Shown here piece by piece: positions 1 to 64,000 of a stretch of 64,000 nt of DNA; positions within the stretch are counted from its first letter, which is position 1, and each line of letters opens with the position of its first letter. Made by a program: the position numbers and the translations under genes. Source of the stretch: Lachnospiraceae bacterium G41 (GTDB taxonomy: Bacteria; Bacillota; Clostridia; Lachnospirales; Lachnospiraceae); contig FNEU01000001.1 of the NCBI GenBank assembly GCA_900100245.1, positions 434,001 to 498,000 on the forward strand, in the 5' to 3' direction. A model generated the notes under the pieces. That model was not told the DNA's origin. It saw only the letters and a list, made by a program, of their open reading frames with translations, and did not search any database.

Positions 1-119
1 TCGCCGGGCACTGTATCGTATAATGTGGTAATTACTCCTTTAACGCCCGGAATCTGTCTGATCTGGGACAAAGTTACACTGTCGAACTTTGAGCCAAACC
101 ATCTTAATGTCATGTCCAT
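1..119 (-). CDS. uxuA: Mannonate dehydratase, N-terminal fragment (cut by window edge)
   Basis: The gene begins at an ATG ending at 119 and runs off the left edge, so only about 39 residues are visible. They read MDMTLRWFG, then SQIRQIPGVKGVITTLYD, the typical N-terminus of D-mannonate dehydratase, which converts mannonate to 2-keto-3-deoxygluconate in the glucuronate pathway. A second in-frame ATG lies two codons on; neither has a strong Shine-Dalgarno. The gene lies downstream of the transporter operon on the same strand, separated by 180 bp. Its presence beside uxaC supports glucuronate breakdown. Identification is by motif recognition; the rest of the gene is outside the window. Confidence 0.85.
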   Translation of the reverse strand, partial: MDMTLRWFGSKFDSVTLSQIRQIPGVKGVITTLYDTVPG

Positions 120-300
120 TTTATATAATCTCTTTTCATACTTTTAGGGGCTGTCCGTAAAAAAACACTAAATTTAATCATATAACATTTGACCCTAAAA
201 ATCAATTTGCCAGAGAGCCTTTTGCCGTTTTTCAGATATAAATTCTGTGCAGGCAGAGGGGGCAAGCCCCCCTGCTGCACAAAGGTTCGGGTGATAATTA
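120..300. other. Intergenic stretch with GC-rich hairpin and possible IS-end remnant
   Basis: This stretch between uxuA and the binding-protein gene holds a strong imperfect hairpin at 247-280 (GTGCAG...CTGCAC arms, with runs of five or six G and C). No T-run follows on either strand, so it is not a standard intrinsic terminator. At 147-158 the sequence GGGGCTGTCCGT followed by an A-run resembles the terminal repeat of some insertion sequences, but no partner end or transposase is present. Its role is unknown; a processing or stabilising hairpin between operon genes is also possible. Confidence 0.4.
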
Positions 301-2070
301 TTATCTCTTGTTAATCTCGTTGTAAAGATCTACAAGGTTCTTAGCGTTTGCATCGTCACAAGCCTTGAGATAGTTATCCCATTCTGCATCGATGTCTTTC
401 TTACCTGTTACAAAGTTAAGTGTCCAGGTGTTGATTGTATCTACCAAAGGAGTCTTCCAAAGGTTGATCTGCTCGTTCTCATCAGGAGTAGAAGCAAGAG
501 CGGGGTTAAGAGGTCTGATATCTCTGTACTGAGAAATTCTCTTGGAGAAGTCCTGAAGTGCGGGAGTTAAGTTATCATCTCTCTGGTCTACTCTGTGTGC
601 ATACCAGAAGTTACCGCCTGCATAACCGTATTCAAGTCTCATATCCTTGTTGTCTGAATCATCATCGGGTGTAGGATCTGCATAGCCTAAGCCTGAGCAG
701 TACCAGCCGTCTGCAAGAACTTTCTGACCGTCAACTACGTTGTATGTTTCGCCTTCAATGCCCCATTTAATGAGATCGTAAGCTTCATCTGAGTAGAATA
801 ACCAGTCAACGAATCTTAACATCTTGATGAAATCTTCTTCGCCGAGTTCATCATATGCTTTCTTGGAGATCATAACACCGTTTTCAAGTCTGGAGTTCTC
901 TGCCATGTAGTTGTTAAGTCCCTTAGGAGTTACCATGAGATATGTCTCATATGTCTTGCCTTCAGAACCCATACCTGTCTGAAGACCTGATTCGAATGCT
1001 GCAACCTGACCACGGTTAACAGAAATGATAGCTGTTTCGCCACGATAGAACTTGTTAGTAGCTACTGAGTCGTCCTGAGTAAATGTTTCGGGATCAAGGA
1101 TACCGCCCTTAACGAACTTGTTAGCTGTCTTAACGAATTCTTTGTAATCATCGGTTGTTGAGGAAAGGAACCATTCGCCCTTAGCCTGATCGTACTGGAT
1201 ACAATCAGCTACTGCCCAACCTGAAGCTACGTTGTATGAGAAGCCCATGATCTTAAGAAGGTTACCGCCGTTACCCTGTCCGGATTCCTGTCCGCACCAG
1301 AGGTCTGACCAGATGTAGTCAGATTCGGAGCACATTCCTTCTTCTACCATGTAAGCTTTAACTTTAACTAATGCATCATATAAATCATCGTATGTCATAT
1401 CTTTTTCAAGAGAAGCGATATCTATGCCTGCTCCGTCAAAGAGGTCTTTTCTTACCATGAAGAAGTAATCCTGGTTAGGTGATTCATGCATACCGGGAAG
1501 TCTGTAGAAGTTACCATCGTTACGTGTGATTGTATCGAGGTCGGGCTGCATGTTGTAATCTTCAACGAATTTTGTGAAGTTAGGCATAAACTGTGTCCAC
1601 TTTGAGACGGGAACGATAGCGCCACCGTCAACGTATCTGGACTCGTCGTATGTCTTGGGGATGATGTAAGGTGCATCACCGGCGTTGATCGAAAGAGCGA
1701 TCTTGTCGTTGTAGTCGCCTGAATCGATGCTTGTAAGATCAAGAGTAACGTTTGTTCTTAATCTGATCTGTTCAAACACACCGTCTGTCTTCCACTTATC
1801 TGTCATGGGATACCATGAAGCATCTGAGAAGGACATTGAATATGTCACAGGGTCATCTGAGTAGAAGTGCTCACCGAATGTGTAACCAAGTTCTTCAACA
1901 GGTTCTACTACGGTGCTTCCATCATCTGTAGTCGAAACTGTGTTGTTGTCAACTGCAGTTTGACTGGGTGCGGGTTCTTCGTTTGAACCACCTTTGCCAT
2001 TAGTACATGCTGTAAGAGATGCTGCTACCATACTTACTGCAAGCGCTGTACTTAAGAGCTGTTTTTTCAT
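301..2070 (-). CDS. Extracellular sugar-binding lipoprotein of an LplA-type ABC transporter
   Basis: This 589-residue protein is the solute-binding part of a carbohydrate ABC importer (family 1, LplA-like, a group that captures complex oligosaccharides such as aldouronates). The signal peptide ends in a lipobox with Cys22 (SLTAC), so it is tethered to the outer face of the membrane. I chose the ATG at 2070 because AAAGGAGG lies 7 bases before it; the longer reading frame has no such site. Both permeases lie just upstream, and no ATPase gene is present, which is usual for this family because a shared MsmX/UgpC-type ATPase serves it. The substrate is inferred from the adjoining uronate genes and is not shown directly. 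Confidence 0.9.
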   Translation of the reverse strand: MKKQLLSTALAVSMVAASLTACTNGKGGSNEEPAPSQTAVDNNTVSTTDDGSTVVEPVEELGYTFGEHFYSDDPVTYSMSFSDASWYPMTDKWKTDGVFEQIRLRTNVTLDLTSIDSGDYNDKIALSINAGDAPYIIPKTYDESRYVDGGAIVPVSKWTQFMPNFTKFVEDYNMQPDLDTITRNDGNFYRLPGMHESPNQDYFFMVRKDLFDGAGIDIASLEKDMTYDDLYDALVKVKAYMVEEGMCSESDYIWSDLWCGQESGQGNGGNLLKIMGFSYNVASGWAVADCIQYDQAKGEWFLSSTTDDYKEFVKTANKFVKGGILDPETFTQDDSVATNKFYRGETAIISVNRGQVAAFESGLQTGMGSEGKTYETYLMVTPKGLNNYMAENSRLENGVMISKKAYDELGEEDFIKMLRFVDWLFYSDEAYDLIKWGIEGETYNVVDGQKVLADGWYCSGLGYADPTPDDDSDNKDMRLEYGYAGGNFWYAHRVDQRDDNLTPALQDFSKRISQYRDIRPLNPALASTPDENEQINLWKTPLVDTINTWTLNFVTGKKDIDAEWDNYLKACDDANAKNLVDLYNEINKR

Positions 2071-2146
2071 TTTGTTTCCTCCTTTTTTAAACATGGATTA
2101 ATCTCCCCCATAGAGATTAAATCCGTTTGTGTACATTGTTTATAAT

Positions 2147-3154
2147 TTATCCCTTGACACCGCCAAGCATCATTCCCTGAACGAAATACTTTTGGATAAA
2201 GGGGTAAACACATATGATAGGTACTGCCATCAAAACCATCGAACATGATTTGATGTTTGAAGCGATCTGCATGTTTTCAAGTGATGCAGCTCCGGGGTCT
2301 GCACTTGTTGCAGCTCCGATAATGATCTGACGAAGGTGATATGCCACAGGCCATTTGCTTCTGTCTTCCAAATAAAGGAAAGCGTTGAACCAGTTGCTCC
2401 AGTAGCCTGCCATGTAGAAAAGTACCATGGTAGCTATAATGGGCTTCGAGTTCGGAAGCACTATTCTGAAGAACACTCCGTATTTTGAAAGACCGTCAAT
2501 TTCACCTGCCTCTTCAAGTTCGTGAGGGAAGCTTGAGAAGAAGGACTTCATCAGCAATACGTAATATGTACCGATAAGGCCGGGAAGTACGAATGAGAAA
2601 ATCGTATTTCTGAGTCCTAAGGATGTCATCAAGATGTAGTTAGGAATCAGTCCGCCGCCGAAGTACATTGTGAATATGATGAACGGAACGAAAAACTTGT
2701 TTAATCTGAGCTGAGGCTTTGAAAGCGGATATGCAAGCATTGCCGAAAACAGCACCGAGAAAAATGTTCCGAACACGGCATAAAGAATTGTGTTTTTGTA
2801 GTATCCCAGGAATTCACCTTTGGTAATAACCGACTTGTATGTCGTAAAGTTGAATCCTACGGGAAAGATCGTTACCTGACCTTTGATGATTGCAGCCTCC
2901 GATGAGAAGGACTGGGCAACCAGATAAAGGAAAGGATAAAGTGTAAGTATACAGATGATTGTCATCAGTATTAAGTTGAATACACGGAAGACGTTGTACT
3001 GCCAGGACTCTTTTACTTTGGTTCCTTTTTTCAGTTTTCTTTCTTTTCCGAAATCAAGCTTTAACTTATCATCCTTTTTTTCAGTTGTTTCTTCTATTGT
3101 TTCTACAGTTGTCTCTTCAATTTCTTCAGACAATGATTTTATTTCTTCTGTCAT
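2147..3154 (-). CDS. ytcP: Sugar ABC transporter permease, YtcP/LplC type
   Basis: A 335-residue inner-membrane permease of the MalG/YtcP class, with about six membrane spans and the EAA-type loop near EEAGEIDGLSKYGVFFRIVLP that docks the ATPase. The first 45 or so residues form an acidic and Lys-rich cytoplasmic extension. The ATG at 3154 is preferred because GTAAGGAG precedes it; the longer frame would overlap the upstream permease by 23 bases. It lies 10 bp after the LplB-type gene and about 75 bp before the binding-protein gene, so the three form one transport operon. Confidence 0.9.
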   Translation of the reverse strand: MTEEIKSLSEEIEETTVETIEETTEKKDDKLKLDFGKERKLKKGTKVKESWQYNVFRVFNLILMTIICILTLYPFLYLVAQSFSSEAAIIKGQVTIFPVGFNFTTYKSVITKGEFLGYYKNTILYAVFGTFFSVLFSAMLAYPLSKPQLRLNKFFVPFIIFTMYFGGGLIPNYILMTSLGLRNTIFSFVLPGLIGTYYVLLMKSFFSSFPHELEEAGEIDGLSKYGVFFRIVLPNSKPIIATMVLFYMAGYWSNWFNAFLYLEDRSKWPVAYHLRQIIIGAATSADPGAASLENMQIASNIKSCSMVLMAVPIICVYPFIQKYFVQGMMLGGVKG

Positions 3155-3164
3155 TTCTTTCTCC

Positions 3165-4190
3165 TTACCAAAGTGATTCACCGGCAACTTTTTTGGATGT
3201 GAAGTTTGCTACCGTCAAAAGAATTAAGTTCAGCAAGCCTTCAAACAAACCAACCGCCGTCGCGTAACTGTAGTTTCCGGAATAAACACCCATTCGGTAA
3301 ACGTAAGTTGAAACGATATCGGATGTTTCATATGTCATAGGGTTGTAAAGCAGGAATACTTTTTCGAATGCAGCGCCCGAACCTACCATACCGCCGATGT
3401 CGAGAATAAGAAGCGTGGTAATTGTAGGAAGGATGCAGGGGATTGTAATGTGTAATACCTGCTGTAAGTGAGTTGCACCGTCTACCTTGGCAGCTTCGTA
3501 AAGCTCGGGGTTGATACCCGCAATCGCTGCGAGGTAAAGGATACTTCCCCACCCAAGGCCCTGCCATATTCCGCTGGCAACGAATATGGTAGGGAACCAT
3601 TCGGGTAATGCAATGAATTCTATGGCTTGCTGTCCAATCGATATCAAAAATGAATTAATTGGTCCGCTGGTTGATAATAGTTCCTTTATCATTCCGGCTA
3701 CGATAACCATCGAGATAAAGTGAGGGAGGTACGATACCGTCTGAACAAACTTTTTCCAAGGAAGCCATTTGATTTCATTAAGCAACAGAGCGAAAATAAG
3801 CGTAAGCGGAAATCTGACCACCAAATATGAGAAGTTTAGGATAAGAGTGTTCCCGAACGCTCTTCTGAAAGCAGGATCGCCTAAAAACTGTTTGAAGTAT
3901 TTAAAGCCCGACCACTGTGATCCGAAGATGTTACCACCAGCCGAATACTTTCTGAAAGCAATGATGTTACCGAACATCGGAATGTACCTGAACACTACAT
4001 AGTAGACAACCGGAATAATTAAGAATGTGTAAATAATCCAGTTCTTTTTCATGTGTTTCAGAAAACCGTCATTGCGTAATCTGCTTTTTTTGTCTGAGTT
4101 GTCTGAGTTTTCTGAGGATTCATTATTGGCGAGAGTTACGTTTTCTTCAACGCTCTCGACTACTTCGATTTTGGAATCTTCGTTCGTCAT
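3165..4190 (-). CDS. lplB: Sugar ABC transporter permease, LplB type
   Basis: A 341-residue permease with six predicted spans after an acidic cytoplasmic start of about 45 residues. The EAA loop reads YEAAKVDGATHLQQVLHITIP, matching the LplB/MalF-like half of oligosaccharide importers. GGAGG sits 6 bases before the ATG. It is the first gene of the minus-strand transport operon (lplB-ytcP-binding protein). A palindrome at 4241-4252, about 50 bases upstream, is the likely control point by the neighbouring GntR regulator. Confidence 0.9.
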   Translation of the reverse strand: MTNEDSKIEVVESVEENVTLANNESSENSDNSDKKSRLRNDGFLKHMKKNWIIYTFLIIPVVYYVVFRYIPMFGNIIAFRKYSAGGNIFGSQWSGFKYFKQFLGDPAFRRAFGNTLILNFSYLVVRFPLTLIFALLLNEIKWLPWKKFVQTVSYLPHFISMVIVAGMIKELLSTSGPINSFLISIGQQAIEFIALPEWFPTIFVASGIWQGLGWGSILYLAAIAGINPELYEAAKVDGATHLQQVLHITIPCILPTITTLLILDIGGMVGSGAAFEKVFLLYNPMTYETSDIVSTYVYRMGVYSGNYSYATAVGLFEGLLNLILLTVANFTSKKVAGESLW

Positions 4191-4240
4191 TTTAGCCTCC
4201 GAATGACATTTGTATTTTTGTATTTTTGCAGTCTAATATT

Positions 4241-4260
4241 CTTGTATACAAGTATATTAC
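4241..4260. promoter_or_regulatory. Probable GntR operator before the transporter operon
   Basis: CTTGTATACAAG at 4241-4252 is a perfect 12-bp palindrome. The overlapping 15-mer at 4246-4260 (ATACAAGTATATTAC) recurs with 14 of 15 matches in the promoter of the gntR-esterase operon (6847-6861, other strand). Spacing and sequence fit FadR-subfamily GntR sites. I could not fix a convincing -35/-10 pair for lplB here. Confidence 0.6.
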
Positions 4261-4379
4261 GACTTCTTTTTGTACTTTTCTATTAGCAGAATCAATATAT
4301 CTGAAAAAGTTTTTTGTCTATTATGTACAAAAAATGATTTATGTAAACTGCTTGTCCATCAATATTGAACAAAAGACAT

Positions 4380-4402
4380 AAAAAAAACCGCCCTGACGGA
4401 CG
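4380..4402 (-). terminator. Intrinsic terminator of the esterase-gntR operon
   Basis: On the minus strand a short GC stem (CGTCC, loop GTCA, GGGCG, one G-U pair) is followed by a run of eight T. It lies 28 bases after the gntR stop codon. Confidence 0.75.
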
Positions 4403-4429
4403 ATTTCTTTTATTTTCATAATATTCTTA

Positions 4430-5107
4430 TTAATGTTTGTAGTATTCCGGATATGCTTTTTTTATCTCTTCTTTATCTATATCATATCTGGACAGATGTT
4501 TTTTTATCAGTCTCTTGACTTCTTCTTTATCCTTATTTCTGATGGCTTCCATGATAAGTCTGTGATCGTTTACGATTTTATTGTCCTTAACCGTAATCAG
4601 TGAAAGTGCTCTCACTCTGTCGTAATGAATCATCATTCCGGCTTTCATTGCGTAAGTTCTTTCCTTATTGGCCATCACATATATCATCTTGTGAAATTCG
4701 TTGTCGAGTTCGAAGAGTTTGCCCTGGATATTATTTTCGAGATAAAACTCCTGAAGCTTAACATTGGCTTCAAGATTCATAATATCTTCGGGGGATGCAA
4801 CGTCGCAGGCAATTTCTGCAACCGATACGTCAAGCACTTCTCTTATGAATCTTGATTCCTCTACAAGGTCGGGGTCAATTAACGCCACCATGCTTCCTCT
4901 CTGAGGATATGTTTCTATTACATTCGAATGATTAAGATCTATTAAAGCCTCGCGAAGCGGTGTCCTGCTGACTCCAATCTCATTGGCAAGTTCGGTCTCA
5001 CTTAAGAACTGCCCGGGTTTTAATTCAAGCGAAATAATATTTGTACATAAAAACCGCGAAGCATAATCTCTCGTGGACTCGCCTGCGAGTTTCTCGACTT
5101 TGATCAT
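4430..5107 (-). CDS. GntR-family regulator with FCD domain
   Basis: A 225-residue repressor of the FadR/UxuR subfamily. Residues 10-75 form the winged helix (LSETELANEIGVSRTPLREALIDL is the recognition part) and the rest is the all-helical FCD ligand domain, with His-rich positions (EFHKMIY, NDHRLIMEAI, KKHLSRY) that usually bind a metal and a carboxylate sugar. Members of this class commonly answer to uronates such as fructuronate or galacturonate. It starts 4 bases after the acetylesterase stop, so the two are one operon. The operator-like motif at 6847-6878 suggests autoregulation, and the shared copy at 4246 suggests control of the transporter. The ligand is inferred. Confidence 0.88.
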   Translation of the reverse strand: MIKVEKLAGESTRDYASRFLCTNIISLELKPGQFLSETELANEIGVSRTPLREALIDLNHSNVIETYPQRGSMVALIDPDLVEESRFIREVLDVSVAEIACDVASPEDIMNLEANVKLQEFYLENNIQGKLFELDNEFHKMIYVMANKERTYAMKAGMMIHYDRVRALSLITVKDNKIVNDHRLIMEAIRNKDKEEVKRLIKKHLSRYDIDKEEIKKAYPEYYKH

Positions 5108-5111
5108 ATTT

Positions 5112-6761
5112 TTATTTTCCCCTTTCCATCGATCTTATAAGCATTCTGTATTCATCGTAAAATCTTTTGGCCACTTCTTTTTTGTTCTGAGTGTGAATCT
5201 CATTGTATATGCCAAGATCATATAGTTCTGCCAGTGCACAGTTTTCTATTCTTTCGGATGCCCGAAGCTGTGCATCTCTTAAATCTTCCCATTCGTCTCC
5301 CGGTATTTCCCAAGACTCTCCTCTGAAATACGGCAGTCTTGCAAAGATAAACGGCACATCGTATCCGAACAGATTTCTCCATTCTTTTACCATGGCTACC
5401 ATCAGATATTCATAATCCTCGGGATATCTCGTATTGGATTCGCCCTGATAAAAGAGCACAGCCTTAAAAGAGATGTTCCTCAAAGGATAAATCATTTTGT
5501 TGTAAAGCGATGTCGGGTGCCAGGTAAAGAATGTGCAGCCGCCCATCGGCTCCTCTACTGCCGCAACTCTTGCGTTCCATGTTCCTTCAAGGGAAATTTC
5601 TTCATTGTCTGCCTTTATAAAATAAGGCATGTCTTCCTTGAACTCACCCACATTATTATTAATGATTACACGAACCGTGATTACATTCTTGCCGTTTTTC
5701 AAAACTCCTGCTGGAATCGTATATCTTCTCGGAGGATAGAAATATTCCGTGTGGCCAACCTGTATTCCGTTAACATATGTATAATCGGCATCGACGATGG
5801 TTCCAAGTTTAAGTTCGACATCTCTTTCGCAGAAATTCTGCGGTGCAAAGAAAGTTCGCTGAACCCAGACCGTTCCGATTCTGTTTTTAAGGACGTTGTT
5901 TATCCATGACTGCGGTACGGTTATTTCGATACCGCCCATCTTTTCGTCTTCGGTCCACTCGTGATCATACCATTTTTCTTTCAGACCTATATCGTCTTCA
6001 TCGGTCTTTTTCCACCAGGCGTTCATTTTTTCCATTTCGGTGGAAATTGTATTCTTAACGAAAAGCTCGTCTAAATTCTGCTTTATGTTTTCCTCGTAGC
6101 ACATCTTGCAGGTATCGTTAATTCCGCATTTGCAGACTAACTCTCGGCCCTGTTCAGAAGCAATTTTTCTTAACTTTTTGCCAACTTTTATGAGGAAATC
6201 CCCGCTCATAAAAGCTTCTATATGAGTTCCACCTACAGCTGCATGTATAAGTCCTACGGGAATACCGTCTTTTTCAAACTTCATCTGTGCAAAATAGAAT
6301 CCCACGGCCGAAAAAGCCATTACCGATTCTTCATTCGCACTCGTCCACTCGCCGGTCTCGGTGATTTGGTCCGGCTCGCCGAATTTAAAATCCTTCGGCA
6401 TCTGAAACATTCTGATTAACGGATATTCGATACCCTTAAGTTCCTCACGGTAAAGATCGAGCGTTCTCGATACGGGAAGTTCCATATTGGACTGTCCGGC
6501 AAGCAAGAACACATCTCCGACATATACATAGTTAATCGTGTATCTGTCACTTTTATCCGTTATATTAATTGTATGGGGGCCGCCTGCTTCCATAGGAGGC
6601 AGAATAATCGAAAAATGTCCCTCCTCGTCGCATAACCCCTCATATATACTTTGATCAAAATACAGCCGGATTTCACTGTTTGCAGAAGCTACGCCTTCGA
6701 TAATATTCTCGGTGTTTCTCTGTATGATCATTCCGTCGCTGTAAATTGCCGACAGCTTCAT
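5112..6761 (-). CDS. Sialate O-acetylesterase-like SGNH carbohydrate esterase
   Basis: A 549-residue SGNH-fold esterase of the sialate 9-O-acetylesterase/acetylxylan esterase group. It has the nucleophile block GQSNME (Ser near residue 91), the block around HAAVGGTHIEAF and the QGESN block. A galactose-binding-like beta domain seems inserted at about 285-390. There is no signal peptide, so it probably deacetylates imported oligosaccharides in the cytosol. Two oddities: a Cys cluster (CKC, then CKMC, near residues 210-221) in the inserted region, and Glu-Ile-His where the family usually has Asp-x-His. The start at 6761 has GAGGGGTGAGG before it; the longer ORF runs into a hairpin. It leads the operon with gntR. 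Confidence 0.8.
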   Translation of the reverse strand: MKLSAIYSDGMIIQRNTENIIEGVASANSEIRLYFDQSIYEGLCDEEGHFSIILPPMEAGGPHTINITDKSDRYTINYVYVGDVFLLAGQSNMELPVSRTLDLYREELKGIEYPLIRMFQMPKDFKFGEPDQITETGEWTSANEESVMAFSAVGFYFAQMKFEKDGIPVGLIHAAVGGTHIEAFMSGDFLIKVGKKLRKIASEQGRELVCKCGINDTCKMCYEENIKQNLDELFVKNTISTEMEKMNAWWKKTDEDDIGLKEKWYDHEWTEDEKMGGIEITVPQSWINNVLKNRIGTVWVQRTFFAPQNFCERDVELKLGTIVDADYTYVNGIQVGHTEYFYPPRRYTIPAGVLKNGKNVITVRVIINNNVGEFKEDMPYFIKADNEEISLEGTWNARVAAVEEPMGGCTFFTWHPTSLYNKMIYPLRNISFKAVLFYQGESNTRYPEDYEYLMVAMVKEWRNLFGYDVPFIFARLPYFRGESWEIPGDEWEDLRDAQLRASERIENCALAELYDLGIYNEIHTQNKKEVAKRFYDEYRMLIRSMERGK

Positions 6762-6783
6762 AGCCTCACCCCTCAGCTTAATC

Positions 6784-6813
6784 ATATCGGAAAACTTTGT
6801 AAAAGTCCGATAT
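6784..6813 (-). promoter_or_regulatory. Hairpin in the 5' leader of the acetylesterase mRNA
   Basis: ATATCGGA and TCCGATAT are perfect 8-base arms, with an inner ACTTT/AAAGT pairing. The structure lies between the promoter at 6849-6878 and the start codon at 6761, about 23 bases before the ATG. It may stabilise the transcript or bind a regulator. Confidence 0.45.
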
Positions 6814-6846
6814 AATCACATACATCCTTTCCAAAAGGAAAAATAT

Positions 6847-6878
6847 GTAGTATACTTGTATTTCAGTACAATACTCAA
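6847..6878 (-). promoter_or_regulatory. Promoter with embedded operator for the acetylesterase-gntR operon
   Basis: On the minus strand TTGAGT (6873-6878) and TATACT (6849-6854) are spaced by 18 bases. The spacer contains the inverted repeat TTGTA-N6-TACAA (6856-6871), and the -10 is part of the 15-mer shared with the transporter promoter. A repressor sitting here would block RNA polymerase directly. Confidence 0.65.
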
Positions 6879-6982
6879 TATCATTTTACTACGATTTATT
6901 GTTTTGTCTATATAAAAAATACGAAAGTAATAATTTTACCTGCAAAAAACTGTAATCTGTAGGAGATACTCATAAAAAAATT

Positions 6983-7014
6983 TTTATTTAAGAATCCCTG
7001 ATGCGGTTTATAAT
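6983..7014 (+). promoter_or_regulatory. Possible promoter of the yesL-uxaC unit
   Basis: A consensus TATAAT lies at 7009-7014, 40 bases before the first ATG. The upstream region is AT-rich but no good -35 hexamer is seen (best candidates fall in 6983-6991). AGAGGA precedes the ATG by about 10 bases. Confidence 0.45.
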
Positions 7015-7053
7015 AATATGCGTAAATATATTTTTTTAGAGGAATAAAAACTT

Positions 7054-7770
7054 ATGAATATTTTTGGAATGGACGGAAAATTATATAAGTTTCTCGATAA
7101 ATTCTGGCATATGGTATGGATCGGAGTACTATGGATAGTCTGCTCTCTTCCCATCATTACGATTGGAGCATCTTCCACCGCCGCTTATTATGCCATGGTA
7201 AAAAGTGTCAGAAAAAGCGAAGACAAACCCACAAAGGATTTCTTTAAATCTTTTAAGCAGAACTTCGTGCAGGCCACAATAATGACCGTGATTTACCTCG
7301 TAATCGGTGCGGCGTTCGCATATGCAGCATGGTTTTACTATCACGGACAGGGCGCCCTTAATATGGGACTCAGATGGATCTTTTATATTATCATCCTGGT
7401 TTATCTCTGCACGATTACCTATGCATTCTCGTGGCTTTCAAGATACGAAATGAGCACGATTCATGCACTGACATATCCCATCGCAATTACGCTCATGCAT
7501 CTTCGTTTCTCCATCGGTCTCATTGTTTTCTGGGCAGCCGCAATCATAGGTCTTTACTGGGCATACAATACATTCCTTTTTGCCCCGCTTTTAATACTTA
7601 TCCCTGGACTTAAATGTCTTTTAGATACTTATATGATTGAACCCCTTCTTAAAAAATACGAGCCCATTGCTCTCTCCGCGGCGGAAGGCAAAGCCGGGGC
7701 CGAGGATGAAGAAAACGCAGAGGAAGAAATTACCGAAGAAGTTAAAGAAGGCGAAGAGGTCAAGTCTTAA
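7054..7770 (+). CDS. YesL-like membrane protein (DUF624)
   Basis: A 238-residue protein with about five membrane spans and the DUF624 opening (MDGKLYKFLDKFWHMVWIGVLWIVCSLPIITIG is the typical N-terminal block; shown here only as a family hallmark). The C-terminal 30 residues are strongly acidic. YesL proteins sit next to LplABC-type sugar transporters and glycan enzymes in Firmicutes but have no settled function. Here it heads the plus-strand unit with uxaC, divergent from the esterase operon, which fits a helper role in oligosaccharide uptake. Confidence 0.85.
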   Translation: MNIFGMDGKLYKFLDKFWHMVWIGVLWIVCSLPIITIGASSTAAYYAMVKSVRKSEDKPTKDFFKSFKQNFVQATIMTVIYLVIGAAFAYAAWFYYHGQGALNMGLRWIFYIIILVYLCTITYAFSWLSRYEMSTIHALTYPIAITLMHLRFSIGLIVFWAAAIIGLYWAYNTFLFAPLLILIPGLKCLLDTYMIEPLLKKYEPIALSAAEGKAGAEDEENAEEEITEEVKEGEEVKS

Positions 7771-7812
7771 AACGATACATGATAAATTACATTAAACACA
7801 GAGGTAACTTTT

Positions 7813-9213
7813 ATGAGTACTTTTATGAATGAAGATTTTTTACTTACAAACGATGTTGCAAAAAAGCTTTTCAATGACTATGCAAAGAATCAGCCGATAA
7901 TCGACTACCACTGTCATATCGAAGCAAAAGAAATAGCGGAAAACAAGGAGTTTAAAAATATCACCGAACTCTGGCTCGGCGGCGATCATTACAAATGGAG
8001 ATTCATGCGTGCCCAGGGTGTGGATGAATATTACATAACAGGCGAAGCAACAGATAAAGAAAAGTTTCTTAAATGGATAGAGGTGCTCTCCACCGCCATC
8101 GGCAATCCTTTGTATCACTGGAGCCACATGGAACTTAAAAGATACTTCGGTTTCGAAGGTCATGTGACAAAAGACTCAGGCGAGGAACTCTGGAATAAAT
8201 GCAACGAAGTAATTACATCGGGTAAGTTCAAAGCAAAAGACATCATAAAAATGTCCAATGTCGAAACGCTCTGCACTACCGACGATCCCGCGGATTCGCT
8301 TAAATATCATGCAATCATAAAAGAAGATGCCTCATTCACCTGCAAGGTTCTGCCCGCTTTCAGACCGGACAATGCCATGAATGTCGAAAAAGAAGGCTAT
8401 ATCGATTATATTAAAAAGCTTGAGAAAGCCTCCGGCACAGCCATTAACTCATTCGATGAGTTAATAACCGCTTTAAAAAACAGAATAGAATTCTTTAACG
8501 AAAGAGGCTGCCGTCTCGCGGATCACGGTTTATGGTGCATTCCTTTCTCCGATGCAAACGAAGAAAAAGCAGACGAAATATTCAAAAAAAGATTAAACGG
8601 CGAAATTCCCAATCCCTTGGAATGCGATGTTTTCCAAAAAACCTTTTTGGTAAAACTTCATGAAGAATATGCGTGCCTTAACTGGGTGAGCCAGCTTCAC
8701 TACGGTTGCAGACGAGACAACAATACCGATATGTTCAAGAAAATCGGTCCCAATACAGGTTTTGATGCCATATCAAGAATTGCATGCGAAGATGCGCTTG
8801 CGGGATTTCTGGATAATTTAAATTCCGGAAACGCACTTGGAAAGATAATTGTTTATTCGCTCAATCCCAACGCCAACGAAGCTATAGACACCATATGTGC
8901 ATGCTTCCAGGACGGCAGGAGCGTCAACAAAATCCAGCACGGCAGCGCATGGTGGTTTAACGATCACAAACTCGGCATGGAAAACCATCTTAAATCCCTG
9001 GCAAGCAACGGCAATCTCGCAGGATTTGTCGGAATGCTGACGGACTCAAGAAGCTTTGTATCCTACACAAGACACGAATACTTCAGAAGAATTCTCTGTA
9101 ACTATATCGGAACGCTTGTCGCAAACGGAGAATTCCCCGAAGATTACGATATACTCGGCAAGATAGTCGAAGATATTTCCTACAGAAACGCAAAGAATTA
9201 TTTCGGATTCTGA
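7813..9213 (+). CDS. uxaC: Glucuronate (uronate) isomerase
   Basis: This 466-residue enzyme converts D-glucuronate to fructuronate and D-galacturonate to tagaturonate, the first step of uronate breakdown in the cytosol. The metal-binding DYHCHI motif (His33, His35) and the full family length are present, as are the conserved C-terminal blocks around GFVGMLTDSRSF and the RHEYFRRILCN segment. AGAGG precedes the ATG. It follows yesL by 42 bp. With uxuA at the window edge it supplies two enzymes of the pathway; the reductase (uxuB/uxaB) is not in the window. Confidence 0.95.
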   Translation: MSTFMNEDFLLTNDVAKKLFNDYAKNQPIIDYHCHIEAKEIAENKEFKNITELWLGGDHYKWRFMRAQGVDEYYITGEATDKEKFLKWIEVLSTAIGNPLYHWSHMELKRYFGFEGHVTKDSGEELWNKCNEVITSGKFKAKDIIKMSNVETLCTTDDPADSLKYHAIIKEDASFTCKVLPAFRPDNAMNVEKEGYIDYIKKLEKASGTAINSFDELITALKNRIEFFNERGCRLADHGLWCIPFSDANEEKADEIFKKRLNGEIPNPLECDVFQKTFLVKLHEEYACLNWVSQLHYGCRRDNNTDMFKKIGPNTGFDAISRIACEDALAGFLDNLNSGNALGKIIVYSLNPNANEAIDTICACFQDGRSVNKIQHGSAWWFNDHKLGMENHLKSLASNGNLAGFVGMLTDSRSFVSYTRHEYFRRILCNYIGTLVANGEFPEDYDILGKIVEDISYRNAKNYFGF

Positions 9214-9282
9214 TTAAACAGATTTTCGCTTTCTGATTAAAACAGATAAACTTTTCAAAGAAGAAAGAGAATATTAAACTTA

Positions 9283-9969
9283 ATGAAAGATACAAACCCC
9301 GTCAGAAAAGAAAAATTCGAACATTTAAAAAATGCCTCTTCGCTTCCCTTCGGGAAACGAATGAGGTATTATTTTGATTTTTTTAAATTTCCTCTCCTCG
9401 GTATTCTTATCGTCGGAATTCTTGTATTTTTCTTCGTAAAAGAAGTAATCTTCGCTCCCGATGTGATTTTAAACGGTTATATTGTAAACAGAACCGAAAT
9501 CCCTTCGATAACCGATGAAGAATTCATTACTTCATTCCCCGAATATCAAAACATAGATACCAAAAAACACAGGGTATATTTCTCATCAGAATTATTCTTA
9601 AATGATTCGGATATTGAATCTACCGCAAAGCTTATAGCAACAGCTTCCGCAGGTGATATCAATTTCCTTATCTGCAACGAAGAAACTTTTGCGCGCCTTG
9701 GCAAGATGGGTCTTCTTTCAGATATAAACAATTACCCCGGCCTTCAAAGCAAATATAACGACAGGCTTATTGTCTACGACCATACAAAAAACGACACCTC
9801 CGAAGACGATTCGCTGGGCATAAAACCCTACGGAATCGATGTCTCCGAAAGTGTCGTATTAAAGTCATTTAGCGCATTCAAAGAAGATGAAAACGTTTAT
9901 CTTTGTATCGGTATCAATTCTGACTTAAACGATACTGTTTTCGCTTTTATTGAATGGATTGCGCGATAA
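9283..9969 (+). CDS. Hypothetical single-span membrane protein
   Basis: A 228-residue protein with a basic N-terminus, one membrane span at about residues 36-58 and an extracellular-facing remainder. I recognise no family. The ribosome-binding site is weak (AAAGAG, far from the ATG). It lies 69 bp after uxaC on the same strand and may be co-transcribed. Its stop abuts the stop of the next, convergent gene with no gap and no terminator in sight. Confidence 0.65.
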   Translation: MKDTNPVRKEKFEHLKNASSLPFGKRMRYYFDFFKFPLLGILIVGILVFFFVKEVIFAPDVILNGYIVNRTEIPSITDEEFITSFPEYQNIDTKKHRVYFSSELFLNDSDIESTAKLIATASAGDINFLICNEETFARLGKMGLLSDINNYPGLQSKYNDRLIVYDHTKNDTSEDDSLGIKPYGIDVSESVVLKSFSAFKEDENVYLCIGINSDLNDTVFAFIEWIAR

Positions 9970-11511
9970 TTATTCTTCGCTTTCTTCCTCTTCTTCCAAA
10001 GCAGCCTGATTTGCATATTCTATAGCTTCCTGAGAAATATTTTCTTCGGGAGTGTAATTCTCAAGGTTGGAAGTTACAACATTGTTTGAAAGTGAATCCA
10101 GATCCGAAAAACCGTTGTAATAAACGATAACCTGATTGCCGAGGATTCCCCAAAGTGATGTCTGATATACATCAAATTTGTGTGAATCAGAAGCCCAGGG
10201 CTTTTCATAATTGTTCAGATCATAAATGAAGTTTCCGTCTGAATCTACATACATATTTTCCCATGAAACATAGTTATAGAAATCGCATTCACATGTAACA
10301 TCTTTTTTCTTATGATCCTTAACTTCTTTTGTATAATGCATTCTGTAAACAAGGCATACCTTATTCTTGAAATCCCAAGTCGTTAAGTCTTTTGCCGTAA
10401 GGAAATATGTTCCGATATATTCAACATCCAAAACAGCTTCGCTGTCGAGTGCGGTATTAATTGAATTGGACTGCATAGTATCGGAAGCCTGTTTCTTCAT
10501 CTTTTCCAGCTCTTCTTCGGGAATCATGGAAGCGCTTGAAATATATTCGCCCAAACCTTCAACAACAAATGATTTGCTTTCCGAAGTAGGTGCTTTTCCG
10601 TAGGCCTGAATATATGCTTCGATTCCATAAGGTGTGGTTGCAGTCATAACAATCTCTTCACCGTTTGAAAGATTTGTCATTCTGTCAAGTGTATAATACA
10701 AACCGTTATTGGGCATATTATTTACAACAGCCTGACCTGCGGGAGAAATACCCGTGAAATCAATTGTAATTCCGTCAAAAGGATCAAAGTAAGCTACAGG
10801 TTCAAGATCTTCAACAGTAAACTCAATATCGGAATAATTTAATTTTACGCCGAGAGAAGAACATGTTTCAGCTACTTCTTCCTCACTCATTCCACCAAAA
10901 GTCCAAGTGTATGTAATTACATCATTGTTTGAAAGGCGGGTGCATTCCGAAAGTTCTCCCATAGGATTAAATCCTGCCACGAATAACTTGGCAGCATCTG
11001 CATCATTGTTAATATCAATACCCGATAAAGCAATTAAGAACTGTGTTCCGGAATCAGCATTGTTGTATTCTCTTTTAAATTTGCTTGTAAATTTGAACTT
11101 ATCTGCATTGTCTTCCATAAACGTAGTCGAATCAAATACATATGCGGCTGTACCGTATCCGTCATATCCCTGCGTATCGAGAGATATATACTGGTTCATA
11201 TCGATAGTGGGTTTGTGCAAAGCGATTGCGACAATAATAACCACAACGACAATAACTACAAGAAGTAACAAAGCTAAAGCTGCCAAAGCAATTCCGATGA
11301 CGACAAAGAGTTTTGTTTTCTTTTTCTTGGCCGGCTTGGGTTCTTCAGCTTTTTTCTCTTCTGCAGGTTTTTCTTCTGCAGGCTTCTCTTCTACAGTTGC
11401 TTTTTCTTCAACTGCTTCTGCAGTTTCTTCAACAGCCTGTTCTGCCTCGTTTGCGGCAGTTTCCTCGACTACCTGCTCTTCTTCATTTTGAATAATTGTG
11501 TTTTCGTCCAT
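9970..11511 (-). CDS. Membrane protein with acidic repeat tail and extracytoplasmic domain
   Basis: A 513-residue protein. Residues 1-65 are Glu/Ala/Lys repeats (EEVVEETAANEAEQAVEETA style, then PAEEKPAEEKK), followed by a basic patch, one membrane span at about 69-100, and about 400 residues outside. No catalytic motif is recognised. The outer part is acidic and ends in an all-Glu tail. The ATG at 11511 is chosen because GAGGAG precedes it. A near-consensus promoter lies at 11563-11591. Function unknown; a surface or envelope protein is the most that can be said. Confidence 0.7.
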   Translation of the reverse strand: MDENTIIQNEEEQVVEETAANEAEQAVEETAEAVEEKATVEEKPAEEKPAEEKKAEEPKPAKKKKTKLFVVIGIALAALALLLLVVIVVVVIIVAIALHKPTIDMNQYISLDTQGYDGYGTAAYVFDSTTFMEDNADKFKFTSKFKREYNNADSGTQFLIALSGIDINNDADAAKLFVAGFNPMGELSECTRLSNNDVITYTWTFGGMSEEEVAETCSSLGVKLNYSDIEFTVEDLEPVAYFDPFDGITIDFTGISPAGQAVVNNMPNNGLYYTLDRMTNLSNGEEIVMTATTPYGIEAYIQAYGKAPTSESKSFVVEGLGEYISSASMIPEEELEKMKKQASDTMQSNSINTALDSEAVLDVEYIGTYFLTAKDLTTWDFKNKVCLVYRMHYTKEVKDHKKKDVTCECDFYNYVSWENMYVDSDGNFIYDLNNYEKPWASDSHKFDVYQTSLWGILGNQVIVYYNGFSDLDSLSNNVVTSNLENYTPEENISQEAIEYANQAALEEEEESEE

Positions 11512-11562
11512 AATACTCCTCATTCCTAACGTATTATTATTTAAATATATCCAATAAATTTG

Positions 11563-11591
11563 ATTATATTTATTTACTTAACTATATGCAA
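11563..11591 (-). promoter_or_regulatory. Sigma-A-type promoter for the acidic membrane protein gene
   Basis: TTGCAT (11586-11591) and TATAAT (11563-11568) on the minus strand are separated by exactly 17 bases, 52 bases before the start codon at 11511. Confidence 0.7.
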
Positions 11592-11610
11592 TCTTTTTCT
11601 TGCTAATTCT

Positions 11611-12219
11611 CTATCCTAAATATGACATATCATTTATATGCCTTACGCAGTGTTTTCCGTCATCAAATATAAGCATTTTAGATACTCCGCCTGCCGGACC
11701 GTGTATATTCACATCATAAAAGGATTCAAGCGGAAGTCCGATAAACATTGCATTCCAAATGCTTAAAAGATCTCCGTGCGAAACGATCACGATAGTTTCT
11801 TTATCGCTCGCCATTATTTCCTCATAAAAGGGTTTAAGGCGGTTCCATGCATCACGTCTGCTCTCTCCGTCTGAGAAAAGTCTGTCATCTACAGTCTTCT
11901 CATCGCATTCAATATTTTCCCTAAGCCATTGCACGGATTTTCCGCAGCACTTTCCTAAGTTTCTTTCTCTTAATTCATTTCTTAAGATTATCTCAACGCC
12001 CTGATATTTTGCTATCTCGTCTGCAGTCTGCTTTGCACGCTTTAGGTCAGAAGAATACATAATTACTTCTTTTCCCGAAAGCTCATCTTTTAAATTCTGT
12101 CCGATTTTATCTGCCTGCTTTTTTCCAAGTTCCGTCAGGTCCCAATCGGTCCATGAACCAACCATACCATTCGTATGGTGAACCGATTGTGTATGTTGTA
12201 CTGTAATAATAGTCTTCAT
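11611..12219 (-). CDS. Histidine phosphatase superfamily protein with QHT in place of RHG
   Basis: A 202-residue member of the phosphoglycerate-mutase-like phosphatases. The catalytic His9 is present, but the usual Arg-His-Gly motif reads Gln-His-Thr (VQHTQS); the other core blocks are normal: LTELGKKQA, the SDLKRAKQTA segment and VSHGD. A subgroup with QHC/QHT is known among database homologues, so it is probably active, though the substrate is unknown. It is cytosolic. A small run of hypothetical genes lies upstream on the same strand. Confidence 0.85.
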   Translation of the reverse strand: MKTIITVQHTQSVHHTNGMVGSWTDWDLTELGKKQADKIGQNLKDELSGKEVIMYSSDLKRAKQTADEIAKYQGVEIILRNELRERNLGKCCGKSVQWLRENIECDEKTVDDRLFSDGESRRDAWNRLKPFYEEIMASDKETIVIVSHGDLLSIWNAMFIGLPLESFYDVNIHGPAGGVSKMLIFDDGKHCVRHINDMSYLG

Positions 12220-12263
12220 TGTCTTTCTCCGGTATTTTACGCTAGTCCATTAATCCCTTCCAA

Positions 12264-12539
12264 TCATACAGGCTCATAAAAGAATGCCGCAATCTTCGGA
12301 TGTCTGTCGACATATCCTTTGAAAAATTTGTTGAAAATTTTTGTGGAAACAATGAATTTTCTGAAGTGCCTCGATGCTCCCGCAAGGAACATAAAACTAA
12401 TCACAAAAAACGGAACCTGCGGAATAACCGGTAATATAAGACCGATTACAGCAAGCCTGAAGAAAAGCCAGAAAAGATATAAAAATAACAGCTTTTTTAA
12501 TATATTAAGTACTTCCTTTAAAAATTTCTCGAATGTCAT
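12264..12539 (-). CDS. YbaN-like small membrane protein (DUF454)
   Basis: A 91-residue protein with two close membrane segments and the DUF454 pattern GLILPVIPQVPFF, then a basic ASRHFRKF stretch and a conserved C-terminal block (YVDRHPKIAAFF). Its function in the family is unknown. It follows the lipoprotein gene by only 3 bp, so the two are co-transcribed. Confidence 0.7.
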   Translation of the reverse strand: MTFEKFLKEVLNILKKLLFLYLFWLFFRLAVIGLILPVIPQVPFFVISFMFLAGASRHFRKFIVSTKIFNKFFKGYVDRHPKIAAFFYEPV

Positions 12540-12542
12540 AAT

Positions 12543-12974
12543 TTACTTCCAATAATCATATCCTAAATCATCAATATATCCCGGGATATTTACAGTCTGA
12601 CCATAGGTGTCCTCAGCCCTTAGAAACATCGGCTGCTCCATAAATCCCCCTTCATAAACCGTTACAAGAAAATCATTGTTGGGATCTGCAACCAGTGTGC
12701 ATACATGGTTGTTGGTATCGCCCGAATTATCATAAATATATCCTACGCAACGGTCTATATCATTTTTCCCAATTTTTGTTTTCAGAGTTCCATACGGAAC
12801 ATAACATCTGCCATTATAATTTATAGCCATATACCCGTCCTGATTATTTCTCGGGTTACTGACCTTAAATTGGATAAATTTCATCGGATTATTCGGAAGT
12901 ACCGTCATAGGACGACCCGCGCAGCCCGACAAAATAAGCATTAAAAGTGCTATAACTATAAGTCTCTTTTTCAT
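12543..12974 (-). CDS. Small hypothetical lipoprotein
   Basis: A 143-residue protein with a clear lipoprotein signal (basic start, hydrophobic core, LSGC lipobox at Cys18). The mature part has no family I recognise; it is rich in Asn, Gly and Tyr and looks like a small beta fold. The ribosome-binding site is weak. It sits between another lipoprotein gene and the DUF454 gene on the same strand. Confidence 0.75.
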   Translation of the reverse strand: MKKRLIVIALLMLILSGCAGRPMTVLPNNPMKFIQFKVSNPRNNQDGYMAINYNGRCYVPYGTLKTKIGKNDIDRCVGYIYDNSGDTNNHVCTLVADPNNDFLVTVYEGGFMEQPMFLRAEDTYGQTVNIPGYIDDLGYDYWK

Positions 12975-13025
12975 TTTGTATCCATTTACAAAAATGCCTC
13001 ACAGCCTTTTTTATTATATTCAAAT

Positions 13026-13973
13026 TTATACCGGATTGGGGATAGATAATGTTGTCCCCGGTATATCTACAGACTTAATGAAAGTTTCTACGCTATCAAG
13101 ACTGTGTGTGTCTTTATAATAAATGACTTCTTCCCTAATTATTTCGGCTTTCTGACATTCTCCTTCTTCACCGTAATCTCCGATTTTTTTCAAATATGGA
13201 CGATAGCAAATATAAACTATCGCATCATCACGATCTTCAACCTCACGAAGCAAAAGATATTCCTCAAAATAATTCGAATAACAGAAATCTTCTTCCGACA
13301 TTACATTTTCTACAGTCAGTTCTCCCAAATAATGAGGTCCCACATAATAATTTCCGTCTATCGTATCCGCTATCATAAATTCATTTCGGTAAAAACAAAT
13401 TCTTCCTGCTCCGAAATCGCCGGAAACTTTATAACCGTATTCAACGTAATTTTCTGTCTCGCCGTAATATGTAATATCCAGCTCATAACTGTTTTCCTGA
13501 TAACCATCCAGCCATTCCCGGGCTAATTTATTAAAATCCTCGTCTGACATTTTTTGATTGACATCATAATCAGGTCGATTGCCTCCCGGGTTAAGCAAAA
13601 GCGGCTCAAACCTTTCGAATTCTACCAAAGGTGTACCAAAATCATCATAGGCATCTTCATGAAAATCCTGCACAAAATAGGAGGTTTCATAATGATGCGT
13701 GGCCAGATATATTACATCCTCATCCGAAAGTTTAAGCAAATCCTTCTCAGAGGAAAAACTGAATTCTTTTAACGGTTCTTCTTCTGCCTCATCGTCTGAA
13801 ACAAGCGGCTCAGAAATGTCCGGATTGCCTGCATTATTGTTCTTACCGTCATTTTCGGTAAATTGCGGATCATCCGCAATCCGCGTTTCTTCCTGCCCGG
13901 TAAAAGAACATCCGACAAATGCAAATAAAACTATAGAAATGATAATTATCTGAAACTTTTTAAATCTATTCAT
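13026..13973 (-). CDS. Hypothetical lipoprotein
   Basis: A 315-residue secreted lipoprotein: hydrophobic signal with a VGC lipobox at Cys22, then an acidic low-complexity linker up to about residue 75, then a globular acidic domain. No catalytic motif or family is recognised. GGAGG precedes the ATG. It is 51 bp upstream of the small lipoprotein and 24 bp downstream of the esterase gene, suggesting one transcript. Confidence 0.75.
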   Translation of the reverse strand: MNRFKKFQIIIISIVLFAFVGCSFTGQEETRIADDPQFTENDGKNNNAGNPDISEPLVSDDEAEEEPLKEFSFSSEKDLLKLSDEDVIYLATHHYETSYFVQDFHEDAYDDFGTPLVEFERFEPLLLNPGGNRPDYDVNQKMSDEDFNKLAREWLDGYQENSYELDITYYGETENYVEYGYKVSGDFGAGRICFYRNEFMIADTIDGNYYVGPHYLGELTVENVMSEEDFCYSNYFEEYLLLREVEDRDDAIVYICYRPYLKKIGDYGEEGECQKAEIIREEVIYYKDTHSLDSVETFIKSVDIPGTTLSIPNPV

Positions 13974-13997
13974 CCGGCCTCCAATACTCTGGTCTTT

Positions 13998-14864
13998 TTA
14001 TCTTTTCAGTTCATTTGCCAACCATCCTGTCACACCGTTTGGAAGGCTTTCGTCCATGGGTGTTCCGTCATCGAATTTCACATTCATCTGAATTTCATTC
14101 ATAAGACAGTGCTGTCCCATTTCTACTCCGAAGTTAATCGATGCAACTCCCTTATCCCCGTTATATGTCCATTCGGGCGTGAAAATGAAGCTTCTTTTCA
14201 TGTTTTTAATTCTTTCAAGTCTCGGATAAATCCACTCATAAAACGGTGTAAATTCATCATGCTTGCAGATAGCAAGGAATAATGTTACTCCGTTTTTATC
14301 ATAATCATCCAGTACTTCATCCTCAGGTATTTCACAGGATCCGACAGGGATGATAATATCAAACTTTTCCGGATGATGTTTTGAAATCGTAAAAGTAAAT
14401 CTGCCTCCGCTCGAATTGCCGAAAGCAATTCTTTTACTAATGCCGGACGTATGCTTCTTAATAAATTCGTCAATTAAGGAAATTACGGGCTCAACATATT
14501 CTACTTCCCATGCGCCCTGTACTCTACCGTTCTCATCACGGTATTCGTTTGCCATAGGCATTAAAATATAAGCTCCGCCAAGATCTTTCTGATAATCATC
14601 GGATGCATACATCTCAGAGCCCGAATAATTTATGCAAAGCTCACCTTCCAGAGCATTGCTTGTTCCGTGAAAAAATATAAGCAACGGATAATCGTCTCTT
14701 TTAGGATATCCGTTCTCAGTGGGATCAAAGTAGTAATACTTTAATCCAAATGCTTCGTCTTTTTTAAATCTGTTAAAATACTTCCCTGTAGGATAAGTAG
14801 GATCGTATGATACGAATGCCCCTTCGGGAATCTCGTTAATCCAGGGCGGTGTCGGTCTTTCCAT
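13998..14864 (-). CDS. Alpha/beta-hydrolase (esterase-like)
   Basis: A 288-residue cytosolic hydrolase of the prolyl-oligopeptidase/esterase type. The oxyanion strand reads PLLIFFHGTSNA and the nucleophile elbow is GNSSG, followed by the Asp region (LAICKHDEFTPFYEW) and a C-terminal His (GQHCLMNE). There is no signal peptide. The substrate cannot be told from sequence; carbohydrate esters are plausible given the neighbourhood of glycan genes. GGAG precedes the ATG. Confidence 0.75.
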   Translation of the reverse strand: MERPTPPWINEIPEGAFVSYDPTYPTGKYFNRFKKDEAFGLKYYYFDPTENGYPKRDDYPLLIFFHGTSNALEGELCINYSGSEMYASDDYQKDLGGAYILMPMANEYRDENGRVQGAWEVEYVEPVISLIDEFIKKHTSGISKRIAFGNSSGGRFTFTISKHHPEKFDIIIPVGSCEIPEDEVLDDYDKNGVTLFLAICKHDEFTPFYEWIYPRLERIKNMKRSFIFTPEWTYNGDKGVASINFGVEMGQHCLMNEIQMNVKFDDGTPMDESLPNGVTGWLANELKR

Positions 14865-14881
14865 ATGATGTCTCCAATCTT

Positions 14882-15457
14882 TTATACTCCGTATAATTCT
14901 TTTCTTCTTTTCTTGCTTTTAAATACTCCGTAAACAATTCTCATAAAAAGGCACCATGCAAGTATTACGCCGCCTGTAACGAAGTCAAAAGCTACAGGAT
15001 ACAGGAATAAAATATCCTTTCTGATTGAAGGGAATATAAGCAGTACAATACCTACTGCAACAAAAGATAATCCCTGTACTAAAGTCGCGATGTAATGTAC
15101 CAAAAGTACCTGCGATAATACTTTATCCGTTTCTGCTTTTGGTCCGGGACTTTGAATGCATGCTCTTACGATAAGAATGATGTAGAGTATTGATGTTACC
15201 GTGATGATGACCGAATCAAATGAAAACGGAATCAAATAAACTAATATTGTTTTAAACGTCTGTAAAAAGAACGAGCTTACTACAAAAGCCGGATCTACAA
15301 CCATTTTGTAAATCCAAACATAGAAGTAAGTTATTTTCTGAATGCTTGATGCGTTTAACACAAAATTGTGTATAAAAAGCAAAGCCAGAAATATTATTAT
15401 ACATTTATTGCGGTTAAAATTTTTATCATATGTGATTTCAACATTATTCTCTTCCAT
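14882..15457 (-). CDS. Hypothetical multi-span membrane protein
   Basis: A 191-residue protein with about four to five hydrophobic segments and a short basic C-terminus. I recognise no family. A strong GGAGGG site precedes the ATG. The stop is 17 bp before the esterase start, which suggests a shared operon with it. Confidence 0.65.
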   Translation of the reverse strand: MEENNVEITYDKNFNRNKCIIIFLALLFIHNFVLNASSIQKITYFYVWIYKMVVDPAFVVSSFFLQTFKTILVYLIPFSFDSVIITVTSILYIILIVRACIQSPGPKAETDKVLSQVLLVHYIATLVQGLSFVAVGIVLLIFPSIRKDILFLYPVAFDFVTGGVILAWCLFMRIVYGVFKSKKRRKELYGV

Positions 15458-15485
15458 AATTTTACCCTCCTCTACATAAAATACA

Positions 15486-16172
15486 TTACATTGAATACGG
15501 ATTTCCCTGTGTGATGCTTAATGCATCCATCAGCGGATTCATCATATTCTTAGGATCTGATGAAGGCCTGCCGAGTATTTCAGTTAATTCATCATCGGCA
15601 ATCTTTTTCATTTTCTTCTGATCTCCCTTAAGACCGCTCTTTACGGTGTCTTTTGAAAGGAAGCAGAATTCTACAAAAGGAACATACTGATTATTTAAGT
15701 CGATTGAAAGAATTGTATCCGTGAAGCTGTTGTGCGTTTCGAATACTCCGGCATCTTCTTTGTAAATATTCTGAAGATAATAATCTTTTACGTCATTTAC
15801 GGAAAAGATAGGGCTGTAATTACCTGAAGTCATCTTCACTCTGAAAAGCTTCTGCTCTTCATCAAATTCGAAATTTCCGTCGCAAACAATCCTTGTAGGA
15901 TTAAAACTTTCAATCAGTTTTTCATTTTCATTAACAAAATCAACTGTGCCTTTTATTTCATTTAAATCCATCTTCTTAAAAGGGTTCCAGATTGAAGTAT
16001 ATTTTAACTTCTTGGACGATTTTATAAGCATTCCGTCGGGAACCTTTCTTAAAAAGTATGGCATTACTTTCTTCATACATTTGTTGCATATGAACCAGTC
16101 ATTCTTCCAGTTTGAAGGAAATTTGGCGTTTCCACCGCAGTTGAAGCAAACACCTTTTTTAGGTTCAAACAT
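15486..16172 (-). CDS. Zinc-ribbon protein of unknown function (DUF4428-like)
   Basis: A 228-residue protein. Cys9, Cys12, Cys29 and Cys32 form a zinc ribbon at the N-terminus, resembling DUF4428, followed by a globular domain of about 180 residues that may be a PH-like or SHOCT-type module (the end contains ADDELTEILG). The ATG at 16172 has TTGGAGGTGG before it; the longer ORF starts in untranslated sequence. It is probably cytosolic. It starts the run of hypothetical genes going down to 11611. Confidence 0.65.
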   Translation of the reverse strand: MFEPKKGVCFNCGGNAKFPSNWKNDWFICNKCMKKVMPYFLRKVPDGMLIKSSKKLKYTSIWNPFKKMDLNEIKGTVDFVNENEKLIESFNPTRIVCDGNFEFDEEQKLFRVKMTSGNYSPIFSVNDVKDYYLQNIYKEDAGVFETHNSFTDTILSIDLNNQYVPFVEFCFLSKDTVKSGLKGDQKKMKKIADDELTEILGRPSSDPKNMMNPLMDALSITQGNPYSM

Positions 16173-16245
16173 AATTCCACCTCCAATAATTAAAGTTATA
16201 TATATTATACCATCCCTTGCGTACCTATGCATATTTAAAAATCAT

Positions 16246-16272
16246 AAAAAAGGCTGCGTTAATTACGCAGCC
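16246..16272 (-). terminator. Intrinsic terminator of rfbB
   Basis: GGCTGCGT and ACGCAGCC form a perfect 8-bp stem with a 5-base loop; on the minus strand it is followed by six T. It lies 21 bases after the rfbB stop. Confidence 0.85.
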
Positions 16273-16293
16273 CTTCATCATAAAAGAATTAAG

Positions 16294-17313
16294 TTATCTG
16301 TTTGCATACATTTTCTCGTAATAGTTCTGATATTCGCCCGATACAATAGGCTCCCACCAGCTTTCGTTGTCAAGATACCATTTGATGGTCTTCTTTATGC
16401 CGTCTGCAAACATTGTCTCGGGAAGCCATCCGAGTTCATCATGAATCTTGGTGGGGTCGATTGCATAACGCATATCGTGGCCCTTTCTGTCTGTTACATA
16501 TGTGATGAGGCTCTCGGGCTTACCAAGTTCCTTGCAGATAAGCTTTACGATATCGATATTTCTCATTTCGTTATGACCGCCGATATTGTAAACTTCTCCA
16601 ACTCTTCCCTTGTGAATTACGAGGTCGATTGCCTTGCAGTGATCTTCAACATAAAGCCAGTCTCTTACATTAAGACCTTCACCGTATACAGGGAGGGGCT
16701 TGTCATGAAGTGCATTGATAATCATTAAAGGAATGAGTTTCTCAGGGAAATGATAGGGTCCGTAGTTATTCGAGCAGCGGCTGATACTTACAGGAAGTCC
16801 GTATGTTCTGTGGTAAGCGAGTACCAAAAGGTCTGCGCCTGCCTTAGATGATGAGTAGGGACTTGATGTATGAATAGGAGTAGTCTCCGTAAAGAACATA
16901 TCAGGTCTGTCGAGAGGAAGGTCTCCGTATACTTCGTCTGTAGATACCTGATGATATCTCTTGATGCCGTATTTGCGGCAGGCATCCATCAAAACGGAAG
17001 TACCGATAATATTTGTATCAAGGAAAACCTGAGGATTTTCAATAGAACGGTCAACATGAGACTCTGCAGCGAAGTTTACAACCATGTCAGGATGTTCTTC
17101 TTCAAAAAGCTTTTCAACTGCTGCCCTGTCGGTAATGCTTTCCTTTACGAATCTGAAGTTGGGATTATCCATTACAGGTTCGAGAGTGGAAAGATTTCCT
17201 GCGTATGTAAGACAATCCAGACAGATAATTCTGTAGTCCGGATATTTATTAAGCATATGGAAGATAAAGTTGCTTCCGATAAAGCCTGCGCCACCTGTTA
17301 CTATAATCGTCAT
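16294..17313 (-). CDS. rfbB: dTDP-glucose 4,6-dehydratase
   Basis: A 339-residue short-chain dehydrogenase that makes dTDP-4-keto-6-deoxyglucose, precursor of rhamnose and other deoxysugars in cell-surface glycans. The NAD site TGGAGFIG is at residues 6-13, the Thr-Asp-Glu triad at 125-127 and the YSSSK motif gives Tyr153 and Lys157. AAAGGAG precedes the ATG. It stands alone, without rfbA, rfbC or rfbD, between its own promoter region and a terminator, so it is a single-gene transcript. Confidence 0.95.
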   Translation of the reverse strand: MTIIVTGGAGFIGSNFIFHMLNKYPDYRIICLDCLTYAGNLSTLEPVMDNPNFRFVKESITDRAAVEKLFEEEHPDMVVNFAAESHVDRSIENPQVFLDTNIIGTSVLMDACRKYGIKRYHQVSTDEVYGDLPLDRPDMFFTETTPIHTSSPYSSSKAGADLLVLAYHRTYGLPVSISRCSNNYGPYHFPEKLIPLMIINALHDKPLPVYGEGLNVRDWLYVEDHCKAIDLVIHKGRVGEVYNIGGHNEMRNIDIVKLICKELGKPESLITYVTDRKGHDMRYAIDPTKIHDELGWLPETMFADGIKKTIKWYLDNESWWEPIVSGEYQNYYEKMYANR

Positions 17314-17343
17314 TTATGACTCCTTTCCCGCCTAAGCGAAAAC

Positions 17344-17413
17344 ATATAATGTTAATATTCCAATTTTTTTCAGCTGAATATCGAAATGTTCCTTTTCGAT
17401 ATTAACATTATAT
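17344..17413. repeat. Overlapping inverted repeats in the rfbB leader
   Basis: An outer pair of perfect 15-base arms (17344-17358 with 17399-17413) encloses an inner pair of 10-base arms (17377-17386 with 17394-17403, loop of seven). The right arms overlap at 17399-17403, so the two structures exclude each other in part. They lie 30-100 bases upstream of the rfbB start codon. Confidence 0.7.
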
Positions 17414-17437
17414 AGGGTGACGTAACGTAATGCGCAA
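17407..17437 (-). promoter_or_regulatory. Possible rfbB promoter
   Basis: TATAAT at 17407-17412 on the minus strand has a weak TTGCGC at 17432-17437 with a 19-base spacer. The -10 falls in the right arm of the long inverted repeat, so the transcript would start with the inner hairpin. Confidence 0.45.
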
Positions 17438-17528
17438 GTACTTTTTTTTAATTTTTTTAAAATATATTTTTCAGCAGTATTATAAAAACTTCTTCTTTTC
17501 ATTCATAGTACCGCCTTCTTATATCCGT

Positions 17529-18779
17529 TTAAGATTTAAAGGCTTTAAAATACCCCGATTCCTTGGTGATTTTAAATCCTTTTTTGGTTTTCTTTTCAAC
17601 GAATACTTTGAATTCTTTATAACGGTCAGGTATGTATCGTCGCTGATTGCCGTGGCAGGACATTATGTATTCAAGCAGCGGCTCGGCTTTATCTACATAC
17701 AGATAATCGTCATATAAGTTTTTCTCTATATTCGTAAAATATTTCTTTAATATTTTCTCGCCGTTATCAAGTCCGAATATAAGATAAAGATCCTTTGCAG
17801 CAAGTGCGATTCTGTCGTCAAATTCTTTTACGAGGTCCGTTATTTCCCTCATATGAGCACTTCCGTATGTACTGGCAAAAAGGAATCCGCCTTTCTTAAG
17901 CACTCTTTTTGATTCGGATAAAACCTTATCCGGTTTGTCAAAATAAAAGAGCATGTGATTGGCAATTACTATATCTATCGATTCGTCCTTTACGGGCAAA
18001 TCCTCGGAATCAAATGCTTCAAACTTAAAATTCTCACTGACTAATTTTTTTAATTTCTCGCTCTTTCCTGCTGCCTTTTTAAGTCCGTTCTCTGCATCGT
18101 TTACCATTCCGATAGAAATATCCGATAAAATAACGTTTACGTTCTCAGGTATCTTTTTAATATTCTCAATCCAGAAAGCTCCGTTGCCGCAGCCGATTTC
18201 AAGGATTGTAACCGTCTTTTTCTTATCAACATTTTTAAATACTTCTTCGAAAAGCCAGGGAAACCATCCTTTTTTATTGACGGAATAATTCTTGTGAAGA
18301 TCTATTCTGGCCGAAATATTGCCCGAGTTTTTGTACTGCGTATTAAGAGAGTTTTCCAAACCTGTAAGTTCGGTAATCTTTAGCATCTTATCCCAGTCAA
18401 TATTTTTGTTTTTCTCATAAGCATTAAGCGTTTCGTTTATTGCATCTTTTACAAGCTGCATCTGCTCGATTTTATCGTCCACGAGTTTGTTCTGAAGTTT
18501 CAGTGAATCAAGCATAAAATTCTTGTCATCCGAATTAAGCATCAGTTCCTTGATTTCATCCAAGGAAAATCCGAGATACTTGTATAAAAGAATCTGCTCG
18601 AGCTTAAGAAAATCTTCGCGAACATAAAATCTTGCGCCGGTATCTTCATCGATTACACTCGGCTTTAAGATATTGGCCGTATCGTAAAATCTTATGGTTC
18701 TGACAGATACCTTGGCCATCTTTGCAAGCTGTCCGGTGGTAAAGTATTCTTTGTTGTCGTCTTTGTTTTTAATACTCAT
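17529..18779 (-). CDS. MerR-type regulator fused to a SAM-dependent methyltransferase
   Basis: A 416-residue fusion. Residues 13-80 are a MerR winged helix (FTTGQLAKMAKVSVRTIRFYD), then a helical dimerisation segment to about 150, then a class I methyltransferase with the SAM motif ILEIGCGNG at 192-200 and a Methyltransf_11-like core (VIANHMLFYF, LKKGGFLFASTYG). The methyltransferase takes the place of the usual ligand-binding part, so it may sense or modify a small molecule. The ATG at 18779 has GAGG before it; the longer frame reads through the inverted repeat at 18797-18845. Target genes are not evident; autoregulation is likely. Confidence 0.85.
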   Translation of the reverse strand: MSIKNKDDNKEYFTTGQLAKMAKVSVRTIRFYDTANILKPSVIDEDTGARFYVREDFLKLEQILLYKYLGFSLDEIKELMLNSDDKNFMLDSLKLQNKLVDDKIEQMQLVKDAINETLNAYEKNKNIDWDKMLKITELTGLENSLNTQYKNSGNISARIDLHKNYSVNKKGWFPWLFEEVFKNVDKKKTVTILEIGCGNGAFWIENIKKIPENVNVILSDISIGMVNDAENGLKKAAGKSEKLKKLVSENFKFEAFDSEDLPVKDESIDIVIANHMLFYFDKPDKVLSESKRVLKKGGFLFASTYGSAHMREITDLVKEFDDRIALAAKDLYLIFGLDNGEKILKKYFTNIEKNLYDDYLYVDKAEPLLEYIMSCHGNQRRYIPDRYKEFKVFVEKKTKKGFKITKESGYFKAFKS

Positions 18780-18796
18780 AAACGCCTCATAAAATA

Positions 18797-18845
18797 TGGT
18801 TTGTTTATGATTCAAAAAATGCTTTTCTGATATATAAACAAACCA
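18797..18845. promoter_or_regulatory. 12-bp inverted repeat before the MerR-methyltransferase gene
   Basis: TGGTTTGTTTAT (18797-18808) and its exact complement (18834-18845) are separated by 25 bases, just upstream of the start codon and downstream of the aminopeptidase stop. It is placed as expected for an autoregulatory operator, although MerR sites usually have closer arms. Confidence 0.5.
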
Positions 18846-18872
18846 CATAAAAGAATGTCACAAAAAATTATA

Positions 18873-20885
18873 TTAAATTCCTTCAAGAGGAATATTTAGC
18901 TCCTCGCAGCCTTCAAGAACGAATCTGCCGTTTTCGATGAGCTTAACCGCTATTCCATTGTAATCAACCGCTTCAAGGAGTCCCAACTCATCATAGGGAA
19001 TCGTTACATCGGTATGGCAGTATGTGTAGGCTTCACCGTTTTCCTTGGCAATCATTTCCTTGCCGTCGGGATTGTATACCTTTACGCTCTCTTCGTTCGA
19101 ATAGCATGTGTCTCCGAATGCAAAATGCGGTCCCATTTTCTCTGCAATAAGAATTGGAAGCTTGTTGAAAATATCGTATTTCTTTGCAAGCGCATAAGCA
19201 TAAGTATTCGTTCCGATTGCAGCCTCTCCCATAGGAAGTGTCGGATGATAGAATAAAAGATTTTCATCGATGAATTCTTTGTTCTTTTTCTCATCCTCAT
19301 AGTTGGTGCATGTATATGCGGATATCTTTCCGTCCTTTATTTCAAGTTCTATATTTTTGAATTTAAGATCGTTTAAAAATACTTCTTTTACATGCAAAAC
19401 ACCCTCTGTGCCCTTAAGTACGGGAGATGTAAATACTTCGCCCAAAGGAATGTTTACATCTGCGAGACAATTTTCGTACTTGGTCTCTTTTAAAGGATCT
19501 TTTAAATCCGCGAGCTTAACCTTTAAATCCGTTTTATTGCCGTTACATCCTACGACATGGATGTAGTCGGATTTATCCAAGGTATCGATTAAAGTCTGCT
19601 GGATATTCTGATATGTATCCACAGGAAGTGTGTTGACGGTAATTATTTCTTTTAGGATTTCCTCATAATTTCCGATTGCAGGAACTGGCCATGCAATAAT
19701 CGTAAAAGATCTCTCTTCTCTCTTAATGTATTCGTTGGTAATCTCGGAACTCTTTCTTCTATAGTCCGTGATAAGTTCCTGCTTTTTAGTGCCGTATCTT
19801 GCTGCATGTGCGCATTCCGAAGGCACAAAGGAATCTTCTCCGAAAATCTCCATACATGCGGGACCGGCCCATTCTTCGGCTTCCTTCTTTAATTCCTCGT
19901 ATGCTGCTTTGATGCCTTCGATACGTCTTGTTACAAGCTGGCCGTTTAAAACAAGCGACATGTCTTCCTTGTGATCTTCGTCAAACTGAGGATTTGCAAG
20001 TCCGCCGTAATAGCCCGGTTTAAAGATACCGGTTCTTGAAAAGATATCATAACCTGCTCTGTAGATTACGCTTTCAAGACCCATCTGTCTAAACTGCTTA
20101 ATCGCATCCTTAGCCACTCTCTCAAATCCTAATCTGTAGCGAAGGTTCACGGTCTTTTTCTTTGACAAATCTTTCTTTGAAACGACAAAGCCTTTTTTGA
20201 AGCCTTCGGTATAGGTTCTGCTCATAATCTCAATGTCCTTTTCATCCAAAGAAGCCATTGCAAGGAATGTTTCTTCCTCGCTTTTTCCGACATATTCGCC
20301 GAATGCAAAAAGTGTTCTTACATCGGATAAATCATAATTTTCGATGATTTTATTTGCATAAGCATTGTCGATTGTAAGCTGCTTGTTGATTCTCTTAACC
20401 GATTCGTCTTCCGTGTAATCAAATACATAGTAGTAAAGGATTTCGCGAAGCTCTTCTGCTTTTATGCTTTCCCCTTCTAAAAGAAGCACGTTACCGTACA
20501 CTTCAAGGAAAAGTTCCATGCGGATTACAAGTTCTTCTATGTCGCACTCAAAGACATAGGGAATCATACCGAATACTTCGGCATAAACAGCGGATAAAAG
20601 AACTCCTGCCTCACCCAAAGTTTCATACGCGTAATCGGGATTAAGATATGATGTTTTATAATTTTCCGAGTAAATCTCGCCGTAGAGAAAATCATTTCTC
20701 TCCCTTAATTCTTCAAGCGATTTGTTTCCTATGGGACCGTTAACTTTTATATCTTCGTAGATGCTTAAAAGTCCCTTCACATATTTTGAAACGGAAACGA
20801 AAAAAGGACCATAAATACCCAGTCCTTCTGCTTCCGTTACGATTTCTTCAATTCTTTCTTTTGATAATTCGTATCTTTCTGTCAT
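18873..20885 (-). CDS. Aminopeptidase, M29-like with long N-terminal extension
   Basis: A 670-residue cytosolic peptidase. The C-terminal 350 residues resemble M29 (AmpS/PepS) aminopeptidases: LPMGEAAIGTN, IAEKMGPHFAFGDT and the YTYCHTDVTIPYDELG end carry the Glu, His and Asp positions that bind the metal pair. The family is usually about 400 residues, so the first 250 residues are an added domain without a motif known to me. AAAGGAAG precedes the ATG. It starts 9 bp after the small membrane protein on the same strand. Substrate is unknown. Confidence 0.75.
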   Translation of the reverse strand: MTERYELSKERIEEIVTEAEGLGIYGPFFVSVSKYVKGLLSIYEDIKVNGPIGNKSLEELRERNDFLYGEIYSENYKTSYLNPDYAYETLGEAGVLLSAVYAEVFGMIPYVFECDIEELVIRMELFLEVYGNVLLLEGESIKAEELREILYYYVFDYTEDESVKRINKQLTIDNAYANKIIENYDLSDVRTLFAFGEYVGKSEEETFLAMASLDEKDIEIMSRTYTEGFKKGFVVSKKDLSKKKTVNLRYRLGFERVAKDAIKQFRQMGLESVIYRAGYDIFSRTGIFKPGYYGGLANPQFDEDHKEDMSLVLNGQLVTRRIEGIKAAYEELKKEAEEWAGPACMEIFGEDSFVPSECAHAARYGTKKQELITDYRRKSSEITNEYIKREERSFTIIAWPVPAIGNYEEILKEIITVNTLPVDTYQNIQQTLIDTLDKSDYIHVVGCNGNKTDLKVKLADLKDPLKETKYENCLADVNIPLGEVFTSPVLKGTEGVLHVKEVFLNDLKFKNIELEIKDGKISAYTCTNYEDEKKNKEFIDENLLFYHPTLPMGEAAIGTNTYAYALAKKYDIFNKLPILIAEKMGPHFAFGDTCYSNEESVKVYNPDGKEMIAKENGEAYTYCHTDVTIPYDELGLLEAVDYNGIAVKLIENGRFVLEGCEELNIPLEGI

Positions 20886-20894
20886 AATCTTCCT

Positions 20895-21221
20895 TTAACC
20901 TATCATACCAAGCCCGTACACATACATAAGGTAAATAAGATTTACCGCTGCTATTCCGAGCCCGATATGCGAGAAAATGTGATAAACGTTTTTCTGAAAA
21001 TATGTTCTGATGGAGAGCACAACAGACGTAAGCGAGAATACGAGGCAAAGTATTGCCGTTATTCCCACTCTTGTCTCTATCTGCCCTGCCAGTTTAAATG
21101 ACATAATAAGTGAAACAAGAAGTGCCACAAACGAAATGAATGAAAGCACTATGCTCATTACAGAAAGCGGCGATATTTTTTTATCCGTGAATTTGTAATT
21201 CGCATTCGGAAGTTTAAACAT
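20895..21221 (-). CDS. Small three-span membrane protein
   Basis: A 108-residue protein with three to four hydrophobic segments after a short soluble N-terminus. It resembles the small membrane proteins annotated only as DUFs in Lachnospiraceae (possibly DUF6142). GGAG precedes the ATG. It sits between pyrE (12 bp) and the aminopeptidase (9 bp), so the three genes share a transcript. Function unknown. Confidence 0.65.
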   Translation of the reverse strand: MFKLPNANYKFTDKKISPLSVMSIVLSFISFVALLVSLIMSFKLAGQIETRVGITAILCLVFSLTSVVLSIRTYFQKNVYHIFSHIGLGIAAVNLIYLMYVYGLGMIG

Positions 21222-21233
21222 TTATTTCTCCAC

Positions 21234-21911
21234 TTATTTAGCGCCGTATTCTTCGTAATACTTGTCGATTGCTTCTTTTATGGTGTCATTGATTATAACT
21301 TCACCGTTGATTTCCTTGTTGTACAAAGCTTCTGTAACATCTGCCATGGATACGATGGCTGCTGTGTTGATGCCGTATGTTTCCTTGATTTCGTCAAGTG
21401 CGCATTTTTCGGTATTAAGACCTCTCTCCATTCTGTTAAGGCTTACGATAAGGCCTACGATTGTAACGTCTGCCTGTGCCTTGATGATGGGGAAGGTTTC
21501 CTCGATTGACTTACCCGATGTGGTTACGTCTTCAATAATTACCACTCTGTCGCCGTCTTTTAACTTTGAACCAAGAAGAATACCTGTATCACCGTGATCC
21601 TTTATTTCTTTTCTGTTGGAACAGTATCTGACCTCTTTACCATATAATTCGCTGTATGCGATTGCTGTTGTTACCGACAAAGGAATACCCTTGTATGCCG
21701 GTCCGAAGAGTACATCGAAATCATCTCCGTACACATCGTGTATAGCTTTGGCGTAATATTCGCCGAGTTTCTTTAACTGATATCCGGTTACATATGCGCC
21801 GGCATTCATAAAGAAAGGTGATTTTCTTCCGCTCTTTAATGTGAAATCACCGAATTTGAGCACCTTGCTCTCTACCATAAAATCAATAAATTCTTTTTTG
21901 TAAGCGTCCAT
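21234..21911 (-). CDS. pyrE: Orotate phosphoribosyltransferase
   Basis: A 225-residue enzyme that joins orotate to PRPP to give OMP in pyrimidine synthesis. The PRPP-binding loop VVIIEDVTTSGKS, the FGPAYKGIPL block and the flexible-loop region (YCSNRKEIKDHG) are all present. The ATG at 21911 has GGAGG before it; the four extra upstream codons are not used. No other pyr genes are in the window. No attenuator-like leader was seen. Confidence 0.95.
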   Translation of the reverse strand: MDAYKKEFIDFMVESKVLKFGDFTLKSGRKSPFFMNAGAYVTGYQLKKLGEYYAKAIHDVYGDDFDVLFGPAYKGIPLSVTTAIAYSELYGKEVRYCSNRKEIKDHGDTGILLGSKLKDGDRVVIIEDVTTSGKSIEETFPIIKAQADVTIVGLIVSLNRMERGLNTEKCALDEIKETYGINTAAIVSMADVTEALYNKEINGEVIINDTIKEAIDKYYEEYGAK

Positions 21912-22029
21912 CGAAACCTCCAAAATTTCATTTCAAACATAAAGATTTTATCATAAAAGTACTTGATTTAAAAGACAGAAATGCTATTGACCGACACGGT
22001 TAATCATAAAAGATACGCGATTTTAAAAT

Positions 22030-22058
22030 TTGATTAAAAGGTTCGAATAATGTATAAT
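22030..22058 (+). promoter_or_regulatory. Promoter of the GH25 lysozyme gene
   Basis: TTGATT (22030-22035) and TATAAT (22053-22058) with a 17-base spacer, followed by a leader of about 70 bases and GAGGA before the ATG at 22134. Confidence 0.75.
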
Positions 22059-22133
22059 GTGTTTAAGTATGGTGTTTTTTCGAAACACATATTTTGCGAA
22101 ACTTTAGATAAGCTAAAATGAAGAGGAATAAAA

Positions 22134-23210
22134 ATGAGCGACAAATCAACATTAAATGAATTGCAACCCAGGAAGAAGAAAAAGAAAAGCGTAATCGGAT
22201 TTGTAATAGCGATAGTGTTCTTAAGTCTTATTACACTCGCTTCTCTCGCAGTTGCATATCAGTCCGTAAAATTATATAAAGACGAAGTTAAAAAGAACGA
22301 AGAAGCACCTGTGGCTGAAGTTACATACACTAAAGAAGAAGTCGACGAGATGGTAAAACTTGCCAGAGAAGATGCTGCCGAACAGGCTACGGCAGGTTTT
22401 TATGCAGAGCTTAAGGATACAGCCGAAAACAGCAACGGTATCGTGAGTATGCTTCGTAAAATGTATCCCGAGTACTTCGTATATTACAACAACAATCATT
22501 ACGAATTCGTTGAAATAGACCATACGATTCCGCAGGCAAATTTCGAAAACGAAAACATCATTGCAAACGAAGGTTTCCTTGAATACAAGGTTGATGGTGA
22601 AACCAAATCCGTAAAAGGTATCGACGTTTCCAAATTCCAGGGCGATATTGACTGGCAGAAGGTCGCAGATTCGGGCGTTGAATATGCCATGATTAGACTC
22701 GGCCTTCGCGGATATGAAACAGGCAAGCTTGTAACAGATGAAAACTTTAAGGCCAATGTGGAAGGCGCTACCGCAGCAGGTATCGATGTGGGCGTATATT
22801 TCTTCACTCAGGCGATTAATCCCGCAGAGGCAAGAGAAGAAGCCGAATACGTGCTTAATGAAATCGCACCCTACAATATTACATATCCCGTGGCTATTGA
22901 TGTAGAGGATCTTTACAACGACAAGGCAAGAAGTTACAACCAGTCAAAGGAATCACGTACCGAATGTGCTATTGCTTTTATGGATGCGATTAAGGACGCA
23001 GGCTACAATCCCGCCATTTACGGCAATTTAAATACATTTACGAAATTGGTTGAAGTCAACAAACTCGGAGAATATGACAAGTGGTTTGCACTCTACGATA
23101 CACAGATTTATTTCCCTTACGAAATCACCGTATGGCAGTATTCGGACAAGGGCAGAATCGACGGTATCGAGGGCGATGTTGACTTAAACATTACATTTCC
23201 CAAACAATAA
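22134..23210 (+). CDS. GH25 lysozyme-like muramidase, membrane anchored
   Basis: A 358-residue protein. A basic cytoplasmic start is followed by one span at about 20-43, then a linker and a GH25 domain from about 160 to the end. The catalytic set is present: GIDVSKFQG gives Asp164 and AIDVED gives Asp256 and Glu258. GH25 enzymes cleave peptidoglycan between MurNAc and GlcNAc. The uncleaved N-terminal anchor suggests a role at the cell's own wall. No prophage genes are adjacent. Confidence 0.9.
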   Translation: MSDKSTLNELQPRKKKKKSVIGFVIAIVFLSLITLASLAVAYQSVKLYKDEVKKNEEAPVAEVTYTKEEVDEMVKLAREDAAEQATAGFYAELKDTAENSNGIVSMLRKMYPEYFVYYNNNHYEFVEIDHTIPQANFENENIIANEGFLEYKVDGETKSVKGIDVSKFQGDIDWQKVADSGVEYAMIRLGLRGYETGKLVTDENFKANVEGATAAGIDVGVYFFTQAINPAEAREEAEYVLNEIAPYNITYPVAIDVEDLYNDKARSYNQSKESRTECAIAFMDAIKDAGYNPAIYGNLNTFTKLVEVNKLGEYDKWFALYDTQIYFPYEITVWQYSDKGRIDGIEGDVDLNITFPKQ

Positions 23211-23218
23211 ATTTGTGC

Positions 23219-23224
23219 TATAAT
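23219..23224 (+). promoter_or_regulatory. TATAAT box eight bases before a start codon without Shine-Dalgarno
   Basis: A consensus TATAAT ends 8 bases before the ATG at 23233, and no Shine-Dalgarno is visible. If used, the message would start at or near the A of the ATG (leaderless). No matching -35 is clear, so a read-through transcript from the lysozyme gene is the alternative. Confidence 0.4.
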
Positions 23225-23232
23225 TCAAAACT

Positions 23233-23622
23233 ATGGAATACGTAAAAACTGAAGCAAAACATGCTAAAACCGCATACAGTGCCCTGACTGTGTCGGGCTT
23301 ATCCTTCGTGTCGGCAGTGCTCGGAGTGTTTTTTATGCCCTTTATTCTTTCTCCGATTGCGATGATTATTTCGCATCTTTCCAAAGGAAGGTTAAAGACC
23401 AGACATTTCGCCGCACAGGCTGCCATTGTCGTAGCCATTATCGCGTTTATCATAAACGGCTGTATGATTGCGCTCGGCGTTTATAAATTTAAAACCGATC
23501 CCGAGATCAGAAACAGATACAATACCGCTATGCAGGAAATGTACGGAATGACTCTCGATGAATATTTTCAGACCTTACAGGACCAGTTTTCGGTAACACT
23601 TCCGGAAACAAACGTACAATAA
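23233..23622 (+). CDS. Small membrane protein, DUF4190-like
   Basis: A 129-residue protein with two to three membrane spans in the DUF4190 arrangement (a helical hairpin with PFILSPIAMIISHLSKG between spans) and a short outer C-terminus. Its function in the family is unknown. It has no visible Shine-Dalgarno and starts 22 bp after the lysozyme stop. The next gene starts 14 bp on. Confidence 0.65.
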   Translation: MEYVKTEAKHAKTAYSALTVSGLSFVSAVLGVFFMPFILSPIAMIISHLSKGRLKTRHFAAQAAIVVAIIAFIINGCMIALGVYKFKTDPEIRNRYNTAMQEMYGMTLDEYFQTLQDQFSVTLPETNVQ

Positions 23623-23636
23623 ACGAGGCTTAATAA

Positions 23637-24398
23637 ATGTCCGATAAAGTACTTAAAATCAGAACAAACAGAGAAATAAGAAGTTATGCAAGGGAAAGAC
23701 TTCTTGGAAATATGCTCATCCCCTGCCTTGTTACCTTCTTTTTTTTCAGTGCAAGAAATGTTTTCGAACTGTTCATGCAGTACGGCATTCTCGGAACGGA
23801 CATGTTTGCTTTTATCTTTTATGTTGCACTTTTTATCACAATCAATTCGGTCTGGGGACTGATAAGATACGGAATCAGCCGTTATTTTCTTTCTTTTATC
23901 ACCACAAAAAAAGCAAGCCCTGCAAATATCTTTGCGGGCTTTAAGGGTTCCACCGAAACAATCATAGTTGTTTCACTTATATTGGCTATAATAAGTCTGG
24001 TTTTCCAGTTGCCTTATCTTATCTATACTTTCTTTTTCTCGGTTAATACAATACACAGCTTCTTATTAAGCCTGGTACTGTTCCTCGCCGGAAACCTTGT
24101 AGTATATCTGATCGAGGCATATCTTGCTCCGATTTATTTCGTAATCTGTGACAATCCCGGCGCAAGACTTCCCTGGATTCTCGTTATAACTTTTTCTTTG
24201 ATGAACACAAAGAATTTCTTTAAATATATCGGACTTCAGATTTCATTTATTCCGTTATATCTTTTGGGATTACTTTCATTCGGTATAGGGCTTCTCTGGG
24301 TAGTTCCCTATGCATATACTTCCTATGCTTACTTCTACGAAGCACTGTGCGAAACATATCTTTCCACACAGGATAAAAAAGAAGCATCGGTCGAATAA
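23637..24398 (+). CDS. DUF975 family membrane protein
   Basis: A 253-residue protein with about six spans. The start (KIRTNREIRSYARERLLGNM) and the end (GLLWVVPYAYTSYAYFYEAL) are DUF975 hallmarks. The role is unknown; such proteins may insert or shape membrane components. ACGAGG precedes the ATG. It ends 4 bp from the convergent stop of prfB with no terminator visible between. Confidence 0.85.
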   Translation: MSDKVLKIRTNREIRSYARERLLGNMLIPCLVTFFFFSARNVFELFMQYGILGTDMFAFIFYVALFITINSVWGLIRYGISRYFLSFITTKKASPANIFAGFKGSTETIIVVSLILAIISLVFQLPYLIYTFFFSVNTIHSFLLSLVLFLAGNLVVYLIEAYLAPIYFVICDNPGARLPWILVITFSLMNTKNFFKYIGLQISFIPLYLLGLLSFGIGLLWVVPYAYTSYAYFYEALCETYLSTQDKKEASVE

Positions 24399-24402
24399 TC
24401 TT

Positions 24403-25506
24403 TTAATTTCCAAGACTCTTCCACTTTAAATATGCATTGATAAAAGGATCCAGATCGCCGTCGAGCACTGCTGCCGCATTGCCCGATTCTTCGTTTGTTC
24501 TTAAATCTTTTACCATCGTATAAGGCTGAAGCACGTAGGATCTTATCTGGCTTCCGAAGCCGTTTTCAAGAACTTCACCCCTGATATCGTCGAGTTTAGC
24601 CGCATTTGCTTCTTCCATGAGCATTAAGAGTTTGGCCTTTAACATCTGCATGGCCTTGTCTTTGTTCTGGAACTGGCTTCGCTCATTCTGACATGCTACA
24701 ACTACGCCCGTCGGAATATGTGTAATTCTGACAGCCGAGGAAGTCTTGTTGATATGCTGTCCGCCGGCACCCGACGAACGGTATGTGTCTATCTTTAAAT
24801 CTTCGGGATTAATCTCAACCGTATTGTCATCTTCAAGTTCCGGCATTACATCAAGTGATGCAAAGGATGTCTGTCTCTTACCCTGTGCATTAAAGGGTGA
24901 AATACGAACCAGTCTGTGAACGCCCTTTTCTCCCTTTAAATATCCGTACGCATTGGGGCCGTTTACCTGCCATGCAACGGATTTAATGCCTGCTTCATCG
25001 CCTTCGAGATAATCGAGCACTTCTACCTGAAAGCCTTTCTTTTCAGCCCATCTTGTATACATTCTGTAAAGAATTGAAACCCAGTCGCAGCTCTCGGTAC
25101 CGCCCGCACCTGCATTTAATCTTAAAATAGCATTGCAAGAATCGTGCTCGCCCGATAAAAGCATGGATATTCTCATGTCTTCAAGCTTTGCTTTAAACTT
25201 CTCAAACTCGGATACAATCTCTTCTTCCATACCCTCTTCCTCACCTGCTATCTCGATGAATTCAAGGATATCGTTGTACTGGTTTTCCAGAGTTTTTACA
25301 TCATCTATCGACTGCTTGAAAAGTTTGCATTCCGTGCTTAATTTGTTAGCTCTGTCGACATCGTTCCAAAAGGTAGGCTCCTGCATTTCTCGCTCGAGCT
25401 CGACCACTCTTTCTTCTTTTCTTTCGATATCACAGGAAAGCTTAACCTGATTAAGCGTATCCTTAAGCGATAAAAGTTCAGTTTTGATATTGTCTAAAAG
25501 TACCAT
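24403..25506 (-). CDS. prfB: Peptide chain release factor 2, without programmed frameshift
   Basis: A 367-residue release factor that frees the peptide at UGA and UAA codons. The RF2-specific SPF tripeptide (RISPFNAQG) and the GGQ motif (SGAGGQHINKTSSAV) are both present. In many bacteria codon 26 or so is an in-frame UGA needing a +1 shift. Here that point reads Lys-Leu-Ser-Cys-Asp-Ile with no stop, so the whole protein is one open frame. GAGGAA sits 5 bases before the ATG, inside the 9-bp gap after the VWA gene, so it is probably the last gene of that operon. Confidence 0.95.
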   Translation of the reverse strand: MVLLDNIKTELLSLKDTLNQVKLSCDIERKEERVVELEREMQEPTFWNDVDRANKLSTECKLFKQSIDDVKTLENQYNDILEFIEIAGEEEGMEEEIVSEFEKFKAKLEDMRISMLLSGEHDSCNAILRLNAGAGGTESCDWVSILYRMYTRWAEKKGFQVEVLDYLEGDEAGIKSVAWQVNGPNAYGYLKGEKGVHRLVRISPFNAQGKRQTSFASLDVMPELEDDNTVEINPEDLKIDTYRSSGAGGQHINKTSSAVRITHIPTGVVVACQNERSQFQNKDKAMQMLKAKLLMLMEEANAAKLDDIRGEVLENGFGSQIRSYVLQPYTMVKDLRTNEESGNAAAVLDGDLDPFINAYLKWKSLGN

Positions 25507-25515
25507 ATTTCCTCA

Positions 25516-28500
25516 CTAATCGTCGTCTCTAATCCATACTCTGGTCTTAAGAGCAGCGCTTGTAACCGAATCGTTTGATTTATTTGCAGTCTTGCCGGCC
25601 TCGGGTTTTTTAGTCGCAGCATTATTGTCTTTAAAATATATGGGTGCTGCGTCTTTTCTTTCAAATACTCTCGACTGTGTGTTAGTCTGCTGCGCATTAC
25701 CTGTTGCACCGGGTTTTTTAAGCGATGAGAACGAGGGCATTTCTTTTGAAGTGCCAGTACTTGTCGCAGGTTTTGCCTGCTGTGCGCTCGAAGGCTTTGC
25801 AGGTGATGCTGCTGATGTCGTATTTGAGCCTGTAGGGGCTTTATATGCGCTCTGGGGATTTTCATTGACATATTGTCTAATCTTTCCTTTAGGAGCGCTC
25901 TGAGGCTTTGAGGCGGGCTTTGCGGTAGCTGCGGCAACAATGCCTGATTTTTCTTCTTCCTTCTTTGCTTCGGTATCTTCTGCCTTGATAACCTCTGCTG
26001 CTTCCTTACGTTTCTTCTCTTCCTTCTTAAGCTTGTTCTTTGCTCTGTTTGCTGCCATCTTGTCTACAAACGCGAATGAAAGATGGAATCTTCTGACCGC
26101 GATATCATAAAGGAACAAAAGTGCCGCAATGATTAAAAGAGGAATCCAGAGATTAAATCTTGCTTTTACGAATTCGGGACTGTATTTAAATACCTCGTCG
26201 GGATTTTCAATAAATATACCGCCCGTGCTTGCAGCGAATTCGTCAAGCAGGGTATTTTCGGGATAGAATCTGTACTCAAGCGAATACTGCATGATTGCGG
26301 CAGTATTGATGGAGCTTACTATCTCACCCTTATCCTTTTGCTGTACGTTAATCGTATAAATACCGGTATCCTTGGTATCTACCTGAGCTTCATATACGCC
26401 GGGTTTTTTAGGATCAAGTTCTACTTCCTTGGGGTTTCCTTCCTCGTCGTAAACTATTGCTATTACCTTGGTATCCGCAGAGTATTCCTCCGTAGTATAA
26501 GTGATGGTAGCCTTGTTGCCGTTTTGTTCCACATTGGCATAGGTACCCTCCATTCCGTTGTCTTCGGATACAAGTTTTATGATGTTATGCCATAAAAGAG
26601 GCGTATTATCCCAGTTCGAATATTCCGCGGACCATTCACCGTTAACATCGGAAGTCCATGCGACTGTTTTGCCTAGACCATATTGCCAGTACGAGAGAAT
26701 CGGATCGTGCTGGAAGGATTCAAGCAAATCGATTGACCTTTCTTTCTTCATGGTTGCCACATAGCCGTAAAGCTGAGGCATGCCGTCTTTTACGACATCT
26801 CTTATAATCTTGTCGTTACTTGTAACTTCAGGCGTAAATACCTCGTTTACAAGATATGTATTCGATGCAAGGAATACTTCCTGTGCGAAGATTCTCGGAA
26901 GGTCGGTCGTATTGTCGGAATAGAAAATTCTACCGCCGCCCTGTGTTGCCAGATCGTTTAAAAGCTGATCGTTACAGCCGCTTCCGACTGCCACACATGA
27001 AAGTGTAATACCTGCATTATTGATGATTTTAAGGAGTCCGTCATAACCCGAATTGTAATCCTGTCCGTCTGTAAGAAGGATAATATGCTTAATCATAGCA
27101 TCGGAGCCGTTAATATCTTTTACGGCCGCTTCGAGTGCGGGGTAAATACTTGTACCGCCGCCACTTGGAATCGAGAAAATCATCTGCTGAATCTTGTCGG
27201 GATCTTCTACATTCTGGAGAGGTACAACTCTTGAATAAGCATCGTCGAATGCAATTACTTCGACATAGTCTTCGGGTCTTAAATAATCAACGGCTGCTGC
27301 CGCGGATTTCTTGGCCAAATCAAGATATGATTCGATACCGTCCGATGCATCCATTGAACCGGAATGGTCGATAACCATTGCCATAGCCATCGTAGGTATT
27401 TCGTTTTCTCCGTTAATATCCATATATACGGGAGACATCTCTTCAAGTAATGTATCCCTGTAACCGCCGACTGCATACGAAGACTCACCACCGGTGATAA
27501 TTAAACCGCCGCCGTTGTTTTTAACATATTCGTTTAAGATATCAAGAAATCCTTCACGTAAATCGGCTTCGTATACGTCCACCAAAACTACTGCCGAATA
27601 CTGCATGAGTGACGGCATATCAACAGGCACCGTACCGGGTGTAACCGTATCGTATCCTACATCGATGGATTCGAGGATTTTCTTGTAGTTTTTAGCATTA
27701 CCCTCGCTGCCTTCTACTACAAGTAAAGGAAGCGTGGTTTCGATATTTGTATATGATGCAAACTCGTTGTTAACGGTGATTGTATCTTTTTCGGACTCTA
27801 CTACAACCTTATAAGTCTTAAGACCTTCGTCAGACTGGGTATCGGAGAAGATAAGCTGATTGGTACCTTTTTGAAGATGTACGTCCTGCTCACCCTTTAA
27901 GGTACGACCTGCATAAAGTTTAACCTTGGCATTGCAGGCAACGTTACTTTCAACTTCTACCTCGATATTGAATTTCTCGCCGATTCCTGCCTGTGTGGGG
28001 ATTGAAAGATCCGATACATATACTTCGTCGGAGATGTTTTCTTCTATCTTTTTAATCTCAAAAGCACAGCCGCTTGAAATAATATCGGGCGCTACACTTT
28101 TAAGAGAGCCTTCGTTTTCGTTTCCGTCGGTAATAAGAACTATTCTTCCCGCGGAATCATCGGGTAATTGTGATAATGCAATCTTAACCGCATCTTCAAG
28201 ATTGGTCGCACCCGTATTTACATCCGTCTGGAATTTGGAGAATGCCAGATTTTCGGATACAAACTGCTCCACTCTAGTATCTTCGCCAAATGCTATGACA
28301 CCGACATGGTCATTCTTTTTCTTGTTTTTAACCGATTCGTTTACAAAAGAAATAATATCCTGCCTGCTGTCTCTGACCGAATCGGAAACATCAAGAAGGT
28401 AAATCGTAGTCGTACTCTTGCCGGTAAATTTGAGCGACAAGCCCGAAAGAGCGAATATCAAAATAAGAAACAGAATGGATCTTATGACAATCTGTCCGAC

Positions 28501-28608
28501 TTTACTGCCTTTTTCTCTTGTAAACATGAAACGCTGCGTTACGATTAAAAACAGCGCTGCCACGGGTATTAAAAGCAAATACCACGGGTTTTCAAATGAT
28601 ATCGACAT
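25516..28608 (-). CDS. Large VWA-domain membrane protein with GATase-like insert
   Basis: A 1030-residue protein. Two N-terminal spans flank a BatA-like start; a first VWA domain has the MIDAS motif DVSDS (Asp73, Ser75, Ser77); a glutamine-amidotransferase-like segment follows (GGGLIITGGESSYAVGGY, about 365-385); a second VWA has DHSGSM; a final span near 820 leads into a 195-residue Lys/Ala/Pro/Ser-rich cytoplasmic tail. VWA proteins bind partners through metal and are paired with MoxR chaperones. It is the last member of the MoxR-DUF58-VWA run, 14 bp after the smaller VWA gene. Likely an envelope or surface-assembly role. Confidence 0.85.
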   Translation of the reverse strand: MSISFENPWYLLLIPVAALFLIVTQRFMFTREKGSKVGQIVIRSILFLILIFALSGLSLKFTGKSTTTIYLLDVSDSVRDSRQDIISFVNESVKNKKKNDHVGVIAFGEDTRVEQFVSENLAFSKFQTDVNTGATNLEDAVKIALSQLPDDSAGRIVLITDGNENEGSLKSVAPDIISSGCAFEIKKIEENISDEVYVSDLSIPTQAGIGEKFNIEVEVESNVACNAKVKLYAGRTLKGEQDVHLQKGTNQLIFSDTQSDEGLKTYKVVVESEKDTITVNNEFASYTNIETTLPLLVVEGSEGNAKNYKKILESIDVGYDTVTPGTVPVDMPSLMQYSAVVLVDVYEADLREGFLDILNEYVKNNGGGLIITGGESSYAVGGYRDTLLEEMSPVYMDINGENEIPTMAMAMVIDHSGSMDASDGIESYLDLAKKSAAAAVDYLRPEDYVEVIAFDDAYSRVVPLQNVEDPDKIQQMIFSIPSGGGTSIYPALEAAVKDINGSDAMIKHIILLTDGQDYNSGYDGLLKIINNAGITLSCVAVGSGCNDQLLNDLATQGGGRIFYSDNTTDLPRIFAQEVFLASNTYLVNEVFTPEVTSNDKIIRDVVKDGMPQLYGYVATMKKERSIDLLESFQHDPILSYWQYGLGKTVAWTSDVNGEWSAEYSNWDNTPLLWHNIIKLVSEDNGMEGTYANVEQNGNKATITYTTEEYSADTKVIAIVYDEEGNPKEVELDPKKPGVYEAQVDTKDTGIYTINVQQKDKGEIVSSINTAAIMQYSLEYRFYPENTLLDEFAASTGGIFIENPDEVFKYSPEFVKARFNLWIPLLIIAALLFLYDIAVRRFHLSFAFVDKMAANRAKNKLKKEEKKRKEAAEVIKAEDTEAKKEEEKSGIVAAATAKPASKPQSAPKGKIRQYVNENPQSAYKAPTGSNTTSAASPAKPSSAQQAKPATSTGTSKEMPSFSSLKKPGATGNAQQTNTQSRVFERKDAAPIYFKDNNAATKKPEAGKTANKSNDSVTSAALKTRVWIRDDD

Positions 28609-28622
28609 ATCTTTCCCCTAAA

Positions 28623-30446
28623 CTATTTCCTCAGGCTGAATATCCATTCAAGCGCAAGAAGGATAAGTGAAAGTAAAATAATAAAGTTTCTTAAATTGAA
28701 TATACCTTTTACTTCGGTAACGACTTTATCGTCGCCCGAAGAAATCATTGAAGGATGAGTATCTATCTTGCTCTCCGATACAGGGAAGTTAACAGCAAAA
28801 ACTTCTGTATTATCCTCTTCCCTTAGTGTCTGAGTGATAGAATAAATACCCATTTCCTTTGTATCGTTAAAGTTAAAGCGGTAATCGGATAAAGTAACTT
28901 CATCTCCGTTGGGTTTTGTGACTACGGGAAGTTCTCCGTCCACATTTGTATTAACGGATACCGAATCACCGCTGTTATAAACATAGTTTGTTACCATTCC
29001 GCCCTGTACGCATTCATTTACGAGATTGTACATAAGAAGCGGGAATTCCATATAAAGAGGAAAATCCGAATTGTGAATATCAAATCCCAACATCGCATAT
29101 GTTCTGCCCTGGTTTTCACCGATAAAGGCAATATCGTGCGAGTTCTCTTTTTCGTTTCCCTGTGCCTCAAGGAAAGGAGTTGCGTAATCCGGAACATCAT
29201 ATGTATACGATCTTGAAACCGCAAACGATAATCCGTCCAGATACTTGGTTACTTTAGAGTCCACTCCGTTTACGATACAGCCGTCATCAAGGATATCGTC
29301 TATCGGAGCAATTTCGTCACACTCTGCACCTATAACAATGATGTTTCCTGTCTCGGGAAGTTTCGCGGGTACCATTCCGTCAAACACGTATAAATCAAAG
29401 CCCTGCTTTGCAAAATCTTCAAAGCTGTTGATATCTTCCGACTTAATAACCGAAATACCGGGAATAATCTTAAGCGCATTCTCAAGATACATATTTCTCT
29501 TGGTCATCAAAAGAACCGTACTTTCTTTTTCTTCAGTTAAAACATCATAACAGATATTGTCTAAATCACTCGCATCCTTGCCCGAAACCTGAGCAAAGAA
29601 TACATTGTCTTCAAGTTCAATGTCTTCAAAATAAACAACCGATGAAGAAGACTCTTCTATCTCAACTTCCTTGGTTGCTACAAGATTTTCTCCCTGGTAA
29701 ATGGATACGTCTCTTTTAACAGGTTCTTTGCAGTAGTTGGTAACTTTTACGAGGACATCAAGCTGATTGTCTTTTAAGCCGTGGCTTACATAATCAATGG
29801 ATACGTTATCCATCTCCGAATAAACGTCTACGACTATGGCATCAAGATTTTCGACATCCACATTGCTGTCGGTGATTATAAGGGTCTGCAGTCCTTTTGA
29901 ATCCATTGCAAGCGATTTGGCCATCTGTACGCCTTCAGAGGCATCTCCCGGATAATTGCTTAACTCAAGATTTTTAATCTGCTCTATGATATCACTCTTG
30001 CTCTGTGATTTGCTTGATAAAAGAATCGAGTTTCGATCCGATGTAATTAGGGAAATTTCCGTACCGTTTCTTAATTTTTTAACATAAGAAACTGCTTCGT
30101 CCTTGGCCTTGTCAAACCTCGTCTGATTCTCATCGTACATAAAGCCCATACTGGCCGAAGTATCGATGACTACGCAGGCTTTACCACTAGAAACAAGACC
30201 TGACAGAAAATAAGGGCTCGTAAGTGCTGCGATAAGCACAAGGAGCGTTATAATCTGCAAGATCATAAGCCAGTTCTTTTTTAATTTTTCCCATGGTGTA
30301 TTGGCTCTGTCGTTTTTTACCATTTCTCTCCAAAGATAGAGAGAGGCAACTTTCTGTTCCTTGGCCTTCTGTTTCATCATGTACATGATGATAATAACCG
30401 GAACAAGTATTACTAAAAACAACGGCCATAAATGAGTAAATTTCAT
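28623..30446 (-). CDS. BatA/VWA-domain membrane protein
   Basis: A 607-residue protein. Residues 1-80 form the BatA N-terminal module (two spans around a Trp-rich loop). A VWA domain follows with a complete MIDAS start (DTSASM, Asp95-Ser97-Ser99). The middle and C-terminal part is a beta-rich outer region, and a single span precedes the end (FIILLSLILLALEWIFSLRK). It is 24 bp after the DUF58 gene. In the conserved MoxR neighbourhood such proteins are thought to be folded or activated by the ATPase. Confidence 0.85.
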   Translation of the reverse strand: MKFTHLWPLFLVILVPVIIIMYMMKQKAKEQKVASLYLWREMVKNDRANTPWEKLKKNWLMILQIITLLVLIAALTSPYFLSGLVSSGKACVVIDTSASMGFMYDENQTRFDKAKDEAVSYVKKLRNGTEISLITSDRNSILLSSKSQSKSDIIEQIKNLELSNYPGDASEGVQMAKSLAMDSKGLQTLIITDSNVDVENLDAIVVDVYSEMDNVSIDYVSHGLKDNQLDVLVKVTNYCKEPVKRDVSIYQGENLVATKEVEIEESSSSVVYFEDIELEDNVFFAQVSGKDASDLDNICYDVLTEEKESTVLLMTKRNMYLENALKIIPGISVIKSEDINSFEDFAKQGFDLYVFDGMVPAKLPETGNIIVIGAECDEIAPIDDILDDGCIVNGVDSKVTKYLDGLSFAVSRSYTYDVPDYATPFLEAQGNEKENSHDIAFIGENQGRTYAMLGFDIHNSDFPLYMEFPLLMYNLVNECVQGGMVTNYVYNSGDSVSVNTNVDGELPVVTKPNGDEVTLSDYRFNFNDTKEMGIYSITQTLREEDNTEVFAVNFPVSESKIDTHPSMISSGDDKVVTEVKGIFNLRNFIILLSLILLALEWIFSLRK

Positions 30447-30470
30447 TTATATTTCCTGCTTAAAGCGTAT

Positions 30471-31340
30471 TTATACTTTCTTTGCAAGCTTTGCAAGCGA
30501 TGAGAAGAAAAGGCTGTCAAAGCTTTCGGACGAACATACTCTTATGTATGTTACGCCGTATTTTTTACACATATTTTCTGTATCGGTTAAAAATGCATTA
30601 AGTGAATCCTTGTATGTTTTAATAGCCGATGCATTAAAGGATACTCTTAATTCTCCCAAGAATTCCGAATCCTGCAGATTTAATGTTCCTTCGTATCTCG
30701 GATCTAATTCTTCATCGGATAAAACATGGATTAATACAACGTCCTGCTTCTTGTATTTTAAATATTTTACGGTCTCGTCGAGTTCATCTGTGTAACCGTC
30801 GGTAATCAGAAAAGAAAGACCTCTGTTTTTGAATTCCTTTTCTTTTACGCTCTTAAACAAATCGTTTGCACCACCCATCGGAGCTTCTTCGATGAATTTA
30901 ATGCATCGTATAAATGCCTGCATTCCCGAATAGCTGCCTGCGGTTACGACGTGATTGTCTTTTAGGGTGTTTATATAGAGTCTGTCGCCGTTTTCAAGCA
31001 CGATATAGCTTAACGCACCTGCGATTCTTTTGGCGCAGACTTCCTTGGAATGCTCGCCGTATTTCATGGATTCGCTGCAGTCCAAAAAGATCTGGAACAC
31101 ACCTTCCTTTTCTTCCATGAAAAGCTTTACAAATAGCTTGTCAAAACGTGCGTAGGCGTTCCAGTCTATACGTCTGATGTCGTCTCCGAGCATGTATTCC
31201 CTGAAGTCCGAAAACTCTACGGAATTACCCTTGGAATTACTCTTTCTGCCGCCGGCCTGACCGCTGGCGATATTAAGAGCGATACTCATGCGAAGCGTAT
31301 GCAGTTTTTCATAAAATTCGCTGTTAAATATCTGTTCCAT
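30471..31340 (-). CDS. DUF58 protein (VWA-like, MoxR partner)
   Basis: A 289-residue cytosolic protein with the DUF58 signature around residues 50-75 (YMLGDDIRRIDWNAYARFDKL) and a degenerate VWA fold (IFLDCSESMKYG). The family is almost always encoded next to a MoxR ATPase, here 3 bp upstream, and next to VWA proteins, here downstream. AAGGAA precedes the ATG. It probably adapts the ATPase to the membrane VWA proteins. Confidence 0.9.
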   Translation of the reverse strand: MEQIFNSEFYEKLHTLRMSIALNIASGQAGGRKSNSKGNSVEFSDFREYMLGDDIRRIDWNAYARFDKLFVKLFMEEKEGVFQIFLDCSESMKYGEHSKEVCAKRIAGALSYIVLENGDRLYINTLKDNHVVTAGSYSGMQAFIRCIKFIEEAPMGGANDLFKSVKEKEFKNRGLSFLITDGYTDELDETVKYLKYKKQDVVLIHVLSDEELDPRYEGTLNLQDSEFLGELRVSFNASAIKTYKDSLNAFLTDTENMCKKYGVTYIRVCSSESFDSLFFSSLAKLAKKV

Positions 31341-31343
31341 TTA

Positions 31344-32327
31344 TTATTCCTTGGGAATACTTGATACAATCTTCTTAACTATCTGGTCTGTGGTAATGCC
31401 TTCTGCAAGTGCTTCGAACGAAAGCGTTACTCTGTGACGAAGTGCAGGAAGCGCTACGCTTTCAACATCCGCAAACGAAACATTGTATCTGCCTTCAAGC
31501 ATTGCTTTTGCTCTGGCTGTCTTAAAGATTGCCTGTGCGGCTCTGGGTGAAGCACCGACAGAAATATATTTCTTTGCAAGCTCGTTTGCGCCGGGAACCT
31601 CGGGATGTGTACCGATTACCAAGCGAAGCGCAAATGCTTCAACTTCTTCAGCCATAGGGATTTCATTTACATACTGTCTGATATTCATAATGTCATCGCC
31701 TGAAAGAACAGGATTAAGAACTGTTTCCTTGTTCGTAACGGTGATGTCCATAATCTTTTTAAGTTCCGCAAACGTAGGAAAATCAACCTGAATCTTGAAC
31801 AAGAAACGGTCGAGCTGTGCTTCGGGAAGAGGATATGTACCTTCGTTCTCGATAGGGTTCTGAGTTGCAAGCACCATAAAAGGCTCCGACAGAGGATATG
31901 TATTGTTACCTACAGTAACCGTATGTTCCTGCATGGCTTCAAGAAGAGCCGACTGAGTCTTTGGTGTTGCACGGTTTATTTCGTCTGCAAGCAAAAGGTT
32001 TGCAAATACGGGGCCGGGCTGGAATTCGAATTCGTTTCTGCCCTCTTTTTTAACAATGATATCAGTACCCGTAACATCTGCAGGCATAAGGTCGGGAGTA
32101 AACTGAATACGTGAAAACTCCAGGTCACATACCTGAGCAAGTGCTTTTACAAGCTGTGTTTTACCTAATCCCGGAACACCTTCAAGAAGTACGTTACCGC
32201 CTGCTATCAAAGACAGAAGAACCTGTCTTACAACATCTTTCTGACCTATGATTGCCTTGCCGATTTCAGCCTCGGCAGCATTCATCTTGGCAATCATTCC
32301 CTTTAATTCCTGTTCGCTTGCGTTCAT
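31344..32327 (-). CDS. MoxR-family AAA+ ATPase
   Basis: A 327-residue ATPase with Walker A GVPGLGKT (50-57), Walker B LLLADE (111-116), the MoxR block NRATPKTQSALLEAMQE, sensor 1 (LATQNPIE) and the C-terminal lid. MoxR proteins act as chaperones that insert metals or activate VWA-containing partners. AAAGGAA precedes the ATG. The gene lies between the Gly-Gln-rich DUF4175-like gene and DUF58, in the usual order of this module. Confidence 0.95.
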   Translation of the reverse strand: MNASEQELKGMIAKMNAAEAEIGKAIIGQKDVVRQVLLSLIAGGNVLLEGVPGLGKTQLVKALAQVCDLEFSRIQFTPDLMPADVTGTDIIVKKEGRNEFEFQPGPVFANLLLADEINRATPKTQSALLEAMQEHTVTVGNNTYPLSEPFMVLATQNPIENEGTYPLPEAQLDRFLFKIQVDFPTFAELKKIMDITVTNKETVLNPVLSGDDIMNIRQYVNEIPMAEEVEAFALRLVIGTHPEVPGANELAKKYISVGASPRAAQAIFKTARAKAMLEGRYNVSFADVESVALPALRHRVTLSFEALAEGITTDQIVKKIVSSIPKE

Positions 32328-32353
32328 TTTGTTTTCCTTTCAAAAATGATTTA

Positions 32354-34300
32354 TTAGTTCATACTTTCAAAATAATTCTTTACAACATCCTTCATACTGT
32401 CGGGGATTTTACTGTGTTCCATGTTCTGATAAGCATCCTTGGTATAGTTGCCTATTACTTCACCATGGGTCTGTTTGTTGCCCGACCATACATATGAATA
32501 ATCCGAAGGAGTCATATTGGAGTTTCCGTCCTGATTTGCATATCCGGTGAGCTTTTCATTGGGATCCCAGTTGTCGGGAATCATCAGTGATTCATTTGGA
32601 TCAAGTACAAGATCCTGTTCGTTACCGATCTTGGAACCTGTATCCCATCCTGTTCCGCCATTGCCACCGCCACCACTTTGTCCGGGCTGGCCACTCTGAC
32701 CATCCTGACCGCTCTGGCCGGGCTGCTGTCCATCCTGACCGCTTTGACCATCCTGGCCGCTCTGGCCGCTTTGACCGGGCTGACCGCTTTGTCCGTCCTG
32801 GCCGCTTTGACCATCCTGTCCGCTCTGACCGCTTTGGCCAGGCTGCTGTCCGTCCTGACCGCTCTGTCCGCTCTGTCCGTCCTGGCCGCTTTGTCCGTCC
32901 TGACCGCTCTGACCCGGCTGTTGTCCGGGTTGCTGTCCCGGCTGTTGTCCGGGTTGCTGTCCGGGTTGCTGTCCGGGCTGCTGTCCCGGTTGCTGTCCGT
33001 TGGGATTCTGCTGACCTCCGGGCTGCTGTCCGTTAGGATTCTGCTGACCTCCGGGCTGCTGGCCTCCGTTGGGATTCATACCGCCGGGGTTAGGATTTTG
33101 GTTATTGCCGGGATTCTGATTTCCGTTATTACCCGGGTTTTGGTTTCCGTTATTGCCCGGGTTCTGTGAAGGATCCGAACCATTTGGATTCTGTCCGTTT
33201 TGACCATTCTGACCCTGTTGAGGATTCGTGGGATCTGGAGCACCGTTCTGCTGGCCGTTCTGACCATTCTGTCCGTCTTGCTGGCCGTTCTGGCCATTCT
33301 GTCCGTTCTGACCGTCCTGACCCTGATTGCCCTGTTCTCCGTTTGCATACTGATCCAGTTGCTGCTGCGCCTGAGAAGCGGTCTCGTCTGAAATCTCACC
33401 GTTCTCCTCAAGTTCCTTCTGCATCTGCTCTGCCAGTTTCTCAAGTTCTTCGTCCTGATTTTTCTTTGCGAGTTCCTCAAGGTCCTTGGCTATTTCAGCC
33501 TGGTCTTTGGGCTTTATTTCATCTTTCATTACCGAGTCTAGCGCATTCTGAATCGCCTCGGCTTCTCTTTTATTTTCATCAGGCTTTTCTTCGCCTATAT
33601 AATCGTAAATCTTATTTTCGAAACGCTCTTTTACCTTGTCGACCTCTGTAGAGTTTTCACTCTCGTCGAGTTCTTCCTTGGCTTCTTTTAGCATTTCATC
33701 GAGTTTTTCGATATCTTCTACACTGAGGTTGTGTGTTTCTTTTATCTCAGCCACAAGATTTTCAAGGTCTTCCTCAGCCTCTTTTTTCTCTTCCTGAAGA
33801 ATGTGATTCTCTATTGCGATATCCTTAGATTTCGCAGGTATCAAACCTGTTGTAAGTACAAACATCACACTTAAGAAGAAAAGAATAAAAGGAAGAGCCG
33901 TAAACTTCATGGGGAATACTTTTCTCATCGAAACACCTGAAGTTTTAACAAGCGTATCGGTCTTTTGCATATTCGAAAAAACATCGTGCTTGCCCTTTAA
34001 TTCCATAGAAGTGATTACTCTCTCGTTATAGCCCTTCGAATCGAGTCTTAAGGCTGCTTCCTTCATCGAAGGATAGCGAATAACGGTAATAATGACACCT
34101 ATTAAAATCGAAGCCATGCAAAGAAGAATTCCCACAAGTGTTGCGCTGTAAAAAGGCACAATCAGGGAAATAAGCTGCATCAGGCCCCAGAGCGCAAGAC
34201 CGATGATTATAAATAAAAGCAGGCCTTTTATGAATTTTATGAGACAAAGTCTTTTTCTTGCTCTTTTTATGAGGTTTTCAATCTTTTTATCTATTTCCAT
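32354..34300 (-). CDS. DUF4175-like membrane protein with Gly-Gln-rich repeat domain
   Basis: A 648-residue protein. Two spans near residues 20-65 and one near 140-160 are followed by an acidic coiled coil (about 170-310), then about 215 residues of low complexity, and a short globular end (WDTGSKIG..., residues 540-648). The repeat part passes through GQN, GNNGNQNP, QPGQ and Gly-Gln-X triplets that look collagen-like. The start is the ATG at 34300 with AGAGGTG before it, rather than an upstream GTG. It follows the ABC permease by 24 bp. The membrane and coil part resembles DUF4175 proteins that accompany MoxR operons. Confidence 0.75.
   Translation of the reverse strand: MEIDKKIENLIKRARKRLCLIKFIKGLLLFIIIGLALWGLMQLISLIVPFYSATLVGILLCMASILIGVIITVIRYPSMKEAALRLDSKGYNERVITSMELKGKHDVFSNMQKTDTLVKTSGVSMRKVFPMKFTALPFILFFLSVMFVLTTGLIPAKSKDIAIENHILQEEKKEAEEDLENLVAEIKETHNLSVEDIEKLDEMLKEAKEELDESENSTEVDKVKERFENKIYDYIGEEKPDENKREAEAIQNALDSVMKDEIKPKDQAEIAKDLEELAKKNQDEELEKLAEQMQKELEENGEISDETASQAQQQLDQYANGEQGNQGQDGQNGQNGQNGQQDGQNGQNGQQNGAPDPTNPQQGQNGQNGQNPNGSDPSQNPGNNGNQNPGNNGNQNPGNNQNPNPGGMNPNGGQQPGGQQNPNGQQPGGQQNPNGQQPGQQPGQQPGQQPGQQPGQQPGQQPGQSGQDGQSGQDGQSGQSGQDGQQPGQSGQSGQDGQSGQDGQSGQPGQSGQSGQDGQSGQDGQQPGQSGQDGQSGQPGQSGGGGNGGTGWDTGSKIGNEQDLVLDPNESLMIPDNWDPNEKLTGYANQDGNSNMTPSDYSYVWSGNKQTHGEVIGNYTKDAYQNMEHSKIPDSMKDVVKNYFESMN
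32660..33330. repeat. Coding low-complexity repeat tract (Gly-Gln-rich)
   Basis: About 670 bases of short imperfect repeats of 9-18 bases inside the DUF4175-like gene. Sub-blocks are distinguishable: Gly-Gln-X triplets (about 32675-32910), QPGQ units (32910-33060), GNNGNQNP units (33060-33180) and GQNGQ units (33190-33330). Such tracts expand and contract by slippage. Other reading frames stay open across it by composition and are not genes. Confidence 0.85.
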
Positions 34301-34324
34301 AAAAATCACCTCTTTTCGAAAAAA

Positions 34325-35320
34325 TTACTGTTTCTGTGCTATGCTCACGTTTTTCGTTCTTTCCTTAGTTTTTCCTTTTACGGGATTTAAAATAGCAGCG
34401 GAAAGTCTTAATACTCCGAGTGAGATAAGAATCATTTCAACCATACTGATCGGTGTCCAGAGTTTCATAAGGATATTATTCTCGCTGAAATGAGGCAGGA
34501 CATCCGTTCCGCAAAGTGAAATCATACCCTTAAGTGAATAATAGTCACCAAAATCGTATCCGATGGTATTGCCCAAAACGTCATATATCATAAGTATGGG
34601 ATTGAATGTACCGAGTAACATCAAAAAGTCTCCGTTTATAAAATGCGGATCTGTTATCCATGCAAATGCATTTTTGTCATAATAAAGTGTTTCGTTTATC
34701 ATCGCTATAATCGACTGAATGACAAACGGAGTTGAAAGTGTAACTGAAAAATAAATCATTACAAAAAGATATGTAAGTATTACCGATACAATAGTATTTT
34801 TCGTAAGTGCCGAGAAGAATATTCCGAAGCACGAAATAAATCCGATAAATACAAGCAGTACCACTCCTATATAAAGCAACTGGAAGAATGATATACCGCC
34901 GTAAATAAACACTATCGCAAGAAGCGGGAATGTGGATATTACCATGAGTGCAAGGAATATAAAGTCTGAGCCGTATTTGCCTTTGATAATCTCCCACGGA
35001 GTCATTCTCGTGGTAAGTAATACATCAAGCGTCTGTCTTTCTTTTTCAAGAGAAATACTTCCTGCGGTAATCGCGGGAGTAAGGAATAACAAAAGTGTTG
35101 CTTCCACAAATACCATTGCAATAAGATACCATGCAAGTACTCTGTAAGAGCATGCCGATTCAACGGATGAAATCATTATTCCAAGGAAAAAGCATAATGA
35201 AATAGGTGCCAGAAACATATTGATTATAAGCATGATAATCATTATTTTCGGGCGCTTCATATCAATGGTCATTTCTTTGTATAAAACGGCATTTGTTTTA
35301 TTCTTTTTAGGCTTACTCAT
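34325..35320 (-). CDS. ABC-2 type permease
   Basis: A 331-residue permease with about six spans. The motif LEKERQTLDVLLTTRMTPWEIIKGK after the second span is the coupling helix of ABC-2 exporters. AAGGAG precedes the ATG, one base after the ATPase stop. With the adjacent ATPase it forms a complete exporter or gliding-type (GldA/GldF-like) transport pair. Its cargo is unknown; its place in the MoxR/VWA operon suggests envelope assembly. Confidence 0.9.
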   Translation of the reverse strand: MSKPKKNKTNAVLYKEMTIDMKRPKIMIIMLIINMFLAPISLCFFLGIMISSVESACSYRVLAWYLIAMVFVEATLLLFLTPAITAGSISLEKERQTLDVLLTTRMTPWEIIKGKYGSDFIFLALMVISTFPLLAIVFIYGGISFFQLLYIGVVLLVFIGFISCFGIFFSALTKNTIVSVILTYLFVMIYFSVTLSTPFVIQSIIAMINETLYYDKNAFAWITDPHFINGDFLMLLGTFNPILMIYDVLGNTIGYDFGDYYSLKGMISLCGTDVLPHFSENNILMKLWTPISMVEMILISLGVLRLSAAILNPVKGKTKERTKNVSIAQKQ

Positions 35321-35321
35321 A

Positions 35322-36269
35322 TTAACTCCTTTTTTTCGGTTCAGCTGCCTGTCCCGATACTATCTGCATAAACAGGCTTTCGAGGCTTCCTTCCTCGCGG
35401 TAAAAACTGTTAACTGCAATATTGGATGAAACAAGAGACGCAAGCATTTTTCCTTCGTCTTCCTTTGTTCCGGTAAATACAATTTTCAAGATGCTTCCCT
35501 GAGCAGTAACCTTCTGTACGTAAGGATTGCTCTGAAGGATTGCAAATACATCGTCAATCTGATTTTCATTAACGGTTAAGTTAAGCGGTGAAGACATTGC
35601 AGCCGCGCGGTGAATCTCTTCAATGCTTCCCTGAAGTACAAGATGACCCTTGTCGATAATACCTACCGAAGTACACATCTCTGCCAGTTCGGGTAAGATA
35701 TGCGATGAGATAATGATGGTTTTACCCATTGAGGATAAGTTTTTAAGTATCTCTTTTAACTCATATCTTGCCTTAGGATCAAGACCGCTCGCAGGCTCAT
35801 CGAGGAAAAGAATGTCGGGATTGTGAACAAGACCTCTTGCGAGACAGAGTCTTTGTTTCATACCTCGTGAAAGTCCGTTTACATCCGTATCTCTTTTATT
35901 TGTAAGATTTACAAGGTCCAAAAGTTCTTCGCTTAACTTGTCTGCTTCTTTGCCGTAAATACCGTATGCATTGGCAAAAAAGTGAAGATATTCCGATGCA
36001 GAAAGACTCTTATATACTCCGAAATAATCGGGAACATAGCCGACTTTTTCAGCCAGCGCCCTATGATTTCTTAACATGTTTTCGCCGTCGATTAAAACCT
36101 CTCCGCCGTCAGCCTTTAAGAGTCCTACGCAAATTCTCATGGTGGTGGTTTTTCCTGCGCCGTTCGAACCTACGAAGCCGAACAGTTCGCCCTGTGCTAC
36201 ATTAAGCGAAAAATCGTTTAATGCGAGGAATCTTCCGTATCTTTTATACAAATGTTTAATCTCTATCAT
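35322..36269 (-). CDS. ABC transporter ATP-binding protein
   Basis: A 315-residue ATPase with Walker A GSNGAGKT (near 34-41), signature LSRGMKQRL, Walker B LFLDEP and an H-loop (IISSHIL). The 90-residue C-terminal extension is usual for CcmA/GldA-like ATPases that drive ABC-2 permeases. AGGAG precedes the ATG. The permease starts right after it. Confidence 0.93.
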   Translation of the reverse strand: MIEIKHLYKRYGRFLALNDFSLNVAQGELFGFVGSNGAGKTTTMRICVGLLKADGGEVLIDGENMLRNHRALAEKVGYVPDYFGVYKSLSASEYLHFFANAYGIYGKEADKLSEELLDLVNLTNKRDTDVNGLSRGMKQRLCLARGLVHNPDILFLDEPASGLDPKARYELKEILKNLSSMGKTIIISSHILPELAEMCTSVGIIDKGHLVLQGSIEEIHRAAAMSSPLNLTVNENQIDDVFAILQSNPYVQKVTAQGSILKIVFTGTKEDEGKMLASLVSSNIAVNSFYREEGSLESLFMQIVSGQAAEPKKRS

Positions 36270-36302
36270 CTTTGTCTCCTAAAAAAGGATTTTTATACTT
36301 TA

Positions 36303-39029
36303 TTACTTAACCTGAAGATCTTGGAAATCTTCGAAGAAAACAACTGCTTCGGTACGAGATTGTTTGCTCTTCTTGCCTTCAGTAACTTTGGCCGCTATAT
36401 CCGACTTGGGGAATGCGACAACCAATATGTGATTGTTGTCCGGTGCATACTCATCTTCAAGATACCCAAGAACTGCTTTGCGGCGAACTGTTTGATTAAA
36501 TCCTCTGTAGAGATTGCCGAAAAAGATGCCTGCAGCTATATCTCCTGATTTATTCTTGGAATAATGTGAAGCAAGCTTGTTGGAGTACGTTGAATAAAGG
36601 TAACTGTAATTGTTGTTATTGTCATCAATAAATTTTCCCGCACTTGCAACCATGCTTTCGCCGGGTTTGATTTTCTTGAAATAATAATCCTCATAACCCT
36701 TTGATGTATAAATCTGAACTATAACATCCTCCAGTACGGTTGAATAATTGTTGGTAACGGTAATATTCTGAGGAACCTTTCCGCCGATAGCCAGGTCTGT
36801 CTTAAGAGTAACTTCAAGTCCGCCCTGTGTGGGGTATGCGGCTTCGGCCTTAAATGCCTGGCTCTCGAGTGCAACCTTGTTTGTAATAACACTCTGGATA
36901 TGATCGTAATCGGATCTGTATCTGACGGCATATGTATCGTAATCAATATCGCTTGAAGAATAATATGTACCCTCGGGAGCGTAATTTCTGTCGACCTCGA
37001 TTTCGTTTGTAAAATCAATTACATATTCTTTTGCCTTCGGTACCGTAACATTGATAAAATCAACTTCCTGTGTGGATACGGAGTCGGGGAAAAGAAGCGT
37101 AATGATATTTGTATTAAGTCTCAAAACTCTGGTTGAAAAACCGAGGCAGAAAATAAGCACTGCCACAGCCAATGCCGATACGGGATAAACAACCCAGAGT
37201 TTCCATGTCTTTTTCTTCTTTAAGCAAACCAGATAGGCTACAAGGATTGCAACAAAGTATAAAAGAAGAATAATTACGTATAAAAGAACAGGAGGCACGG
37301 GAGCACTGGCCGCAGATTTAAGTAAATTCTTCTCGGCATATCCTGTACCGTATGAATAATAATATGAATTTCCTACTTTGTTTTCATAGTTTACGGCTTC
37401 GTTAATAAGGTCCGTTCCGGCAACTTTTTCAATAAGGTTTCTGAAAAAATCGCCCGATGAAGAGTTTTTCGGAATAGGGTTTTTGGTAAAGTCAACCGCA
37501 CAGAGAATCACTTTGCCGTCACCGCTCTTCATTACCTTTGCAAGAGGATAAGTACCGCCGTCGGATGTATCACCGTAAACGATTTCATCATACGATCTGG
37601 TTAATGTTTCATCGATTCCGCAGCAGTCAACATCCAGATATTTATAATCAAAGGAAACAACTGCGTTCGAATCAACACTTAAGTCAGGTCTTAAATCGAT
37701 TCCGTAATCTAAATAATTGAAAAACAAATATGCATAGTGTCTTAAAAATTCTTTGAAATCATCACCGAAACACTGATCAAATGCATCTTCAAGATCGGCT
37801 TCATCCGTGATGGAAAGTTGCTCGCAAAGAAACCATTTAGGATCAAATCCTAAAAGATTGCAGTACTCTTTGTATCCGTACTCTTCAATTTCTTCTTCAT
37901 TGAAACCAAACTGATTCAGCAATTCATCAAGAGTTTCCGAAACATAACCGTATCTCTGATCATAATATTTGTAATGATAAGCACCGTTTGTATCGGTATA
38001 AAAAGCATTGTTTTCAAACAGATAAACATTCGACGGATCTACGAAATTGTTATACGCATCATAATAGTTTCCTTTATCATCGTATGCGCCGCCGTAACTG
38101 AATATATAATCATTCATTCCGTCGCCGTCAAAATCATAAAAGTTTGAAGGGTCTGTATATGAGTCAAAATCGTAATAATAATATCCGTCATAAAAACCGT
38201 CAAACGGACTGTAACTGTTAGCCGCAGAACTCATCGTAGTAAGGTACGAATAGTCCTCTGTAGCAAGACCGAGGGTTGTGTTCTTCGATGTAGTGGATGT
38301 TACTTTTTCGTTTATTATGTTTCCGTAAAGACCGGATAATGTTTTGTTCGCAGTCGAGCCTGTACCGATTACTAAAATACCGCCCTTTTTAACCCAGAGG
38401 TTAAGCGCGCTCATCTGTTCCTTTGTAAGTAAGTCTGTGGAAAAATCGGAAATAAGAATAATATCCAGCATATCGAGTGCTGAGAAATCTTCGGGAAAAT
38501 CCGCTGCCGAAAGTTCTACCAGAGAAGTATATCTGGTAGTGTCGGAAAGAAAATGAACTCTGTCCATATATCCAAGCGCAGAAAAATCGTCGGATAAAAC
38601 ACCGACTCTGATATCGTTTTTGGTCTTGGATACATTTATTTTCTGAAGTTCTGACCAAAGAACCTTGTATCTTTTGTTGGTCATTCTGACATTAACAAAT
38701 TCTGCGGGTACCGGAATACCTGCCACAATGTTTACTGTCTTGGTTTCACCGGCGCCGAGTGCAATTTCTTCTTCGTAAAGAATATTATTGTTGGAATAAC
38801 CGGGAATAATAAGCTGCATGCAGCCTTCAAAATTAGTTGAGTTTTTATTGGTGACGGTTATTTCAAAAGGTGCTCCGTATCCTACCAGAACCTTTTGACC
38901 GTAACCCGCGTCTAGAGATACATCAAAATCATATGTGGTTTTGGCATCTGCAAAACGTGCAGGAATAAATGCAAGCAATACTCCAAGCATCAGAATGCAT
39001 ATAATCCTAATATATTTGCTTTTTTTCAT
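36303..39029 (-). CDS. Large secreted membrane protein with Tyr-rich insert and Ca-loop
   Basis: A 908-residue protein. It has a Sec signal (about 1-30), a beta domain, a GATase/ThuA-like segment (GGILVIGTGSTANKT near 235), an unusual Tyr/Asp-rich insert (about 265-360) with a perfect EF-hand-type loop at 299-307 (DFDGDGMND), two spans near 620-680 and a C-terminal outer domain. ABC and MoxR genes follow at 33 bp. The ATG at 39029 has GGAGG before it. A consensus promoter lies at 39073-39101. No family match is certain; it is probably the outer partner of the ABC/MoxR module. Confidence 0.75.
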   Translation of the reverse strand: MKKSKYIRIICILMLGVLLAFIPARFADAKTTYDFDVSLDAGYGQKVLVGYGAPFEITVTNKNSTNFEGCMQLIIPGYSNNNILYEEEIALGAGETKTVNIVAGIPVPAEFVNVRMTNKRYKVLWSELQKINVSKTKNDIRVGVLSDDFSALGYMDRVHFLSDTTRYTSLVELSAADFPEDFSALDMLDIILISDFSTDLLTKEQMSALNLWVKKGGILVIGTGSTANKTLSGLYGNIINEKVTSTTSKNTTLGLATEDYSYLTTMSSAANSYSPFDGFYDGYYYYDFDSYTDPSNFYDFDGDGMNDYIFSYGGAYDDKGNYYDAYNNFVDPSNVYLFENNAFYTDTNGAYHYKYYDQRYGYVSETLDELLNQFGFNEEEIEEYGYKEYCNLLGFDPKWFLCEQLSITDEADLEDAFDQCFGDDFKEFLRHYAYLFFNYLDYGIDLRPDLSVDSNAVVSFDYKYLDVDCCGIDETLTRSYDEIVYGDTSDGGTYPLAKVMKSGDGKVILCAVDFTKNPIPKNSSSGDFFRNLIEKVAGTDLINEAVNYENKVGNSYYYSYGTGYAEKNLLKSAASAPVPPVLLYVIILLLYFVAILVAYLVCLKKKKTWKLWVVYPVSALAVAVLIFCLGFSTRVLRLNTNIITLLFPDSVSTQEVDFINVTVPKAKEYVIDFTNEIEVDRNYAPEGTYYSSSDIDYDTYAVRYRSDYDHIQSVITNKVALESQAFKAEAAYPTQGGLEVTLKTDLAIGGKVPQNITVTNNYSTVLEDVIVQIYTSKGYEDYYFKKIKPGESMVASAGKFIDDNNNNYSYLYSTYSNKLASHYSKNKSGDIAAGIFFGNLYRGFNQTVRRKAVLGYLEDEYAPDNNHILVVAFPKSDIAAKVTEGKKSKQSRTEAVVFFEDFQDLQVK

Positions 39030-39072
39030 TATGACCTCCGAAAAGTCCCATATATTTTGGCACACGAAATTT

Positions 39073-39101
39073 ATTATATAATATAATCTGATTTATTACA
39101 A
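39073..39101 (-). promoter_or_regulatory. Promoter of the envelope module
   Basis: TTGTAA (39096-39101) and TATAAT (39073-39078) on the minus strand with a 17-base spacer, 44 bases before the start codon at 39029. It gives the ABC/MoxR block its own transcript start behind the sigma/anti-sigma genes. Confidence 0.7.
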
Positions 39102-39105
39102 ATCT

Positions 39106-39136
39106 AGAGACTGTTTTAAGCATGTTTTCAGTCTCT
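39106..39136. repeat. Inverted repeat at the anti-sigma 3' end
   Basis: AGAGACTG (39106-39113) pairs with CAGTCTCT (39129-39136) across a 15-base loop, overlapping the last codons of the anti-sigma gene. There is no T-run, so it is a weak terminator candidate at best. Confidence 0.45.
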
Positions 39137-40057
39137 GATTACAGGCTCAATTACATATCCGATTTCATCGTCGGGAATATATTTAATACTGCAGTCGTAT
39201 TCCTGATTGTTTAATTCGATGTCCCCAAAATAAGGCACCATATATGCAGTTATAATCTCGCCTTCTTCAAATCCTTCGAATTCATCGGGAATATATTCGT
39301 AATCTCCCAACACTTCAACTATTTGGATATCAGCCAGAGCGATTTCTTCATCGTTTTCATATACCGAAACGAATTTAACCTTTACTTTTTCGTTGATGAT
39401 TCTTAACTCTTCACTGCCCGTTGAAGGTGTTGTCATAAAGGATAGTCCGTTTTTGCCCTCAATGGTGTCGGGATTAATGGTGAAATCCGCATTTTCTTCG
39501 GTTACCGAGTCGCTTTTCTCTGCTCCGGCACTATAATCGTAGGTAGCTTCTGCGTTTTTCGTGCGTTCGTCTTCGTAAGCGTCGATTTCATATTCTGCCA
39601 CAGAAGCCTCATCCATTGTCGCAGCAGCATCATAAGAGGCACTGTCAGCGTCGGAATTCGGTGCGTAAGATGTGGTAGTTGCTGTCATCTCCATCATGTT
39701 CGTGACCGATTTGTTGCCCATTCCGCTCATCATCATAAGCAATCCTACGGGAATAATAACCACAAGAAGAATTGCTGCCGAAGGTACTGCGACAAATACC
39801 CACGCGGGAATTTTGAACTTCTTCTTGTTGGTCTGAGTCTTATTTACAGGCTCATTATCAAATGCGTTTACAGCATATTTGTTTGCAGGGTTAACTTTGT
39901 TTTCTTCAGGTTTACTGAAATTAATAACATTTGAAGACGGTGTTTCGTTACTCTTTTTGCTTTCCTCTTCGTCAATTGCCGCTTCGATTCGACCCCAGAG
40001 ATCGGGCAAATCGTTCATTACGGCTTCTTTATATTCTTTTGAAAGATCTTTATTCAT
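39128..40057 (-). CDS. Putative anti-sigma factor, single span
   Basis: A 309-residue membrane protein. Residues 1-35 (LSKEYKEAVMNDLPDLWGRIEAAID) are like the sigma-binding helix pair of anti-sigma factors without a zinc motif. A span lies near 90-112, and the outer part is an acidic, Ala/Asp/Tyr-rich linker plus a small domain. It overlaps the sigma gene by 8 bases, which couples their translation. AGGAGG precedes the ATG. The family is inferred from position and layout rather than a strong motif. Confidence 0.7.
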   Translation of the reverse strand: MNKDLSKEYKEAVMNDLPDLWGRIEAAIDEEESKKSNETPSSNVINFSKPEENKVNPANKYAVNAFDNEPVNKTQTNKKKFKIPAWVFVAVPSAAILLVVIIPVGLLMMMSGMGNKSVTNMMEMTATTTSYAPNSDADSASYDAAATMDEASVAEYEIDAYEDERTKNAEATYDYSAGAEKSDSVTEENADFTINPDTIEGKNGLSFMTTPSTGSEELRIINEKVKVKFVSVYENDEEIALADIQIVEVLGDYEYIPDEFEGFEEGEIITAYMVPYFGDIELNNQEYDCSIKYIPDDEIGYVIEPVIRD

Positions 40058-40583
40058 AGCCCAACCTCCTTAATTTTTTAATCGCTTCCTGATAACGCCA
40101 AGTAATAGTACCCATCGGCACCCCAAGCGCTTCCGATATTTCATTGAAAGTCATATCGGATAGTATCTTCATACTGACAACCTGCCTTTCTTTTTCCGAA
40201 AGAGTGGCGAGTGCTTCGGTTACCGTCATATCTCCTATTACTGTCTCTTCGACCTTATCATTTGCCACGGGTTCAATACCCTCTTCGATAAAATCGTCTA
40301 CTGCTACCGAACGTGAATTTTTCCTCACAAAATCAATCGCCATATTTCTGGCAATTGTAGCAAGGAAGGTCTTGTGTGAATCCTTTAATTCCATGGTTTC
40401 TGCCATGTTATAAAGCTTCACGAAAAAATCCTGCGTCACGTCTTCGGCATTTTCTCGCTGACCGACTACACCGTAGATAATAGAATAAATATATCCGAGG
40501 TATTCATCATAAATATCTTTCAGGCCGGACTTGTCTTTATTCTTTATTCTGTTGATGCACTCCGAAAACTTTTCCTGAGTCAA
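40050..40583 (-). CDS. ECF-type RNA polymerase sigma factor
   Basis: A 177-residue sigma-70 factor with regions 2 (YIYSIIYGVVGQRENAEDVTQDFFVKLYN) and 4 (ALATLSEKERQVVSMKILSDMTFNEISEALGVPMGTITWRY) and little between. The likely start is TTG at 40583, 4 bases after AGGAGG; a GTG six codons upstream lies before that site and is unlikely. The anti-sigma gene overlaps its end. It lies 66 bp after the cellulase stop on the same strand with no terminator between, so it may be read from the sensor promoter. Confidence 0.9.
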   Translation of the reverse strand: MTQEKFSECINRIKNKDKSGLKDIYDEYLGYIYSIIYGVVGQRENAEDVTQDFFVKLYNMAETMELKDSHKTFLATIARNMAIDFVRKNSRSVAVDDFIEEGIEPVANDKVEETVIGDMTVTEALATLSEKERQVVSMKILSDMTFNEISEALGVPMGTITWRYQEAIKKLRRLGYE

Positions 40584-40649
40584 GTTTCCTCCTAACTCCA
40601 CTAAAGATACGAATCAGTTTTATCTTTTTATGGTAAATTTTTATTTTTT

Positions 40650-43487
40650 TTACGGCTCCTTGCCAAATACGATATTTCCGTTCGTTTTGATAACTACGCC
40701 GTCATTGTTTTTATATGAATAATCGTTGGTAATGTTAATATTGCTCCAGTCCGAAGGATGGATGGCAAAGGAAACGGTAAATTTGTCACCCTTCTTAAGA
40801 GACATTGAATCTCCGATTGAAATAACACACTTCTTGTCACAGTCCGTTCCCGAAGCATCCGAAATACTGCCGGTAACGTTACTTAAAGCCGTATATGTGC
40901 CGTCCTTTGCATTAACCGCACTGTGATAATTGTCAAATACAAACGCATTCTTGTTGTCTGCGGAGTAATAATACGTAATGGTTGTCTTCGACAAATCAAT
41001 CGCATTGGAAGAATTATTCGTAAATTCAATCGTTCCCGAAACACTGCTCTTACCGTCGCCGGTGTATTCAATCTTTACGGCGAGATCTCCGGTATCTGAT
41101 GTTACGGTCGAAGGTGAAACGGATACGCTGTTGTTATTGTTGTTATTGTTGTTATTCGAGTTGTTATTATTTGAATTGTTTGCAGCATTGTTATTTGCTA
41201 CAGCGCCTGAAGGAATTACAGACTCTCCTGCTTTGTCGCCGCTCTTTGGAGTGGTTCCGAATACTAACGTGTCATTCTCATAAACTGCCATATTCTTGGC
41301 AAGAGTTACGCTGCCGCTTGAAAGTCCTTTGTATGAAGGATCGTTTGAATCGTCCCAAACGCCGTTCTTACTCTTCATACGTACCTGGATTTCCTGCTTG
41401 TAATTGGACTGTCCGCCGGGGTAAAGTTTTCCGTCGTCAAATACAACAGAAAGATAATAGATATTGTTGGCTTCGTCCCATACCTTAAGGCCGTCGCATT
41501 TGCCCGACTGCATATAGTTGGTACTTACTTCAATATCGGAAGCCTTACCGCCTGCTTCAATTACTTCTGTTAAATCTATAAAATATCTTAATTCAATCTT
41601 CTTAGGTACTCTTGCGGGCCAGCCTGCTATATTGTACACGAATGCCTTGATTTCCACAAAGTCATTGCCCGATACATTTATTCCGCCGTCGGCATAAATC
41701 TCAAGTCCCGGAGTTTCAACTGCGCCGAAATCTTTTATGGTCTGTCCTTTGTACTTTGAATAAAGATGTGCGAGGAGGCCTGTAAAACCTGCGTTGTAAT
41801 CGCATGCAACTTCGTTGACGGTATAGTCTGAAACTGTATCGTTGTATCCGTCGTTTGCATCGGGACCGCCTACGAGTGCACCGTATAAAATATGTCTCGC
41901 CGGGTTAGGCTCATTCATGTTGTCGCAATATGAACCCTGTGCGGTTCTGTGATGAGGGTTCTTAGGATAATTGTTGCCAAAGCCTATTTCAAAGGATCTG
42001 CCTGTATCGCCGAGTGCATAACCGGCCTGTGATAAAGCAAAGTCTTCGTAGGTTTTCTTTTTAGAGGATGTACAAAGTCCGCTGTCCGCATAAATGCTTG
42101 CAATATAAGCGGTAGTCGTCGCATATCTTAAGGAGCCCCATGAATCAAGCCATGCGAGTCCTTTGGGTGTGTATGTGATTCTTTCTCCGTTAACACCCGT
42201 AGTCCACCAGTCAAGGTGCTTTTCCACTGCATCGGAGTACTTTTTGTCTTCAGTGTTTTCAGCAAGGAGCAGAGCCGCACCGATATGCACGTCGTCCCAG
42301 CACATTGCCCATTTGTGGTTCTGGTCTGCTTTGGAATAGTCCGATTTTGCATTGTTTAAATATGTCTCATCGTTTGTAGCCATATAAAGCCATACGCCGG
42401 ACCATGCGAGCTCGTCATTAAATCCGCTCCATGAATTGTAAAAACCGTTTGCTGCGGTATATCCCGCATCGGATTTGGTGTCTCTGGCAAATTTGTAAAG
42501 GCTCTTTGCGTGCTTAAGGCAAAGGTCACTGTATGTTTTATCAACATCCTTATAAACTATCGCGCATGCAGCAAGTGAAGCTGCAGTCTCTGCGCATACC
42601 GCAGAACCCGGGTTCTGTTTTGTAACCTTATATGCAGGTCTGCTCATTCTCGTATCAACCACTTCGGCAGGTCCCCACCATGAATGGTCCTGATTGCCGT
42701 CTCCGACCTGGTAGTAATAAACCTCGTCTGAAGGATGGCACTTGATAAAATAATCGTTAGCCCACTTAATATTTGATAATGCATATTCAAGCTGTCCCGA
42801 TTCAACATACGCATCCTTGTCTTCGTATACAGACCATGCAAGCATTGTAGCGGTATATGACATCGGAAGATTGAACTTAACATTATCGCCGGCATCATAC
42901 CAGCCGCCTGATAAATCGACTCCTGCGTCAGAACCGTCCTTTAAGCACGAATCGCCTCTCCAGTTACATCTTACCTTGTCAGGTAAATCTCCCGAACGCT
43001 GAAGCTCATAAAAAAGAAGGGATTTCTGAAGTGCTTCGCCGTAATTGTACTTGCCTGTTCCTTTAGTGCCTTCGTATCCGCTTCCTTTTTGCGAAAGGTT
43101 TCCGGTATCAAGAATAGAGTTTACCTGTTTGGTCATCGTTTCCGTACTCTCTTCCGTGGTTTTCTTCTCGGGTTTTGTTTTTTCTTTTTCTTCTTTTGAT
43201 TCTTCTTCGTTTTCCTTTGAATCAACAGAAACTGATGTGTCCTTGTTATCGGACACATCAGTCACATTGTTTTCTGTATTGTTTTCACTTTCTGTAACGC
43301 CCGTTTCGACAGTAGCTACTTCGGGCGTTTCAACTTTTCTGTTTTTAATCTTTTCTGTAATCGTAATACCTGCAATAAGAGCTAGTCCGGCTAAGATAAT
43401 AACTGCGCCTACGGGAATTCCGATCATTAAAAATTCTTTTATGCTCTTTTTGTTTTCTTCGTTTTCGTCAACGTATGGTTTTCTCAT
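40650..43487 (-). CDS. Membrane-anchored GH9 endoglucanase with CBM3c and CBM3
   Basis: A 945-residue cellulase. A short cytoplasmic start, one span (19-42), a Glu/Lys/Thr-rich linker to about 140, a GH9 domain (about 146-582), a CBM3c (about 593-750), an Asn-rich linker and a C-terminal CBM3-like domain. Catalytic residues are visible: GGWYDAGD (Asp198, Asp201) and NEVACDYNAG (Glu559). GH9-CBM3c enzymes are processive endoglucanases. The anchor holds it on the cell surface rather than free or in a cellulosome; no dockerin is seen. It starts 15 bp after the HD-GYP sensor gene. Confidence 0.93.
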   Translation of the reverse strand: MRKPYVDENEENKKSIKEFLMIGIPVGAVIILAGLALIAGITITEKIKNRKVETPEVATVETGVTESENNTENNVTDVSDNKDTSVSVDSKENEEESKEEKEKTKPEKKTTEESTETMTKQVNSILDTGNLSQKGSGYEGTKGTGKYNYGEALQKSLLFYELQRSGDLPDKVRCNWRGDSCLKDGSDAGVDLSGGWYDAGDNVKFNLPMSYTATMLAWSVYEDKDAYVESGQLEYALSNIKWANDYFIKCHPSDEVYYYQVGDGNQDHSWWGPAEVVDTRMSRPAYKVTKQNPGSAVCAETAASLAACAIVYKDVDKTYSDLCLKHAKSLYKFARDTKSDAGYTAANGFYNSWSGFNDELAWSGVWLYMATNDETYLNNAKSDYSKADQNHKWAMCWDDVHIGAALLLAENTEDKKYSDAVEKHLDWWTTGVNGERITYTPKGLAWLDSWGSLRYATTTAYIASIYADSGLCTSSKKKTYEDFALSQAGYALGDTGRSFEIGFGNNYPKNPHHRTAQGSYCDNMNEPNPARHILYGALVGGPDANDGYNDTVSDYTVNEVACDYNAGFTGLLAHLYSKYKGQTIKDFGAVETPGLEIYADGGINVSGNDFVEIKAFVYNIAGWPARVPKKIELRYFIDLTEVIEAGGKASDIEVSTNYMQSGKCDGLKVWDEANNIYYLSVVFDDGKLYPGGQSNYKQEIQVRMKSKNGVWDDSNDPSYKGLSSGSVTLAKNMAVYENDTLVFGTTPKSGDKAGESVIPSGAVANNNAANNSNNNNSNNNNNNNNNSVSVSPSTVTSDTGDLAVKIEYTGDGKSSVSGTIEFTNNSSNAIDLSKTTITYYYSADNKNAFVFDNYHSAVNAKDGTYTALSNVTGSISDASGTDCDKKCVISIGDSMSLKKGDKFTVSFAIHPSDWSNINITNDYSYKNNDGVVIKTNGNIVFGKEP

Positions 43488-43502
43488 TTCAAATAACCCA
43501 CT

Positions 43503-46500
43503 TTATGCATTTTCGTCCTTTTTATCTTCGGACGTATTTTTATCTTTTGCTTCTGCTTTTGACTCTTCGTCCTGTTTCTTGTGGATGTTGTTGATATCAT
43601 CCATTGATCCGCCGCCTGTGTCTTTAGGATCTTTGAACTTGCCTTTTTCAACGAGTCTTAAGAAAGCATCTACAACATCTTCGGTAAGTTGAGTGCCTGA
43701 TACATCTTTTATGATGGATACGACCTTTTCAAAATTCATACGATTTCTGTAAGGTCTGTTTGAATACATTGCATCAAAGGTATCGGCAACTGCAATAATC
43801 TGTGCTGCTCTCGGAATCTCGTCACCATTTAATCCGTCGGGATAGCCTCTTCCGTCGGGTCTTTCATGATGCGATCTCGCACCGGTTGCAAGTTCAGGCA
43901 TAATACTGATGTCTTTTAAAACGTTATAGCCCTGAATCGAATGGGACTTGATAAGTGTAAATTCTTCGTCCGTAAGTTTGCCGTTTTTGTTAAGCACTTC
44001 CGGCTTGATACCGATTTTGCCGATATCGTGCAAAAGTGCGATATTGTAATACTTCTCAACAGTATCTTCATCACATCCGAGTTCTTCGGCGAGCATTGCG
44101 GTATACTCCGCAACTCTCGTGGAATGACCTTTGGTATAGCGGTCCTTCATATCGATGGTTCGCGCGATTGCTTCGGTCATCTCTTTGACGAACAGTTTGT
44201 TTTCTTCCTGTTTCTTTAAGTAATTCTGTGTCTTTTTGTGAACCGCAAATACGATCACTTCGTAGAGTATAAACGCAAATACTACTGCGATCAGCACATA
44301 GAAAAGAAGTGTTTCGTGGAAAGCCTTTTGCTTTACTATCGTTATCGAATACTCATTTTCGCCGGGATTTAAGGCATCATCGAGTTTCATTACGAAAGTG
44401 TATGTCTTACCGCGAAGGTTGGTATATGTAACGGACTCAAAATCCGATGTCGGCACCGTTCTTGAGTCTTTATCAAATCCTTCGAGATAATACGTTACCT
44501 GAGGATTCATCAGCGAATACGTATAAACATATCCGAAAATGGTAACTCTGTCCGTATGCGGAGGAATTGTAATTACTCCATTTTCGTCGGGATAGATATC
44601 AACTCCGTCGGCATCCACAAAAGGAACCGACATTTTAATATCTACCACATCCGCAAAATCTCTTTCGATATTAACCTTTGATACGCCTGTCGAACCGGCT
44701 ACGTACAAATCTCCGCTCTCTGTCAGTTCACTGTAGGAGTTGGCAGTCGCAACGCTTGATAATCCGTTGAAAATACTGAAGTATGTAGGATATATTTCCT
44801 CGTTGGCCAAAAGGTCGTCTACTCTTACAACATAAATGCCGTTGCTGGCTATTACCCACATTTCGCCCTTGCTGTTTTCAACCATGTCAAAGTTGTTTGA
44901 GTAAGGGAAATTCTTTATCGTAACAACCTCAAAATCAGCAGTCATATATGCTATCGAGTTGCTGGACACTATCCAGTAAAGATTTCTTTCAACATCTTTT
45001 TTGATACGAAGAACAACCATTGAGGAAAGTCCTTCCTTAAGACCTATGCCTTCGATATTGTTGCCTCTTTTAACATAAATACCGCCACCGTCAGTGCCCA
45101 TTACAACTTCGCCGTTTAAGCCTTCGACAACCGTTAATACTTCGGGATTGCCGAGTCCGGAACTTGTATCGATTACCTCTTTGACTACGCTGCTGTTTTT
45201 CTCTATAATGGCAACGCCTTCGGAGCAGGCTGCATATATCTTCTTGTCATCGCCTTCGTAAATTGCTCTTGTCTTGTTCGAAGGCATACCGACCGACACA
45301 TTGTAGGAGGTGATGTTTCCATCGTCGTATTTTAGAAGGCCGAAATTACTGTAGGTCGAAATCCAGAGAATATCTTCGCTGTCTTTTATGATTGATCTTA
45401 TTCTGACGTTTTCCAAAAGTTCCAAGAGGTTTCTGGTATTCTTAGGATCCATTTCCTCCGTTATGTTGGTCTTTTGTTTGATTGGAACAAGTTCAGCCTT
45501 TCCGCCGCCTTCAAGTGCGATGAGACCGTCGTCGGTTCCGAGCATAAGATATGATTTATAACGTGATGTGGTATTAACTACTTCTTCTTCAAGTCCGTAT
45601 TTTGCAAAAATATCTGTAAAACGGTTGCGGACGATTTTCATTACGCCCTGTCTGGAGGATGCAAACCAGAGGTTTCCTTCGTAGTCGGTAATCATCTGGT
45701 CAATCGAATTGTTCATCGGAATGCTGTAAATCTGCCTGAATCCCGCACTGTCGTGAACGCCGATACCATTGTCTGCGCAGACCCAGAGTTTTCCGTCCAA
45801 GAATTCGAGGGAGTTTATTTTTTTAAGAGTATCTGTGGTTATTTCCTTGGCATTTTCCCAATTGCCGTTTAATTCACCATAAAAGATACTCGAGTTATCC
45901 GTTCCGATGTACACATATCCGGGGTTTAAAGGATCCGGCAAAATAGTATTGGGATCTTCTATCTTTAACTTGTTTGCATCATAATATGCAGTGACTTTGC
46001 AGTTTTGAATCGTAAATACTTCGCCTTCCTGGGTGATGCCGTAAATAATTCCGGTATTGTCGTCCATACGAAGTTCATGAATAAACGAATCGTTTATGTT
46101 ATGCGAATCGAGTCTGTAAAGATTGCCGTATGTATCAACTATCTCTACGCCGTGTGTGGTGGCTATGAGAATATTGCCTGCCTTGTCTTCGGTAATACAT
46201 CTGATGGAAAGCGACTGTGACGAATGGATATCCTTGAAATATTTGTACTCGCCTTTTTCAAGCACCGCCGTTCCGTTGTCGTTCGTTCCGATCCACAAAC
46301 GGTTTTTGCTGTCGACATAAAGAGCCGTAATACTCGAAATACCGTCGGTTGAATCCATTCTTTCGAATGTATTGCCGTCATATCTGATAAGACCCGAATA
46401 ACTTCCGATCCAGATAAATCCTTCGGCGGTTTCGGCTATCGCATTTGCCTCCGATGTTGGAAGACCGTTGCTGTTATTGTAAAGGAATGCAGAATAGCCT

Positions 46501-46697
46501 TCGTTTTGTCCTGAAAATTCAACATTTACTTCGTCATAATCCGTTCCCGAAACGGTTTCCGCAGAAACATTTTTGTCAAGGAAAATAACTGCAAATGAAA
46601 ACGTCAGAACAAATAAAAGGACCAGACTAAAGAGTCTTTTAGCCCGTCCCATTATAAGCAGACGTTTTTCAAAAGAAAAACGATAAATACTTTTCAT
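43503..46697 (-). CDS. Beta-propeller sensor with HD-GYP c-di-GMP phosphodiesterase output
   Basis: A 1064-residue protein. A signal/anchor (about 17-45) is followed by two-component-regulator-type propeller repeats (WIGSYSGLIRYDG, LWIGTNDNG and similar) to about residue 690, a Y_Y_Y-like beta domain (to about 790), a span (798-820) and a cytoplasmic HD-GYP domain with His858, HDIGK (His890, Asp891), SHH and RGYPDG (Gly951-Tyr952-Pro953). The end is a charged tail. HD-GYP enzymes degrade cyclic di-GMP. The outer part matches the glycan sensors of Bacteroides hybrid two-component systems. A strong promoter precedes it and the cellulase follows. Confidence 0.9.
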   Translation of the reverse strand: MKSIYRFSFEKRLLIMGRAKRLFSLVLLFVLTFSFAVIFLDKNVSAETVSGTDYDEVNVEFSGQNEGYSAFLYNNSNGLPTSEANAIAETAEGFIWIGSYSGLIRYDGNTFERMDSTDGISSITALYVDSKNRLWIGTNDNGTAVLEKGEYKYFKDIHSSQSLSIRCITEDKAGNILIATTHGVEIVDTYGNLYRLDSHNINDSFIHELRMDDNTGIIYGITQEGEVFTIQNCKVTAYYDANKLKIEDPNTILPDPLNPGYVYIGTDNSSIFYGELNGNWENAKEITTDTLKKINSLEFLDGKLWVCADNGIGVHDSAGFRQIYSIPMNNSIDQMITDYEGNLWFASSRQGVMKIVRNRFTDIFAKYGLEEEVVNTTSRYKSYLMLGTDDGLIALEGGGKAELVPIKQKTNITEEMDPKNTRNLLELLENVRIRSIIKDSEDILWISTYSNFGLLKYDDGNITSYNVSVGMPSNKTRAIYEGDDKKIYAACSEGVAIIEKNSSVVKEVIDTSSGLGNPEVLTVVEGLNGEVVMGTDGGGIYVKRGNNIEGIGLKEGLSSMVVLRIKKDVERNLYWIVSSNSIAYMTADFEVVTIKNFPYSNNFDMVENSKGEMWVIASNGIYVVRVDDLLANEEIYPTYFSIFNGLSSVATANSYSELTESGDLYVAGSTGVSKVNIERDFADVVDIKMSVPFVDADGVDIYPDENGVITIPPHTDRVTIFGYVYTYSLMNPQVTYYLEGFDKDSRTVPTSDFESVTYTNLRGKTYTFVMKLDDALNPGENEYSITIVKQKAFHETLLFYVLIAVVFAFILYEVIVFAVHKKTQNYLKKQEENKLFVKEMTEAIARTIDMKDRYTKGHSTRVAEYTAMLAEELGCDEDTVEKYYNIALLHDIGKIGIKPEVLNKNGKLTDEEFTLIKSHSIQGYNVLKDISIMPELATGARSHHERPDGRGYPDGLNGDEIPRAAQIIAVADTFDAMYSNRPYRNRMNFEKVVSIIKDVSGTQLTEDVVDAFLRLVEKGKFKDPKDTGGGSMDDINNIHKKQDEESKAEAKDKNTSEDKKDENA

Positions 46698-46759
46698 AAC
46701 ATTCCCCTCTTAATATCACAATTACATGATCTTCCATAATCATAATAATTCAACTAAAT

Positions 46760-46788
46760 ATTATACTATAAGGGAGTGTATTTTTCAA
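46760..46788 (-). promoter_or_regulatory. Strong promoter of the sensor-cellulase operon
   Basis: TTGAAA (46783-46788) and TATAAT (46760-46765) on the minus strand with a 17-base spacer, 62 bases before the ATG at 46697. Confidence 0.85.
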
Positions 46789-46806
46789 TTAAAAGACCTT
46801 GCAAAA

Positions 46807-47463
46807 CTAGTCTAAATTACTCTCGAAAAAGGCCCTTACTTCGTGCAAATTAACGAATATTTTATGGCAGAGTTTGCTTATCTCTTCATTCGGCTCAATC
46901 ATATCGGGAACCATCAGCGGTTTTGCCCCTGCGGCATACGCTGCTTTTATACCGTTTAAAGAGTCTTCGATAATAAAAGATTTGGTCGAATCGACACCGA
47001 GTTTATCTGCTGCTTCAAGGAAAATCTCGGGGTCGGGTTTTGATTTGGTAACCATGTCTCCGCCTATTACAACATCAAAGTATTCAAGTATTCCCGCATC
47101 CCTAAGCTGATTGGTGACAGTTTTGACATTGGTAGATGAGGCAAGTGCGGTTTTTATGTTGTTTTCTTTCAGGAAACTTAAAAGTTCATTTACGCCGGGT
47201 TTCTTCGGAAGCTTTCCGCCTCCACAAAGTGCGGTATACCTTTCGGAAATGACTTTCTTGTACTCTTCGTAAGGGCAGTCTTCACCATACGTCTCATAAA
47301 AGAGTTTCTCGGTAGCCTTCTCATTGATACCGATGCATTTTATAATCAGCTCATCCATACCCTTCATGTTATTCTCTTTTGCAAAATCTATCCACAGGTC
47401 ACAAACGATTCTCTCCGAATCGAATATGACTCCGTCCATATCAAATATTACTGAATCTATCAT
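46807..47463 (-). CDS. HAD-family sugar-phosphatase or phosphoglucomutase-like protein
   Basis: A 218-residue HAD hydrolase of the beta-phosphoglucomutase/GPP group: the catalytic DMDGV loop (FDMDGVIFDSE, about 6-16), ASSTN (motif II), Lys in the KSKPDPEIF block and the acidic EDSLNGIKAA block. The substrate is a sugar or polyol phosphate but cannot be named. The ATG at 47463 has AAGGAGG before it. That site lies directly against a REP-like palindrome (47476-47504), whose reading adds 14 spurious codons to the longest ORF. Confidence 0.9.
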   Translation of the reverse strand: MIDSVIFDMDGVIFDSERIVCDLWIDFAKENNMKGMDELIIKCIGINEKATEKLFYETYGEDCPYEEYKKVISERYTALCGGGKLPKKPGVNELLSFLKENNIKTALASSTNVKTVTNQLRDAGILEYFDVVIGGDMVTKSKPDPEIFLEAADKLGVDSTKSFIIEDSLNGIKAAYAAGAKPLMVPDMIEPNEEISKLCHKIFVNLHEVRAFFESNLD

Positions 47464-47475
47464 TTTGCCTCCTTT

Positions 47476-47504
47476 TGACACTGGGGGACGGGGGTGTAGT
47501 GTCA
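47476..47504. repeat. REP-like palindrome, copy A
   Basis: A 29-base element with TGACACT and AGTGTCA arms around G-rich runs. It is identical to copy B at 48001-48029, in the same orientation. It lies between the tyrosine phosphatase and the HAD gene, 13 bases before the HAD start. Confidence 0.85.
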
Positions 47505-47545
47505 TTTTTCCCCCAATTTGGCACGAAAAATAGTTAAATTGCGAT

Positions 47546-48043
47546 TTAACTTTTAGCCTTTATCTCGTTAAGCAGGCCCTCACAACCCTCTTTGATTTGT
47601 CTGTATGCAGTTACGAAGTCTCCGGTGTACCAGGGGTCCGCAATCTGCTTTCCGGGCGTTGAAGAATAGTCCATACAGAGCGAAATCTTATCATCCTTTC
47701 CGTTAAAGAACCTGTCACGCATGATACGATGGTGGATATCTTCCATCGCAATTATGTAGTCAAACTTATCGTAATCGTCTCTTCTTACCTGTCTTGCTCT
47801 GTGTCCCGAACAGTCGATTCCGTGTCTTCCTAACTCATCTCTCGCAGGCGGATATACAGGGTTACCCAGTTCCTCCGTCGAAGTAGCTGCAGATTCAATA
47901 TAAAACTTGTCTGCCAACCCCTCTTTTTTTACCATATCCTTAAAAATATACTCTGCCATGGGAGATCGACAGATGTTGCCCCAGCACACGAATAAAATTT
48001 TGACACTGGGGGACGGGGGTGTAGTGTCATTTTTTCCAAACAT
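47546..48043 (-). CDS. Low-molecular-weight protein-tyrosine phosphatase
   Basis: A 165-residue phosphatase with the CX5R loop (Cys20-Arg26, CWGNICRS) and the general-acid region IADPWYTGDF. Family members usually begin just before this loop. Here a 13-residue leader (MFGKNDTTPPSPS) is encoded by the REP-like palindrome copy B, so an insertion has remade the start. AGAGG lies about 10 bases before the ATG. Such enzymes act on tyrosine phosphates, for instance in polysaccharide export control, but no such kinase is near. It is bracketed by two direct REP copies. Confidence 0.9.
   Translation of the reverse strand: MFGKNDTTPPSPSVKILFVCWGNICRSPMAEYIFKDMVKKEGLADKFYIESAATSTEELGNPVYPPARDELGRHGIDCSGHRARQVRRDDYDKFDYIIAMEDIHHRIMRDRFFNGKDDKISLCMDYSSTPGKQIADPWYTGDFVTAYRQIKEGCEGLLNEIKAKS
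48001..48029. repeat. REP-like palindrome, copy B (within the phosphatase 5' end)
   Basis: Identical to copy A and in the same orientation. It is translated as part of the phosphatase leader (NDTTPPSPSV). Copies A and B enclose the phosphatase gene. Confidence 0.85.
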
Positions 48044-48079
48044 ATTGTTTTTCCTCTCAAATGCTTTATAATCTATATT

Positions 48080-48128
48080 AGTTTCTTTTAGAATCTTTTG
48101 TCCAAAAGAGTTTCTTTTAGGATCTTTT
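48080..48128. repeat. Short direct repeat
   Basis: A 20-base unit (AGTTTCTTTTAGAATCTTTT) at 48080-48099 recurs with one change at 48109-48128. It lies in the gap between the phosphatase and the transposase remnant. Confidence 0.6.
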
Positions 48129-48175
48129 CAAAATTATTTCCCGTAAAAAATTTTTATATTCATAGGAGATATATT

Positions 48176-48268
48176 ATGCCAAGAAAGCCTCGCGTTATCA
48201 GTTCAACCGGCATATATCATATCATACTTCGCTCCGTAAATCAGCATATTAAAAAGAGGAATCATTGA
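48176..48268 (+). pseudogene. N-terminal remnant of a REP-associated (Y1) transposase
   Basis: An AGGAG site and ATG lead into 30 codons that begin MPRKPRVISSTGIYHIILRS, the typical start of REP-associated tyrosine transposases (IS200-like Y1 family, normally 200-300 residues). The frame ends in the hairpin at 48252-48280; the HUH motif and catalytic Tyr are missing. The deletion has joined the fragment to the terminator of the surface-protein gene. It lies 150 bp from REP copy B, which fits its having been the source of those repeats. Confidence 0.75.
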
Positions 48269-48280
48269 GATTCCTCTTTT
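48252..48280 (-). terminator. Intrinsic terminator of the surface-protein gene
   Basis: AAAAGAGGAATC and GATTCCTCTTTT form a perfect 12-bp stem with a 5-base loop, and T-runs lie on both sides. It is 52 bases after the stop of the surface-protein gene on the minus strand and may work in both directions. Confidence 0.85.
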
Positions 48281-48331
48281 CATTATGCTATATATTCATA
48301 AATTCTTATTTGCGTTCATCAAATCAGTATT

Positions 48332-51300
48332 TTATTTTTTTCTGGTTGCCATGTAAATACTGAATCCAACTCCGCCTGCAACAGCCGTACCCAATGCGAC
48401 TGCGCCTAAAGCAATCCACATCCAATTTACACTCTTTCCAGAATCAGCCACTTCGATAGCATCTGCAGGTGCTGACTGATCATTTACAATAACAGTCGCT
48501 TCGGCAGTGTCTCTGTTATCATTTTCAGCTACTTTGTTATCGCCGGGTTCTTCAGTAAGTAATGCTACCTTATGTTCTTCTTTATCAACACTATCATCAT
48601 CTGCGTTTTCTGCTTCTAATCCACCGTCGTTGCCAACACCTGATTCGATAATGACATTTCTGCCGCCTGCATTTACGATATCTGCTTTATCATCAGCTAC
48701 AATGCCCTCGTTAGCAACACCACTGTTAACATTATCATTAGTTCTTACGTTATTGTTTGCATTTGCATTGCTGTTAACATTGGCATTATTATTTACCTTA
48801 GCTTTGTCATCTTTAGTATCGTCTTCGGCTTTTTTGTTGGGTTCGTCCGGTACATTAGAATTATTGTTCTGATTATTGTTATTCTCTTCGTTCTCTAAAG
48901 CCGTAATCTTCTTTTGGTACTCCTTATCAACAGTAACCAGCTTCTTAAGAAGAGTATCTCTCTTGTCCTGGGCTTTTTTTAGAGCTTCTTTTGAAGCCTC
49001 AAGGCTGGCTGTATATTCATCGAGTTTATTGATAGTATCAACCTTACTTTCAAAAGCTGCTATTTCTCCTCTGAGAGTTCTAATCTCCGACTGAGCGGTT
49101 TTAATCGCTTCCTGACTATTTCCTGCTTTTGTTGAAAGTTCAAAATACAAATCTAAAATTTTTCTAGAAGAATCAACCTTATTACGGAAATCATCATTTT
49201 TAGAAGCATCAACCTTATTACGGAAATCATCATTTTTAGAAGCATCAACCGTAACACTCTTCGAAGCCCCTCCCTGTTTCCCATCTGTAGTATAGTGGTT
49301 ATATGAGTTATCAGGATCATTCTTGTCATCATACTCCACAAGAAGCACATTACCACTGTACCAGTTATCATTTCTGAGCTGAATTGTAGATGTTGCTTTT
49401 GCGGAATCATATATAGTCGTGGAAATTGTATATGTATATGTATCTGTAACTGTGCCGGTACATTGTGTATTGACTGTGGTCGTGCTTATCAGATATTCCA
49501 GAGCCTTATAGCCATATTTCGAAGCCTCTTCGTTTTCATCTTTGTCAAGTTCAAATCCGGTTAAATCTGCGGTATCACCAATCTTGTAAACCTTTGCATT
49601 TTCATCATCACCAATCGTTATTGTTTGATTAGCTTCAAGTTCATCTATCTTATCCTGCACCGCATTAATATACGCAGTTTTTGCAGCTTCTTCGGATTCA
49701 AGTGTTGCTGACTTTGCATCAATACTGCCATTACTATTCAAAGGTAAAGATACTCCTGTATAGGTCGTTACGGTAACATCTTTAGTAACAGTCTTTACCA
49801 TTTTACCCGTTTGAGAATCAACCTTATACGAAACTGCCTCTTCACCGACAACTACATCATTCTTTGATTCGCCATCGCCAAGCGAAAGACCTTCAACCTC
49901 TTCAACTTCATCTTCCGGAATTTCTTCGCCATCGATGGTATTTCCATCGGTATATTTAACATAATTGTCGTCAACCTTGACATATACAGCACCATCATAA
50001 TCAACATAGTATCCGTTTGCTTCAATGGCATCAACGGAAGCCTGAGCAAAATCCACACCATCAAAAACTATATGTGGAGTCTTCTCAAAAATAACAATAC
50101 CATTATAATTATCCGAATTCAGGTTATTTTCATCCGAAGTCTTTAATTCTATATAAATAGTTTTATATTCTTCAGTACCATCCGCATGTTTAACAGTATA
50201 ATTAACCCTTCCGTAATCCAGAGTATCTCCTATATCGTTCGTGTAAGTGTTTCCGTTTTCGTCGGTATATGTGATACTATTATTTCCGTTTTCACCTGAA
50301 TAAAATTTCCATGCCTTATAAAAATTTTCAAATGAGGTATCCATCTCTGCGCTTTGAACACCTTCTTGATTACCAAGAACATCAGGAACATAATAAAACT
50401 TCATAATAGCCCATGCGAGTTTGATATAATCTTTTCTCTCTTTTTCGGTTTTAGTTTTTAGTTCTCTCTCCAAATAAGCTATATAACCGTATCCTGCTGT
50501 ATTGTAACTTTCAAGTGCATCATCAGTAGCTTGTTTAAGTTCTTTTGCCTCATCAGCTATCCTCTGCAACTCTGCATCGGCAGCCTCTGCCTCTGAGTCC
50601 GCCTGATCCTTCAAGTAATTAAATCTTTCCTGAGCCGCTTTGAGTTCAGTTAACTTATCATCATATGCTTTCTTGGTAACTTTATAATTCTCTTCGTTTT
50701 CAATGAACTTCTTTTCAATTTCAGTTAACTCTTTGGCTTTTTCGTTAACTATTTTATCAGCTTCATCACATGCATTCTTAGCGTCCTGTTTGAACTTATC
50801 CGCATCTTCCTTGCTAGTGGAATTCTTGATATTATCAATTGCTTCATCGACCGCATCACCTGCTTTATTAACAAAATCAACTAAAGAAATAGTGTTAACG
50901 CTCTCCCCGGATTCTGACTTTTCGTCAACCTCAAGAAGCCCTTCAGCTTTCTTTTCAAGACCATCAGCTATTTCAACATATCCATCAACATGATTTCCTT
51001 CATTATCCTCGTAACCATTGATCTTGTATGTATCATCATTTGCAGCTGCCACGTTTCCTGAAACAAGAGTATTCTCCTCTTCCATAAGACTGACAGCATC
51101 CTTGACATCCTTCATTGCTTCCTTAGCATCTTCAAGTTCAGGATTATTATCATCAAAGTATTCCACAGATCTGTACTCATATTCAGCCTCATGATGAACA
51201 ACTTCCGCCGGATGAACTACTTCCTCTGTATCATCGTAGATCTCGTCCCCATTTTCATCAATACGAAGATTTATTTTAACGGTTTCTGTCCACTCTTCTC

Positions 51301-51649
51301 TGATTGTTTCATCCCAAGCAGGTCTTACTTCAACTTTTACAAGTCTCCTATGCTGATTTTCCTGTAAAGAATCATTCCAATCTCTATCGTAAAGTTCATT
51401 ATCAAGATTGTCTGCAGCTTGAGTTATCGTATCAATCGATAAACCAACTTTATCTGCCTCTTCTTTTAAATTCTTTGCGGCTTCAACCGCCTCATTGACC
51501 GTTCCAATAGCGGAGTCTACACTGCTACCGACAGTATCAGTATTCACATTCTCCGCATATGCGGTAAGATACAATGATCCAAACGTTGCCACTGCGAAAG
51601 CACCGATTATAATTGTCTTTATAATCTTTTCGATGAAAAATTTACTCAT
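48332..51649 (-). CDS. Large coiled-coil surface protein, membrane anchored
   Basis: A 1105-residue secreted protein. A signal peptide ends near AYAEN (about 33). Long helical stretches rich in Glu, Lys and Ala (about 250-400 and 870-960) suggest coiled coil; between them is a Thr/Tyr-rich beta region. A tandem repeat (ASKNDDFRNKVD, two and a half copies) lies near 810-840. An Asn-rich stretch and an acidic linker lead to a C-terminal span and Arg-Lys-Lys. No LPxTG is present, so the span is the anchor. Adhesion or wall spacing is inferred. AAAGGG precedes the ATG. Confidence 0.75.
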   Translation of the reverse strand: MSKFFIEKIIKTIIIGAFAVATFGSLYLTAYAENVNTDTVGSSVDSAIGTVNEAVEAAKNLKEEADKVGLSIDTITQAADNLDNELYDRDWNDSLQENQHRRLVKVEVRPAWDETIREEWTETVKINLRIDENGDEIYDDTEEVVHPAEVVHHEAEYEYRSVEYFDDNNPELEDAKEAMKDVKDAVSLMEEENTLVSGNVAAANDDTYKINGYEDNEGNHVDGYVEIADGLEKKAEGLLEVDEKSESGESVNTISLVDFVNKAGDAVDEAIDNIKNSTSKEDADKFKQDAKNACDEADKIVNEKAKELTEIEKKFIENEENYKVTKKAYDDKLTELKAAQERFNYLKDQADSEAEAADAELQRIADEAKELKQATDDALESYNTAGYGYIAYLERELKTKTEKERKDYIKLAWAIMKFYYVPDVLGNQEGVQSAEMDTSFENFYKAWKFYSGENGNNSITYTDENGNTYTNDIGDTLDYGRVNYTVKHADGTEEYKTIYIELKTSDENNLNSDNYNGIVIFEKTPHIVFDGVDFAQASVDAIEANGYYVDYDGAVYVKVDDNYVKYTDGNTIDGEEIPEDEVEEVEGLSLGDGESKNDVVVGEEAVSYKVDSQTGKMVKTVTKDVTVTTYTGVSLPLNSNGSIDAKSATLESEEAAKTAYINAVQDKIDELEANQTITIGDDENAKVYKIGDTADLTGFELDKDENEEASKYGYKALEYLISTTTVNTQCTGTVTDTYTYTISTTIYDSAKATSTIQLRNDNWYSGNVLLVEYDDKNDPDNSYNHYTTDGKQGGASKSVTVDASKNDDFRNKVDASKNDDFRNKVDSSRKILDLYFELSTKAGNSQEAIKTAQSEIRTLRGEIAAFESKVDTINKLDEYTASLEASKEALKKAQDKRDTLLKKLVTVDKEYQKKITALENEENNNNQNNNSNVPDEPNKKAEDDTKDDKAKVNNNANVNSNANANNNVRTNDNVNSGVANEGIVADDKADIVNAGGRNVIIESGVGNDGGLEAENADDDSVDKEEHKVALLTEEPGDNKVAENDNRDTAEATVIVNDQSAPADAIEVADSGKSVNWMWIALGAVALGTAVAGGVGFSIYMATRKK
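49165..49250. repeat. 36-bp tandem repeat within the surface-protein gene
   Basis: Two full units (49165-49200 and 49201-49236) differ at one base, and a third partial unit ends at 49250. Each encodes 12 residues (ASKNDDFRNKVD). The near identity points to recent duplication. Confidence 0.85.
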
Positions 51650-51709
51650 ATATCCCTTTGCATTTCTCGCCGAATTTTTTCGGTTTTCCTATAATATCCC
51701 TTGTTATTT

Positions 51710-51724
51710 GGTGTAATCTACACC
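51710..51724. promoter_or_regulatory. Palindrome upstream of the surface-protein gene
   Basis: GGTGTA-ATC-TACACC, a perfect 6-base inverted repeat, lies 61 bases before the start codon and overlaps a weak -35 region. It may be an operator for an unidentified regulator. Confidence 0.4.
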
Positions 51725-51822
51725 TAATCAATTATATTCTTCCATGCAAACACTTTCAACATAAAAATAGCTTTGCCGGTATGGTTTTTCCATATCAAAT
51801 CATATGTGTTTTTTCTCAAAAA

Positions 51823-52815
51823 CTAGATGTATTTTCTGATAAACTCCTCAATATGATCAAACGGAATTACATTAATATTATCATAAAGGTCCGTATGAAC
51901 CGCATCAGGAATTATCATGAGTTCCTTATTGTCGGTATACTTGCTGTCTTTAATCATATTTGCATATGCATCCTTCGAGAAATAACATGAATGCGCCTTT
52001 TCGCCGTGAACAAGTATAACCGCACTTCTGATCTCATTCGAGTATTTAAGTATAGGCTGGTTCATAAAAGATTCGCACCCGATCACATTCCATCCCTCGT
52101 TGGAATTAAGAGATCTTGCATGATATGCTCGGCCTTTGTAGTATTCGCTGTAATCTTTAACGAAGAAAGGTGCATCTTCGTCAACAGGCAGAGGCAGACA
52201 GCCTCCGGCGCGCTTATAGGAACCGTTCTTTAAATCTTCCAGACGCTGTATAGCAAGAGCTTTCTTTTTCTCATAGCGTTTTTCTTCGGAATCTTCGGAA
52301 TCAAAATATCCGTTGGCATTTACTCTGGTCATGTCATACATGGTTGAAGCCACGGTTACTTTAATACGAGGATCAAGTGCAGCCGTGTTAATTGCCATTC
52401 CGCCCCAGCCGCAGATTCCGATGATTCCGATATGCTCGGCATCCACCCTGTCATTCAGGCTCAGGAAATCGACTGCTGCCATAAAATCTTCCGTATTGAT
52501 ATCCGGAGATGCCATGTATCTCGGCTCTCCGCCGCTTTCGCCCGTAAAAGAAGGGTCAAACGCGATTGTTAAAAATCCTCTTTCTGCCATATTCTGTGCA
52601 TAAAGGCCCGAGCACTGTTCCTTAACCGCACCAAAAGGCCCAGAAACCGCAATCGCGGGAAGCTTGCCTTCGGCGTTCTTGGGAACATACATATCTGCCG
52701 CAAGAGTAATACCATATCTGTTAATGAATGTCACTTTGCTGTGTTCAACCTTATCGCTTTTGGGAAATGTCTTATCCCATTCTGTTACCAATGTAAGTTC
52801 TTCTTTTTGTATCAT
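51823..52815 (-). CDS. Alpha/beta-hydrolase (dienelactone-hydrolase-like)
   Basis: A 330-residue cytosolic hydrolase. It has the block PAIAVSGPFGAVKEQ (oxyanion side), the nucleophile position GICGWGG (Cys or the following residue rather than Ser, as in dienelactone hydrolases), and a C-terminal AVHTDLYD His. In Firmicutes such proteins accompany flavin reductases under LysR control. GGAGG precedes the ATG. It is the last gene of the LysR-divergent operon. The substrate is unknown. Confidence 0.8.
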   Translation of the reverse strand: MIQKEELTLVTEWDKTFPKSDKVEHSKVTFINRYGITLAADMYVPKNAEGKLPAIAVSGPFGAVKEQCSGLYAQNMAERGFLTIAFDPSFTGESGGEPRYMASPDINTEDFMAAVDFLSLNDRVDAEHIGIIGICGWGGMAINTAALDPRIKVTVASTMYDMTRVNANGYFDSEDSEEKRYEKKKALAIQRLEDLKNGSYKRAGGCLPLPVDEDAPFFVKDYSEYYKGRAYHARSLNSNEGWNVIGCESFMNQPILKYSNEIRSAVILVHGEKAHSCYFSKDAYANMIKDSKYTDNKELMIIPDAVHTDLYDNINVIPFDHIEEFIRKYI

Positions 52816-52899
52816 TTGTTTTCCTCCGTGTACTTTTCTTTATTTGCTAATGCTTTCCTGCATTCTTTTATGTCAACACTTTTTATCTGCAGATTGTAA

Positions 52900-53439
52900 T
52901 TAAACATTTTTGCCCATATCATATGCTTCTTTTAATGCTTTATGACCTTTAATTTCTCCCTGTTCGTTCACACCGCCTGCAAATACTTTTCCTTTGAATT
53001 CTGCTTTTTCAAAACAATCTACCCAGCCCTGAACACCGCCGGCTGCCTTTTCATCTACATAATCTTCATCTTCTGCAGCCACAGATAAAAGGTAAACATC
53101 TCTGAACTTGTAATCTCTGGGATAGAGCGAATTGGCTCTGTCAATCATCGTTTTCATCTGTCCGCTCATCTCGTAATAATATATGGGTGTGGACCAAACT
53201 ACTGCCTCTGCCTCAAGGATCTTTTCCGTAATTTCGTTTGCATCATCTTTGATTACACAATGACCTGCTCTTAGGCATCCGAAACAACCCGTACAAAATG
53301 CGATTTTCTTCCCCTTCAAAGATACAATCTCAACTTCGTTGCCCGCATCCTTTGTTCCTCTGGCAAACTCTTCTGCCAATGCATCCGAATTGCTCCTTGC
53401 TCTCAAACTTGTTTCAATAACCAATACTTTCTTTGCCAT
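52900..53439 (-). CDS. Flavodoxin-fold NADPH-dependent FMN reductase
   Basis: A 179-residue flavoprotein with the FMN site TSLRARSNSDALAEEF at the start and the loop STPIYYYEMSGQMKTMIDR. A Cys-rich insert (CTGCFGCLRAGHC) is like that of iron-sulfur flavoproteins and may carry a cluster or redox Cys. AGGAGG precedes the ATG. It lies 8 bp after the cyclophilin-like lipoprotein gene. It probably reduces quinones or azo compounds, as in other LysR-flavodoxin operons. Confidence 0.9.
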   Translation of the reverse strand: MAKKVLVIETSLRARSNSDALAEEFARGTKDAGNEVEIVSLKGKKIAFCTGCFGCLRAGHCVIKDDANEITEKILEAEAVVWSTPIYYYEMSGQMKTMIDRANSLYPRDYKFRDVYLLSVAAEDEDYVDEKAAGGVQGWVDCFEKAEFKGKVFAGGVNEQGEIKGHKALKEAYDMGKNV

Positions 53440-53447
53440 ACTTCCTC

Positions 53448-54044
53448 CTATTCCATACTCAATGTAATTGTTACATCTCCATTGCCAAGTAAATTTTCCA
53501 ATTCTTCATCCGAAAGATTTATCTTTCCAAGTCTCGTATAAGACCATGAATTGCTGCCGTAAAAAACAACCAGCTGATTACCTGAATATAAAACTATGTC
53601 TCCGGGTTCGGTGGTGGTTTGTTTATCATTTCTGGTTACGCTTTGCCCGATTGAACCAACCTGTTCAAACCCTCCGTACATCGACATCTGTATCAAAAGA
53701 TTCTTCTTGGCAAGTTCTTTTAACTCTCTTACCGAATCGTTGTCTTCCCATGAAACATCGACTTTTGTGTCACCTATTGTCATTATCATATTTGCATCCT
53801 TTTCAAAATCATTTGAATCGTTCATTACAATTGTCTGCTTTTGATCGTCTGTTTCATCATCAGAACTTTTTGTCTCTTCTTTTTGTTTAATTATATCTGT
53901 ATTAGATTCAGCCGAACCATTATCAGTAATTTCCGTCTTGCTCAACTCTTCATAAACATCTTGCGAAGATAGATTACAAGCAGCAAGTACGAAAACCAAC
54001 AAAGACATTGTAATAATACCCATCACTTTTTTTTGTCCAATCAT
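53448..54044 (-). CDS. Lipoprotein with cyclophilin-like fold
   Basis: A 198-residue protein with a lipoprotein signal (LAAC lipobox, Cys23), an acidic linker to about 75, then a cyclophilin-like domain (MTIGDTKVDVSWEDNDSVRELKEL start; GDIVLYSGNQLVVFYG centre). This fold usually accompanies flavodoxin and LysR genes in clostridia; its activity is not established. The Shine-Dalgarno GGGGG overlaps the preceding stop codon. Confidence 0.8.
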   Translation of the reverse strand: MIGQKKVMGIITMSLLVFVLAACNLSSQDVYEELSKTEITDNGSAESNTDIIKQKEETKSSDDETDDQKQTIVMNDSNDFEKDANMIMTIGDTKVDVSWEDNDSVRELKELAKKNLLIQMSMYGGFEQVGSIGQSVTRNDKQTTTEPGDIVLYSGNQLVVFYGSNSWSYTRLGKINLSDEELENLLGNGDVTITLSME

Positions 54045-54049
54045 CTTTT

Positions 54050-54283
54050 TCAGCCCCCGATATTCTTTACTGCTTCTTTCTCCGCGCTCCTAATAATCAA
54101 ATCAATTTTGTCGACTTTTCGCTGGCTTTCATGCATTTCATCCACAAGAGTGCATCTGCATTTTTTCAGGCACTTTATCAAATCTTCCATCTGACCGCTT
54201 TCGTATAATTTTTTTGCTTTGTCTTCATCTTTACACTCACATCCGAGAGTTGAAAGATCTTCTATCATTTCTTTTAAAAGCAT
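54050..54283 (-). CDS. Small Cys-rich helical protein
   Basis: A 77-residue cytosolic protein with four Cys (CECKDED near 14-16 and KCLKKCRC near 38-43) and a charged helical end (SQRKVDKIDLIIRSAEKE). The ATG at 54283 is chosen because GAGG precedes it; the longer frame runs into the LysR operators. It is the first gene of the operon divergent from LysR. Similar small proteins stand next to such regulators in clostridia, but no function is known to me. Confidence 0.7.
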   Translation of the reverse strand: MLLKEMIEDLSTLGCECKDEDKAKKLYESGQMEDLIKCLKKCRCTLVDEMHESQRKVDKIDLIIRSAEKEAVKNIGG

Positions 54284-54325
54284 TCGAAACACCTCGTAAA
54301 TGCATCTTTTTCTCTTCTGATTACA

Positions 54326-54409
54326 AGTATACGGGATTGACATGAATTGCGCTAATGAATAAAATGAATATCGTGATATTCCATTATGGCATATCACATT
54401 ATCGATGTG
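54326..54409 (-). promoter_or_regulatory. LysR-type operator region and promoter of the flavodoxin operon
   Basis: TATACT (54326-54331, minus strand) has no good -35, as at activated promoters. GAATATC-GT-GATATTC (54366-54381) lies about 50-65 bases before the expected start, and CACAT-N5-ATGTG (54395-54409) lies further up, near the divergent lysR. Both fit the T-N11-A rule for LysR sites. Confidence 0.6.
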
Positions 54410-54461
54410 CTTTACATTTTTTATATCTGAAAAAAATATTCCTGCCAACGGAGGATTGAAT

Positions 54462-55334
54462 ATGGAGATAAAAAACTTACGCTACTTCCTTGCAGTAGCA
54501 AGAGAAGAAAATATGTCACACGCGGCCGAAATGATGCATGTAACCCAGCCGACTCTTTCCAAGGCACTCAAGGCACTCGAAGAAGAACTGGGAAAGAAAC
54601 TTTTTACCAGGCACAGTTTTTCAATAAAACTCACCGATGAAGGCATGCTTTTAAGAGACCGTGCAGAAGACCTTGTTGCAATGGCAGATAAAATAGAACA
54701 GGAATTTGTTTCCCTTGATGACATTACCGGAGGGGATATTTATTTTGGTCTTGCGGAATCATATCAGATAAGACTGCTCGCACGCGAAATAAAGAAATTA
54801 AAAGATAAATATCCTTCTTTTACATATCACATTACAAGCGGCGATACAGAACAGGTAACGGAAAAGCTTGATAAAGGATTACTTGATTTTGCAGTTATAT
54901 GCGATCCGCCCAATACCGAAAAATATGAATATCTTACTTTTCCCGATTACGACAGATGGGGTGTTGTTATGCTAAATACACATCCTCTTGCAAAGAAAAA
55001 AAGCATTAAAGTCTCCGATCTTTACGGCCAGCCGCTTTACTGCTCCGAACAAAGCTGGAATTACGAGATTAAAGAATGGGCTGGCGAACATCATCCCTTG
55101 CTTCACCTTGAAGGCTCATTCAGACTTTCTTACAATGCTTCAATGTTTGCAAAGGAAGGACTTGGGCTCCTTCTTACTTTTGAACATTTAATCGATTGTT
55201 CAAAAGAAAGCGATCTTGTATTCAGACCGCTTTCTCCCAAACAAATAACAAAACTGTATTTAATCTGGAACAAGTACCAGACTTTTACTCCGATTGCGGA
55301 GAAGTTTCTCTCACAGGTGCGTGAGTCTTTTTGA
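54462..55334 (+). CDS. LysR-family transcriptional regulator
   Basis: A 290-residue regulator with a typical N-terminal HTH (LRYFLAVAREENMSHAAEMMHVTQPTLSKALKALEEEL) and a substrate-binding domain after residue 90. The ATG at 54462 has GGAGG 7 bases before it; the longer frame would start among the operators. It is divergent from the flavodoxin/hydrolase operon and probably activates it. It ends 20 bp from the convergent ABC permease. Confidence 0.92.
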   Translation: MEIKNLRYFLAVAREENMSHAAEMMHVTQPTLSKALKALEEELGKKLFTRHSFSIKLTDEGMLLRDRAEDLVAMADKIEQEFVSLDDITGGDIYFGLAESYQIRLLAREIKKLKDKYPSFTYHITSGDTEQVTEKLDKGLLDFAVICDPPNTEKYEYLTFPDYDRWGVVMLNTHPLAKKKSIKVSDLYGQPLYCSEQSWNYEIKEWAGEHHPLLHLEGSFRLSYNASMFAKEGLGLLLTFEHLIDCSKESDLVFRPLSPKQITKLYLIWNKYQTFTPIAEKFLSQVRESF

Positions 55335-55353
55335 CGAACTCATAAAAGAAATA

Positions 55354-58300
55354 TTATTCTCTGTTTTTAAGCACTTCGTTCTCACTTATCCTTCCGAGTT
55401 TCTTCATAAGGATAAAATTGATTATCTCATAAAGTATCATTATTGCTCCGAATATGCAAAGATACATATACCATGTAAATTCCAGATGCATGGAACATGC
55501 AACATTTGCAATAAATGTAGGGAAAAGCATATCTATCAGCAGTTTCGATACCGGTACGCCTATTAACGCACCAATCATTATAACGACCCTGTTTCCGTCA
55601 AGATAAAGTTTTTTAACTTCTCCGCTTCTGTATCCGAGAATTTTTAAAAGAGATATTCCCTGGGTGGCACGGTCAATCATTACCGACATCATCAGATACA
55701 TCACGATGCAGAAAATAACTATCGACATTCCGATTAACATCGTGGACATTGGCATCATCAGTTTTAAGAATATTTTGGAAGCTTTATCGATATCCGCCTT
55801 GGAAGTTACAGAGTATAATCTTCCTTCCTCTATATCGAGTTTTTCGTCCGAAAGAACCACATTGTAATAATCATCTTCTTCACCAAAGAGTTCTCTCATA
55901 CTGTCTATATCCATGAATACCGTGATTCCCACGGAATAAGGAACGACATCTTCTATCGTAAAAGCATAATCGATATCTTCAGCATTGTCCGTAAAGACTA
56001 TTTTTTCTCCCTTTTTAACGTGATATCTCTGAACTACCGCATCGGACGCGACCACTTTGTTTTTGCCTTTTACGGGCTTTGCTTTGTAATACGGATTGTC
56101 ATCGTCGATTCCTATAACGGTGATATCGAGATTGTACCCATACTGTTCTCTTTTAAGAGTTTTGATAAAACATGCCTCACCGCCCTCGGGTACTTCCTTG
56201 GTCGGGTATTTGTAGGTATACATATAGTTATATGTTGTATCCTCACTGTTCAGTCTTCCGACACTTTCACATAAAACATAGCAGTCCATTCCGAGCATGA
56301 ATACCAAAAGCGAAATGGCCATTCCGAAAATAACCGTAACTGCCGTTCTGCTTTCTCGCAAAATCTGTCTTATTCTGTATTTTGAAACAAAAGACATTTT
56401 GCCGAGTTTAATATCTTTTCCGCCGCTTATTTTCTGCTCGTTTCTTAAAAGAGAAAGAGCCGTTCTCGAAAGGCTTTTGTTTATTACAAGGAAATTAACA
56501 ATCGCCGCAACCGCCGCAGGCATTAACACCGAATAAAATACAAGGTATAAAGGTGCTATCGCCGGCATGTCGGGTATGGAAAAATAGTTGTAACAGTCAG
56601 CCATCTGCCATTTGCATCCAAACTTGCTCATTCCGGCCAAACCGCCTGCCGTACCGCCTATCAAAGCCACCATTGTAGGGATAAATATATAATGCAGAAT
56701 CAAATCGCTTTTTCTTGCGCCAAGCGCATACAGCGCACCGATTACGCTGCTTTCACTCTGAATCTGATGTATTACAAATACCGAAAGCACGTATGTCAAA
56801 AGCACGATAACGATTACACCCGCATACAGTCCGACGGTTTTGTCTATTACAACATCTCCCGCGGCTCCACCGACTCTATTATTTTCAGCTGAGGTCATAA
56901 ATGCCGTTATATTGTCCGGAGCCTCGGAAAAAATTTTATCCATCATTTCATCCGACTGTTCCTTTAAATCCTTCACGCCGTCTTTTAGTTCTTTTACGCC
57001 GTCTTTTAATTCGCCGGCTCCATCCATCATTTCGCCTGCGCCGTCATCAAGTTCGCCGGACGCATCATAAGCCTCTTTTATCGCATCATTTAATTCTTCT
57101 GTTCCGTCGTATAAATCCTTGGCTCCGTTTTTCATTTTGCCGGTAGCTTCTTTAACTTTTCCGACACCGTCGTCTAAATCTTTGGCTCCGTTGGCAAGGC
57201 TTATTGCACCGTTTTCAAGCGAAGCCGCTCCCGATGCGGCTGATGCTTCCCCGTTTGACAATTCTCCCGCGCCCGAAGCTATAGATCCGACACCTGCGGT
57301 ATATCCTTCAACGCCCGAAACATACTGTGACACGCCGTCTAACGAAGCCTTCGCGTTATAAACGTCTGTCGCATCCATGCCAAAGCTTTCAAGCATCGCC
57401 GCAAACTTTGTGAGTTCCTCTGCATAATTATTTCTGTTTAAAGATAAAAGCGGAAGATTCGTCTGCATGGAAGCATTTATGCCGGTAATGCTTCGGTTAA
57501 TCGAATCCTGCGTATTTTTAACAAGTCCGTCAAAAATACTACCGGCTCCCTGATTTATGGCAGCACTGTTCTGATTCAATGTATCGGCCCCTGTTTTAAG
57601 AGAAGTTGCACCGTCTTTTAAAGTATTAAGACCTGTTTTTAAGGAAGCACTTCCGTCCTTAAGCGATATCGCACCGTCCTTAAGTTTCCCGCTTCCGTCT
57701 TTTAATTCACCGACACCTTTATCAAGTTCTTCTGCTCCGTCTTTGAATTCTTTTACACCGTCTAAAAGATCCTCGCTTCCGTCCGCAAGTTCCTTCAATC
57801 CTTCCTTAAAATCTTCGGTACCGTCTTTCAATTCGCCGACCCCGTCGAAAAGTTCCACCGTTCCGTCATACAGTTCGTCCACTCCGTCAACCAGATTGTT
57901 TATTCCGTCCGTGATTTCATCTCTTTTACCGTATGAATCGGCGAGCATTTCTTTGTAATAGGGATCATCGACCTGGTTGTAATCAAAATCAAAGTCCTTA
58001 ATCATCTGCTTTAATTCATCGCTTGTCATTGCACCGTTTAAAAGAAACGCATATGTTACATCTTCGGTCGCCGCACCTTCGTCGTTCTTTAATCTGTTAT
58101 AGTCCTCTGCACATACAAAAGCAGTTCCGAAAATACTCGAATCAATGCTTGTGTCGGAAAGCTTTCTGTAAGGCGCATCATAATCAACGCTGCTTCCGAT
58201 TCCGACTACGGTAAAATCTGTTCCGTCCACACGAATTTTGTCACCTACACCGATTTCATTTTCCGCGCAGTATCTGTTAAGTAAAACTATCTCTCCGCTT

Positions 58301-58662
58301 GTCTTGGCTTCACGGCCCTCGTCATAAACCACTAAATCGATTTTCTCTCTGTTTTCAAATATTCTTAAAACCGAGCCGTCTTCAAGTGTATAATCAAAAC
58401 TCCTATGCGATTCGACGGTGACGCCCTTTTCTTCGATCTTTCTTATCTCATCGTCCGTAAAAGGATTAAAAAGAGTTACCTGGCAGTCCTCAAGCTTTGC
58501 TTCTTTTTGAAGATCTTTCGTTCCTTCGATGAGCGAATATGCACTGTCTACAATTGCAACAACAAGAAACATACATACCGCAATAAGAATAAGCAGTGCC
58601 GCGTATCTGAAGAAGTTCTTTTTGATATCACGTAAATAACGTTTAAACAAAACCCTTTTCAT
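55354..58662 (-). CDS. FtsX-like ABC permease with long Gly-Asp heptad domain
   Basis: A 1102-residue permease. A first span (about 18-42) is followed by a MacB-like outer domain and two blocks of 7-residue repeats of the type G-x-x-x-L-x-D (about 249-385, sixteen units in a row, and about 470-590), as in YhgE/Pip proteins. Then come two sets of FtsX spans with LGARK and LGYRSGEVKKL motifs. Its ATG overlaps the TAA of the ATPase gene by one base, and GGAGG lies inside that gene. The pair is a TetR-controlled exporter or mechanotransmitter. Cargo is unknown. Confidence 0.88.
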   Translation of the reverse strand: MKRVLFKRYLRDIKKNFFRYAALLILIAVCMFLVVAIVDSAYSLIEGTKDLQKEAKLEDCQVTLFNPFTDDEIRKIEEKGVTVESHRSFDYTLEDGSVLRIFENREKIDLVVYDEGREAKTSGEIVLLNRYCAENEIGVGDKIRVDGTDFTVVGIGSSVDYDAPYRKLSDTSIDSSIFGTAFVCAEDYNRLKNDEGAATEDVTYAFLLNGAMTSDELKQMIKDFDFDYNQVDDPYYKEMLADSYGKRDEITDGINNLVDGVDELYDGTVELFDGVGELKDGTEDFKEGLKELADGSEDLLDGVKEFKDGAEELDKGVGELKDGSGKLKDGAISLKDGSASLKTGLNTLKDGATSLKTGADTLNQNSAAINQGAGSIFDGLVKNTQDSINRSITGINASMQTNLPLLSLNRNNYAEELTKFAAMLESFGMDATDVYNAKASLDGVSQYVSGVEGYTAGVGSIASGAGELSNGEASAASGAASLENGAISLANGAKDLDDGVGKVKEATGKMKNGAKDLYDGTEELNDAIKEAYDASGELDDGAGEMMDGAGELKDGVKELKDGVKDLKEQSDEMMDKIFSEAPDNITAFMTSAENNRVGGAAGDVVIDKTVGLYAGVIVIVLLTYVLSVFVIHQIQSESSVIGALYALGARKSDLILHYIFIPTMVALIGGTAGGLAGMSKFGCKWQMADCYNYFSIPDMPAIAPLYLVFYSVLMPAAVAAIVNFLVINKSLSRTALSLLRNEQKISGGKDIKLGKMSFVSKYRIRQILRESRTAVTVIFGMAISLLVFMLGMDCYVLCESVGRLNSEDTTYNYMYTYKYPTKEVPEGGEACFIKTLKREQYGYNLDITVIGIDDDNPYYKAKPVKGKNKVVASDAVVQRYHVKKGEKIVFTDNAEDIDYAFTIEDVVPYSVGITVFMDIDSMRELFGEEDDYYNVVLSDEKLDIEEGRLYSVTSKADIDKASKIFLKLMMPMSTMLIGMSIVIFCIVMYLMMSVMIDRATQGISLLKILGYRSGEVKKLYLDGNRVVIMIGALIGVPVSKLLIDMLFPTFIANVACSMHLEFTWYMYLCIFGAIMILYEIINFILMKKLGRISENEVLKNRE

Positions 58663-59363
58663 TACAGATCCTCCAGTTCGTTGGCACTAACTCTGTTCTC
58701 ATTAATATATTCGTTTTTTACAAGACCGTCTTTTAGGAAGATGACTTTGTGAACCATATTTTTAATTGAATTGTTATGAGTAACAATAACCATTGTTGTA
58801 TTGTATTTCTGATTAATCTGTTCAAGGAGCATAAGAATGTCTCTTGAGGTATTTGAGTCTAGCGCACCCGTAGGTTCGTCACAAAGAAGAAGTTTGGGAT
58901 TTTTTATGAGCGCTCTTGCGATAGCACATCTTTGATGCTGGCCACCGGAAAGCTGTGACGGAAACTTATTCTGATGTTCCGTAAGTCCCAAAACATCCAT
59001 CAGTTCATTCAAATCCAAAGGATTCTTGGTAAGATACTCGCATACCTGAATGTTTTCTTTTACCGTAAGATTCGGAACGAGATTGTAGAACTGAAAAATA
59101 AATCCGAGATTATCTCTTCTGTATTCAACCAGGTTTTTGCTTTTCATTCCGAATATTTCCGTTTTATCGACTATTATTGAGCCTGAGTCCATGGTATCCA
59201 GTCCTCCGATACAGTTTAAAAGAGTCGATTTGCCCGAACCCGAAGTTCCCTGTATTACGCACATCTGACCCTTTTCAACACCTGTCGAAACGCCTTTTAA
59301 AACCTGAACAAAACTTCCTCCTTCTCCGTAACTTTTCTTTACATTTCTCATTTCAAGATACAT
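58662..59363 (-). CDS. ABC transporter ATPase (LolD/MacB type)
   Basis: A 233-residue ATPase with Walker A GTSGSGKS, signature LSGGQHQR, Walker B LLLCDEPTGALDS and an H-loop VTHN. The ATG at 59363 has AGGAG before it; the 16 further codons of the longest frame extend into the operator region. It is translationally coupled to the large FtsX-like permease. Confidence 0.95.
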   Translation of the reverse strand: MYLEMRNVKKSYGEGGSFVQVLKGVSTGVEKGQMCVIQGTSGSGKSTLLNCIGGLDTMDSGSIIVDKTEIFGMKSKNLVEYRRDNLGFIFQFYNLVPNLTVKENIQVCEYLTKNPLDLNELMDVLGLTEHQNKFPSQLSGGQHQRCAIARALIKNPKLLLCDEPTGALDSNTSRDILMLLEQINQKYNTTMVIVTHNNSIKNMVHKVIFLKDGLVKNEYINENRVSANELEDL

Positions 59364-59400
59364 TGTTGCTCCTATCCGCCGTTGCACGGCTTTTACATTT

Positions 59401-59421
59401 TTACATAACATTGTTATGTAA
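59401..59421. promoter_or_regulatory. Probable TetR operator before the ABC pair
   Basis: TTACATAAC-N3-GTTATGTAA is a perfect inverted repeat 38 bases upstream of the ATPase start. Each half differs by one base from the core (GTTACGTAAC) of the palindrome before the tetR gene at 60151-60172. Confidence 0.65.
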
Positions 59422-59434
59422 ATGTTATTTTTTT

Positions 59435-59458
59435 ACCGCTTCCAAAAATGAAAGCGGT
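59435..59458. terminator. Hairpin after tetR
   Basis: ACCGCTT and AAGCGGT form a 7-bp stem with a 10-base loop, 20 bases after the tetR stop. The T-run follows it on the plus strand only, so its use as a tetR terminator is doubtful. Confidence 0.4.
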
Positions 59459-59477
59459 TTTAATCTCGTAAAAAATA

Positions 59478-60131
59478 TCAGTTATTATTCTTTTTCTTTT
59501 TGCTTTTATCACCGTCAATTGGAACCATTACCAGTTTCACCCAGCCGATTACCAGATAGTTCATAATGCTCTGAATTCTTTTCTTGGCGACGTTTACATC
59601 TTTTTCGTGTTTTATAACGTGCACCATCGAATCAACCGTTGTGTGGGCCATCCAGTGCGTCATAAAGGGATCGTAAGTATAAAACTTTGATCCGCTTACC
59701 ATTGCAATCGTGGACTGCTCCAATATTTCGACGAATTCATCTATGCCATTTTCAAGTGCATCTTCTTTTGAACCGGATAATAAAAGAATGAAACTGTCAT
59801 AATTCTTATATACATGGTCTACAAGCATATCAGCTATATCACTGTGATCAAGATTTCCCAAATCGAGAGAATCCATATTACTCAAAAAAGCTTGGTCTTC
59901 TTTAAAATGCTCAATTACCATCTTTTTGAGTTCCATCAAAGGAGGATTTACTATCGATGAATACAAATCTTCCTTGTTTTCAAAGAAGAAATACAAGGCT
60001 CCTGTTGTAACTCCTGCATCGGAACATATTTTTCTTAATGAAGCTTTATTGTAACCCTTTTCAAGAAATTCTTTCTTGCCCGCTTCAATCAGTTTTTTCC
60101 TTTTTTCGTAATCATTCTCGTCTTTAATCAT
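59478..60131 (-). CDS. TetR-family regulator of the ABC pair
   Basis: A 217-residue regulator with an N-terminal HTH (KASLRKICSDAGVTTGALYFFFENKEDLY) and a helical ligand domain. The ATG at 60131 has GAGG 6 bases before it. A consensus promoter and a large palindrome lie just upstream, so it is autoregulated, and a related palindrome stands before the ABC ATPase gene. The ligand is unknown. Confidence 0.9.
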   Translation of the reverse strand: MIKDENDYEKRKKLIEAGKKEFLEKGYNKASLRKICSDAGVTTGALYFFFENKEDLYSSIVNPPLMELKKMVIEHFKEDQAFLSNMDSLDLGNLDHSDIADMLVDHVYKNYDSFILLLSGSKEDALENGIDEFVEILEQSTIAMVSGSKFYTYDPFMTHWMAHTTVDSMVHVIKHEKDVNVAKKRIQSIMNYLVIGWVKLVMVPIDGDKSKKKKNNN

Positions 60132-60150
60132 GTCATTCCTCATAAAAAAT

Positions 60151-60172
60151 AACACCGTTACGTAACGATGTT
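60151..60172. promoter_or_regulatory. TetR autoregulatory operator
   Basis: A 22-base palindrome with core CGTTACGTAACG and one mismatch pair in the flanks. It directly abuts the -10 box of the tetR promoter and ends 20 bases before the start codon. Confidence 0.75.
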
Positions 60173-60201
60173 ATTTTAGTGTCCTATTTGAATTTTGTCA
60201 A
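60173..60201 (-). promoter_or_regulatory. tetR promoter
   Basis: Perfect TTGACA (60196-60201) and TAAAAT (60173-60178) on the minus strand with a 17-base spacer. Confidence 0.85.
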
Positions 60202-60216
60202 GCTTTTTTTGTACCG

Positions 60217-60297
60217 GGAAAAAATGACACATAACCCCCGTCCCCCAGTGTCAAAATATTGTTAGTATGCTGGGGCAATATCTGTCATTCGCCGATG
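60217..60297 (+). pseudogene. REP copy C with the decayed start of a second LMW tyrosine phosphatase
   Basis: The REP-like element (60225-60253) carries three changes from copies A and B. It is followed in frame by the phosphatase start: the plus strand reads GKNDT, a stop, then PPSPSVKILLVCWGNICHSPM, against GKNDTTPPSPSVKILFVCWGNICRSPM in the intact gene. By hand alignment 69 of 81 bases match 48039-47959. The frame then runs into the antisense of the DtxR-like gene. The P-loop Cys is kept but nothing follows, so this is a truncated copy. Confidence 0.8.
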
Positions 60298-60647
60298 AAC
60301 TTTTGTATTGCTTCACAGGCTTCGTCCGATATTACATGCTCGATTTTGCAGGCATCCTTCTTAGATATTTCCTTATCCACACCTATTTTTTCAAACATCT
60401 TGCTTACGGCTTCGCGCCTGGAAAGAACTCTTTTTGCTACATCGATACCTTTCTCTTTTAAATCAATCTTACCGTTTGTAACAGAAATGTAGTCCTCCTC
60501 TTTTAACTGCGACAAAGCTATGCTTACACTTGGTTTAGAACGGTTAATTTCTCTGCATACATCTATCGCTCTGACTTTTTTCATACCCTTTTGGTAAAGA
60601 AGATATATTGTCAGTAAATACATTTCGCCTGCTTCATAAATTGCCAT
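60285..60647 (-). CDS. DtxR/MntR-like metal-dependent regulator, short
   Basis: A 120-residue regulator with the DtxR winged helix (KVRAIDVCREINRSKPSVSIALSQLKEEDYISV) and the start of the metal-binding dimer domain, including the KIEHVISDEACEAI helix with its Glu-His pair. It lacks the SH3-like domain, as MntR does. GAGGGG precedes the ATG. Its last four codons and stop overlap the antisense of the phosphatase remnant, so its C-terminus may have been redrawn by that insertion. Palindromes of the DtxR kind lie upstream of it and of the next gene. Confidence 0.88.
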   Translation of the reverse strand: MAIYEAGEMYLLTIYLLYQKGMKKVRAIDVCREINRSKPSVSIALSQLKEEDYISVTNGKIDLKEKGIDVAKRVLSRREAVSKMFEKIGVDKEISKKDACKIEHVISDEACEAIQKFIGE

Positions 60648-60712
60648 AATTTCCCCTCTATCAATTCAGAAAACTAATTATTTTTTTATAATTTAATCAT
60701 CTATTTGTTTTT

Positions 60713-60730
60713 GGTTAGTCTTGTCTAACC
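60713..60730. promoter_or_regulatory. DtxR-type operator upstream of the regulator gene
   Basis: GGTTAGTC-TT-GTCTAACC has one mismatch pair and lies about 65 bases before the start codon, downstream of the promoter at 60744-60772. It shares GTTAGTC with the palindrome at 61434-61449. Confidence 0.65.
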
Positions 60731-60743
60731 GCTCTGCGTTTAA

Positions 60744-60772
60744 ATTATATTATATGTTAAAGATACGGTCAA
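60744..60772 (-). promoter_or_regulatory. Promoter of the DtxR-like gene
   Basis: TTGACC (60767-60772) and TATAAT (60744-60749) on the minus strand with a 17-base spacer. The operator lies in the early transcribed region. Confidence 0.75.
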
Positions 60773-60783
60773 TTGCTTTTCAT

Positions 60784-60821
60784 CAAAAAGCCCGAAACCT
60801 TATTAATTGAAGCTTCGGGCT
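60784..60821 (-). terminator. Intrinsic terminator after the S-component gene
   Basis: AGCCCGAA and TTCGGGCT form an 8-bp stem with a 17-base loop, followed on the minus strand by five T. It overlaps no gene and separates the S-component gene from the DtxR-like promoter. Confidence 0.8.
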
Positions 60822-60841
60822 CTTCGTGTTGTTAAACATCC

Positions 60842-61420
60842 TTAATTGCTTTCAAGCTTTTCGGCGGATTTTTTAAGGATCTTGGGAACTAAAATAATCG
60901 ATAAAATTGCTACAGGAATTACAAGAATAAGCATTACAAACAATAATGGAGTATTCTGAATTACCAGAGCCATTTGTGCATCATATCCGGCTCTCATTTC
61001 TTCAACTGCTTCTTCAAGAGATTCAGCAGTATTGGTCCACCAGTGAATCGAATAAGCATAGAACGAATATGCAAGCGGAATGAAACTGAATATAATACCT
61101 TTTTTGCTTGTATAACCTACAAAGAATCTGATAACTTCACTTATAAGGCCGAGCACTATCAATCCGATAACAAGTTCGTTTCCACCTTCGCCAAACACTA
61201 TCAATATTACAAGAAGAAGACAGTTAAGAGTTAAGCCTGCGCCAAAGCATTGCCATCTTGAAGATATAAAGAAGTAAATAAAACTAAAGAATATCGGGAA
61301 AAATGTTCCTACATAAGCATAGCAGTAAGGATGGATTAATCCCGTTGCTGAACAAGCCATAAGTAATGCCATATAAATTAAAGATGCAAGAGGTACTTGC
61401 CATAACAGTGATTTTTTCAT
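60842..61420 (-). CDS. Putative ECF-transporter S component (MptD/Trep_Strep-like)
   Basis: A 192-residue protein with five to six spans, resembling the MptD family of substrate-binding S components of energy-coupling-factor importers (SLIYMALLMACSATG start and the PYCYAYVGTFFP loop). No A or T component is near, so it would use a shared energising module. AGGAGG precedes the ATG. A perfect DtxR-type palindrome 13 bases upstream suggests metal control, hence a metal or metal-chelate as substrate; this is inference. Confidence 0.6.
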   Translation of the reverse strand: MKKSLLWQVPLASLIYMALLMACSATGLIHPYCYAYVGTFFPIFFSFIYFFISSRWQCFGAGLTLNCLLLVILIVFGEGGNELVIGLIVLGLISEVIRFFVGYTSKKGIIFSFIPLAYSFYAYSIHWWTNTAESLEEAVEEMRAGYDAQMALVIQNTPLLFVMLILVIPVAILSIILVPKILKKSAEKLESN

Positions 61421-61433
61421 ATAAGCCTCCTTT

Positions 61434-61449
61434 GTTAGTCGTGACTAAC
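61434..61449. promoter_or_regulatory. DtxR-type operator before the S-component gene
   Basis: GTTAGTC-GT-GACTAAC is a perfect 7-base inverted repeat 13 bases upstream of the start codon. Its half-site is the same as in the site at 60713-60730. Confidence 0.7.
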
Positions 61450-61467
61450 TGTAATTTATTAATAAAT

Positions 61468-61485
61468 CGCAACCTTTCGGTTGCG
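61468..61485 (-). terminator. Hairpin after the second tetR gene
   Basis: CGCAACC and GGTTGCG form a 7-bp stem; on the minus strand the loop is GAAA. It is followed by ATTTATT, a weak T-run, 8 bases after the tetR stop. Confidence 0.6.
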
Positions 61486-61493
61486 CTTTATTT

Positions 61494-62111
61494 TTACGAT
61501 AATACGATAAGTTTTTTCCATCCCGCAACGCAGTAATCGTCTAAATGTTTGGCATACGCCAAAGCATCTTTCTTCGAAAAATCATGAATTACAGTTTCAA
61601 AAATTGCATTCAGGTTGGATGATACAAATAAATGAATTTCTTTTTGGGATATTTTATTAATTGATATTCCTTTTTCCTTCATCATTTTCATATATTCTAT
61701 TGTGGATTTTTCATCTATAGATGCCAGTTCATGTATGAAATTTTCATATCTGGTTCCCTGAGAACGACACACAAGAAGTTTAAACGCATTATAGTTATCG
61801 TATATGTACTTCATGGCCCAAACGGTCTCTTCGTCGCCTTCCCATATATCATCGGTCTTTTTACCTTTTAATTCTTTAAACTGATCGGTTAATTTACAAT
61901 AATAGATTTCTTTTAATCCGGTATATGCGGGCTCAACCAGAGCGGCAAACATATCTTCCTTGCTCGGAAAATGTTTATAAAGCCCCGATGCGCTCATACC
62001 GCATTCCGAAGCAATTCTTCTCATGGAAGCATCATTAAATCCATATGTCATAAATTCATCAAACGCAGCTTTTATAATTTTTTCATGATTTTCAGATTTA
62101 TCCCTTGGCAT
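61494..62111 (-). CDS. TetR-family transcriptional regulator
   Basis: A 205-residue regulator with HTH (NDASMRRIASECGMSASGLYKHFPSKEDMF) and a helical C-terminal domain. The ATG at 62111 has GGAAGGGG before it; the longer frame begins at a TTG inside that site. Paired inverted repeats at 62134-62178 lie upstream. It stands between sufU and the S-component gene on the same strand; its targets are not evident. Confidence 0.9.
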   Translation of the reverse strand: MPRDKSENHEKIIKAAFDEFMTYGFNDASMRRIASECGMSASGLYKHFPSKEDMFAALVEPAYTGLKEIYYCKLTDQFKELKGKKTDDIWEGDEETVWAMKYIYDNYNAFKLLVCRSQGTRYENFIHELASIDEKSTIEYMKMMKEKGISINKISQKEIHLFVSSNLNAIFETVIHDFSKKDALAYAKHLDDYCVAGWKKLIVLS

Positions 62112-62133
62112 ATATTCCCCTTCCAAATTTCAA

Positions 62134-62178
62134 GCGAACACTGTATCCCAAAAACCTTTATTAGAATACACTGTTCGC
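62134..62178. promoter_or_regulatory. Inverted repeat pair before the second tetR gene
   Basis: GCGAACACTGTAT (62134-62146) and ATACACTGTTCGC (62166-62178) are inverted copies with one mismatch, 19 bases apart, in the sufU-tetR gap. They are good candidates for TetR binding. Confidence 0.6.
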
Positions 62179-62199
62179 CTACGATTGTCAAACATTTTT

Positions 62200-62628
62200 T
62201 TAATTTTTTTGTAATAGAATTTCATCAAGTGTTCGCCAAGCAAGCATAGCGCATTTTGCTCTGGCCGGCATATGTGAAATGTCTATCAGTGCACCCGCTT
62301 CTTCAAGTCTTTCAAGTTCTTCGTCGCTTATTTTTTCTTTAATCATTCGGGAAAAGATATCGCACAATTCTCTCGCCTCTTTTACACTTTTACCGACAAT
62401 TAAATCGCACATTATATCGGCTGAAGCCTGTGATATTGCACACCCGTTTCCTTCAAACGAGCCCGCAGTGATAATACCGTCTTTAATATCAAGATTGATA
62501 ATAAGATCATCTCCGCAACTTGGATTGATTCCTTCCTTCGAATAACAGCATCCTACAAGTCCGTGTTTATGCGTCGGATACTTGTTATGTTCAATTAATA
62601 TTTCATTGTAAAACGTCTGACCCGCCAT
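62200..62628 (-). CDS. sufU: Iron-sulfur cluster assembly protein SufU
   Basis: A 142-residue protein of the SUF-type NifU/IscU family. The three Cys that bind zinc or a cluster are present: NPSCGD (Cys38), GNGCAIS (Cys63) and ARAKCAML (Cys126), with Asp40. In Firmicutes SufU accepts sulfur from SufS. It starts 1 bp after the sufS stop, so the two are one operon. Confidence 0.93.
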   Translation of the reverse strand: MAGQTFYNEILIEHNKYPTHKHGLVGCCYSKEGINPSCGDDLIINLDIKDGIITAGSFEGNGCAISQASADIMCDLIVGKSVKEARELCDIFSRMIKEKISDEELERLEEAGALIDISHMPARAKCAMLAWRTLDEILLQKN

Positions 62629-62629
62629 A

Positions 62630-63838
62630 TTAATATCCCATCCTTGCTCTTATTTCCGACAATACTTTCAAAAAAGCATCTATCTCTTCATGAGTATTAT
62701 AAAAAGCAACGCTTGCACGCACTGTAGACGGAACTCCTAAAAGAATGTGAAGCGGTTGTGCACAGTGATGCCCTGCTCTTATGCATATTCCGGATTCGGC
62801 AAAAATCGACGCAACATCGTGAGGATGCACATCATCAACAGTAAATGTAACAATACAATTATGATTAGCAGCATCCCTGTCTCCGACAATTTGAACGTTC
62901 TTTACCTGCTTTATACCTTCAAAAAGATAATCTGTCAGTTCGCGCTCTCGTTTGCTTATTGCATCAAATCCAATTTCGTTTATAAAATCAATCGCTTTTC
63001 CAAATGCATAGACATCAGCCGCACTGACCGTTCCTGCCTCATATTTATGTGGAAGTTCTGCGTAGATTGTCTTATCTTTGGAAACATAATCTATCATTTC
63101 TCCTCCTTCCAGGAACGGTGGCAGTTTTTCGAGTAAATCTTTTTTAGCGTATAAAACTCCCACTCCCATCGGACCATACATTTTATGAGCGGAAAACGCA
63201 AGAAAATCGACATCATCTACAATTACATCGGTTTTCATATGCGCAACACTCTGCGTTGCATCCACACATATATATGTGTTGTTTTCGTGACATATTCGGG
63301 CGAATTCCTTTATCGGATTAATTCGCCCGATTACATTCGATACATATGCCACAGTGAATATTTTAGTCTTATGTGTAAGCGCATCTTTAAGCGCTTCCAA
63401 AGAGTAGTTTCCCTCACTGTCGCAGTCTAGAAATCTTATTACAATTCCGCATTTCTCACAAATTTTTTTCCACGGCAGGAAATTACTGTGATGTTCGCTT
63501 GTTGCGACCAGTATCTCTTCTCCTATATTAAGTACTGCCGATAATATATCTGCCGCCAGATTAAGACTCTCCGTTGCATTTTTGGTGAATATTATTTCAG
63601 AAGGATTATGGGCATTTATGAACGAAGCAGTCTTTTCTCTGGCATATTCATACGCATCTGTAGCCGCAATGCTTAAATCGTATATGCCTCGCATAGGATT
63701 GGCGTTGAAATTGGAATAAAACTCAGCTATTGCATCGATTACACATTGCGGTTTCTGCGTTGTAGCAGCATTGTCAAGATAGATTATATTTTTGTTTTTT
63801 ATGAGCGGAAATTGCTCTCTGATTTCTTTTATATTCAT
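62630..63838 (-). CDS. sufS: Cysteine desulfurase SufS
   Basis: A 402-residue PLP enzyme that takes sulfur from cysteine for cluster assembly. The PLP Lys lies in FSAHKMYGPMG (Lys219), the PLP-ring His in EHHSN and the active Cys in RAGHHCAQPLH (Cys359). The Shine-Dalgarno is weak (AAGAAAG). It follows the gene cut by the window edge by 39 bp and is part of the suf operon. Confidence 0.95.
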   Translation of the reverse strand: MNIKEIREQFPLIKNKNIIYLDNAATTQKPQCVIDAIAEFYSNFNANPMRGIYDLSIAATDAYEYAREKTASFINAHNPSEIIFTKNATESLNLAADILSAVLNIGEEILVATSEHHSNFLPWKKICEKCGIVIRFLDCDSEGNYSLEALKDALTHKTKIFTVAYVSNVIGRINPIKEFARICHENNTYICVDATQSVAHMKTDVIVDDVDFLAFSAHKMYGPMGVGVLYAKKDLLEKLPPFLEGGEMIDYVSKDKTIYAELPHKYEAGTVSAADVYAFGKAIDFINEIGFDAISKRERELTDYLFEGIKQVKNVQIVGDRDAANHNCIVTFTVDDVHPHDVASIFAESGICIRAGHHCAQPLHILLGVPSTVRASVAFYNTHEEIDAFLKVLSEIRARMGY

Positions 63839-63877
63839 ATTGTTTCTTTCTTTTTAACACCTGAGTCTACAAGCCTT

Positions 63878-64000
63878 TTATTCGGCTTTATTTACACCCA
63901 GAAAATCTCTGACCAAATCTGTGGTTTCTTCATGTCCGATTCTTGAAAGAGCCGCCTCGACCTTTGCAACGCTCAACATCTCATATATCTTTTCAATCGC
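63878..64000 (-). CDS. 3' end of an unidentified gene upstream of sufS
   Basis: The last 40 codons of a minus-strand gene are visible, ending ...DFLGVNKAE. The operon position suggests sufD or another suf gene, but the residues do not match the SufD end as I know it. The product stays open. Confidence 0.55.
   Translation of the reverse strand, partial: AIEKIYEMLSVAKVEAALSRIGHEETTDLVRDFLGVNKAE

Follow-up and report, generated by a model that had tools for sequence, protein, structure and literature searches.

The phosphatase locus and its three REP copies

The window analysed here is a 64,000-nt stretch of the Lachnospiraceae bacterium G41 genome. It carries on its minus strand an ORF for a low-molecular-weight tyrosine phosphatase (47546..48043; Pfam LMWPc, E 5.2e-36) followed by a HAD-type hydrolase gene (46807..47463). 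The likely start of the HAD gene is the ATG at 47461–47463, preceded by AAGGAGG; the mechanical ORF extends to 47505 and runs into copy A, a lone REP palindrome (47477..47503, plus strand) in the gap between the two genes. Copy B (48002..48028, plus strand) lies at the other end of the phosphatase, and copy C (60226..60252, minus strand) is a lone REP between a DtxR-type repressor gene and a TetR gene. As the initial annotation had stated, A and B are identical and in the same orientation, and B codes for the first residues of the phosphatase ORF on the minus strand. The shared palindrome is 27 nt long, and A and B are 98% alike across 40 nt. We found one phosphatase gene in this genome, plus a scrap of it at C.

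The phosphatase appears to begin inside foreign DNA

Among unfused relatives with a readable start, the phosphatase opens with ATGAT(A/T)AA(A/G) in 15 of 16 cases and with ATGAAA in the remaining one. In our genome this native ATG is absent. The REP stops right at the third native codon (AAAATT), and the ATG of the ORF lies inside the element, 9 nt after GAGAGG, so that codons 1–14, MFGKNDTTPPSPSV (48002–48043), are in element DNA. No other ATG is present between the element ATG and the conserved part of the protein, and the only start-type codon between the element ATG and the catalytic Cys is a GTG directly before that Cys. On sequence grounds, the native start codon of the phosphatase thus appears lost, and the gene appears to begin now in the end of a decayed mobile element, with the ribosome probably initiating at the ATG of the element.

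Copy B adjoins the remains of a RAYT element

Reading from B onward, we observed the REP, ATTTTTTCCAAACATATTGTTTTTCCTC, about 120 nt more, and then the first 25 codons of a REP-associated tyrosine transposase (RAYT), MPRKPRVISSTGIYHIILRSVNQHI (48176..48250, plus strand), which are 96% identical to the RAYTs of genomes G022 and G021 over 25 residues. The rest of the left end of the element spans 48029..48175 (plus strand). The initial annotation had not noticed that a transposase-element end with a transposase scrap extends from B to 48250. The same order and closely similar letters adjoin the REP before longer RAYT ORFs in G021 and G026; in G026 the stretch before the RAYT is longer than at B and the contig ends within the ORF. 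The RAYT ORF of G021 has 259 codons and palindromes on either side, and its protein just reached the cut-off of NCBIfam REP_Tyr_transpos (80 bits, cut-off 80) and matched Pfam Y1_Tnp with E 1.5e-12. This bears out the earlier assignment of the palindromes to a Y1 (HUH) transposase system. A Pfam search with the 25-codon scrap alone gave no Y1 hit. At our locus a REP is found on the left side of the scrap only, the right part of the element being gone. We assign B as the left-terminal REP of a decayed RAYT element.

Read outward (minus strand), the left end at B presents the GAGAGG, 9 nt and ATG described above. It also contains a weak promoter-like match in the outward direction, TGGACA-18-TAATAT (48104–48075); the kilobase examined has 5 such matches vs 2.9 expected, which is near the shuffle level.

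Sequence searches found no second RAYT in our genome. Eight Y1_Tnp hits were considered as the RAYT and rejected: all are at contig ends (C3, C4, C8, C10, C13, C16, C17 and C21), and the two inspected by eye were IS200-type-like pieces. It is as if a multi-copy IS200-type element had broken the assembly at these points. The RAYT-REP mobile system seems extinct in this genome. When 31 genomes of the genus were searched with the scrap at E 0.1, eight matched including our own, the weakest at 46–60% identity. The repeat is present in G024 and G014, where the scrap had no RAYT match; the RAYT of G022 goes with a different palindrome, and the GACACTGGGGGACGGGG-type letter pattern is missing from that genome. 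At RAYT loci of other genera the palindrome letters vary by lineage, and a GCAA or CAATA motif is often retained ahead of the RAYT, with AAAATG at the palindrome.

The palindrome family within the genome and the genus

Our genome (2.59 Mb, 22 contigs) contains 39 copies of the half-site GACACTGGGGGACGGGG at up to two mismatches, 19 forward and 20 reverse, vs none of the reversed pattern used as a control. At least one half-site is present in 19 of the 31 genus genomes: 73 in G026, 21 in G024, 11 in G014, 8 each in G007 and G021, and mostly one or two in the others. The predicted hairpin is weak (DNA energies; best z −1.77, and +0.56 for one strand of A), and the GTAG-type tetranucleotide that canonical REPs have at the hairpin foot was not seen by eye as a constant feature of the REP copies displayed. 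Copy A is a REP separate from the element of B.

We compared the REP flanks of our genome with one another (41 rows including same-site pairs). The phosphatase start was seen only at B and C. REP copies end at their arms in most cases, most flank pairs sharing nothing at E 1e-3, and not in all: besides B and C, two paralogous large-gene pairs have homology that starts at the REP edge. The large-protein genes concerned are at L107 (12765–13111), L109 (11458–14851) and L111 (4087–4566), with one copy sitting between two inverted REPs. L109 and L111 form a further close pair (89%), and in L109 the start of the homology is not at a REP. Elsewhere in L107 an alpha/beta hydrolase ORF (9954–10949) starts with MKQRKNDTTPPSP, the letters of the phosphatase leader, apparently derived from a partial REP. 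At the place of copy A, the phosphatase-HAD gap, loci L054 and L056 carry a different, longer palindrome with GGGACGGTTCT-type arms.

Fused phosphatase starts recur in relatives

Among the matches listed for a leader-containing phosphatase query, whose 30 best rows over-represent fused starts, element-type starts were found on the same phosphatase in five genomes from four genera (our own, G017, G218, G322 and G034). G017 has MFGKNDTKTASGV at the same point, with the REP partly decayed. The start letters before the phosphatase in the other genera are MKYENGPQTPSHRT in G218, MNLKNEPLTPSRRT in G322 and MICENEPLTPSPRDQ in G034, and in G236 MNLKNGPLTPSPRT stands on a phosphatase-start scrap. The frame from the ATG into the phosphatase is open in all five genomes in which the phosphatase is uninterrupted. 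The RAYT beside the phosphatase is almost whole in G218 (residues 1–256, with one TGA in a longer match) and broken in our genome, G322 and G236; apart from weak hits, none was found beside the gene in G017 and G034.

On a tree of 44 phosphatase rows the five fused genes need five changes, at least four of them forced by well-supported branches, and they cluster no more than shuffled labels do (mean 4.8 changes). This scatter fits repeated gain and also an old gain followed by repeated loss. On this tree G012 and G014, both without the fused start, are placed between G000 and G017; inheritance of the start in G000 and G017 from one origin would therefore require losses.

Integrase elements at the same phosphatase start

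Of the 48 phosphatase rows inspected, a set in which our own locus is counted twice and several contigs are too short to tell, 15 have an integrase-like ORF no more than 400 nt upstream. The two integrases tested, from L303 and G236, have Tn916 integrase DNA-binding and phage-integrase domains. In L303, L300, L311 and L316 the 130 upstream nt are identical, as are 14–15 of the next 15 nt; beyond these, L300, L311 and L316 are 38–62% identical to L303 in ungapped comparison. Phosphatase-start scraps were found upstream of the gene in L056, L057, L059 and L065. In G236 a scrap of RAYT, REP and phosphatase start precedes the phosphatase gene at a distance of about 11.4 kb, with some 10 kb between the scrap and the integrase; the element region is at about 5950–17900 of L325. 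From these sequences, the ends of Tn916-type integrase elements are predicted to replace the same phosphatase start as well. Because identical 130-nt ends stand before different gene bodies and start scraps are left on the far side, the start of this phosphatase looks like an attachment site of Tn916-type integrase elements.

RAYT left ends at the starts of other genes

The left ends of RAYT elements in other places also meet genes. A frame runs from the element ATG into a shikimate kinase (L163), an ACT-domain gene (L173), a radical-SAM gene (L222) and a lipoprotein-like gene with no Pfam hit (L180); in L163, L222 and L180 translation might instead begin at a GTG close to the native start. 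In L217 (no Pfam hit) and L218 an ATG at the edge of the palindrome begins an open frame, and in L219 the frame is open through the REP, without an ATG. In L216, L221, L224, L225, L227 and L228 the left-end frame stops before a gene with its own start, and the left ends of L174, L179, L182 and L233 do not face a gene start.

Left ends faced the 5′ end of a gene in 21 of 26 cases (two-sided p 0.0025 against one half), and in 19 of 23 (p 0.0026) when three doubtful rows were dropped, two of them for the reading and one doubtful. Right ends faced a 3′ end in 17 of 26 cases (p 0.17), or in 17 of 22 (p 0.017) after removal of four rows, all of which were against the reading. For both counts the neighbour classes were assigned by hand from ORF lists. 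Duplicates (L220, L223) and a near-copy of L177 (L225) were left out, L164, L176 and L226 were without a usable left flank, and L181, L230, L231 and L232 were counted as facing a gene start lying more than 100 nt away. The orientation bias of the left ends stands, and that of the right ends is weak. In the right flanks of L180, L217 and L218, ORFs finish in REP-like residues (WGRG, LGDG and LRGR), as if the right REP had supplied their last codons.

RAYT elements would accordingly be expected to insert in antisense orientation into the gaps between tandem genes, and the insertions that survive would be those in which the downstream gene still has a start. A more general proposal is that the left end of this family is a portable, outward-reading start module, made up of ribosome site, ATG and stop-free REP, that lands at the starts of operon genes and donates a start to them, the phosphatase start being a recurrent target of both RAYT and integrase elements. 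We put this forward tentatively, at slightly below even chances.

Copy C joins a REP to a scrap of the phosphatase start

Beside the REP at C lie codons K-I-L-L-V-C-W-G-N-I-C of the phosphatase start (60253..60286, plus strand), possibly reaching 60297 and overlapping the last codons of the repressor. C is inverted relative to B, with the phosphatase start following the REP in frame, and the similarity first reported, 69 of 81 nt (85%), was confirmed. The match takes in the greater part of the REP and 9 nt past it, and on the gene side 29 of 34 nt of the start. When the TTTT at the edge of the REP is set aside, C and B agree at 25 of 30 bases, a score reached by none of 200,000 composition shuffles (best 20), which rules out chance as its source. 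All five differences in the first 34 nt are at third codon positions (about 0.004 by simple arithmetic if positions were equally likely). The divergence of B and C therefore looks coding, C stemming from a diverged allele or B having been replaced since.

G021 has the same repressor-TetR pair, with a repressor 84% identical and neither a REP nor clear phosphatase letters between the genes, a difference that the initial annotation had not noticed. The possibility that C-like letters were already present there was dropped as too weak: the best match, 17 of 30, was equalled or bettered in 55 of 2,000 shuffles of that stretch. A TetR search for further C-like sites gave, among the matches listed outside our genome, sequences 39–57% identical, which were set aside.

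Discussion

We consider it probable that a RAYT insertion gave the phosphatase a borrowed start, with A a separate REP and C most likely an illegitimate or template-switch copy. The order of events can be reconstructed from the sequence as follows. A RAYT element would have inserted antisense to the local genes at the phosphatase start codon, whereupon the native ATG was lost. The gene could have been rescued because the left end of the element, read outward, offers the ribosome-site-like GAGAGG, an ATG and a stop-free REP in frame; the phosphatase would then begin with MFGKNDTTPPSPSV. Later the transposase gene presumably decayed to 25 codons and the borrowed start persisted.

The initial annotation had instead taken A and B to bracket a phosphatase cassette moved by a Y1 transposase, with C a broken copy. 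The same-orientation copies around the gene suggest such a unit, as do the joining of REP and phosphatase start elsewhere at C and the two paralogous large-gene pairs with homology from REP edges. What decides against it is synteny: the phosphatase is followed by the HAD gene without this palindrome in 8 of the 19 relatives' loci with readable downstream DNA (start of the HAD-type gene judged by eye), and a GACAC-type REP is missing from the gap in all eight, two of which (L054 and L056) have the different palindrome there. Moreover, B is the end of a RAYT element and not a free cassette arm, C has only the first 34–45 nt of phosphatase letters, and the whole gene with both REPs was not found at a second place in the genome. 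We have therefore dropped the cassette as very improbable. That REP and gene start moved or were copied together fits C, where both are joined away from the gene; the mobilisation of a phosphatase cassette is not supported. The REP at the phosphatase start could also be incidental, translation beginning elsewhere and the leader never being made. The GTG at or near the native start in L180, L163 and L222 would allow this, the REP letters AAGG can resemble a ribosome site, and the available part of an earlier study judged many N-terminal REPs possibly or probably extragenic (PMC3733652). In our own gene, however, the only alternative, the GTG directly before the catalytic Cys, would remove the first strand, and all five genomes with the phosphatase have an open leader frame. 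We regard an incidental REP as unlikely.

According to the favoured reading, C would be a lone REP with 34 nt of phosphatase start that came from a junction like the one at B and reached its present locus most likely through illegitimate or template-switch copying. Transposition of the REP with its flank ranks next: as a true RAYT product, C would have formed when the transposase cut the junction of B outside the palindrome and moved the REP and flank. B and C share 34 nt on one side of the REP and 9 nt on the other, and this one-sided asymmetry recalls IS200/IS605 ends. Yet our genome contains no other REP pair with a short one-sided flank at E 1e-3 except the 28-nt pair L022/L039, and the repressor-side joint of C has a short similarity that fits illegitimate joining; we give this origin perhaps one chance in four. 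Still less probable, and a shade below the incidental REP in our estimate, is that C was left behind by an integrase element using the phosphatase start as its attachment site. The parting of the G236 scrap from the phosphatase by about 11.4 kb with a Tn916-type integrase shows an arrangement of this kind, and so do the upstream scraps in L056, L057, L059 and L065. C, however, continues in native phosphatase letters past the crossover inferred from L303-type loci, does not have the CACGGCAGGAT letters of the G236, L056, L057 and L059 scraps, and lies at a different gene pair; nor was an integrase noticed by eye in the ORFs listed for 44000–64000.

If the borrowed start is real, a transposon family can strike the start codon of a gene without killing the gene, its end re-creating the start. 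This would explain the survival of such insertions in tightly packed operons and the appearance of new N-termini. One gene start rewritten by two unrelated kinds of mobile element in several genera also makes target choice testable. Our literature search for REPs with start codons or N-terminal extensions found no such description; since most subscription papers were outside the search, the evidence for the novelty of a start-donating REP end is weak.

RAYT-REP systems, or REPtrons, are described in the accessible parts of the literature as a Y1 transposase gene with REPs at its ends and many lone REPs, most REPs being placed downstream of genes (PMC2817692, PMC3733652, PMC6006769). The present system resembles them in its Y1 transposase kin, terminal REP palindromes and dispersed lone REPs; it differs in that neighbouring reading frames have their start in the left-end REP and in the head-to-head placement of the element and the gene starts. 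Rickettsia palindromic elements and intragenic REPs are, in the portion of PMC3733652 available, palindromes in frame within genes, N-termini included. Here, too, the palindrome is read in frame in a gene, at its N-terminus, but unlike the Rickettsia elements, which are inserts in a gene that keeps its own start, the element end supplies the ATG. Tn916-type integrase elements are similar in that an element end gives the same phosphatase a new start, and different in their enzyme, a site-specific tyrosine integrase, whereas the RAYT is a Y1/HUH enzyme.
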